Assembly (NCBI GenBank): GCA_003963405.1
Contig: RXIY01000096.1
Coordinates: 1 to 37,302 of the forward strand
Reading direction: 5' to 3'
DNA: 37,302 nt
Origin: Hyphomicrobiales bacterium
GTDB lineage: Bacteria; Pseudomonadota; Alphaproteobacteria; Rhizobiales; Beijerinckiaceae
The notes beneath the pieces were generated by a model that was not told where the DNA came from, ran no database searches, and saw only the letters and a program-made list of their open reading frames with translations. Both the position numbers and the translations under genes were made by a program. Below are positions 1 through 37,302 of the stretch, in pieces (position 1 is the stretch's first letter; the number at the start of each line of letters is the position of its first letter).

Positions 1-23
1 CCGAGCACGCAGATATTTTTCAT
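1..23 (-). CDS. 5' end of a gene cut by the window edge
   Basis: An ATG on the minus strand at 23 follows a strong GGAGGAG ribosome-binding site (about 29-36) and opens a frame reading MKNICVLG before the left edge cuts it. Seven codons are too few to name a product. The spacing and quality of the ribosome-binding site are the reason for listing it. Confidence 0.5.
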
Positions 24-410
24 AATCCATCTCCTCCGATCGAATCTCCGGCGAGCCTACGACGCCGGGAGGAGGGGCGGCCATCCCATAAAATTATGGC
101 GCGCTCGACCCGAACCGATTGAGCCACTTCAGCCCCTGGACGGATAACCCCTCTCCCCCATTCATAGAAACGTTCACCAATGCCGGCCGCTTCGCCGCCT
201 CATGCGATTGCCACTTGAGGCCAAGAGCAGCGATGACAGACGGGAAGGGCTGGGCCACCGTGTGCTTAACGCCGCTCAACGTTGCGACCCCGCGGCAAAC
301 AGGCGAACTCAGCTCGACCAAGGTCATGGACAAGCGAGACATAATCTTCAGCGAACAGGCCCCCGCGCCATCATCTCAGGGGACGCCAGTTCGGAATCAG
401 CAATCGAAGC
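24..410. other. Non-coding or unassigned stretch
   Basis: No convincing gene was found here. Short open frames exist on both strands (for example minus 94-342) but none has a good ribosome-binding site or a family resemblance I recognise. It holds the promoter side of the left-edge gene and ends at the HU terminator. Confidence 0.5.
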
Positions 411-450
411 CAACAAAACAAAAGCGGCGGCCTTTGTCGGGTCGCCGCTT
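411..450 (-). terminator. Rho-independent terminator of the HU gene
   Basis: An 8-bp GC-rich perfect stem, AAGCGGCG at 422-429 pairing with CGCCGCTT at 443-450, has a 13-base loop. Read on the minus strand it is followed by a T-rich run (the complement of 411-421). It lies about 30 bases after the HU stop codon, in the right orientation to end that transcript. Confidence 0.75.
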
Positions 451-479
451 GTGCATGGGCCTCAGTCAGTCTGCCACTA

Positions 480-914
480 TTAACCGGTCGCCGCGTTTTT
501 CAACTTCGACAGCGGACGAACCTTTACACGGACGCTTGCCGGCTTGGCGGCTCCGGGGATCATTTCGCCAGTCGCCGGATTACGCACGAGCGTGCCGGCC
601 CGACGGGCCGGCACCTTTCTCAACGTGACCTTGAACATCCCGGGCATCGTAAATTCGCCAACGCCGCGGGGATGCAGAGAGCCAAGGATCAGGCCTTCGA
701 GCGTCGCATAGACCGCAACCGCTGTCTTACGGGGCAGTTCGTTCTGTTCGGCGATCAGATTGATCAAAGCAGACTTGGTCAGCGTCTCTTTGAAAGGGCG
801 AACGGCGCCCGTTTCTGCGGCGCCGCGAGCGGCTTTCTTGGGGGCAGCCTTCTTTGCGAGAGCCGCTTTCTTCGCCGGAGCAGCCTTGCGGGCGGCGACT
901 TTACCTCTAGCCAT
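480..914 (-). CDS. HU-family DNA-binding protein with histone H1-like N-terminal tail
   Basis: 144 aa. Residues 1-32 form a Lys/Ala/Pro tail of repeated AAPKKA-type units, like eukaryotic H1 and bacterial histone-like tails. Residues from about 45 to the end look like an HU/IHF core: a TKSALINLI helix, then the DNA-binding arm region with VPARRAGTLVRNPATGE. HU proteins bend and compact DNA as dimers; the basic tail would add non-specific DNA contacts. It is a single gene, with its own terminator downstream, divergent from the cold-shock gene across about 146 bases. The start at 914 is supported by an AAGGTG element about 8 bases upstream. Confidence 0.9.
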   Translation of the reverse strand: MARGKVAARKAAPAKKAALAKKAAPKKAARGAAETGAVRPFKETLTKSALINLIAEQNELPRKTAVAVYATLEGLILGSLHPRGVGEFTMPGMFKVTLRKVPARRAGTLVRNPATGEMIPGAAKPASVRVKVRPLSKLKNAATG

Positions 915-1060
915 TCAGCTTTCACCTTGCGAAATTACGGGATAAACTGGCGTCCCAGATGCAGAACGCCAATAAAAATCCCGTTTATCAACCGATTTGA
1001 TTCGTGCAAAGGCTTATCTGCGCAGAGAAAAAGAGCCTGGACTCACAAGGAGGATACGAT

Positions 1061-1270
1061 ATGGCTACCGGGACGGTTAAATGGTTTAATGCCACAAAAG
1101 GCTTCGGCTTCATTCAGCCAGATGACGGCGGGCCTGATGTTTTCGTGCATATCAGCGCCGTTGAGCGCGCCGGTTTAAGGGACCTGCCCGAGGGGCAGAA
1201 AGTGACCTACGACGTCGTTGTAGATACTCGCAGAGGCAAATCCTCAGCGGAAAACCTCCAACTCGGATAA
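1061..1270 (+). CDS. Cold-shock-domain (CspA-type) nucleic-acid chaperone
   Basis: 69 aa. The start at 1061 is preceded by AAGGAGGA; an upstream in-frame codon at 1004 has no ribosome-binding site. The sequence opens [18 protein letters not shown], with both RNA-binding motifs (KGFGFI and DVFVHIS) intact, and has the usual one-domain length. CspA-type proteins melt RNA secondary structure and often act in cold or general stress. The long leader between the divergent HU gene and this start (915-1060) may hold a structured 5' UTR, as in other csp genes, but I could not define one. Confidence 0.95.
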
Positions 1271-2026
1271 GAGCTTCAAACACGGCAGGCTTGCGCTCCC
1301 TTTGATTGCCGCCGTGGCGGAGGAGCCTTGCCCAGCTTCAAAACCGTCGAGAGACGTAAAACAGCTGCGCCGGCCTGCGAAGCTTATGAAAAGTCGGCTT
1401 TCGGCCGGTTAGGCCATAAGGAACGACTCCGAGACCATTGGCGTCGCCATCGAAAATGACCCCCTTCTTCGGCCGTCCGCTCGGTAGGCTATTGAGCTGT
1501 CTCATCACATCCGTGGAAATCGCTTGGCGTCGCTTGGCTTCCACGGCATGACGCTCTCCGGTGATCGGAAATTGAAGAGATGGAGATAGGGCGTTCGCCC
1601 AGCTGGGCAATTCCCTCAGCCCGATCCGCCAGACGACAATGGCGAGGCGCACACCCCCCTGCCAGCCGCCCGACCAGCGAGATGAATACGCTATCTACTC
1701 GGGGCCCACTAACCCGCCAGGGCAAATGCGCGGCGCTGGCCCTGCCTTTCGTCGACACCACCGCCGTACAGCTTTAACCTGAGGATATAGCGCCATTCGC
1801 AAAAAGAGCCCAACGCCGTACTCCTACGCGACCGGCCAACTGGCATACATGCACGAACTCGTTGTCCCTTAAAATTTAAGCTGATTTTTTTTGCGCGCAA
1901 CCAAGCTCATCACGATGGAGAACGCGGGCGAATATCACGTCCAGACTGGCGCTCGAAACGCGTTGCTTTAAACCTGCGACGCCATCACCGCCGCTGCCTG
2001 CGACACTAGGCGAAGGCGCTTTGATA
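1271..2026. other. Region without a supported gene
   Basis: About 750 bases between the cold-shock gene and the response regulator. Several minus-strand frames of 60-100 codons are open, but they overlap each other in different frames and show no recognisable domain or good ribosome-binding site. It is probably degraded sequence: a minus-strand frame at 1338-1652 has a faint look of an integrase arm domain near its end, too weak to call. Confidence 0.5.
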
Positions 2027-2392
2027 TCAGCGCGGATCTGCTGTTCCCTCGATGCAGCGCTTGCAGGCGACAAGTAGATCCGCCGACCGAAACGGCTTGC
2101 CCAAGATCTCAGCGCCGTTGAAGTCCCCGGCCAAGCTTCGTTCCCTGTATCCCGACAGGACGACAAACGGGATAGCGCGCGCTTTCAACGCGGCCGCGAC
2201 TGGAGCCGATGATTCACTGCCGAGATTAACGTCCAGCAGCGCCATATCGCAACCGGGACTGGAAACCAGCTTTAACGCGTCCGCCACTGAGGGGGCTGGG
2301 CCAACTACGGCATACCCTGCGTCAGCCAACTGACCAGAGATTTCCAATCCGATGAGAAATTCGTCTTCGACGATGAGGACTCGCACATTCAT
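2027..2392 (-). CDS. Single-domain response regulator (receiver only)
   Basis: 121 aa, a receiver domain with no output domain. The acidic pocket is E9/D10 (VEDE), the phosphoacceptor is Asp54 in ALLDVNLG, Ser80 follows in VVLSG, and the conserved lysine is Lys99 in GKPF. The type is common in alphaproteobacteria next to HWE/HisKA_2 kinases, where it acts as a phosphate sink or relay. A broken kinase of exactly that class ends 32 bases upstream on the same strand, so this regulator seems to have lost its cognate kinase. Expression may still occur from the old operon promoter, if any. Confidence 0.88.
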   Translation of the reverse strand: MNVRVLIVEDEFLIGLEISGQLADAGYAVVGPAPSVADALKLVSSPGCDMALLDVNLGSESSAPVAAALKARAIPFVVLSGYRERSLAGDFNGAEILGKPFRSADLLVACKRCIEGTADPR

Positions 2393-2424
2393 AGCCGACC
2401 CCTCTATACCGAGCTTCTTCCTAA

Positions 2425-2643
2425 GCCGACGCTAGCTGCCCCAGTATTTTGGCGGCGGGACAGATGAGCCGCCCATGAAGTCCTTCACTTTCAAAAGCTA
2501 AGTCGACCTTGCCAGCAAAGCTTGTTTCCGCCATCGCCGTGATCACCGTCGAACCGAAACCGCGGCGCGTCGGTGCCGCAAGGAGAGGCCCGCCGTGCTC
2601 AGCCCAGGCGATCGAAAAATCGCCGCTCTCTCCGACGTCCCAG
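2425..2643 (-). pseudogene. C-terminal relic of an HWE/HisKA_2 histidine kinase
   Basis: The minus-strand frame from about 2643 down to the TAG at 2425 encodes the end of an HWE-class ATPase domain: W-A-E-H-G-G-P, then TRRGFGSTVI, then a DLAFESEGL segment and a final LICPAA strand. These are the usual last blocks of HWE/HisKA_2 kinases. The frame meets a stop codon near 2673, and I could not find the HisKA_2, N-box or sensor parts upstream. It is therefore a truncated remnant directly upstream of the response regulator at 2027-2392, its probable former partner. Confidence 0.75.
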
Positions 2644-2712
2644 GCAGGCGAAGCGATTATTGAGCGTTTCCTTCAAGGGGACGGTCCTTTCCGATACTCC
2701 CCAACTGCGCTT

Positions 2713-3036
2713 ATGCGTGCATTGCTCGTGCAAACCTGGCGTCCCTGCAGCGGAAATGGGCGTGATCCCGCTGTCGGCTGGGCACTCGGCGCCATCATCC
2801 CCGACTTCGATGATCTCGCCCGGCCTCTCAAGCGCAGGATCTACTATGCAGTCGTTGCGGCGCTGCCCCTCTCGTTCCGTCCGGCTCTTTTGGCGGCTGT
2901 TGCGCAAGCGACCAAGGATCCCGTAATCCTCGATTTCATTTGGGAGGAGACTACCCTTCGCGGGCGACTGTTCGAACGCCTGTGCGAAACAGCCTGGCTT
3001 GGGGCTCAAGCAGTGAAGCAAAGCCACTTAACGTGA
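2713..3036 (+). CDS. Hypothetical protein, possibly a fragment
   Basis: 108 codons from ATG 2713, within a frame open from 2509. The second half (for example AIIPDFDDLARPLKRRIYYAVV and RPALLAAVAQATKDP) has GC-rich third positions and a balanced helical composition that look coding. The first part of the open frame lies antisense to the kinase relic and is not credible. I recognise no family. It could be the C-terminal remnant of a larger gene, since no clear ribosome-binding site precedes any start. Confidence 0.3.
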   Translation: MRALLVQTWRPCSGNGRDPAVGWALGAIIPDFDDLARPLKRRIYYAVVAALPLSFRPALLAAVAQATKDPVILDFIWEETTLRGRLFERLCETAWLGAQAVKQSHLT

Positions 3037-3094
3037 GAATATTAAAAGTCCATATTCCCACGTATCATGGCTTTTTTGATTGAATCGGAACTTC

Positions 3095-3367
3095 TCAAGC
3101 CAAGATTGTTCCCGACACCCTGCTATTCGTCTCCGCATTCGGAAAAGGCGCGGTGGCTCCATCAGGGCTTAGCTCGACCACCGAAATTTGGGGCTCGTAG
3201 AACTGGTGCTGGCTCATCACGATCCGGCCGGCGCCAGTGATCGTCACGTTGCCGGGCCCCTGAGCCACCCGCGCCGCAACAACGAAATTTTCGTCCATTG
3301 CGACGCTGGGATCGCACGTTAGAGCGCGCAAAGCGAGAGCGAGAGCGACAGCAAGCTTTTTCTTCAC
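3095..3367 (-). pseudogene. N-terminal fragment of a yellow/major royal jelly-family secreted protein
   Basis: 90 codons from a GTG at 3367. Residues 1-23 are a signal peptide (MKKKLAVALALALRAL). Then comes VAQGPGNVTITGAGRIVMSQ followed by HQFYEP, VVEL, PDG and PFPN. This is the opening beta-propeller blade of bacterial yellow/MRJP-like proteins, usually about 350-400 aa. Here the frame leaves the family after PFPN and stops about 13 residues later. The gene is truncated to roughly a quarter, so function is unlikely. Confidence 0.6.
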
Positions 3368-3407
3368 GGCGTGTCCCCATTCTTCCAGAGTTTGCGAAGA
3401 TGTGACA

Positions 3408-3600
3408 TCAGATGTTCTGGATGAAATGATGATTGCTCATAGCGGTATCATCGACCTTGATTGCCTCTAAGAGTCCGCCGTCTGGGGCAATCTCTTCCGA
3501 AAACTGGAAAAGAGAGCCGTGCCCGGAGTCCGGAAAAGGGATAAGCCTAGCGTCGGGAAGCTTTTGCTGGAGGAAGTACAAACTCATTTGGGACCACGAT
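3408..3600 (-). pseudogene. C-terminal relic of an alpha/beta hydrolase
   Basis: A minus-strand frame contains LYFLQQKLPDARLIPFPDSG followed by HGSLFQ. This is the hallmark C-terminal block of small alpha/beta hydrolases (strand, then the catalytic His in the GHGSLFQ turn). The upstream part of the open frame, up to 3737, has no hydrolase features and no Ser nucleophile. It is a remnant unrelated in sequence to the intact hydrolase upstream at 3761-4738. Confidence 0.6.
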
Positions 3601-3760
3601 GTGGGCCTAACGTATGACCACGAATGCGCGTGCGTGCCCCTCCTCAATGTGCTATAGCGGTCGGCGGCGTTCTTTCCCACTTCACAAGTGCGGCTAGCTG
3701 AGCTTCGGCAACCCTGTGCGACGATGCCGGTCGGCACTCGACCTGCGACGCGGCGATACT

Positions 3761-4738
3761 TTATGACGAAGCCTTCCGAGCGAGCGGCGCCCGAAAGTGG
3801 AGCAAATGCTCGATGACCGCATCCGGCCTGTCGAGCGGCAGGAAATGCCCCCCGTCCTCGACGGTCGCCATTTTTGCGCCGGGCACGAGTTGACGATCAT
3901 GTTCGCGTTCGTCTGGTCGCGACCAGTCGTGATCTCCCCAGAGTAGCAGTACGGGGATCCTGATGTTGGAATAGGCCCTCGTCGCGGTCTCCCACCTCTC
4001 GGCGTTGCGGAGCAGACTGAGGAAGGCGCGATAATGACCGCGTCGGTTGCCGACCAGATACATCTCCTTCAGCAGCTCCGGCGAAATATGCCGCGGGTCG
4101 GCGACGCCGCCGTCGAGCACCGATTTCATGATGAAGAATTGGCGCAGACGCATCACTGTGTCGCCGAGGATCGGCAGATCCGCCAAGCCGACGAAGAGGC
4201 GCGCGGGAAATGAGCTGCGCGCCATCCCGCGCCCCTTCGCGTAATCGTAGGGATTGATAGCCACAACGCGCGAAACACGCGGATTGTTGCGCGCGGCGAT
4301 GACGAGAGAAATTGAGCCGCCGATTGAAACGCCCGCGAGCGTGACGTCACGAAGATCCAACGCTTGGAGGAAGTCTTCGATCGTTTCAACGAAATAGTCC
4401 GCGTCGTATTTCGCGGGCGGTATGTCGGAATAGCCGTGGCCGGGATAATCGACCGCATACACGGTGAAACTCTTCGCGAGCTCGGGAACGACCTTCTCGA
4501 ACAGGTCGAGTTGCGTCCGCAGTGTGTGTAAAAGAACCAATGAAGGGCCTTCGCCCGTCTTGATGTAGCGAAGGCGGACGCCGTTGGCGCTGACATACTG
4601 GATCGGGATGTCCGGCGCCCAGGAGAGGCGCACTGGAGCTGGCGGAACGGGCCGCATCGCCTCGACGAGGAACGAAAGAAGCACGATCGCCGCCGCGACA
4701 AGGAAACCGACGAGGCCGAAGATCACAACATTCGACAT
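3761..4738 (-). CDS. Membrane-anchored alpha/beta hydrolase
   Basis: 325 aa. Residues 4-26 form a single N-terminal membrane helix; the catalytic domain follows from about 45. The nucleophile elbow is G-V-S-I-G with Ser138, the acid is probably Asp in LLWGDHDW, and the His is in DGGHFLPLDRP. LLHTLRTQ replaces the common HG oxyanion stretch, as in a subgroup of haloperoxidase/epoxide-hydrolase-like enzymes. The substrate cannot be predicted. GGAGGATGCC precedes the ATG, and only 9 bases separate it from the upstream Fe-S/flavin fusion gene. It is therefore the last gene of the TetR-controlled adaptor/RND/oxidoreductase operon, suggesting a role in handling a hydrophobic or ester-like compound. 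Confidence 0.9.
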   Translation of the reverse strand: MSNVVIFGLVGFLVAAAIVLLSFLVEAMRPVPPAPVRLSWAPDIPIQYVSANGVRLRYIKTGEGPSLVLLHTLRTQLDLFEKVVPELAKSFTVYAVDYPGHGYSDIPPAKYDADYFVETIEDFLQALDLRDVTLAGVSIGGSISLVIAARNNPRVSRVVAINPYDYAKGRGMARSSFPARLFVGLADLPILGDTVMRLRQFFIMKSVLDGGVADPRHISPELLKEMYLVGNRRGHYRAFLSLLRNAERWETATRAYSNIRIPVLLLWGDHDWSRPDEREHDRQLVPGAKMATVEDGGHFLPLDRPDAVIEHLLHFRAPLARKASS

Positions 4739-4747
4739 GGCATCCTC

Positions 4748-7207
4748 CTATGATTCGACGACGACGTCGCTCTCGGCGAGCGCTTGGCAGGCGAGAATGT
4801 AGCCGCGGGCCTTCTCTTCCTGTGACAGGGAGTCCTCGACCGGCATACGCACCTTGCCCGAGAGCAGCTTGACGCGGCAGGCGCCGCATGTCCCCGATCG
4901 ACAGGCGTTGTCGATAAAAACATGCGCCTGGTCAGCGACGCCGAGAATGGTGTCATTCTCCGCGATAGGCGCTGAGACCTGCGACATCTGAAAGGTAACG
5001 CGCCCGACGATCCTACCGGTCGCCGCCTTATGTGTCGGATCGCGCGTTTCGGTCCCGAACGCTTCCTTCTTGATCCGCTCGGGAGGTACGCCGAGTTCCA
5101 GCAATGCGGCCATGACGGCGCTCATCATCGCGAGGGGGCCGCAGAGATGAACGCGCTGCGCCGCGATATTCGGAACGGCCGAGGCGAGGAACGCTTTGTC
5201 GATGCGGCCCCGCGCGCCGGTCCACGCTTCGACGTTGGGATCGCTCATCGTGGCCACGACCCGCAGGCGGCTGTTGCGCGCTCGCAGCGCCGCGATCTCC
5301 TCTTGGAACGGATATTCGCGCGGGTTGCGGAAGCTCAGGAGTAGTTGGATATCTCCCGGCCAACTTGTGTCGGTGAGATACCGCGTTACGCTCATCAGCG
5401 GCGTCACGCCGACGCCTCCACCGATCAGGACGATGCTTTGTTCCTCCTCGCCCGTGAAAGTGAAGGTTCCGTTCGGAGCCACGACTTCGAGGAGATCGCC
5501 TGGCGTGGCAGCATCATGAAGCCACCGCGAAACGAGGCCATCCGTTTCCCGTTTCACGGTGATCTCGATCGAGTCTCGGCGCGTGGGCGAGGACGCGATT
5601 GTGTAGGAGCGCTTTGTTGGAATGCCGAAAGGCTCGATTGCGAACGTCAGGAACTGCCCTGGCAGGAATTCGAAAGGAATCCTTCCTCCCACCGGTTCGG
5701 CGAGGCGGAAGGTTTTGATGTTTTGCGCAACCTCGATGATCTCTGCCAATCGCAGGGCGCCCGACCATTTTATTTTTCCGGTCGCCGCGTCGTTTTGACG
5801 ATAGGGAGCCGTGTTCGGCCGCAGCCTTGACGCCACCGGAGGGACGGGCGTCGGATCATGGCGAACCGCGGGGCTCGGGAAGCATCTACCGAAGGCGAGA
5901 AGGAGCTTGGGCGAGCCGCCGACTCGGATTTTTCTCCGCAGCAGCGCCCAAACCAGACTGTGCTCTCTCGCCAGAAAGCCGAGCCAAGTCAGGCTGTCGG
6001 CGGTGACCCGAAGGTCGGCTGAACCGACGTGCCCCTCGTGGACGCGGATGACGCCATCGTGAATATCAATGGTCGCCTTGCGCTGCTCGGCGCCGGTGAA
6101 TTCGAAATGATACGTTGCGCGCAGGTCGCGCGCCTGGTTAGGCTGAAACGCGACAGGCAAGAGTTGCAGCATCGCGTCGATGCTCCGCGGTCGTAACGCG
6201 TTGCCGACGGTCTTCACGGTCTTGTTCTTCCATCTTTTCTTGGCGTACGCCTCGGCGTCCGAGCCTTTCACGACATAAACCGGCTCTTCCTTTTGTTGCA
6301 GCGGCTTGACGATTTCCTGAATGTGGCGCGCGCGATCCGCCAGATACGTCCCGATGACGTCTTCGCCGGCGGGACACACCGCCATGCAATAGGCCGCCTT
6401 GTAGTTCGCCCCATGGGAGAGGCTCTGCCACATCGAGGCGGTTTCGGGCTCGCTCATGCGGCTGCGATAGTCGAGCGCGTTTTTGCTGTCTGCGATCTGC
6501 TCGACCCAATCCGTGAAGCCCCCCATGAATTCGCGATAGTTGTGGGTGAAGCAGGCGGAGAAATTGAACCCTCCGTCGGGGGCGATGGCCCCAACTGGAC
6601 AGGCCGTCACGCACAACCGGCATTCCAGACAGGGGTTGTAATCGAGCGGCGCGGCATACTCCGTGGCCTCCGCCCCGATCAGAACGGTTCCCAACAGGAC
6701 GAAGTTGCCGAACTTGGGGTGAATCAAATTGCGATGGATGCCCATGTGGCCGAGCCCGGCGGCAACGGCGACGGGCTTGTGCGATACGATCCATATGGCG
6801 CTAGGGAATTGATACATCTCCATCGGAAAGCCCATCGCCGGGCTGACGGCGCGAATTCCTTTCGCCTCGAGCCGCTGCACCAGGCGACGACCAACTTCGT
6901 CAACCTCGAGTCCCGAATGGTGAAACTCGATGTTGGCGACAGAGCGCGCCGGACTGCGGATAGGCTCCCGGTTCATCCGGACGACGAAGCTCAGCAGTGT
7001 CTTGGTCCAAGGGTAGTGGTGAAGAAGCTCGTCTCTCTGGGAGTCGAGCGCGGGCCGCTTGATCTCCACCAAGCCGGCGTCATCGGCGCCGCATTCCATT
7101 GCCAGGCGGCGAAGCCAATCGGCGTCGATCCCGCGCTCTTCGATCTCGATCCGGGCGCCGGCAGTTGCGCGCATACGCTTGACGGTCGGATGGTCCTCGA
7201 TGTTCAT
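4748..7207 (-). CDS. Multidomain oxidoreductase: 4Fe-4S reductase-like + SCP2-like + ferredoxin reductase with 2Fe-2S
   Basis: 819 aa. Residues about 1-330 resemble QueG/reductive-dehalogenase-type Fe-S proteins: CLECRLCVTACP (about 192-203) binds a 4Fe-4S cluster, and further cysteines in SACF and YCMAVCP may complete a second. Residues about 365-446 look like an SCP2 lipid-binding domain (GSADLRVTADS ... AFGRCFP). From about 485 there is an FAD domain (KRSYTIAS), an NAD(P) domain (GGGVGVTPL, LCGPLAMM) and a plant-type 2Fe-2S domain with CRSGTCGAC near 767 and a last Cys in LACQA. Electrons could pass NAD(P)H - FAD - 2Fe-2S - 4Fe-4S to a bound substrate; that path is inferred. GAGGAAG precedes the ATG. 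It lies 41 bases after the RND pump gene and 9 bases before the hydrolase. Confidence 0.88.
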   Translation of the reverse strand: MNIEDHPTVKRMRATAGARIEIEERGIDADWLRRLAMECGADDAGLVEIKRPALDSQRDELLHHYPWTKTLLSFVVRMNREPIRSPARSVANIEFHHSGLEVDEVGRRLVQRLEAKGIRAVSPAMGFPMEMYQFPSAIWIVSHKPVAVAAGLGHMGIHRNLIHPKFGNFVLLGTVLIGAEATEYAAPLDYNPCLECRLCVTACPVGAIAPDGGFNFSACFTHNYREFMGGFTDWVEQIADSKNALDYRSRMSEPETASMWQSLSHGANYKAAYCMAVCPAGEDVIGTYLADRARHIQEIVKPLQQKEEPVYVVKGSDAEAYAKKRWKNKTVKTVGNALRPRSIDAMLQLLPVAFQPNQARDLRATYHFEFTGAEQRKATIDIHDGVIRVHEGHVGSADLRVTADSLTWLGFLAREHSLVWALLRRKIRVGGSPKLLLAFGRCFPSPAVRHDPTPVPPVASRLRPNTAPYRQNDAATGKIKWSGALRLAEIIEVAQNIKTFRLAEPVGGRIPFEFLPGQFLTFAIEPFGIPTKRSYTIASSPTRRDSIEITVKRETDGLVSRWLHDAATPGDLLEVVAPNGTFTFTGEEEQSIVLIGGGVGVTPLMSVTRYLTDTSWPGDIQLLLSFRNPREYPFQEEIAALRARNSRLRVVATMSDPNVEAWTGARGRIDKAFLASAVPNIAAQRVHLCGPLAMMSAVMAALLELGVPPERIKKEAFGTETRDPTHKAATGRIVGRVTFQMSQVSAPIAENDTILGVADQAHVFIDNACRSGTCGACRVKLLSGKVRMPVEDSLSQEEKARGYILACQALAESDVVVES

Positions 7208-7248
7208 GGCGCTTCCTCGCGAAAATCAATCGGCATGGTCGGTCGCCA

Positions 7249-10200
7249 CTAGCGACCGTCGAACGCAGGCTCTGCGTTCGCCATTTGCGGATCCATTCGC
7301 TCGTCCGAAGAGGCGTGCGCATGGACGTCGTCTGCTGTTGGCTTGATCCGGAACCACGCGGCGTAGAGCGCAGGAAGGAAGAGCAGGATCAGCACCGTGC
7401 CGACTGCCGTGCCGCCGATGAGCGTATAGGCCATCGATCCCCAGAAGACGGAGTGTGTAAGGGGGATGAAGGCCAACACGGCGGCAAGCGCGGTCAGGAT
7501 CACGGGCCTCGTGCGTTGCACCGTGGCTTCGATGACCGCGTGATAATCATCGAGGCCTGCGGCGCGGTTCTCCTTGATTTGTTCGGTCAGGATCAGCGTG
7601 TTGCGCATCAGGATGCCAGCCAGTCCGATCAGGCCGAGAATGGCGTTGAATCCGAAGGGCTGGTTGAAGGCGAGCAACATAGGCACGACGCCGACGAGGC
7701 CGAGCGGCGCGGTCAGCATGACCATGCCCATTGTCGAGAACGATCGCACCTGGAGCATGATGACGATCAGCATGGCGGCGATCATGGCCGGGAAGATCTT
7801 GACCAGCGCGACGTTGGCTTTGGTCGCCTCCTCGATTGAACCGCCCGTATCGATGCGGTAGCCGGACGGAAGGGATGCAATCAGCGGCTGGAGGGCCGTC
7901 ATGATCTGTTTGGAAATCTCCGGAGGCTGGGTCGCTTCATTGACGTCAGAGCGGATCGTAATAGCGGGCGTGCGATCGCGGCGCTTCAGAATCGGCTCTT
8001 CCAGACGGATTTCCGAGTGGCCGATCTGGTCGAGCGGAATCTGGCGGCCGTCCCGGCTCATCAGCGAGAAATCCGCCAGACGCGTTGGGTCCAAACGCTC
8101 GCCGCCGGCGCTGCGCGCCACGATGGGGACGTTGCGGATGTCCTCGCGGACCTGCGTGACAGAGATGCCCGTAAGGAGGAATTGGAGCTGCTGGCCCACC
8201 TCCGCTGGCGAGAGGCCGATGAGGTTCAGTCGATCCTGATCCGGGATGAAGCGAAGCACGGGCGTGCGATTGCCCCAATCGCGGTTCGCTTGCCGCACGT
8301 CGGGCACGCCACGCATGATGCCGAGGGCTTTTTCAGAGATATCGTACAATTGCGCGGGATCGGGCCCCATGACCCGAAACTCGACCGGGAAGGGCGTGTA
8401 GGGTCCGAACACGAGCTGAGTGACGCGCACATAGGCCTCAGGCGCCAGCCCCTGTGACACGGCCGCTCGGAGCCGGCTCTTCAACGCCTCGCGCGCCTCT
8501 GCGTCCGGCGTCAGCACGACGATCTTGGCGAAGGCGGAGTCCGGCAGTTCCGGCGACATCGCGAAGAAGAAGCGGGGAGCGCCCTGACCGACATAGCTCG
8601 TGACGATCTTCGCCTCGGCCTGGCTGTTCAGCCAATGTTCGAGCTTCTCGACCGTGGCGGTCGTCGTCTCAATGCTGGCGCCGTCCGGCAGGCGAACCTC
8701 CACCAGCACTTCGGGGCGATCGGATGTCGGGAAGAACTGCTGTTTGAGCGCGCCCATGCCGGCGCCGGAAAGCGCGAAGGCGATGCCGACGATGCCGCAC
8801 GTTACGAACTTGTGGCGCACGGCGAATGTGATGAGGCGTCGTAGACGCTGGTAGTTTGGCGTGTCGTAAATCGCGTGAGAGCCGCCTTCGATTGGCTTGA
8901 ACGCGGGCAGCAGCTTGACGCCGAGATAAGGCGTGAAGACCACCGCGACGATCCAGGAGACGATGAGGGCGAACCCCACGACCCAGAAGATGTTGCCGGC
9001 GTATTCGCCGGCCGACGAGCGCGCGAAGCCCACTGGCAGGAAGCCGGCAATCGTCACGAGCGTGCCGGACAGCATCGGCGCCGCGGTGTGGCTCCACGCA
9101 TAGGCCGCCGCCTTGATGCGGTCCATGCCCTCTTCCATTTTCACCACCATCACCTCGATGGCGATGATGGCGTCGTCGACGAGAAGGCCGAGCGCCAGGA
9201 TGAGGGCGCCGAGCGTGATGCGGTCGAAGAAGCGGCCCGTTTCCAGCATGATGAGGAACACGACGGCAAGCGTCAGAGGGACGGCGGCCGCCACGACGAT
9301 GCCGACGCGCCAGCCGAGGCTGAGCAGGCTCACCAGCAGCACCACGCCGAGCGCCATCGCGAACTTCATCATGAATTCATCAACCGCCGAGGTGATGTTG
9401 ACGGCCTGGTCGCTGACCTTGGCTAACGTCATCCCGAGCGGCAGGGTCTGTGCGATGGCTGCGGACCTCTCCTCCAACGCCTTGCCAAGCGCGAGACCGT
9501 CCCAGCCCTCCTGCATAACCGCCGCGAGCATGATGGTGGGCTCGCCCTGGTGTCGGATGATGTAGGTGGGGGGATCCTCGTAGCCGCGGCGGACCTCGGC
9601 GACGTCGGAGAGCTTCAGCGTGCGCCCCGCAGCCACGATTGGCGTGTCGGCGATCGCCTGGACGCTGTCATAGGCCCCGTCGATCCGGATGAAGACCTGC
9701 GGCCCCTTTGTGTCGATCGAGCCTGCCGGCGTGACGGTGTTTTGCCTCTGCAGGGCGGCGACAATATCCTGCGCCGACACGCCGAGGGTCGCCAATTTGG
9801 CGTAGGAAAACTCAACGAAAATCTGTTCGGGACGTTCGCCAAGGATATTGATCTTCTTGACGCCGGGCACGTGCAGGAGGTCCTGGCGGATGGTTTCGGC
9901 TTGCCTTGCGAGCTCCCGCATCGGCATGCCTTTCGCCTTGAGAGCGTAGAGGCCGAAGCTCACGTCCGAATATTCGTCATTGACGAAAGGGCCGAGCACG
10001 GTGGACGGCAGCTTGCGGGCTTCATCCCGGAGCTTTTTGCGGGCTTGGTAGAACTCCTCCTGCACGCTCGATGGCGGCGTGCTGTCCTTCAGCGTGACCG
10101 TCATATAGGCATAATCTGGCCGTGTGGTCGTCTCCACGCGGTCGTACCAAGTCAGCTCCTGAAGCCGCTTCTCCAGCGGTTCGGCGACGAGGTCCTGCAT

Positions 10201-10380
10201 CTCGCGCGCCGTCGCGCCCGGCCATACCGCCGTGACGGTCAGAGTCTTGATGGTGAAGGAGGGGTCCTCCGCCCGCCCGAGCATGACAAAGGCGTAGGCG
10301 CCGGCGGCCGCCAGCAGGAGGATGAAGAAGAGGGTGACGGCCCGTTCGCGAACCGCGATCGCGGAAAGATTGAGGTTCAT
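7249..10380 (-). CDS. RND-family efflux pump inner-membrane transporter
   Basis: 1043 aa, normal for the hydrophobe/amphiphile RND class. The start is ATG 10380, whose ATGA overlaps the adaptor stop; longer upstream frames run through the adaptor gene. An N-terminal membrane helix is followed by the porter domain, and GLLVDDAIIAIE in the fourth membrane segment (about residue 400) carries the two Asp of the proton relay. A second porter half and six more helices follow, ending in LLFLPALYAAWFRI. The charged tail after about residue 1010 is not conserved-looking. It pumps amphiphilic compounds from periplasm or membrane with the adaptor encoded upstream; the outer-membrane partner is not in this operon. 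Confidence 0.95.
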   Translation of the reverse strand: MNLNLSAIAVRERAVTLFFILLLAAAGAYAFVMLGRAEDPSFTIKTLTVTAVWPGATAREMQDLVAEPLEKRLQELTWYDRVETTTRPDYAYMTVTLKDSTPPSSVQEEFYQARKKLRDEARKLPSTVLGPFVNDEYSDVSFGLYALKAKGMPMRELARQAETIRQDLLHVPGVKKINILGERPEQIFVEFSYAKLATLGVSAQDIVAALQRQNTVTPAGSIDTKGPQVFIRIDGAYDSVQAIADTPIVAAGRTLKLSDVAEVRRGYEDPPTYIIRHQGEPTIMLAAVMQEGWDGLALGKALEERSAAIAQTLPLGMTLAKVSDQAVNITSAVDEFMMKFAMALGVVLLVSLLSLGWRVGIVVAAAVPLTLAVVFLIMLETGRFFDRITLGALILALGLLVDDAIIAIEVMVVKMEEGMDRIKAAAYAWSHTAAPMLSGTLVTIAGFLPVGFARSSAGEYAGNIFWVVGFALIVSWIVAVVFTPYLGVKLLPAFKPIEGGSHAIYDTPNYQRLRRLITFAVRHKFVTCGIVGIAFALSGAGMGALKQQFFPTSDRPEVLVEVRLPDGASIETTTATVEKLEHWLNSQAEAKIVTSYVGQGAPRFFFAMSPELPDSAFAKIVVLTPDAEAREALKSRLRAAVSQGLAPEAYVRVTQLVFGPYTPFPVEFRVMGPDPAQLYDISEKALGIMRGVPDVRQANRDWGNRTPVLRFIPDQDRLNLIGLSPAEVGQQLQFLLTGISVTQVREDIRNVPIVARSAGGERLDPTRLADFSLMSRDGRQIPLDQIGHSEIRLEEPILKRRDRTPAITIRSDVNEATQPPEISKQIMTALQPLIASLPSGYRIDTGGSIEEATKANVALVKIFPAMIAAMLIVIMLQVRSFSTMGMVMLTAPLGLVGVVPMLLAFNQPFGFNAILGLIGLAGILMRNTLILTEQIKENRAAGLDDYHAVIEATVQRTRPVILTALAAVLAFIPLTHSVFWGSMAYTLIGGTAVGTVLILLFLPALYAAWFRIKPTADDVHAHASSDERMDPQMANAEPAFDGR

Positions 10381-11486
10381 CGGGCGCCCCTGCTTTCGGG
10401 AGCAGTCCTGACGCGCGCGCCGTCTTGCAAGAGATGCGCGCCGAGCGAAACAACCGGGTCGCCGGAGTTCAGTCCGGAGATCACGGCGGTTTCGCTGGCT
10501 ACACGCACGAGCTTGACGGATCGAAAGTGGACGGTCGAGGTGACGCTGTCGAAGACCCAAACGCCGGTCTTCCGGCCGTCGTCGAGCACGGCTCCGAGCG
10601 GCACTTGGACTTCCGGCCGACTTTCCTTGCTTGCTAATCGAATGGTCACCGTGGCCCCGAGGGGCGCCGCCGAAGCCGCGCCCTCGAGCACGTATCGCGC
10701 TTCGTACGTGCGTGTCCGACCATCGGCGGAATCCGACAACTGCCGCAGATGCGCCGTATAGCGTCGCCCATCGCCCCCATACACGCTAGCCTGGGCTGTC
10801 GAGCCGATCGCCGGTCGGATCGTTTCGGGAAGTGCGACCACCGCTTCGCGAGGACCGGCTTGTGCAAGCCGAACCACGGTCTGGCCGGCGGAGACGACCT
10901 GTCCCGGCTCGCCAAGCGTTTCCATCACCATTCCATCGGTGTCCGCCACCAGGACGGAATAGGCCGCCTCGTTCTCGGAGACCCGCGCCTCGGCTTCGGC
11001 GGCGGCGAGTTGCGCTTTGGCTGAGTCGGATGCGGCTTTTGCCTGCTCGTAGCGCTGTCGTGTAACCCATCCTTCGCTTAACAACTTGGCGTATCGCCGC
11101 TCATCCGGGACCAGCTGGGTGACGGAGGCGCGGGCCGCTGCGACGGCGTTACGCTTCGCGGTGGACGCATGGCGTAGGTCGGTTTCGTCGATCCGCACCA
11201 GCGGCTGGCCGGCTTTTACCTGCTGCCCGGCATTCACAAGCCGTTGCACGATCTTACCGGCGACGCGAAAGCCGAGATCGCTCTGCACCCTAGCCCCTAT
11301 GACGCCCGTAAAGCCGCGTTCGGATCCACTCACTCGCGTCGCCGGCGCCAGTCGAACGAGCGGAGGCTCCTGTCTCGGGTCGTTCATGGCCGAGGCTTCC
11401 TGCGTGCGCATGGAAACTATGATGAGCGCGGCAGCCCCAGACACCGTGAGAAGGCCCCCCAGCACGACAGCGGGTCCCTTTTTCAT
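10377..11486 (-). CDS. RND efflux periplasmic adaptor (HlyD/AcrA type)
   Basis: 369 aa from ATG 11486, which has GAGGAG six bases upstream; the ATG at 11492 abuts that site and is less likely. A hydrophobic N-terminus (VVLGGLLTVSGAAAL) anchors or exports it. Then come the first lipoyl half (GFRVAGKIVQRLVNAGQQV), a coiled-coil hairpin rich in Ala/Glu, the second lipoyl half (ADTDGMVMETLGEPGQVV), a beta-barrel and a membrane-proximal domain. It couples the RND pump to an outer-membrane channel. First gene of a four-gene operon, divergent from the TetR gene across a palindrome that covers its promoter region. Confidence 0.93.
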   Translation of the reverse strand: MKKGPAVVLGGLLTVSGAAALIIVSMRTQEASAMNDPRQEPPLVRLAPATRVSGSERGFTGVIGARVQSDLGFRVAGKIVQRLVNAGQQVKAGQPLVRIDETDLRHASTAKRNAVAAARASVTQLVPDERRYAKLLSEGWVTRQRYEQAKAASDSAKAQLAAAEAEARVSENEAAYSVLVADTDGMVMETLGEPGQVVSAGQTVVRLAQAGPREAVVALPETIRPAIGSTAQASVYGGDGRRYTAHLRQLSDSADGRTRTYEARYVLEGAASAAPLGATVTIRLASKESRPEVQVPLGAVLDDGRKTGVWVFDSVTSTVHFRSVKLVRVASETAVISGLNSGDPVVSLGAHLLQDGARVRTAPESRGAR

Positions 11487-11507
11487 GCCCATCTCCTCAA
11501 ACCAAAA

Positions 11508-11556
11508 TTAGATTGCGTTTGAACTCTATCTAGAATAGATTTCGAACGCAATCTAA
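11508..11556. promoter_or_regulatory. Palindromic operator between tetR and the efflux operon
   Basis: A 49-bp near-palindrome fills the divergent intergenic space. The outer arms are TTAGATTGCGTTTGAA (11508-11523) and TTCGAACGCAATCTAA (11541-11556), with one mismatch in 16. An inner TCTAT/ATAGA pair flanks the centre. The right half alone also forms a 20-bp dyad. This is the expected size and place for a TetR dimer (or two dimers) repressing both genes. Binding by the neighbouring TetR is inferred. Confidence 0.8.
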
Positions 11557-11571
11557 AAGATGGAGATCGGG

Positions 11572-12165
11572 ATGCGCGTAAGTCGCGCTCAGGCAGCGGA
11601 AAACCGCGAGACGGTGATCAGCGTGGCAAGTCGTCTCTTTCGGGAGCACGGCTTTGACGGCATCGGCCTTAAGGATCTGATGAAGGGCGCAGGGCTGACC
11701 CAGGGCGCCTTTTACAAGCAGTTCGCGTCAAAGGAGGACTTGGCCGCACAGGCGTCCCGGCGGGCTTTTGAAAGCGCCTTCAACCGATGGGCGACCGCGA
11801 TCGCGGCCAAACCCGAAGATCCGCTTGGCGCGGTGATGGCGTTCTACCTCAGTATGGGCCATCGCGAAGAAAAGATGGACGGCTGCCCACTCGTCGCGCT
11901 CGCTGCAGACGCCGCCAGACAGGGCGGTGAGGTGAAGGCGTCATTCGAAGTCGGCATCAAGGCGCATCTTGAAGTTCTTGGCCGCCTGCTTGCCAAAACC
12001 GAGGATTCGGAGGCCAAGGGCAAGGCCATGGCCGTCCTCTCGATGATGGTTGGCGCGGTGACGCTATCGCGCGCCGTCAACGACCCCGAGCTCGCTGAAG
12101 CCCTTCTGGATGCGGCAGCCGAACAGATTCGCGAAGTCGTCGCTTCGCCGAAGCGCAGGCGCTGA
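11572..12165 (+). CDS. TetR/AcrR-family repressor
   Basis: 197 aa from ATG 11572, which sits six bases after GGAG; an ATG at 11560 is also in frame but lacks such a site. The N-terminal helix-turn-helix (about residues 10-55) reads ASRLFREHGFDGIGLKDLMK with GLTQGAFYKQFASKEDLAAQ as recognition and linker helices. The C-terminal ligand domain contains KMDGCPLVAL, typical of the YxaF/LmrA-like subgroup, which often responds to electrophilic or hydrophobic compounds. It lies divergent from the adaptor/RND operon across a strong palindrome, so it most likely represses that operon and itself. Confidence 0.93.
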   Translation: MRVSRAQAAENRETVISVASRLFREHGFDGIGLKDLMKGAGLTQGAFYKQFASKEDLAAQASRRAFESAFNRWATAIAAKPEDPLGAVMAFYLSMGHREEKMDGCPLVALAADAARQGGEVKASFEVGIKAHLEVLGRLLAKTEDSEAKGKAMAVLSMMVGAVTLSRAVNDPELAEALLDAAAEQIREVVASPKRRR

Positions 12166-12213
12166 TCCGGGGATCATGATCGCCCCGTTCCCCTCATTCT
12201 GAGCTCGTTAGAC

Positions 12214-12966
12214 ATGTTCAAGAAGACTGGGGCGACGACCATCGGGTCTGTTTCCCGTTTGGTCCACCGCGAGCGTATGTGCTTCTTCGTCATGGCGCTC
12301 GGCGGTTTGTTGCTTGGGAAGGCGGAGCCCCTTTCAGCCGAAACGCTTCTCTCCGCGCTTGCGCGGGCCTATGCCGGCAATCCGGATCTCAACCAGAGCC
12401 GCGCCGCCGTCCGCGTCCGGGACGAGGAAATGCCCAAGGCGCTTGCCGGGATACGGCCCAAAGTCAATATCCAGGCTTCCGCAGGTCCCCTTTATGGCAA
12501 TCTGCGCTTGTCGGCCGGGCGAAACGCAATGACCGGCCAGCGTCAGTTCACGCAGGAATATTATACGGGCTATCCGCGCGGCGCGGCGCTCAACGTGTCG
12601 CAAAGCATTTTCGACGCAGGCCGCACGACAAATTCGGGAGACAGGCCGAGGCGAACGTCTTCGCAGCGCGCAACCATGAGGCTCACCGAGCAGGCGACCC
12701 TGCAAAACGGCGCAACCGCCTATATGAACGTGTTGCGCGACACGGCGATCGTGAATCTGCGCAAGAGCAACATCGCCGTGTTGCGCTATTATCATCGGCA
12801 CCGCTATTACCGCCGGGGCTATGGTTATCGCTACGATCCCGCCGGGGCGATGTTCGCCGGCGCGGCGCTCAGTATCATGGGAGCGGGCATTGCCGCCGCC
12901 ACGGCGCCCCGCTACTAAGGCTGGGGTTATCCCTATGGCGGCTGGGGGATGGTGAAGGGGGCTTAA
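12214..12966 (+). pseudogene. Chimeric TolC-like outer-membrane protein pseudogene
   Basis: Residues 1 to about 190 are the N-terminal part of a TolC-type outer-membrane channel: signal peptide, ALARAYAGNPDLNQSRAAVR, and QATLQNGATAYMNVLRDTAI. Between about 12634 and 12677 the family sequence (RQAEANVFAAR) is only readable in another frame, so one small deletion shifts the frame and a second one restores it. At about 12783 the TolC sequence stops abruptly and a different Tyr/Arg/Gly-rich coding tail begins (YRRGYGYRYDPAGAMFAGAAL). That tail meets TAA at 12916, yet continues in frame as GWGYPYGGWG to another TAA at 12964. The product cannot make a TolC barrel. It lies after the tetR gene, suggesting the efflux locus once had its own channel. 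Confidence 0.8.
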
Positions 12967-12978
12967 ATTGTGCTTCTT

Positions 12979-13644
12979 TCAGCCGAGCCGGTATTTATCG
13001 AGCCAGTTGGTGAGGGTCTGGTAGCTGAGCAGTCCCAGGATGGCGGCCGTGTGCGTCTTGTTGCCATGCGCGGCACCCATGGCCCGGGCGAGATAATGTC
13101 GCGCCACCTCGGCTAGCAGATCAGGGAGATCGATACCCCGCTCCAGCGGCCGATTCAGCACGGCGGCGACATCGGTCTGCGAGCGCGGCGACAGGGCGTC
13201 AGCGATGTCCTCCACCTCGATCCCCGCGCCGTCGCTCCAAACGGGCGCCCGGCGGAGCGTGTTCTCCAGCTCGCAGATGTTTCCGGCCCACATCTGCCGC
13301 ATCAGCAGGCTTTTCACCTCAGCCGAGATATTCCTTGGCGTGAAGCCAGGCTCCCTCGCGCTCTGTTCGTTTATCCGCTTGAGCAAGCCATCGATCAGGG
13401 GCTCCAAATCGCCCACGCGCTCGCGCAGCGGCGGCATGCGCAGAACCAGAACGGCCAGGCGGTAAAAAAGATCTTCTCGAAAACGGCCAGCGGCCACTTC
13501 GGCGGCGAGCTCGCGGTTGGTCGCGGCGATGACGCGGACATCAACCTGCAGGGTCTTGTCGTCCCCCATGCGGCGGACTTCCCCCTCCTAAAGCGCCCGC
13601 AACAGCTTCACCTGACCCGCGAGCGGCAACTCCCCGATTTCGTC
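12979..13644 (-). pseudogene. Broken sigma-54-dependent activator (NtrC/AcoR type)
   Basis: The minus strand encodes the second half of an AAA+ sigma-54 activator: DEIGELPLAGQVKLLRAL, a TAG where CAG (Gln) is expected (near 13590), then [31 protein letters not shown] and ELENTLRRA. It ends in a Fis-type helix-turn-helix (HTAAILGLLSYQTLTNWL). An internal ATG at 13569 gives a 196-codon frame. Walker A, the GAFTGA loop and the sensor domain are missing upstream of 13644. The loop normally reading WPGNVRELEN is altered to WAGNICELEN. It is a truncated gene with a nonsense change, not a working regulator. Confidence 0.85.
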
Positions 13645-13838
13645 CGGCTTTCGTGGCCCGCGCGATCAGCCGTTGCTCTGTTCGACTTACAGCAAGGAAA
13701 CCATGACTGCAGATGCTTGTGGTCGAGTGGGTAACTTTCGCGCTCACAGGAGACCCGTCGAAGGCCGTCGAAATTATGCCTCACCAAGATGCAACTGCAC
13801 GCCGAGTCCCAAACGCTCTTTCTAGAACGAGGCCGTTT

Positions 13839-14861
13839 ATGAATCGCTTAGTCAGATTTTTATGCACTGCAGCGATCAGCGTAGCGCTAGGCATCGGTCA
13901 GCCCGAGTTGGGAGTTGCAGGTGGCCACGGGGGTGGCGGAGGAGGCGGCGGGTTTGGCGGCTCCCATGGGGGCGGCGGAGGTTTTGGTGGTCCCCGTGGC
14001 GGCGGCTTTGGCGGCTTGCTTAGCGGCTTCGGCGGCTTTGGTGGTCCCCGTGGGGGCGGCGGGTTTGGTGGCCCCCATGGCGGCGGCTTTGGCGGCATGC
14101 TTGGCGGCTTCGGAGGGAGAGGCTTCCGAGGTGGTGACTTTGGAGGTGGCGGCTGGGGAGGAGGAAGGCACGCAGGCGGTTACCAGGGCGGCTTTAGCGC
14201 CAGAGGTCCAGCCGGCGTCCACGGCGGTCTCGCCCCGAGTCGCACCGGTTTTCTCGGGGGCGGCGGGTTTGGTGGCTTCCATAATGGAGGTGGAGTCTTT
14301 CATGGCCCCCATGGCGGAGGTTTTGGCGGATTTGGAGGCAGGGGCTTTGGAGGTGGCGGCTGGGCCGGCTACGGGGGCCGCGGCGCTTTGGCCGGCGGCT
14401 TGGCCGCTTACGGCGGCTGGAGTGGTTACCGCGGCGGCTGGGGCCACGATGGTTGGGGTGGCTGGTCGGGCGGTTGGGGCGAACGTGATGGCTGGGGCGG
14501 TTACGGCTGGCGCGGCTGGAACGGCTACGATGGTTGGGATGTTTGGCCTGGCGCTTGGGCTGCCTACGATGGGTGGGGTGCTTGGCGTGGCTTTTGGGGC
14601 GGGCCCTGGGGCGGCTGGCCAGTCGCTTATGGCGGCTGGGGCATCTGGCCCGGCTTGTGGGGCTGGGATTTGTGGCCTCTGTGGGCTGGCCTGACACTGG
14701 CCAGCGCCTATGCGTGGGACTTGCCCTACGCACCCTACGCATATCCCGTTCCTGCCTACGAGTATCCTCTCTATGGCTCCGGGTATCCGCTGGATGATTA
14801 TGCGGGGCCTGCGTATGCCTCCCCCGCGTCCTACGCAGTTTATGGAGTGCCGCTTTGGTAA
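13839..14861 (+). CDS. Secreted glycine/tryptophan-rich protein
   Basis: 340 aa from ATG 13839, which follows a CGAGG element; the longer frame from 13713 has no support. Residues 1-27 are a signal peptide (RFLCTAAISVALG). Residues about 28-190 consist of imperfect units of the kind FGGPHGGGFGG. Residues about 190-290 are GGW/GYGGW-rich with many Trp. The last 50 residues are Tyr/Pro-rich (PYAPYAYPVPAYEYPLYG). I recognise no enzyme domain; this type of low-complexity protein is usually secreted or surface-exposed. Nucleotide repeats within the gene make it prone to expansion. Another small secreted protein follows 89 bases downstream on the same strand. Confidence 0.75.
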   Translation: MNRLVRFLCTAAISVALGIGQPELGVAGGHGGGGGGGGFGGSHGGGGGFGGPRGGGFGGLLSGFGGFGGPRGGGGFGGPHGGGFGGMLGGFGGRGFRGGDFGGGGWGGGRHAGGYQGGFSARGPAGVHGGLAPSRTGFLGGGGFGGFHNGGGVFHGPHGGGFGGFGGRGFGGGGWAGYGGRGALAGGLAAYGGWSGYRGGWGHDGWGGWSGGWGERDGWGGYGWRGWNGYDGWDVWPGAWAAYDGWGAWRGFWGGPWGGWPVAYGGWGIWPGLWGWDLWPLWAGLTLASAYAWDLPYAPYAYPVPAYEYPLYGSGYPLDDYAGPAYASPASYAVYGVPLW

Positions 14862-14950
14862 GGTTGTGGGCGCGGAACGTAAGCGGTATGCCGTTCCCTC
14901 GCTTCGGCCGCCATAGAATATTGGCGTATCAGCCTTCTAAAAGGAACACT

Positions 14951-15412
14951 ATGAGTATGAATAAGAGCACAGTTGCGTCACTGGCTTTCGCTATCTCTGC
15001 CGTTTTTTGCGCGGTCAACGCCCAAGCACGGGGGGCTAGATCGACCAATCAAGAGTCTGCCGACCAGGGTGTGACGTGTCGAATGAACGAACACGTCGAC
15101 GGTCAGCTCGGCTATATCCAAGCGGAGCTCAAGATCTCCGAGGCGCAGATACCGCAGTGGAATGTCTTCGCCGGCGCATTCCGTGCGGATAAGGAAAAAC
15201 AGGCTCGGCTTTGCGCGATGGCGCAAGAACAGGCCCGTTCAATGGCGACCGCCCCTCTGCCCGATTCAATGGGAATGATGGCTGATCGTTTGACAGCACG
15301 GCTGGAGTCCATACGGACAATGCAGGCGGCGATAGCGCCACTTTACGCGAGTTTGAGCGCGGAACAGAAGAAAAAGGCCGACGAAATTATGAAAGGCGTC
15401 TCAGGGATGTGA
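14951..15412 (+). CDS. LTXXQ/Spy-like periplasmic protein
   Basis: 153 aa from ATG 14951, preceded by AAGGAAC. Residues 1-25 are a signal peptide ending near NAQARG. The mature part is helical with KISEAQIPQWNVFAGAFR and LTARLESIRTMQAAIAPLYA, then LSAEQKKKADEIM, which is the LTXXQ-motif arrangement of the Spy/CpxP superfamily. Spy is an ATP-independent periplasmic chaperone and CpxP tunes the envelope-stress response; alphaproteobacterial members of this group are mostly uncharacterised. Its position among secreted and stress proteins fits an envelope role. Confidence 0.82.
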   Translation: MSMNKSTVASLAFAISAVFCAVNAQARGARSTNQESADQGVTCRMNEHVDGQLGYIQAELKISEAQIPQWNVFAGAFRADKEKQARLCAMAQEQARSMATAPLPDSMGMMADRLTARLESIRTMQAAIAPLYASLSAEQKKKADEIMKGVSGM

Positions 15413-15613
15413 TCCCTCGCTTATAAGGCTGGGCGCGCGCCTCAGAAATCAGGTGGGCCGCCCTCCTCCAGCCTGCATTTGCTTGCCAGGAACGCGACGC
15501 TGTCGCAGATTGTTTTCGGAAACACCGATAAATGAAGGACGCAGGGCCAGGTGAGCGCTATGTGACCAGCCAAGGGTCAACAGGGGCTAATCCGTAGTGG
15601 GGCGTGACTGGCG

Positions 15614-16750
15614 ATGGCGGACGAGAACTGGCTCGATATTTGCTCCCTGGAGGAAGTTTCCGAGTCGCTACTCTGCCGCGTCAAAGCGGCTAATATCGAC
15701 TTTGCCGTCTCGTTCAAGGATGCACGAGTCGGAGTGGTTTCCAATATTTGCAACCACGTTGGCGGCCCTCTCGGCGACGGTCGGTTGGAAGGGGAATACA
15801 TTATCTGTCCGTGGCACAATTGGAAATTCCATCGTTGCACTGGGATCGGCGAACCCGGCTTCGAAGGAGATTGTGTTCCCGCTTATCCAGTGAAAGTCGT
15901 GAACGGGCGTGTTCTCGTCGATCTGAAAGCCGTCACAAAGCGCAAGAAGGCTCCGCACGAGCCAAACCCGCTTGCGAGGCGGGTCGAACGTTCGCCAGGC
16001 CCACTGCGTCTCGTAGGTATCTCGACTACGGTGATGGATCCCGCGAACCCAAGATTTTCCGGCTCGGACCACGTCCTCACTCAGGCCCTGGAAGCTGCCA
16101 ACGAACTCGGCGCCGAGACGCGATTGATCAAGTTGAACGACCTCCGATTCCGCGCCTGCGAAGGCTATTATTCCAAGTCCGCGCATGCGTGCACGTGGCC
16201 GTGTTCGATCACGCAAATGGATAAAAATGATCAGATGGATCGCGTCTATGAGGCGCTGGTGCATTGGGCCGATGCAATCCTCGTAGCGTCGCCTATCCGC
16301 TGGGGAGCTGCCTCCTCTCTTTATTTCAAGATGGCTGAGCGACTCAACTGCATTCAAAATCAGGTCACAATTAGCAATCGAGTTCTCATACGCAATAAGG
16401 TTGCAGGCTTCATCATCGTGGGCGGCCAGGACAATATTCAGGCGGTCGCCGGACAAATGCTCGGATTTTTCGCTGAGCTCGGATTCATATTCCCCCAATT
16501 TCCTTTTATAGCTCACTCGCGAGGCTGGTCGCATGAAGATATGGAGCGGAATGTTGAGATCGTGCGGCATTCGAAGGAACTGGCGGAGGGTGCCGCGGCG
16601 CTTGCAAAACGATGCCTCGATCTCGCGGAAGATCTGATCGCGCGCGACGAGGCTCCTGCTTCCATTCAACGCGGGGGCCGCAAGGCTCACCCGCTTAGCG
16701 TGGAGCGATCCGAGCCACAATTAGGCCAACGCGTTAAGCCCATTGACTGA
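15614..16750 (+). CDS. Rieske [2Fe-2S] - flavodoxin-fold (FMN reductase-like) fusion
   Basis: 378 aa. Residues about 5-110 form a Rieske ferredoxin domain with both ligand pairs: CNHVGG and CPWHNW. After a basic linker, residues about 130-340 have an NADPH-dependent FMN reductase/flavodoxin fold: LVGISTT as the phosphate-binding start, VASPIRWGAASS as the flavin-contacting loop, and GFIIVGGQDN. Three cysteines (ACEGYY and HACTWPCS) sit where iron-sulfur flavoproteins carry extra cluster ligands, so an additional cluster is possible but not shown. The protein could pass electrons between a flavin and the Rieske centre. The acceptor is unknown. It is not in an obvious operon with a dioxygenase. 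Confidence 0.85.
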   Translation: MADENWLDICSLEEVSESLLCRVKAANIDFAVSFKDARVGVVSNICNHVGGPLGDGRLEGEYIICPWHNWKFHRCTGIGEPGFEGDCVPAYPVKVVNGRVLVDLKAVTKRKKAPHEPNPLARRVERSPGPLRLVGISTTVMDPANPRFSGSDHVLTQALEAANELGAETRLIKLNDLRFRACEGYYSKSAHACTWPCSITQMDKNDQMDRVYEALVHWADAILVASPIRWGAASSLYFKMAERLNCIQNQVTISNRVLIRNKVAGFIIVGGQDNIQAVAGQMLGFFAELGFIFPQFPFIAHSRGWSHEDMERNVEIVRHSKELAEGAAALAKRCLDLAEDLIARDEAPASIQRGGRKAHPLSVERSEPQLGQRVKPID

Positions 16751-16955
16751 GAAGGGAGAAAAGCCGCTCGCTCAAAGATGTCTTGTCGCCGCCGAGAAGA
16801 AATTGAAGGGGGCGGCACTGAATACCTTCACAAAGAAGTGCGAGAGAGATGCGGCCAAAAGCATTTGTGACACTGCCGCCAATGAGAAAAACCTTCATGG
16901 AGCGGCGCGGACCAGCTTCACCAATAAGTGTGTGAAGGACTCCATCGCGCATTGA
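16743..16955 (+). CDS. PsiF-repeat-like small protein, possibly truncated
   Basis: About 70 aa, from a TTG at 16743 that overlaps the end of the Rieske fusion gene. Two similar units are visible: AAEKKLKGAALNTFTKKCERDA and, 27 residues later, AANEKNLHGAARTSFTNKCVKDS when split at their Cys. These match PsiF repeats. PsiF proteins normally have an export signal, and none is seen here. No ribosome-binding site precedes the TTG. It may be a 5'-truncated copy, or translated by coupling to the upstream gene. Confidence 0.45.
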   Translation: MTEKGEKPLAQRCLVAAEKKLKGAALNTFTKKCERDAAKSICDTAANEKNLHGAARTSFTNKCVKDSIAH

Positions 16956-17043
16956 GAAAATTTCGCAGCGTAGCCATGGAAAGAAAATGGAGCCGTGGCC
17001 GTGCTCGCTTTCGCATGTTCAGAGCGACTATAGAGAGGATTAA

Positions 17044-17367
17044 ATGACCGGACATATCAAACTCGCGGTGGGTGCGGCCCTAGCTGCTGCCATGGCTACC
17101 TTGGCGCCGAGCGCCGCATCGGCCCTGCCAGTAGCGACTGAAGGCGCTATTTCCCGCGCCGCGCCGGGCGTGGAGAAGGCCGGCTTGGTTTGCGACGATT
17201 GGGGACGTTGCTGGCGGACAGCCCCCTCTTACTATGGGGGCGGTTGGGGGCCAGGCCCTTACTATGGTGGAGGCTGGCGACCCCGCCCTTGTGTCCCTCG
17301 GCAATCAAATTTGGCTCGGGATTATCTGCGGCCTTTCATCACTCTGAAAGAGGTCTTGATTTCGTAA
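17044..17367 (+). CDS. Small secreted Gly/Tyr/Trp-rich protein
   Basis: 107 aa, with GAGAGGATTAA just upstream of the ATG. Residues 1-28 are a signal peptide (AVGAALAAAMATLAPSAASA). Then comes VEKAGLVCDDWGRCWRT and repeats of YYGGGWGPGP. Short exported proteins of this kind are common in Hyphomicrobiales and have no known function. The last 25 residues (after RPRP) depart from the Gly/Tyr pattern, so the original end may have been lost by a frameshift or junction. Confidence 0.65.
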   Translation: MTGHIKLAVGAALAAAMATLAPSAASALPVATEGAISRAAPGVEKAGLVCDDWGRCWRTAPSYYGGGWGPGPYYGGGWRPRPCVPRQSNLARDYLRPFITLKEVLIS

Positions 17368-17480
17368 CCAGGCAATTGGTTGGCTTCAGGCTTGGCGGGA
17401 AGGCAAAATTCAGGCAGCTTAGGAGTGCCGCAATGCCTGAGGGGGGCTATGCGCAGAGCTATAATAATAGAGAATCAACG

Positions 17481-17909
17481 ATGTATAAAAAAATCCTCAT
17501 TCCGATTGATCATGACGCACCTGAGATAGTCGAACGCTCGCTTGGCGTCGCCCAGGCCCTCGCCAATGCTGACGGCGGGGCGCAGCTGCGGCTGATCAAT
17601 GTACAACCGCTCGTACCCGTAAGCTTGCTTGGCTATCTCCCACCGAGCTTCGACGAAGACATGCAAAAAGACGCCGAGAAGAAACTTGCAGAAATCGCCG
17701 GCAAGCTGTCCTGGCCGTCTGTGGCGCCTTCGACTGTCGTGCGTTACGGCGCCGTCTATCCTGAGGTCCTTGCTGAAGCTGAAGACTGGGGGGCTGATTT
17801 GATAATCGTCGGTTCGCATCGGCCGGGAATGGCCACTTATCTTCTGGGCTCTAGCGCCGCTGCGATCGTGCGCCATGCGAAATGCTCGGTGCTGGTCGTG
17901 CGCGAATAG
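17481..17909 (+). CDS. Universal stress protein (UspA family)
   Basis: 142 aa, the usual single-domain length. It starts MYKKILIPIDHD, carries LRLINVQPLVPVS in strand 2, and ends with the ATP-binding-type signature ADLIIVGSHRPG, then LLGSSAAAIVRHAKCSVLVVRE. The G-x2-G-x9-G-S/T pattern is close to that of ATP-binding Usp proteins. The ATG at 17481 was chosen because family similarity begins there; the frame is open from 17190, but that part overlaps the preceding gene. A weak AGAG lies upstream. Role: general stress resilience. Confidence 0.9.
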   Translation: MYKKILIPIDHDAPEIVERSLGVAQALANADGGAQLRLINVQPLVPVSLLGYLPPSFDEDMQKDAEKKLAEIAGKLSWPSVAPSTVVRYGAVYPEVLAEAEDWGADLIIVGSHRPGMATYLLGSSAAAIVRHAKCSVLVVRE

Positions 17910-18189
17910 GCACTACGCTTCAAGCTTCGTTGATGAGCGGTCAGGGAAGGAATCTGATGTTCTACCCGGCGCAGGCGCAAGACTCGGCAGAATTGGAGTA
18001 GGTCGCGTCTCGACATGGCCGGAGAGACGCTAGCCTCCTGACGACTGGGCGTCCGAGCATTTGTCTACGGGCCCGAGACGGGATGGCCGGGACCACATAA
18101 TCCGGGGCTCACACTCTATATGAGGGCGGCGATGTCACGTTAACTCGCACAGAGTGTAATGAAGGGCTATTGGTCACCATTTCAGAGTG
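17910..18189. other. Intergenic stretch with no recognised gene
   Basis: No coding pattern or RNA gene was recognised. It separates UspA from an IS6-type relic and the first fused pump. Confidence 0.5.
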
Positions 18190-18402
18190 GTAGCGCCACG
18201 GATTTGCAATCTGAGATCGCCCTGAGGCGATGCCGATGGGTGGCGATGCGGAGCGGCAAGACACCGGAGCCCCTGCACGCTCGCTTCCGCTTTCGTAAAG
18301 GGGACATGGGAGTTTTCGGCGCGATTATTCAAACGTTTGTGCGATTGATCCTCGACGCCGGCATGATCTTTCCGCGCTGCGGCATAGGAGCCGAGCTTGT
18401 AG
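18190..18402 (-). mobile_element. IS6-family transposase relic (C-terminal part)
   Basis: The minus strand reads YKLGSYAAARKDHAGVEDQS followed by HKRLNNRAENSH and VPF. This is the C-terminal block of IS6-type transposases, including the N-R-A-E-N-S-H stretch that carries the catalytic Glu. A stop lies just upstream (near 18412) and the sequence drifts after about 18250, so only a fragment remains. No inverted repeats were found. It ends about 130 bases before the fused pump at 18536. The open plus-strand frame 18159-18539 is merely its antisense. Confidence 0.75.
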
Positions 18403-18535
18403 GGGAAAAGTCATTTTATCTTGAACTTGATATTTTTCTCCCGGCGATCGAAGGCGGGCATAGTAAACATGCTGTCTACCATCTTGTTGTGTCCACATTG
18501 GAATCCGCGATAGACGCCCGAACGATGAGAGATCT

Positions 18536-21500
18536 ATGAAGGTCAATGACCGAACGATACGGCGCGCCTTGATCGTCGTCGCGCTGGGCGGGCTCGCAGT
18601 TGGGCTTGTGGCCACGCTTGCGGCGCGGTCCGAGATCGCGCACTGGGCCTGGATCACTGGAACGGCGCCAGTTATCACAGTTCTCTTGTTTGCGATTGTC
18701 CGTGACCTGCGCGCCGGCCGAATGGGCGTCGATCTGCTGGCGCTCCTTTCGATGGCCGCGGCTCTTGCACTTGGCGAAACCCTCGCCGGAGTGATCGTCG
18801 CCGTCATGTACGCCAGCGGCCAGGCACTGGAAGACTACGCGGTCGGGCGCGCGGAACGAGACTTGAAAGCACTCATCGATCGCGCGCCGCGCGTCGCACA
18901 TCGAAAGCGCGGTGACGCCCTCGAAGATGTGCCGATCGACCAAGTCGCGGTTTGGGACACGATTCTCGTGAGCGCCGGCGAGGTCGTTCCGATCGACGGC
19001 CAGGTCGCTAGCTCCAGCGCCTTGATCGATGAGTCCATGTTGACAGGCGAGCCCCTCCCTGTGATGCGACAAGTCGGCGAAGCTGTGAGTAGCGGCACGA
19101 TCAATGTCGGCGAGACATTCGAGATGCGCGCCAGCGCGACAGCGGGCGACAGCGCTTATGCCGGAATCGTTCGGATGGTCACTGCGGCGCAGACCGCCAA
19201 GGCGCCATTTATCCGTATGGCGGATCGCTATGCGCTTCTACTCGTGCCCGTCACGCTTTGCATTACCGGCGTCACTTGGTGGCTGTCGGGTGATCCCATC
19301 CGAGCGCTGGCGGTGCTCGTTGCGGCGACGCCCTGCCCTTTGATCCTGGCTGCGCCGGCCGCCTTTATTGGAGGCACCGCGCAAGCTGCGCGCCGCGGCA
19401 TCTTGGTCAAGGGCGGCGGGCCGCTCGAGACGCTCGCGCGCATCCATACCGTGATGTTCGACAAGACCGGAACCTTGACGGTTGGCGGCGCTCGCCTCGT
19501 GGCCGTTGAGACCGCTCCTGGCGTGGCGCCCGACGAAGCGTTGCGGCTTGCAGCCTCTCTCGAACAGGCGTCGCACCATGTTCTGGCGGCGACGATCGTG
19601 TCCACAGCTCAAAGCAAAGGCCTCTCTCTTCACGCACCTGATAATGTTCGCGAGGCCTTGGGATCCGGATTGGAGGGCGTCATAGAGGGGCGCAAAGTCA
19701 GCGTCGGCTCACTCCAGTTCGTCCACGGCGAAGGCCGGCTCGAGGAATGGGCGCGCCGGGCCGCCCGGCGCGCATCCTGGCGTTCGGCGCTTACGGTGTT
19801 CGTGGCCGTCGACGGCCGCGTGATCGCAGTGCTTTTATTCGGCGACGAGCTACGCCGCGAAACGCCGCGAGCCATTCAGGCTCTGCGACGTGCTGGCGTC
19901 GCCAGGATCGTGATGGTGACGGGTGATCGTGCCGAACCGGCCGAAACGATCGGCGCGGCCCTCGATCTCGAGACGGTGCTTGCCGAGCGCGTTCCCTCCG
20001 ACAAGGTCGACGCGGTCGTCATGGAGCGACGGCTCGCTCCAACCTTGATGGTTGGCGACGGCATCAACGATGCCCCAGCTCTTGCCGCGGCAAATGTTGG
20101 CCTGGCCATGGGCGCGCGCGGAGCGAGCGCCTCCTCGGAGGCTGCAGACGCGGTCATTCTGGTCGATCGGCTGGATCGCGTCGCCGAGGCGGTTGCGATC
20201 GCCCGGCGTACGCGGGCGATCGCGATGCAAAGCATGATCGCGGGAATGGGCCTGTCGGGAATAACAATGATCGCCGCTGCGTTTGGATATGTGACTCCGG
20301 TCGCTGGAGCACTCATCCAAGAGGCCATCGACGTCAGTGTGATTCTGAATGCGCTGCGCGCGCTTGCGCCGCGGGGCGCCTTCGATCAGCCTCCGATGTC
20401 GGAAGCAGCAGCGACCGTTCTTCGCGAGGATCACGAAAGGATAGAGATTAGCCTTGAGCGCCTACGTCAAATCGCAGACGCGCTGGATGGCGCAGAGGCG
20501 GCCGAGGCGGTCGAACATGTTCTCGAGGCCAATCGGATTGTGGAGACGGTCATCGTCGGACACGAACGCGAGGACGAAGAGACGATCTATCCGCGCGTAT
20601 CGAAGTATCTCAACGACAGCCATGGGTTGAGCGCCATGAGCCGCGCCCATCGTGAAATCTTGCATCAGGCCAGGCTGTTGGGGCGCTTGTCGGACGGGCT
20701 GCGGCCGAATGAGGCTGAACCCTATCTCATACGCGACGCCCAGCGTATCATTGAGTCCATCGAATCTCTGGTGCATATACACAACGCGCAGGAAGAAGAC
20801 ATTTATGAGCACGCTGCGGCCCGGCTGGGCCTTGAGGCGAGTGCGCCGCGCGATGGGACGCCGAGGATGCATTCCGGACGTGGATCTGCGGCATTTGAAC
20901 ATGCGCTCGAAAGCGCGTCCGAAGGCAGAGGACGTTGGCCAATGCTCGCGGGCGCGCTGATCCTCCTTGCTCTGGTGGCCGGCGGCGCTTATTGGGGCGG
21001 CGACTTTTTTGCTCGCTTTCGCCCTGGGGTGCCCTTGGCGGAACGCAAATTGAGCGAGATTAAGACCGTGGGCGTTGTCAGCGGCGAGACGGAAATGCCG
21101 ATCACAGCTAGCGTCTCTGGGGTCATCGCGGCGGTTTCTTGCGACATCGGTTCCATTGTGAAGGCTGGGCAGGTTTGCGCGGAAATCGACTCCCGCCCGT
21201 ACCGTCTCATTGTCGAACGCAGCAATGCCGATCTGACTCTCGCCAATGGCCGGCTCACGAAGGCCAAAGCCCAATTTGCTCGCGCGCAAGCGACCTATGA
21301 GCGAGCCCAGAATCTCTCTAACCGCAAAGCTATCGCCTCCAGCGCGCTGACGGCCTCGCAAAAACTATTGGAGCAAAGGCAGGCGGACGTCGTACGTGCA
21401 GAAGCCTCCGTCGCCCTGATCGAAGCGGCGCTCAGTTCGGCGCGAGGCGATCTCGAGCGCACCTCCATCCTTTCGCCAATTGAGGGGACCGTGGTCGCGC

Positions 21501-21973
21501 GAGACGTCCGGACCGGCCAAACGGTTGTCGCCGGCCATCCTCTGTTTCGCGTCGTCGCCGATCCTCGCATCGTGAAAATCAGAGTTAGCGTCGATGTACG
21601 AGTTGCCACCGCACTGCGAGTCGGCGACGCGGTGTCGTTCAGCGTCGAGCGGGAGCCCGACTATCGGTTCGAAGGCCAGGTAACGCAGATTTCCATTGAC
21701 CCGAGGGCGACGGAACCCTCCGGGAAATATGACGTCGTCGTCACCGCGGCCAATCCGGATCTGCGGCTCGCGCCGGGTATGTCGACGACGATCCGGATGA
21801 CGCCTCGGAGTCAGGCCGCTCCCGCCGCCCGACGACGACATAAGTCTCCGTCCCAATCTGCCGATGACGCCGTCAGTCAAAAACGGCGACAGCATACCCG
21901 TAGCCTCGGACGGAGCGTTCTTGCGCGCCATTTAGGAGGCGGCGATAATCAAACAGGCGCCACGGCCGGCTGA
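18536..21973 (+). CDS. P1B-5-type metal ATPase fused to hemerythrin and HlyD-like adaptor domains
   Basis: 1145 aa, in one uninterrupted frame. Residues 1 to about 610 are a P1B ATPase without N-terminal metal domain: TGEP (about 169), TPC metal motif T265-P-C267, DKTGTLT with Asp309, and GDGINDAPAL (about 507). The usual HP dipeptide reads HH in EQASHHVLA. Residues about 626-761 are a hemerythrin HHE domain (H633 in EDHERI, GHEREDEE, HIHNAQEED). TPC plus C-terminal hemerythrin defines P1B-5 ATPases such as Sinorhizobium Nia (Ni/Fe export). Unusually, a membrane helix (about 801-822) then leads to a HlyD-type adaptor (about 838-1090): SGVIAAVSCDIG, coiled coil, SPIEGTVVARDV. The last 50 residues are basic and low-complexity. 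The ABC gene follows after 30 bases, suggesting one operon. Confidence 0.92.
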   Translation: MKVNDRTIRRALIVVALGGLAVGLVATLAARSEIAHWAWITGTAPVITVLLFAIVRDLRAGRMGVDLLALLSMAAALALGETLAGVIVAVMYASGQALEDYAVGRAERDLKALIDRAPRVAHRKRGDALEDVPIDQVAVWDTILVSAGEVVPIDGQVASSSALIDESMLTGEPLPVMRQVGEAVSSGTINVGETFEMRASATAGDSAYAGIVRMVTAAQTAKAPFIRMADRYALLLVPVTLCITGVTWWLSGDPIRALAVLVAATPCPLILAAPAAFIGGTAQAARRGILVKGGGPLETLARIHTVMFDKTGTLTVGGARLVAVETAPGVAPDEALRLAASLEQASHHVLAATIVSTAQSKGLSLHAPDNVREALGSGLEGVIEGRKVSVGSLQFVHGEGRLEEWARRAARRASWRSALTVFVAVDGRVIAVLLFGDELRRETPRAIQALRRAGVARIVMVTGDRAEPAETIGAALDLETVLAERVPSDKVDAVVMERRLAPTLMVGDGINDAPALAAANVGLAMGARGASASSEAADAVILVDRLDRVAEAVAIARRTRAIAMQSMIAGMGLSGITMIAAAFGYVTPVAGALIQEAIDVSVILNALRALAPRGAFDQPPMSEAAATVLREDHERIEISLERLRQIADALDGAEAAEAVEHVLEANRIVETVIVGHEREDEETIYPRVSKYLNDSHGLSAMSRAHREILHQARLLGRLSDGLRPNEAEPYLIRDAQRIIESIESLVHIHNAQEEDIYEHAAARLGLEASAPRDGTPRMHSGRGSAAFEHALESASEGRGRWPMLAGALILLALVAGGAYWGGDFFARFRPGVPLAERKLSEIKTVGVVSGETEMPITASVSGVIAAVSCDIGSIVKAGQVCAEIDSRPYRLIVERSNADLTLANGRLTKAKAQFARAQATYERAQNLSNRKAIASSALTASQKLLEQRQADVVRAEASVALIEAALSSARGDLERTSILSPIEGTVVARDVRTGQTVVAGHPLFRVVADPRIVKIRVSVDVRVATALRVGDAVSFSVEREPDYRFEGQVTQISIDPRATEPSGKYDVVVTAANPDLRLAPGMSTTIRMTPRSQAAPAARRRHKSPSQSADDAVSQKRRQHTRSLGRSVLARHLGGGDNQTGATAG

Positions 21974-22003
21974 AGTTCGTCGGCGCTAAGTTGGGTTTGC
22001 TCG

Positions 22004-22729
22004 ATGGATCAGCCCGCGATAACGCGCCCTGCCGTTTTCCTCGCGCGGGGCCTATGCAAGAGTTACGTTTCGGGTGAGCGCGTAATCTATGCGCTACGCA
22101 ATCTGGATCTCGACATCTACGAGGGCGAGTTTGTCGTTCTACTGGGGCCCTCCGGATCTGGAAAGTCGACATTGCTCAATATTCTCGGCGGGCTCGATAC
22201 GCCGACCTCGGGAAATGCTGCTTGGAGGGAACACGTACTGACGGGGGCGAGCGAAGCGGAGCTCACACGCTATCGACGCGAACATGTCGGGTTCGTATTT
22301 CAATTTTACAATCTGATACCCAGCCTCACTGTATTGGAAAATGTCCAACTCGTCGCGGAGATCGCCTTAAATCCAATAAGGCCGGAAGTTGCGCTGGATC
22401 TCGTCGGGCTCTCTGAAAGGCTTGACCATTTCCCGTCGCAGCTTTCGGGCGGAGAGCAGCAGCGCGTCGCTGTCGCGCGTGCGATTGTTAAACGACCGGA
22501 TGCGCTTCTATGCGACGAACCGACAGGCGCCCTCGATCTTGAAACCGGCAAAATGGTCCTTGCGGCGATCGCCCGCGCGAATGTAGAGATCAGGTCAACG
22601 ACGATCGTCATTACACATAACAGTTCTATAGGGGGAATGGCCGACAGAGTCCTGCGTCTCAGCCAAGGCCGCATTAGCGCTGTCGAACACAATCGTCGCA
22701 AGATCGAGCCAAAGGATTTGAGCTGGTGA
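22004..22729 (+). CDS. ABC transporter ATP-binding protein (LolD/MacB-like)
   Basis: 241 aa. Walker A is GPSGSGKST (about residues 48-56), the Q-loop lies in [12 protein letters not shown], the signature is LSGGEQQR (about 147), Walker B is [11 protein letters not shown], and the switch His is in [21 protein letters not shown] is typical of the MacB/LolD class that powers FtsX-like permeases. These move lipoproteins, peptides or antibiotics, or act mechanically on the envelope. Its stop overlaps the permease start by four bases, so translation is coupled. Short and soluble; no fused permease. Confidence 0.95.
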
Positions 22730-25086
22730 GCATGCTCGATCGAAAGGTTCTCCGTGACCTTTGGAACCTACGTGGGCAGGTGGTGACGATTGCGCTTCTT
22801 GTCGCCGCTGGCGTCACGGTCCTAGTCGGATCGGTCAGCGCCTATGTTTCTCTCGTCACAACAGCGGAGAATTATTATCGGATGAATCGCTTCGCAGTGC
22901 TTTGGGCCGATGTGAAGCGCGCCCCGCGCAATTTGGCGGGTAGGATCAGCGAAATTCCCGGGGTCGGCATCGTCGAAGCGCGTGTTGTTAAAGAGGTCCG
23001 GGTCGACTGGCCGCAATCGGAAACGGCAGTGTCCGGGCGGATGATCTCGCTCCCCGACGCAGGGCAATCGGAATTGAACGGCCTCACGATTTCGATCGGG
23101 CGTTCCGTCGATCCGGCTCAGCGGGACGAGGCGGTCATCAACGCGGCTTTTGCGGAGAGCTGGAACGTTAGACCTGGCGACGCCATAGACGTCGTTCTAA
23201 ACGGACATGCGCAGAAATTCCGCATCGTCGGGATCGCAAATTCTCCCGAGTTCGTCTATGCGGCGACCCCTGGCAAGCCGCTCCCAGACGATCGCACCTT
23301 TGTAGTCATGTGGGTCGCAGAAAGGGCGGTCGCTGCTGCTTTCAACATGGAAGGCGCGTTCAATTCACTCACGTTGTCGCTCGCTCCCGAGGCGATGGAG
23401 GCTCAGGTGATCGCCGAGATCGATAGAATCTTGGCGCCTTATGGAGCGGTTGGCGCCTTCGGGCGGCGCGATCAGCCCTCACATCGCTTTCTCTCCGACG
23501 AACTCGCTGAGCAGCGAACGCTGGCCTTGACGGCGCCACTCATCTTTTTTTCGATTGGAGCGTTTCTGCTCAATATCGTGCTGACACGGCTAATCGAGGC
23601 ACAGCGCGAGCAGATCGCGGCTTTAAAGGCGCTCGGCTTCCCTTCCGTCCCGATCGCCATGCATTACGCAAAATTTGTCGGAACAATCGCTCTCGCCGGT
23701 TCCCTCGCAGGCGTCTTCATGGGGATTCGTTACGGGCAGGGAATGGTGGCCAATTACCGACCATTTTTCCGCTTTCCGGACCTCGTTTATGTCGTACCGA
23801 CCTGGCTCCCTGTCCTGGCGACATTGGCAAGTCTCGCTTCGGCCTTGAGCGGCGCGGCGCTGGCGGTACGGCGGGTGCTAAGGTTGACCCCGGCGGAGGG
23901 AATGCGCCCGGAGACGCCTGCGGGCGTCGCATTTCGCTTTGCCGACGAACCAATTCTAAGGAGATGGGGCCCCCGCACGAAGATGGTCTGGCGCGCGATC
24001 CTCGGCCGACCTGTGAAATCCGCATTGACCGTCCTCGGTCTAGCGCTCGCATTGCCGATGGTTGTCATGGGTCTGTTCTGGTGGGACGCTCTCGCCTACA
24101 TGGTCGACGTCCAGTTTCGATTCGTCGAGCGCGCTGATGGGACCGTCACGATTGATGAACCCGTCTCTGATCGGGCTGTCCGTGAGATTGCGCATTTGTC
24201 GGGGGTTTGGGCGGCAGAGGGGTTGCGTGTCGTTCCTGTGCGGCTTTCGGCCGGCCACCTTAATTATCGCATGACGCTCACTGGCCTGGACGCCGACGCG
24301 GTCTTGCGCGCGCCCCGGGACGAGCGTCTGAGGGTCCATGCAGCCCCCCCAGAAGGACTGCTGTTGACTCGCGGTCTTGCCGATAGGTTGCATGTCGCGA
24401 GGGGGTCGGTCGTTGTCGTAGAATGCCTCGAAGGTCGCCGGGACGTGTTCCAGTTACCAGTCGCTGCCATCGTCGACGAGGCCCTCGGTTACAACGCTTA
24501 CGTGGAAATTGGCGCACTCAACCGCTTGCTTCACGAAGGACGGGTGGTCAACCAAGTCGTCATGAGCGTCGATCCAACGCAATCGAATTCGATTTGGCGA
24601 CGACTCGCGGAACGTCCGCACGTGATGACGACATCGGTCAAATCGGCGTGGCTGCGCATCTTCGATGAAAAAATCGGCGGGCTTGTCGTTCTTGCCGCCG
24701 TCGTACTGACGGCCTTTGGCGTAATCATCAGCGTGGCGATCGTCTATAACAGCGCTCGCATCGCCCTGCAGGAGCGCGCATGGGAGCTGGCGAGTCTCTG
24801 CATCCTGGGCTTTACGCGCGGGGAAGTGTCAAGGATTCTTTTGGCGGAGCTCGGCGTGCAAATCGCAACATCCATCCCCTTGGGCCTCGTGCTCTCGCAA
24901 TATATCGTGACGGTCATTCTTGCCGCGCGCAGCAATGAGAGCTTTAGCATTCCGCCTGTCATCAGCAACGCCACCTTCGCCTCCGCGACGCTTATTGTGT
25001 TCGGCGCAGGCGCGGCAAGCGCGTTGCTCGTGTGGCGGCGGATTGATCGGCTAGACCTCACGACGGTTTTGAAGACGCGAGAATGA
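22726..25086 (+). CDS. FtsX-like ABC transporter permease
   Basis: 786 aa from GTG 22726, nine bases after AAAGGA; an ATG at 22732 is the alternative. The layout is a long FtsX-type permease with two FtsX cores. It has one membrane helix near residue 15-35 and a large extracytoplasmic domain. A three-helix bundle follows ([20 protein letters not shown] through [12 protein letters not shown]-type helices), then a second extracytoplasmic domain and a final bundle ending in [14 protein letters not shown]. The family partners with a LolD-type ATPase and often a HlyD adaptor, exactly the flanking genes here. Substrate unknown; similar DevC/HrtB-like systems export glycolipids or relieve metal/heme stress. 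Confidence 0.92.
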
Positions 25087-25087
25087 A

Positions 25088-26281
25088 ATGAAAAATGCAT
25101 GGCGCGTGCTGATCGGCGCAGTCCTTGGTCTTGGAGCCTTTGGAACCCTGTATTGGGCGTTTCGTCCGACGCCTGCCATTGTTGAGATTGCGACTGTAAC
25201 CGAAGGGACATTCCGGGCGACTGTCGAGGAGGACGGCAAGACCCGAGTCCGCGATCGTTATATAGTGTCCGCGCCTCTTTCTGGCCGTCTGTTGCGGATC
25301 GCAGTCAAAGCCGGGGACGAAATTAAGGCAGACAGCGTCCTCGCATGGATTGTTCCGGCGCAGCCAAGCATTCTCGATCCGAGGTCGCGGCGCGAGGCGC
25401 AGGAAAAGCTAGGCGCCGCGGAGGCGGCGCTCCAAGAGGCGTCCGCTCGTTTGGATCGGGCGCGGGCCATACTGGATCAGGCCAAAACAGATGTGCAGCG
25501 CGTTCGGATTCTCGAGCAACGCGGTTCCGCGACCGCTCAGCGGAGGGAACGGGAGGAGCTCAACCTGCAAACGAGCGAGCGCGAATTCAAAGCGGCGGAG
25601 TTGCGCAAACACGCAACCGAACACGATGTCGAGCTCGCGCGCACCCTGCTTCGGCGCTATGACGACAAAACCCCCGACGAGCGGTGGAAGGTGACGGCGC
25701 CCGTTGATGGACGCGTGCTGCGCGTCGTCCAGGAGAATGAGGCTGTCGTTACGGTAGGTGCGCCTTTGGTGGAAATCGGCGATCCCAGCGACCTGGAAGT
25801 CATTGTTGATTTGCTCACGACCGACGCCGTTAACGTGAAGCCTGGCGCCGACGTTGAGCTGGAGCGATGGGGAGGGCCGGCTGCTCTGCGTGGTCGTGTT
25901 CGACGCGTTGAGCCGGGCGGATTCACCAAAGTGTCCGCCCTTGGCGTGGACGAGCAGCGTGTCTGGGTGATTATCGACATCACGTCTCCCCGCGAGCAAT
26001 GGTCCTCTTTGGGGGACGGGTTTCGGGTCGATGTTCGCATTGAGACCCAGACACTTCCCCAGGTGGTTATCATTCCTGTCGGAGCGTTGTTTCGACGCGA
26101 AAGCGGATGGGCGGTTTTCACCGTGGAAGACGGCGTCGCGCGCGAAAAGCGAGTCGATTTGATCGTCCGCTCAGGTCGACTCGGGGCGGTCAGATCGGGA
26201 TTACACCCAGGGGAACAGGTCATAATCTTCCCCCCAAGCAATTTGACAGAGGGCTCACGCGTCCAGCTCAGGCCGAGCTAG
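25088..26281 (+). CDS. HlyD-family adaptor of the ABC exporter
   Basis: 397 aa; its ATG lies one base after the permease stop. One N-terminal membrane helix (about 7-25) is followed by the first lipoyl half (APLSGRLLRIAVKAGDEI) and a long coiled-coil hairpin (about 95-195, Glu/Ala/Arg-rich). The second lipoyl half (APVDGRVLRVVQENEAVV) and a beta-barrel with IPVGALFRRESGWAVFTV follow. It would link the FtsX-type permease to an outer-membrane channel. This is a free-standing adaptor, in contrast to the adaptors fused to the two P-type ATPases on either side. Confidence 0.93.
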   Translation: MKNAWRVLIGAVLGLGAFGTLYWAFRPTPAIVEIATVTEGTFRATVEEDGKTRVRDRYIVSAPLSGRLLRIAVKAGDEIKADSVLAWIVPAQPSILDPRSRREAQEKLGAAEAALQEASARLDRARAILDQAKTDVQRVRILEQRGSATAQRREREELNLQTSEREFKAAELRKHATEHDVELARTLLRRYDDKTPDERWKVTAPVDGRVLRVVQENEAVVTVGAPLVEIGDPSDLEVIVDLLTTDAVNVKPGADVELERWGGPAALRGRVRRVEPGGFTKVSALGVDEQRVWVIIDITSPREQWSSLGDGFRVDVRIETQTLPQVVIIPVGALFRRESGWAVFTVEDGVAREKRVDLIVRSGRLGAVRSGLHPGEQVIIFPPSNLTEGSRVQLRPS

Positions 26282-26438
26282 CGCGCCGATTATAATCAAT
26301 CGCTGATCTAGCCCCTAAGCGCGAACCTGAGGAGCCGTATCCCCTCGGACTTTCGCATCACAGCAGTTAGGATAGCAGCAAGGAAGGCGAAGTCGGATCG
26401 AGCTTGCAGGCCTGCGGCAGTGCTCGAAGGAGGCGCGG

Positions 26439-27008
26439 ATGCACCAGCTAAAGCTTGTCTTTTGCCTACTATTGTCCGCCGTTGCCCCTTCGGTAAAAGC
26501 CGCCGAAGTTTGTCGAGACATCATCGGTGAGGATCAATCGGTTGAAGTAGCAGCCGGCAAAACCGCCCGAGTGATGTTTTTTCTTCGCGGTCCAGAGGCA
26601 GGGTATATCGAAATATGTAAAATACACGGCCAGAAAACGGAGCTTGTGTTTGCTGCCGCAGCAGAGGCAAGTGGCTGGTATCATGCAGTTGACCTTCCAG
26701 CGGAAACAGCAAAATTCCAGGCAAAGAACTACTCAGCATGGATTGCAGGGCCCATTCCGCATTCGTGGACCGGCGTAAGAAGGAGTTCTACCCCCGATGG
26801 TTACACGTTTAATTGGTTTGAGAACGCGGACGACTCGATCCCGAATATGATTGTCGAATTTTGTCTTCAGGGCGACCCCGAAAAATGCCCGAGCCATTCT
26901 CCCGTGCAGCGGGCGAAGAATTTGGCAGGAATGAGTGAAGACGCACGCAAACGATGGTTGTCGCGCTGGGCGGAGAAGCACGGCTATAAGACGAGCCGAC
27001 CGGATTGA
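26439..27008 (+). CDS. Secreted protein of unknown function
   Basis: 189 aa, with a clear AAGGAGG before the ATG. Residues 1-21 are a signal peptide (KLVFCLLLSAVAPSVKA). The mature part looks like a beta-rich domain with four or five cysteines (VCRDI, EICKI, EFCLQ, EKCPS) and ends in a basic helix (DARKRWLSRWAEKHGY). I do not recognise a family. Its place between the ABC adaptor and the second fused pump, same strand, suggests a periplasmic accessory. Base composition is slightly more AT-rich than its neighbours. Confidence 0.7.
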   Translation: MHQLKLVFCLLLSAVAPSVKAAEVCRDIIGEDQSVEVAAGKTARVMFFLRGPEAGYIEICKIHGQKTELVFAAAAEASGWYHAVDLPAETAKFQAKNYSAWIAGPIPHSWTGVRRSSTPDGYTFNWFENADDSIPNMIVEFCLQGDPEKCPSHSPVQRAKNLAGMSEDARKRWLSRWAEKHGYKTSRPD

Positions 27009-27170
27009 GGAATGTCGCGGCGTGCGTGACCAATGCTGAGCTGAAGGTTTCAATGGTTGGCAGTCCGGTTCGGAGTGCGGAGGCCTCGATCACCCCACGA
27101 GCAGGAGGTTCGCTTGCTAAGTCATGTGGTAACACACCTATCTTCAGGGCCATTGGCGAAGGGCTGAAAA

Positions 27171-30100
27171 ATGGGGAGGCCGGATCGGGATCCCGCGCCG
27201 ACTGGGGGCGACTATTGGTCGAGAGCCCGGGTTCATGCCTTCGCCCGGCTGGCCGCCACTTTCGGCGGGATTTATATTTGTTCCCTTGTGTGGGCGCCGT
27301 TCTTATCGACGTTCACCTGGGCGTTGACGCTGGCGATTCTGTTCGCGCCCGGTCACAAAGCGATCGAGGAGAGGCTGAAAAGCCCAAATCTCGCGGCCGC
27401 CGCTTCTGTGCTAATTGTCGCGCTGATCGTCGTGGCGCCGATGTTCTTCGTCGCCGAGAGACTTGTTAGCGAGGCGGCAGTTAATGCGGATTACATTCAA
27501 CGTCAGATTGCGTCGAGTGATTGGCGACAGATAATCGAGAGGCGCCCCTGGGCCGCTACACTCAGCCACTGGATTGCGGAGGAGATTGACCTCCGAGCGA
27601 TTGTTGGCCAGGTCGCGTCTTGGCTCACGAACATGGGCGCCGCATTTGTTCGGAAGTCAACCGCTGAGCTCATTGGCGCCCTCATTACTTTCTATGCTCT
27701 TTTCTATTTGCTTCGCGATGGGCGCGTTGCGCTGTTGATGATGAAGCGCATTTCGCCGCTAGCTGAATCTGAGACGAACCTCATCAAAACTCGCGTCGCG
27801 GATACGGTTTACGCAATCATATACGGAACCGTCGTCGTTTCCGCCGTACAAGGCGCTTTGGGTGGACTGATGTTTTGGTGGCTGAACCTGCCAACTCCGC
27901 TGCTTTGGGGCTTGGTCATGGGGATTTTGTCAATCGTGCCAATCCTTGGCGCTTTTGTCGTCTGGATTCCAGCGGCGATCGTTCTGGCGCTCGACGGACA
28001 TTGGACCAAGGCGATTATTCTGGCCTCATGGGGCGCTCTGGTCGTCGGCACGGTGGACAATTTCCTTCGCCCCCTACTGATGAGCGGTCGGCTCAAAATC
28101 CATACGTTCACGACCTTCATCTCATTGGTTGGCGGTCTCAACCTCTTCGGTGCGCCCGGGCTCATCCTTGGACCGGTTGCTGCGACGGTAACGATCGCGC
28201 TTCTTAGTTTATGGCGCACGCGTGACGAGACGATGGAAACGATCGATGGCGTTCCACCTACGCCCCCGGCAAGAAAACTATGGCATTGCGCGTCAATCAA
28301 CGAGGTTTTTGACCAGCTCGGCGTTTCGGCGATGGGTCTATCGACGGCGAGAGCGTTAGAACTGCTCGCCGCTCACGGGCCCAACACTCTGAAAGAAACC
28401 AAACCGATTCGGGCATGGGCGATCTTTTTCGCCCAATTTGGCAGCATTCTCATTTGGATCTTGATCGCTGCCGCCGTCTTATCCGGGTTCCTCGGCGACG
28501 AAATGGACGCGATCATCATCTTGGCCATCGTGTTCCTGAACGCCCTTGTCGGATTTTATCAGGAGTTCAGCGCCGAAAAGTCGATTTTAGCATTAACGCG
28601 GATGACCGCTCCTCGCGCGAAAGTATGGCGCGACGGCGCGTTGACGACCATCGCCTCTGCGGAGGTTGTTCCAGGCGATATTTTGGAGCTGGAAGCGGGC
28701 GACCTCGTCGCCGCCGATGCGCGACTGCTGAACGCAGCGTCGCTCGCTTGCGTCGAGTCCGCCTTGACGGGGGAATCGGAAGCCGTCGCCAAGAGCGCCG
28801 AAACATTAGATCAAACCGACCTTCCGATCGGCGACCGCAAAAACATGGTTTTCATGGGGACCAGCATTGCGACTGGCTCGGGTCAAGCGGTTGTGGTCGC
28901 TACCGCGATGCAGACTGAGTTCGGCGCTATTGCCTCTCTCCTTGGCGAAGCGGGCGAGGATGCCGGAACCCCACTTCAGCAGAGGTTGGAAGTTTTCGGG
29001 CGCGTCCTGCTCTGGGCCACACTCGCGATCGCCTCGCTGCTGTTCGGACTGGGAGTTTGGCGGGGCGGGGATGCGCTTGAACTCTTCATGACGTCGGTCA
29101 GCCTCGCTGTTGCGGCGATACCTGAGAGTTTGCCGGCTGTCGTCACTGCGGCGCTTTCCCTAGGCGTGATGCAGATGTCGCGACGTGGCGCTTTGGTTCG
29201 AAGACTTGCGTCTGTCGAAACACTCGGGTCGACGAATGTAATCTGTACCGACAAGACGGGGACTCTCACGGTCGGACAAATGACCGTGCGGCGTCTATTT
29301 GTTGCCGGGCGGACTTATGAAGTCACGGGTGAGGGCTATGGCCCCGAAGGCGATATCCGCTTTGAAGGTAAGGCTATTGATTCCGGTTTCGGTGGTTTGA
29401 GAGTCCTCGGTGAGATTCTCGTCGGGTGCAATAGCGCTAGTTTAGAGCGAGAGGACGACGCTTGGAAGGTAATCGGCGATCCAACGGAAGGCGCACTCCT
29501 CTCGGCTGGGCGAAAAGCGGGGGTCGACAGAGACAGCCTGGAACAAGAGCAGCCGAAAATTTTCGAGATCCCATTTGACTCGGACCGCAAACTCCACTCG
29601 GTTGTCCGTCGCCTGCCCGAGGGGCGGCTGCGCGTCTTAACGAATGGCGCGCCTGAACTTTTGCTCGAACGTTGCTCGCACATTTTTGGCGAGTCAGGCG
29701 TGCGTCAGATAACGGCTTCCGACCGGGAGGAGATCGCGCGCCGGAACGCTGAATTTGCAGGTGGCGCCTTGCGCGTCCTCGGATCGGCGTTTCGGGATTT
29801 CGATGCCATCACCCTCGATCCATTTGGGTCGCAGACGGTCGAATGTGATCTCGTATTCGTCGGGCTGTCCGGGCTATTCGACCCGCCGAGACCGGAGGCG
29901 AAGGACGCCATCGCCAAGTGCCGAAGCGCAGGCGTTCGCGTCGTGGTCATTACCGGTGACCATCCCCACACCGCGACCGCCATTGGTCGTGACCTCGGGC
30001 TGGATGCCGAAGGCCGCGTTTTGTCCGGCGTCGAGCTGGACAAGTTGACGGACGAGGGCCTCGCGAAAGAAGCGCCGAATACCGCAATCTATGCCCGGGT

Positions 30101-31970
30101 GAGCGCCGAGCATAAGCTAAGGATCATTAAAGCGTGGCAAGCGAATAAGGCAGTCGTCGCCATGACGGGGGACGGCGTAAACGACGCGCCCGCAATAAAA
30201 GGAGCCGATATTGGCGTCGCGATGGGGCGAGCCGGCACGGAGGTGACGAAGCAAGCCTCCGACATGGTCATTACCGACGACAACTTTGCGACCATAGTCG
30301 CGGCCATAGAAGAGGGTCGCGGGATCTATGAAAACATCCGAAAGACGCTTTTATATCTTCTAGCCTGCAATTCCGGCGAACTGCTTTTGATGACGATCTG
30401 CATCATCATTGGCTTGCCTGCGCCGCTCCTCCCAATTCATTTGCTGTGGATCAACCTTATTACGGACGGTCCGCCGGCGTTATGCCTTGCTGCGGATCGG
30501 GTCGACGCCTCGGTTATGAGCAAGCATCCGCGTGAGCGGAACAAGGAAATCGCCGATGAAGAATTTCTTTGGACGATGTTGCTTGTCGCGGCGCCGACGG
30601 CCGGCGTGTCATTCGCCGCTTATGCCTACGGTCTCTATTCCGCGGATTTAGAAATTGCCCGCACCTACGCTTTTATGGCGATGATCTTTGCCCAGCTTTT
30701 CACTTCCCTGGGCGTGCGGAGCCGAGCGCCAATCTGGCGCCAGAGCTTGTTTTCGAACATCGCCCTTCTGATGGTAATCGTCGTATCGATCTCCATGCAG
30801 ATCTCGATACAGCAAAACCACTTTCTTGCAGACCTCCTCAAGACAGCGCCGATTCCATTCAAAGACACGGTCAAATTGTTGACGGTCGCCCTCATGCCTC
30901 TGCTCGCACTGGAAACTGTTAAATTTCTTCAGTCCCTTTTTGACGGGGAGAGGACGGACCGTCTGGGATTCGCCTCGGACCGAGACGAAAGTGATTTTGA
31001 TCGAACTGAACCGACGATCTTTGCTCGAAAGAACGGAGCCGTAGAGACGACTGGGCGCGGCTTGGATTTGGTAAGAGGCTCAGCGATCGGCGTGTTCGCC
31101 ATCATGATGGTTATCGGAGGATGTGTTTATTGGTCCTGGCGACAAGCGCCCGGTATCCAATCCGCTGAAAACGAAGCGCGTGGATTGGTAACCAGTAAAC
31201 TTACGGCGATTGGCGCTGTCAGCACAGAAAGTGCGTCTCCAGTTGTGGCGGCTGCGCCAGGCATAATCGAAACCCTCTATTGCGATGTCGGTGTGAGAGT
31301 TGTCGCCGGTCAGCTATGCGCGAAAATTGATCCGCGGCCCTACCAAGCTGTTGTGGAGCGCGCAAGAGCGAATCTTGCGGCGGCAAGAGCAAAATTTGAA
31401 ACGGACGCGGCGGGGCTTGCGCGCGCGAAATCGGCGCTCGAGCGCAATCAGGCGCTCGCGCAACGCCGCGCCGCAACACGCCGCACGTTGGTTGGTTACG
31501 AAGGCGCCTATAAACGAGCGTTGGCGAAAGCTAAACGTGACGAGGATCTAATCGCCCAACTTCAATCGGAGGTGAACGCCGCCGAAATCGAGCGCGAAAA
31601 AACGAATATCGTTTCTCCGGTTGAAGGCACGGTAATTTCCCGATCCACCGAAATCGGCATGAGAGTAACGGCGGGCTCAGTTGACGCCCCGCTGTTTCTC
31701 ATCGCCTTAGTAAATGCGGAGCTCAAGGCTCAATTTGACGTGAATGACGCCAGCGAGATCAAGATTGGGGACCCGGTCTCCGTCACGGTCGACCACCTGC
31801 CGAACCGCATTTTTCAGGGGACGGTTAAAAGTGTCCTTGAATTGTCGCAGACGACGCTGGGCAATAGGCCCTACAACGTCGTCGTCAGCGCGCCAAATCC
31901 GGAGGCTTTGCTTGTCCCGGGGATGAAGGCGACAGTCCGAATTGCGATCAATCGGCAGAAAGATATATAG
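27171..31970 (+). CDS. PerM/AI-2E-type permease fused to P2A (Ca2+-type) ATPase and HlyD-like adaptor
   Basis: 1599 aa, one continuous frame; AAGGG precedes the ATG. Residues about 20-350 are a PerM/AI-2E transporter-like membrane domain (GLVMGILSIVPILGAFVVW, then LFGAPGLILGPV). Residues about 370-1290 are a full P2-type ATPase: cation-ATPase N-domain (WHCASINEVF), TGES (about 532), DKTGTLT with Asp694, and MTGDGVNDAP (about 1000). Residues matching the SERCA Ca2+ sites are kept: Glu652 (IPESLP), Asn1067 and Glu1070 (CNSGELL), Asn1095, Thr1098 and Asp1099 (INLITDG). A last membrane helix (about 1303-1323) leads to a HlyD-like adaptor (about 1330-1595): AAAPGIIETLYCDVG, coiled coil, SPVEGTVISRST. 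The adaptor shares CD-G-V-AGQ-CA-ID-RPY spacing with the other fused pump. Predicted role: Ca2+ or Mn2+ export across the periplasm; inferred. Confidence 0.92.
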   Translation: MGRPDRDPAPTGGDYWSRARVHAFARLAATFGGIYICSLVWAPFLSTFTWALTLAILFAPGHKAIEERLKSPNLAAAASVLIVALIVVAPMFFVAERLVSEAAVNADYIQRQIASSDWRQIIERRPWAATLSHWIAEEIDLRAIVGQVASWLTNMGAAFVRKSTAELIGALITFYALFYLLRDGRVALLMMKRISPLAESETNLIKTRVADTVYAIIYGTVVVSAVQGALGGLMFWWLNLPTPLLWGLVMGILSIVPILGAFVVWIPAAIVLALDGHWTKAIILASWGALVVGTVDNFLRPLLMSGRLKIHTFTTFISLVGGLNLFGAPGLILGPVAATVTIALLSLWRTRDETMETIDGVPPTPPARKLWHCASINEVFDQLGVSAMGLSTARALELLAAHGPNTLKETKPIRAWAIFFAQFGSILIWILIAAAVLSGFLGDEMDAIIILAIVFLNALVGFYQEFSAEKSILALTRMTAPRAKVWRDGALTTIASAEVVPGDILELEAGDLVAADARLLNAASLACVESALTGESEAVAKSAETLDQTDLPIGDRKNMVFMGTSIATGSGQAVVVATAMQTEFGAIASLLGEAGEDAGTPLQQRLEVFGRVLLWATLAIASLLFGLGVWRGGDALELFMTSVSLAVAAIPESLPAVVTAALSLGVMQMSRRGALVRRLASVETLGSTNVICTDKTGTLTVGQMTVRRLFVAGRTYEVTGEGYGPEGDIRFEGKAIDSGFGGLRVLGEILVGCNSASLEREDDAWKVIGDPTEGALLSAGRKAGVDRDSLEQEQPKIFEIPFDSDRKLHSVVRRLPEGRLRVLTNGAPELLLERCSHIFGESGVRQITASDREEIARRNAEFAGGALRVLGSAFRDFDAITLDPFGSQTVECDLVFVGLSGLFDPPRPEAKDAIAKCRSAGVRVVVITGDHPHTATAIGRDLGLDAEGRVLSGVELDKLTDEGLAKEAPNTAIYARVSAEHKLRIIKAWQANKAVVAMTGDGVNDAPAIKGADIGVAMGRAGTEVTKQASDMVITDDNFATIVAAIEEGRGIYENIRKTLLYLLACNSGELLLMTICIIIGLPAPLLPIHLLWINLITDGPPALCLAADRVDASVMSKHPRERNKEIADEEFLWTMLLVAAPTAGVSFAAYAYGLYSADLEIARTYAFMAMIFAQLFTSLGVRSRAPIWRQSLFSNIALLMVIVVSISMQISIQQNHFLADLLKTAPIPFKDTVKLLTVALMPLLALETVKFLQSLFDGERTDRLGFASDRDESDFDRTEPTIFARKNGAVETTGRGLDLVRGSAIGVFAIMMVIGGCVYWSWRQAPGIQSAENEARGLVTSKLTAIGAVSTESASPVVAAAPGIIETLYCDVGVRVVAGQLCAKIDPRPYQAVVERARANLAAARAKFETDAAGLARAKSALERNQALAQRRAATRRTLVGYEGAYKRALAKAKRDEDLIAQLQSEVNAAEIEREKTNIVSPVEGTVISRSTEIGMRVTAGSVDAPLFLIALVNAELKAQFDVNDASEIKIGDPVSVTVDHLPNRIFQGTVKSVLELSQTTLGNRPYNVVVSAPNPEALLVPGMKATVRIAINRQKDI

Positions 31971-32382
31971 AGCGCAACATCTCGCCTCCATTTCCCATTT
32001 TTCCAGCGGCGCCTGGCGAGCGCATCAATTAGTCAGGGACCAGGTCCATTCCGGTCTCTGCCTTCGGAGACATTCTTTTCCCGCGCTCTTGACGGGCTCG
32101 CGCGGAATGGCTCCGGTCGAACCGTGCCGGTGGAGCGCGAATTCGAGTCCCTGCTGACGTTGAGCCGGGCTACGTCGAGCGGGCCGACGAGCTGATATCG
32201 AGGATACCCAAAATTACAGGATCACGCGCGAGGCGCACTCCATAGCCGGCTGGTTCGAAGGCTACCTGCCGCGGATGCGATTCGGCCAGGGCAACGGCAA
32301 GAAACGCTCGTCGAGCCAAGGCCTCATCGGTCTGTCCATGACAGGCTCGCTCTGCGCCCTTCGGCAAATCACGAATTTTTTC
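31971..32382 (+). other. Gap with degraded coding-like sequence
   Basis: No intact gene. Between about 32050 and 32360 the plus strand has coding-looking pieces in shifting frames: VPVEREFESLLTLSR, then after a frame change YVERADELI, then DIEDTQNYRITREAHSIAGW followed by FEGYLPRMRFGQG. They read like one decayed gene of a family I do not recognise. Its 3' end runs into the antisense of the diheme cytochrome gene. Confidence 0.4.
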
Positions 32383-32880
32383 TCAATCATCGTCGAACGA
32401 GCCTTGTTCGGCGCCCTTGTGGCAAGCCTTGCAGTCGCCTTTGAATTTTGCGCCGTTCTCCGCAAGAGCAGCCGGACCAACCCGGTTTCTCTTTTCATGT
32501 TTGCGTTTCCACCACGGTAGGTCGGTGATACGCGCCGGCGTGACCTCTGGATTGAGATCGCGCAGCAATTTCGCACCGATGCCTCCCGTGTCAGCGGCAT
32601 TGCCGACAAGGTAGCCGGCAATCGCTTTGGTCGTCGCGTCGTCGAGCGAAGCGTTCTCGCCAAAATGGTTGTTAAGATTGGCGACGATCGAGGACCACGA
32701 GCGGGCGGGTAGAAGTGCGGGCGGATACAGCATATGGCAGGCCGCGCATTCCTTGGCGACGGTCTTGTCTCGCACTGGGGTAAGGCTCAACCCATCGGCC
32801 ATTAGCGACTGTGCGCCGAAAGCAACGCCAGACAACGCGGCTACGACGGCGATCGTTCCGGAATTCACATGGCGGCCCAT
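32383..32880 (-). CDS. dhc: Diheme cytochrome c (DHC family)
   Basis: 165 aa from ATG 32880, with GAGGAG seven bases upstream. A signal peptide covers about residues 1-28. Two c-type heme sites are present: CAACH at 45-49 and CKACH at 150-154. The spacing and the PWWKRKHEKRNRV stretch fit the DHC diheme cytochrome family. In Rhodobacter sphaeroides and Shewanella, DHC is encoded with SHP and a cytochrome b and can reduce SHP. The same three-gene set is present here, on one strand. Confidence 0.88.
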   Translation of the reverse strand: MGRHVNSGTIAVVAALSGVAFGAQSLMADGLSLTPVRDKTVAKECAACHMLYPPALLPARSWSSIVANLNNHFGENASLDDATTKAIAGYLVGNAADTGGIGAKLLRDLNPEVTPARITDLPWWKRKHEKRNRVGPAALAENGAKFKGDCKACHKGAEQGSFDDD

Positions 32881-32896
32881 TAGTGATCTCCTCAGA

Positions 32897-33298
32897 TCAG
32901 ATGGCAAGCAGGAACGCGAGGATGTCGGATTTCTCCTGAGCGGAACATTCCCGACCGAGAACGTCCGAACAATTTCTCTTGAACCATTTCTCTACCTCCG
33001 CCCGATCGGTAAAGCGATTGGGCGCGGCGGAAGCCGCCATCGGTCCAATCGTTTTGCCTGCGCGCGTCTTGCCCGGGCCGGAAAGATTGGTGGTATGGCA
33101 GGAGATGCAGGACGGCGATTCGGCCTTTCCTCCGGCATGGGTGGCGAAAAACAGGGCTTTGCCGCGCGCCGCATCGCCTTTGACGATGGCCGCATAGGTC
33201 TCGAAAAGGGCTTTTTGCGCGGGGTTCAGCGCCGCGGCCGACGTGGTCAAGAAAGCCAATGCCGCGGCGGCAAGAATGATGGGTTTGGAGACCGACAT
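32897..33298 (-). CDS. shp: SHP-like oxygen-binding cytochrome c (DUF1924)
   Basis: 133 aa from ATG 33298; the longer frame to 33343 is disfavoured because the signal peptide starts here (residues 1-23, ILAAAALAFLTTSAAA). The heme site is CISCH at 64-68. WFKRNC carries Asn109, matching the unusual Asn axial ligand of Rhodobacter SHP, and Cys110/Cys118 can form its disulfide. SHP binds oxygen and NO-type ligands at the heme and is a terminal acceptor for DHC electrons. Sits between cytochrome b561 and the diheme cytochrome gene, 16 bases upstream of the latter. Confidence 0.85.
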   Translation of the reverse strand: MSVSKPIILAAAALAFLTTSAAALNPAQKALFETYAAIVKGDAARGKALFFATHAGGKAESPSCISCHTTNLSGPGKTRAGKTIGPMAASAAPNRFTDRAEVEKWFKRNCSDVLGRECSAQEKSDILAFLLAI

Positions 33299-33376
33299 GA
33301 TGGGGCCCTCGTTGGCTATGTCGTTTGCAGAATTATCGTGCAAGAGCGACGGGAGTTGCGCGCGGTTTCGAGGGGA

Positions 33377-33943
33377 TTATTCGTCACGAGGCGCGCGCTT
33401 GCGGCCTGTAAACATTGACAGGACTAGGTTTTCGCCATGCTCGATGGAGGCGACAAAGACGCCGAGAAGATGCAGACCGATTAATGCGAGCATGATCGTC
33501 ACGGCGCCTTCATGCGCTTCCTCGACCCATTTCTGTCCCCAGAATGCGTCCATCGTCAGCATGATGCCGGTGGCCGAGACCGCGAGGAGCGTCAACATCA
33601 GCACGATCACCATAAGGCCGCCGGCGGGATTGTGACCGACGTAGCGCTTTGCCTGGAGCCTGGCGGAATCGAAGACAAATCGCGCCACTTCCCGACGCGA
33701 AAAGCAAAAATCGCGAAAGCGCGCATGCTCGGATCCGACGAATCCCCACAAAATACGCAGCGCGACAAGCGCTAAAACGGTATAGCCTGCGCTTTGATGG
33801 ACAATCTCGTAGATGTCCTTCGTGGCGAAAGCGATCACGAACATACCGACGAGCGCCCAGTGGAATACGCGCACGAACGGATCCCAGACCTTCACGTCGG
33901 ATCCTTGAGTAAAGAGTTCGCTTTCCGCGACCCGCTGTGTCAT
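33377..33943 (-). CDS. Cytochrome b561-type membrane protein
   Basis: 188 aa from ATG 33943, with GAGAGGA upstream. Four membrane helices are visible with heme-ligand histidines: VFHWALVGMF, YEIVHQSAGYTVLALVALR (with ILWGFVG), MVIVLMLTLLAVSATGIML, and HEGAVTIMLALIGLHLLGV. This is the Ni-hydrogenase/cytochrome b561 fold that carries electrons across the inner membrane. In SHP clusters it is thought to feed quinol electrons to DHC and SHP. First or second gene of the minus-strand cytochrome operon. Confidence 0.92.
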   Translation of the reverse strand: MTQRVAESELFTQGSDVKVWDPFVRVFHWALVGMFVIAFATKDIYEIVHQSAGYTVLALVALRILWGFVGSEHARFRDFCFSRREVARFVFDSARLQAKRYVGHNPAGGLMVIVLMLTLLAVSATGIMLTMDAFWGQKWVEEAHEGAVTIMLALIGLHLLGVFVASIEHGENLVLSMFTGRKRAPRDE

Positions 33944-34043
33944 CGGGGTTATCCTCTCAAATAGAAAAAGCGCAGGATGGAGCGGTGAAGGCAAGCGCCG
34001 GCCCCCCCAGTGCCTTATTACGCACCGGCCTTGCTCGCTCGTC

Positions 34044-34331
34044 TCACTTGAGGACTGTCGACGCCAGTTGGGCGGTCGTCGGATCGTAGAAAAGTTCGAA
34101 GCGCTTGCCGTCCTTGGTGGCGTAGACCTCGTAACAACTGCCTGATACTTTGGATTTCATGATCAAATAGCCATCCGACTTCACTTTGGCTTCAACATCC
34201 TCGATCTTCATCCACGAAGCTTGGGGAGACTTGGTGCAGCCTGCCGGGTAGCTGCCTGCGTAGGCAGAGCTCGCAGTGAAGGTGAGAACCGTGGCAATGA
34301 GGAGGTTCGAGAGGATGTTTGAGCGGCTCAT
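34044..34331 (-). CDS. PepSY-like periplasmic protein
   Basis: 95 aa from ATG 34331, with GGAAGGA upstream; the longer frame to 34502 crosses the divergent gene's start. Residues 1-24 are a signal peptide (LLIATVLTFTASSAYA). The mature part has the PepSY-like strand pattern (MKIEDVEAKVKSDGYLIMKS, CYEVYATKDGKRFELFYDPTTAQL). Likely a small inhibitor or sensor of the cytochrome/two-component locus; that role is inferred from its position 100 bases upstream of the cytochrome b gene and divergent from a second PepSY gene. Confidence 0.8.
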   Translation of the reverse strand: MSRSNILSNLLIATVLTFTASSAYAGSYPAGCTKSPQASWMKIEDVEAKVKSDGYLIMKSKVSGSCYEVYATKDGKRFELFYDPTTAQLASTVLK

Positions 34332-34424
34332 GATCGCTTGTCCTTCCGCTTTTGGGCTATCTGCGGTCATTCGACCGATGGCCTGACAGTAAAAGAGGCC
34401 GCCCCGCATCCGCCTGACGCCCGA

Positions 34425-34442
34425 TGTCAGCGTGCTGTCAGG
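34425..34442 (+). promoter_or_regulatory. Putative OmpR-type regulator binding repeats
   Basis: TGTCAG occurs at 34425-34430 and again at 34436-34441, an 11-bp period typical of tandem OmpR/PhoB-type boxes. An inverted copy, CCTGACAG at 34382-34389, mirrors CTGTCAGG at 34435-34442. All lie in the 137-bp divergent space between the two PepSY genes, where the downstream response regulator would act on both operons. Confidence 0.5.
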
Positions 34443-34468
34443 TTGCGTCGTCCAATAATGGAGCCGGG

Positions 34469-34819
34469 ATGTTTCCGGATCGCTTAAGCCTGTGGCGTTC
34501 ACCTGCTGGACTGTGTTCAGTCCGAGGCCTGTTGCTTGGCGTCGGCCTTTCGTTCTGCGCGCTCCAGGACGGGACAGCGGACGAAAAGATCGGACAGGAC
34601 GAAATCCGAACGGCGGTCCGACGCGGCGAAATGCGATCCCTGTCGGAAATCGAAGACCTCCTGCGCGATAGGCTGCCCGGCGAATCCATCAAGGTCGAGA
34701 TCGAACGCGAGCACGGCCGCTGGATCTACGAATTCAAGGTTCTGGATCGCGGCGGCCAGCGCTTTGACGTGTATGTGGACGCCAGGACCGGCGAGATTCT
34801 GGAGACGAAGAGGAAATGA
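34469..34819 (+). CDS. PepSY-domain protein preceding a two-component system
   Basis: 116 aa from ATG 34469, six bases after GGAG. An N-terminal signal segment (LLLGVGLSFCAL) is followed by the PepSY domain: EIRTAVRRGEMRSLSEIEDL, IKVEIEREHGRWIYEFKVLD, and YVDARTGEILETKRK. PepSY proteins next to PhoP/PhoQ-type pairs often modulate the sensor from the periplasm. The stop overlaps the response-regulator ATG in ATGA, so the three genes are one operon. Confidence 0.85.
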   Translation: MFPDRLSLWRSPAGLCSVRGLLLGVGLSFCALQDGTADEKIGQDEIRTAVRRGEMRSLSEIEDLLRDRLPGESIKVEIEREHGRWIYEFKVLDRGGQRFDVYVDARTGEILETKRK

Positions 34820-35481
34820 CCCGCATTTTGCTTGTCGAAGACGATGCGGCGATTCTACGCGATATACGAACAGTGCTCGAGGCGAACGGCTACCTTGTTG
34901 AAACGACGGCTGACGGCGAGGAGGCGTGGTTCAAGGGCGACACCGAGGATTACGCCGCGGTTGTTCTCGATCTCGGCTTGCCGCGACTTGACGGCCTCGC
35001 TGTCTTGAAACGCTGGCGCCAGAATGGGCGGACGATGCCGGTGATCGTCCTGACCGCGCGCGGCACATGGCCAGAGCGCGTAGAAGGCATTGACGCCGGC
35101 GCTGACGATTATCTCGGTAAGCCGTTCCAGATAGAAGAATTGCTCGCGCGTATAAGGTCTGTCCTGCGGCGTCACGCCGGGCAGGCGACGAGCCTGATAG
35201 AATGCGGCTCGGTCACGCTCGACGAGCGACAGATGAGGGTCAGCGTCAAGGGCGCGCCGCTAGCTCTGTCGGCATTAGAGTATCGTCTTGTTTCTTTTCT
35301 CATGAGGAATCGCGGCCGCGTTGTGCCGCAGCATGAGCTTATGGAGCACGTTTACGCCCATGACGCCGAGCCGGACAGCAACGCGCTTGAGGTTTTGATT
35401 GGACGGGTTCGCAGAAAACTGGGTGTGGATCTCATCGAGACTCGGCGCGGATTCGGTTACATTGTTCCGGGGCCGACATGA
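34816..35481 (+). CDS. OmpR/PhoP-type response regulator
   Basis: 221 aa. The receiver domain has D9/D10, phosphoacceptor Asp52 (VLDLGLPRLDG), Thr80 and Lys102 (GKPF). The winged helix (about 128-218) contains LSALEYRLVSFLMRNRG and the recognition part SNALEVLIGRVRRKLG, ending GFGYIV. It binds tandem repeats; a candidate site lies upstream at 34425-34442. It overlaps both the PepSY gene and the kinase gene by four bases. Confidence 0.95.
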   Translation: MTRILLVEDDAAILRDIRTVLEANGYLVETTADGEEAWFKGDTEDYAAVVLDLGLPRLDGLAVLKRWRQNGRTMPVIVLTARGTWPERVEGIDAGADDYLGKPFQIEELLARIRSVLRRHAGQATSLIECGSVTLDERQMRVSVKGAPLALSALEYRLVSFLMRNRGRVVPQHELMEHVYAHDAEPDSNALEVLIGRVRRKLGVDLIETRRGFGYIVPGPT

Positions 35482-36839
35482 GCGGACGCTCGCTTACTCT
35501 CCGGCTGCTCGCTGCGGGATTCGTCGCAATGCTGGCCGCGCTCGCTCTTGCGGGATTCGCGCTTGCCTTTCTGTTCGAGCGGCACGTCGAACGCCGCGCC
35601 GTCGCCGAGGCGGACCCGCAGCTGCGAACACTAATTGCCGGGTCGAGTCTATCGGAGACTGGAGCGCTGACCGTCGCCACCCCTCCCGGCGACCCGCAAT
35701 TCGCGGAAGCCTATAGCGGACTGTATTGGCAAATTCAGTCGGACGGAATCGTGCTTGCCCGCTCCCGCTCGCTCTGGGACGAAGAAATCTCGCTGCCGCC
35801 GGACGAAGTGCCGGATGGCGGCGTTCATGTTCATGATGTGAAAGGGCCGCGCGGCGCAACTCTGCTGGCGGTAGAACGCTCCGTCCTGCTGACGAGCGGC
35901 GGCGTCGCAAGGGTCTATCGTATGGTTGTGACGCGGGACCGCGCCGAAATTGAGCGGGCGCGTAACGCCTTCTCGCGCGATCTGACCGTGGCATTGACGC
36001 TGCTCGGCGTCGTGCTCGCCGCAGCGTCCGTCGCGCAAATACGCTTTGGCCTGCGGCCATTGAACGCGATTCGTGACGAATTGCATCATGTTCGCTCAGG
36101 CGCACAGTTGCGCCTTCCCGCCGTGTTTCCGCGCGAGGTCATCCCGCTCGCCGACGAAATCAACGTGCTGCTGGATGAGCGCGACATCGCAATCGAACAG
36201 GCGCGCGGACGAGCTGCTGATCTTGCTCATGGCCTCAAGACGCCGCTTACGGCGTTGAACGCAGACGCGCGCAAGCTCCGTGAGAGGGGACAAATTGACA
36301 TCGCCGACGACATCGAGGCGCTCGGCGCGATGATGCATCGCAACGTGCTTCGGGAGCTGATGCGCGCACGCATCGTCGGCCGCCGCGGTGGCGCGCCGCT
36401 CGTCAGAATCAGGCCTGTCGCCGAAGCCGTGGCCGCGGTGGTGGCAAAGACGCCGGCGGCGACAGGCAAAGCGTTCGAATTCGACATCGACAGTGATTTT
36501 TCGTTGTCTATCGATCGGGCCGACCTCGAGGAGCTGCTTGGCAATCTGATTGAGAACGCCACGCGCCACGCGGTGTCCACCGTCAGAATAAGGGTCGGCG
36601 CGGATCGCAATGCTCTACGACTTGCGGTATGCGACGACGGGCAAGGGCTTGAGCCGGATCAGATGACACGTCTGATGCGGCGGGGTGAACAACAGACCAC
36701 ATCGAGCGACGGAGCGGGACTCGGTCTGTCAATCGCACGCGAGCTTGTTGAGGCCTACGGCGGTACGATTTGGCTCGGACGTAGCGACCTAGGCGGGCTC
36801 TCCGTTGAAGTCTCTGTTCCTTATCTGAACCGCAATTGA
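35478..36839 (+). CDS. PhoQ-like sensor histidine kinase
   Basis: 453 aa. Membrane helices at about 8-32 and 168-188 enclose a periplasmic sensor of about 135 residues. HAMP follows, then a dimerisation helix with His251 in DLAHGLKTPLTAL (the AHGLKTPL form common in PhoQ-type kinases). The ATPase has an N box (NLIENATRHA), G1 (CDDGQGL) and G2 (SSDGAGLGLSIA). The signal could be redox or envelope state, given the divergent cytochrome operon and PepSY partners. Its stop is 17 bases from an IS6 relic. Confidence 0.95.
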   Translation: MSGRSLTLRLLAAGFVAMLAALALAGFALAFLFERHVERRAVAEADPQLRTLIAGSSLSETGALTVATPPGDPQFAEAYSGLYWQIQSDGIVLARSRSLWDEEISLPPDEVPDGGVHVHDVKGPRGATLLAVERSVLLTSGGVARVYRMVVTRDRAEIERARNAFSRDLTVALTLLGVVLAAASVAQIRFGLRPLNAIRDELHHVRSGAQLRLPAVFPREVIPLADEINVLLDERDIAIEQARGRAADLAHGLKTPLTALNADARKLRERGQIDIADDIEALGAMMHRNVLRELMRARIVGRRGGAPLVRIRPVAEAVAAVVAKTPAATGKAFEFDIDSDFSLSIDRADLEELLGNLIENATRHAVSTVRIRVGADRNALRLAVCDDGQGLEPDQMTRLMRRGEQQTTSSDGAGLGLSIARELVEAYGGTIWLGRSDLGGLSVEVSVPYLNRN

Positions 36840-36855
36840 GATTATCCGACCGCCA

Positions 36856-37005
36856 CCATTATCGGTCGTGATCCTCTTCGGCGTGCCGTTTTGACCGATC
36901 GCCCTTAGCGGGAAGGGAAACGCCGCTTTGCGATCCCGCTTGGCCGCCAGCAGGAAATCCACCGTGGCGCCGCCCTTGTCGACGGCCCGATACATCGTTT
37001 GTGTT
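36856..37005 (-). mobile_element. IS6-family transposase relic (central part)
   Basis: The minus strand encodes MYRAVDKGGATVDFLLAAKR, then AIGQNGTPKRITTDN. This is the central DDE region of IS6-type transposases (the second catalytic Asp lies near ITTD). The N-terminal half is cut off by the IS1182-type insertion at 37010 and the C-terminal half is missing. It is a different IS6 subgroup from the relic near 18.3 kb, which keeps the NNRAENSH block. Confidence 0.75.
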
Positions 37006-37009
37006 CTAG

Positions 37010-37302
37010 CAGGCTGTTGAAAAACCCCTCGCGCTGGCGGCGCTGATGTGATTCCGTTCTCCTGATGCAGGGGGGGCGCGGAATGCGTGGCGGAGACGAG
37101 CGATCTGGGGCGCTGTTCAGCTATGTGGACATGGATGCGCGCGTTCCGCAGTCGCATCCCTTGCGGGTTATCCGCAACCTGGCGAACGAGGCGCTCGCTG
37201 CTCTGGCGGGGGAGTTTTCGGCGCTCTACGCCTCGACAGGCCGGCCGTCCATCCCGCCGGAGAAGCTTTTGCGCGCCATGCTGCTGCAAGCCTTCTACTC
37301 GA
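37010..37302 (+). mobile_element. IS1182-type insertion sequence, left end, cut by window edge
   Basis: The element begins with CAGGCTGTTGAAAAACCCC, a terminal inverted-repeat start common in IS1182/IS5-like elements. It follows CTAG at 37006-37009, a palindromic tetranucleotide that may be the target. The transposase gene starts at about 37065-37083. The right end lies outside the window, so the target duplication cannot be checked. Confidence 0.8.
37083..37302 (+). CDS. IS1182-type transposase, 5' part
   Basis: The frame from ATG 37083 (an ATG at 37065 is also in frame) reads MRGGDERSGALFSYVDMDAR, then HPLRVIRNLANEAL and GRPSIPPEKLLRAMLLQAFYS before the edge. This is the N-terminal DUF772-type domain of IS1182/IS5-like transposases, upstream of the DDE catalytic core. 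The gene looks intact as far as it can be seen. Confidence 0.88.
   Translation, partial: MRGGDERSGALFSYVDMDARVPQSHPLRVIRNLANEALAALAGEFSALYASTGRPSIPPEKLLRAMLLQAFYS

Follow-up and report, generated by a model that had tools for sequence, protein, structure and literature searches.

A three-module P2A-ATPase fusion and related MacA-like C-terminal modules in alphaproteobacterial methanotrophs

Periplasmic adaptors are familiar as components of export pumps. A single gene that appears to join a PerM-type permease, a P2A cation ATPase and an HlyD-like adaptor raises two questions, namely whether such a protein is real and what an adaptor would do at the end of a P-type ATPase. The window, that is the whole stretch of DNA analysed, comprises 37,302 nucleotides of contig RXIY01000096.1 from a Hyphomicrobiales bacterium. 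The PerM::P2A-ATPase::HlyD gene occupies positions 27171..31970 of the + strand and is open from its ATG over 1599 residues. Seven Pfam domains were recognized in the protein, all over their curated cut-offs: AI-2E_transport (residues 31-348), Cation_ATPase_N (371-438), E1-E2_ATPase (478-672), Hydrolase (690-1013), Cation_ATPase (752-838), Cation_ATPase_C (1083-1253) and HlyD_D23 (1343-1587). The joins between the modules show no sharp step in GC content. Another genome of this species (G452, in 6 contigs) carries the unbroken frame with 4745 of 4800 nucleotides identical, and Methylocystis suflitae NLS-7 (G014) encodes a full three-module orthologue, with a frame of 1632 residues and 69% identity to the 1599-residue protein. 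These observations rule out an assembly join or a frameshift as the origin of the frame. The preliminary description, which had placed the three modules in one frame and named an artefact at a module boundary as one possible refutation, is thus borne out, and the fusion is genuine. Between the window gene and the M. suflitae orthologue, Ka/Ks is about 0.24 for PerM, 0.10 for the ATPase and 0.29 for HlyD (rough values, as Ks exceeds 1), which points to purifying selection acting on each of the three modules.

The central module (residues 371-1253; 28281..30929, + strand) was assigned to the P2A cation ATPases using Pfam, NCBIfam and an alignment to LMCA1. It keeps the catalytic motifs TGES533, DKTGT694 and TGDGVND999, together with P651 and E652 in M4, N1067 and E1070 in M5, and N1095, T1098 and D1099 in M6, which we take to be the P2A Ca2+ site residues. 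It resembles SERCA, SPCA and LMCA1 in these motifs and site residues, and its best sequence and fold matches are found among them (SPCA1, SERCA and LMCA1 for the fold, from a low-confidence AlphaFold model). This model, of residues 400-1599, is weak (pLDDT 69.9, pTM 0.54), and topology was not taken from it. Unlike these pumps, the window ATPase has an asparagine, N825 (29643..29645, + strand), in place of the lysine of the KGAPE motif, which is a lysine in LMCA1 (KGGPD); we assume that this position is K515 in SERCA numbering. It is also Asn in the M. suflitae orthologue and in L010 and L012, and Lys in L011. A second departure is Q1175 in M8 (30693..30695, + strand), which aligns to LMCA1 R795 and presumably corresponds to SERCA E908, the M8 glutamate of SERCA site I. 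The earlier claim that all the ATPase motifs and both Ca2+ sites are kept thus stands for the catalytic motifs and the M4 to M6 residues, but not for the M8 residue and the KGAPE lysine. The window ATPase further differs from SERCA, SPCA and LMCA1 by its fusion to PerM and HlyD and by its scores, which lie below the curated NCBIfam equivalog cut-offs (TIGR01522, 629.9 against 798.3; TIGR01116, 587.5 against 703.4), so that a Ca2+/Mn2+-like assignment of the cation stays provisional. Catalytic motifs, orthologue and Ka/Ks together support a probably working P2A pump, as had been proposed. The window protein would be an ATP-driven P2A cation exporter with Ca2+/Mn2+-like sites that has absorbed two partners.

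The N-terminal partner would be an AI-2E transporter, which is encoded by a neighbouring gene in some other organisms. The AI-2E/PerM module (residues 31-348; 27261..28214, + strand) scores 161.2 bits against PF01594, for a cut-off of 34.3, and matches YdiK (7ot9) with an E value of 1.3e-9. On a Rhizobium plasmid, an AI-2E gene ends at 6996 and a P-type ATPase gene starts at 6993, an overlap of 4 nucleotides. The two genes also adjoin on a Haloplanus plasmid, with universal stress protein genes alongside, and in Methylocapsa polymorpha as well as Methylocella tundrae, AI-2E genes are located close to the P1B genes. Because AI-2E and P-ATPase genes adjoin in other organisms, the PerM join looks like the fusion of a pre-existing gene pair, as judged from examples rather than from a count. 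The window also encodes a universal stress protein (Usp; 17190..17909, + strand), and Usp genes are found beside AI-2E/P-ATPase genes on the Haloplanus and Methylocapsa plasmids. Among the matches listed for 39 Methylocystis genomes, three-module frames of 1600-1632 residues occur only in the window genome (G000), G452 and G014. A search of the class gave no other match spanning PerM and ATPase among those listed for 289 genomes, with two candidates scored in each, which says little on adjacency. The architecture had been treated as unique, a view that does not hold, since in Methylocystis a P2 ATPase is commonly fused to HlyD with no PerM. The possibility that the homologues are always separate genes is likewise refuted for the ATPase-HlyD join, in favour of the fusion; the PerM-ATPase join is rarer.

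The C-terminal partner would be a MacA-derived module set on the periplasmic side by an added transmembrane (TM) helix. This module (31191..31967, + strand) scores 106.3 bits with TIGR01730, against a cut-off of 94.9, and its top two Foldseek matches are the MacA structures 9qgy and 3fpp (E value of 3.8e-20 with 9qgy_G). The lipoyl, α-hairpin and β-barrel fold is that of MacA from the MacAB-TolC system. Unlike MacA, the window module is not free-standing and stops after the barrel, without a membrane-proximal domain. M10 of the ATPase is followed by a linker, then by one added hydrophobic helix and finally by the HlyD part. The added helix was located by hydropathy at residues 1301-1319 (31071..31127, + strand) and coincides with an AlphaFold helix at 1298-1325, with a pLDDT of only about 50-76. 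For the HlyD region, AlphaFold predicts this TM helix with modest confidence, a hairpin of two helices that are each about 40 residues long, and confident lipoyl and barrel strands. The α-hairpin, delimited from AlphaFold and the motif count, spans residues 1389-1476 (31335..31598, + strand), with R1425, L1429 and T1436 at its tip. A pair of cysteines, C1371 and C1383 (C-x11-C; 31281..31319, + strand), was identified by alignment in the first lipoyl half. The extra TM helix would make the C-terminus of the window protein periplasmic. Across 14 fused representatives, nine contain an extra TM just before the module, three with COX4-type hosts use the third TM of the host, and two have none over the threshold, with a weaker hydrophobic stretch visible in both. 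On hydropathy, the HlyD module of the fusions thus seems to lie on the periplasmic side.

A second fusion gene is located 5 kb upstream of the giant gene. It encodes a P1B-ATPase::hemerythrin::HlyD protein of 1145 residues (18536..21973, + strand), recognized by Pfam and NCBIfam, with its own cysteine pair (C869/C881). The P1B core scores 508.3 with TIGR01525, against a cut-off of 346.25, and contains the sequence TPCP; we take the TPC motif as the mark of subtype P1B-5. The hemerythrin domain covers residues 627-757 (20414..20806, + strand; PF01814, 30.8 bits against 25.3) and the HlyD module residues 841-1096 (21056..21823, + strand; TIGR01730, 138.6 bits against 94.9). P1B-5 ATPases that bear hemerythrin are known, and the available part of PMC9388753 describes a P1B core with a C-terminal hemerythrin-like domain in A. 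cellulolyticus and in Nia of S. meliloti. Unlike these, the methanotroph proteins add a further TM and an HlyD module, an extension of which the same part of that paper makes no mention. Between the two fusion genes, the window (22004-26281) encodes an ABC ATPase, an FtsX-type permease and an HlyD adaptor that is devoid of cysteine.

The same HlyD module was found C-terminal to several hosts in Methylocystis, in a second PmoA-bearing genus (g176) and in Methylocapsa. The P2 ATPase hosts are of two M6 types. Two P2-ATPase fusions, L002 (G000:C103) and L027 (G010), have the lipoyl and hairpin parts without the β-barrel. P3A H+-ATPases are the hosts in L102 and L105 (TIGR01647, 945.9 and 963.6 bits against 615.5) and in L110, which is below this cut-off at 578.1. 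The F1 α subunit of an alternate N-ATPase is the host in L103, L108 and L117 (TIGR03324 with NCBIfam on L108, 877.5 against 750.5). It resembles its N-ATPase counterparts by this family match and by its N-ATPase-like gene order, as in the L222 operon, where the genes for β, an AtpQ-type protein, AtpR and subunit c were identified by Pfam and the others by position only. Unlike in known N-ATPases, the α subunits of L103, L108 and L117 end in a TM and an HlyD module. Such operons, with an α subunit bearing a C-terminal TM and HlyD module, were seen at two loci, L222 and L224 (G025 and G034). Subunits of the COX4_pro/CyoD type are the hosts in L107, L115, L116, L209 and L220 (assigned by Pfam for L107 and L209, and from motif and sequence for the remaining three). 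COX1 and COX3 genes are located upstream of the COX4_pro gene of L107 at L221 (G005), the sole locus checked. The COX4-type fusions apparently cross the membrane by the third TM of the host itself. The AHSA1 domain is normally cytosolic; in L213 (G543) and L214 (G559), it is followed by a hydrophobic stretch and then by the HlyD module. A multi-TM protein without family call ends in the same module in a MAG of Methylocapsa sp. bog_942 (L244, 1181-2656). On plasmid pRX1 of Methylocapsa polymorpha, P1B::hemerythrin::HlyD is present as two overlapping frames with one frame break (L345, 3123-6700). The mobilizable plasmid pGW6_1 of M. rosea GW6 (L029, L347) carries three ATPase::HlyD frames; the annotations considered, those of two frames, give only the name 'HAD-IC family P-type ATPase'.

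A tree was built by a quick method from 72 modules (55 fused, 7 CC-MacA and 10 other adaptors), the fused rows having been found with a profile that contains such modules and the ten outgroup rows being the next best matches. The 55 fused and 7 CC-MacA modules are separated from the 10 other adaptors at an SH-aLRT of 99. The 55 fused modules group together with a support of 87, below the starred level, and their sister group is formed by the 7 standalone CC-MacA (96). The 15 labels on the tree require 17 changes, against a mean of 46.8 after shuffling, and none of 200 shuffles was as low, a result helped by near-copies. COX4-type fusions of two genera fall in one clade. Apparently, a CC-type MacA adaptor gave rise once to the fused module. 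The hairpin spans 98 residues in all 7 CC-MacA, a length kept in 26 of 53 P-type fusions. The sister relationship would be consistent with mixed rings in which fused modules associate with standalone CC-MacA/MacB and so attach the pumps to exporters of the MacAB type, as would L118 in the genus, a standalone CC-MacA beside an ABC gene that is MacB-like by eye. Such rings are improbable, as the window module shares only 36% identity with the CC-MacA of its own genome and the modules of L002 and L027 lack the barrel.

The C-x11-C pair is present in all 41 modules for which host motifs gave a host call; 20 more fused modules, with a host part cut off or uncalled, also have the pair, which was itself the criterion for grouping them. 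Among standalone adaptors, 7 of 49 contain it, two fragments being left out of the count, and it is absent from the 20 other long frames that had no assignment. Only five columns are invariant among 20 modules, and two of them are these cysteines. Their invariance, and the hemerythrin domain of the P1B host, might suggest that the pair is the working part of the module, acting as a disulphide or metal site through which copper or the redox state of the periplasm would gate the enzyme to which it is attached. We consider such a sensor very improbable, since free CC-MacA of many Proteobacteria keeps the pair equally and it may only stabilise the lipoyl fold. In a scan of named genomes, the first cysteine is present in 78 of 80 matched frames among the matches listed, with a pattern that contained the second cysteine, and the 80 include at least five fusions. 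The pair is thus a trait inherited from the donor MacA family, and a fusion-specific site is ruled out.

The preliminary description proposed that the HlyD part places a periplasmic conduit on the ATPase. In such a model, it would assemble with a channel of the TolC type, through which the pumped cation would leave the cell directly. The MacA fold with its full hairpin would suit such a conduit. In the available part of PMC3391258, the TolC-docking motif is RxxxLx6S, with Thr for Ser in HlyD, an RLT form shown to bind TolC, and single Ser changes in MacA can keep some activity. The window protein keeps R1425-L1429-T1436, which is this RLT form, and a conduit is possible there. Of 63 fused modules (62 distinct cores), only 6 have the RL[S/T] motif, RxxxLx6[S/T], and two of these are the window protein, counted once for each of its two genomes. 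All 7 standalone CC-MacA (6 distinct) of the genus and family set have it. The strict motif, with Ser only, is kept in 2 of the 63 fused modules. The Ser form is present in 54 of 74 frames of the named-genome scan, the 74 including the fused L244 and the fragment L267. The M. suflitae orthologue has an isoleucine in the motif. Motif loss is not proof, but the fused modules, unlike MacA, are borne by non-ABC hosts, and the conduit is weakened because the N-ATPase α and AHSA1 hosts export nothing and the motif is missing in 57 of 63 modules. Moreover, AI-2E, P2 and P1B::hemerythrin units exist without HlyD elsewhere, and the scanned ORFs of the window gave no match to an outer-membrane efflux protein beyond a piece of 234 residues. 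A conduit is thus unlikely for the class. The 234-residue piece (12214-12918) is located near RND genes and is possibly a gene remnant. A piece of a sigma-54 activator of 196 residues (12979-13569) is possibly another.

Among the matches listed, fusion carriers comprise 32 of the 39 Methylocystis genomes. In a sample of 149 genomes of the family, for which 15 candidates were scored per genome and only the best rows considered, carriers were found in two genera, g1 (Methylocystis) and g176 (perhaps Methylosinus, a guess). The M. polymorpha plasmid adds Methylocapsa. The three frames on pGW6_1 suggest a spread of the fusions by plasmid. PmoA is present in 11 of the 149 genomes. Nine genomes carry fusions among the matches listed and all are PmoA-positive, the matches listed for the 138 PmoA-negative genomes including none. 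The PmoA-positive genomes G522 and G541 have no fusion among the matches listed. Within the genus the link is weak, with PmoA in 28 of 32 carriers (from the matches listed) and in 3 of 7 non-carriers; the four carriers without PmoA are drafts, assembled in 60 to 210 contigs. Searches of 397 genomes of the order and 398 of the phylum gave matches from the ATPase to at least position 490 of profile A1 only in G000 and G010 among those listed, with at most three candidates scored per genome in most cases, overlapping samples and few genus members. An HlyD fusion as a general trait of P2 ATPases is not supported by these searches. Of ten long frames examined from genomes other than the carriers, two look like RND::MFP fusions and eight have an upstream codon-position GC unlike coding sequence; none of the ten has a Cys-pair module, with one chance C-x11-C elsewhere. 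The two apparent RND permease and adaptor fusions, L352 (G466) and L353 (G497), consist of one frame of about 1470 residues. These natural fusions, whose RND part was recognized by eye, resemble the present ones by joining adaptor and transporter in one frame. They differ by the absence of the C-x11-C pair and by their host, which is the usual partner of the adaptor.

Intracytoplasmic membranes are a feature of genera with pMMO and are largely lacking in Methylocella. On a plasmid of Methylocella tundrae (L346), an intact P1B::hemerythrin gene stops before the HlyD part and is directly followed by a decayed remnant (7099-8010), with the cysteine pair present and the intact module absent (a single case). 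M. tundrae is without pMMO, according to the available part of PMC6522787. This remnant, together with the broken frame of Methylocapsa polymorpha and the versions without barrel, would fit tails that are passive passengers of repeated gene fusion and slowly decay. We give little credence to this explanation in view of the Ka/Ks of about 0.29 in the window HlyD module, the cysteine pair in all 41 modules that have a called host, and the single clade of COX4-type fusions from two genera.

The module would rather be a transferable tail that, in alphaproteobacterial methanotrophs, came to be joined to several primary ion pumps and energy enzymes. In MacA, the lipoyl/barrel ring and the hairpin build hexamers; in the tail, they would cluster the pumps or bridge facing membranes and not form an efflux duct. 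We tentatively favour, as a real possibility short of a probable one, that the tail is an oligomerisation or tethering element in the periplasm, i.e. the lumen of the intracytoplasmic membranes. The hosts are several and mostly ion-motive, which is in favour of a tether. Also on its side are the grouping of the fused modules, the scarcity of the docking motif among them while 26 of 53 P-type fusions retain the hairpin length, the TM that precedes most of the modules, the PmoA of all nine carriers listed in the family sample and the loss of the HlyD part in M. tundrae. The AHSA1 host, which is not a pump, the RLT of the window protein, the two PmoA-positive genomes without a listed fusion, the weak PmoA link within Methylocystis and the support of only 87 for the fused clade speak against it. 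A broader proposal, which we regard as rather doubtful, is that the MacA-derived module might be a general membrane-organising tail of pMMO methanotrophs, with rings or hairpin zippers in the lumen that cluster machines and help to stack membranes. It would cover three classes of P-type ATPases and at least three unrelated families (F1 α, the COX4-type subunit and AHSA1).

No description of such fusions was found in the literature searched, which was open-access only and partly incomplete in its listings. As a class, the fusion architecture is new to us. One adaptor lineage appears to have abandoned export and now to form the tail of P-type ATPases, of a subunit of an ATP synthase and of a subunit of an oxidase, and database names such as 'HAD-IC family P-type ATPase' conceal this tail. 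If the tail were a conduit, the window protein would be, to our knowledge, the first P-type ATPase with a built-in outlet. In the genomes sampled, the adaptor-tail fusions are confined to methane oxidisers. Should the tail cluster or stack membranes, it would provide a concrete molecule for the membrane organisation of methanotrophs.
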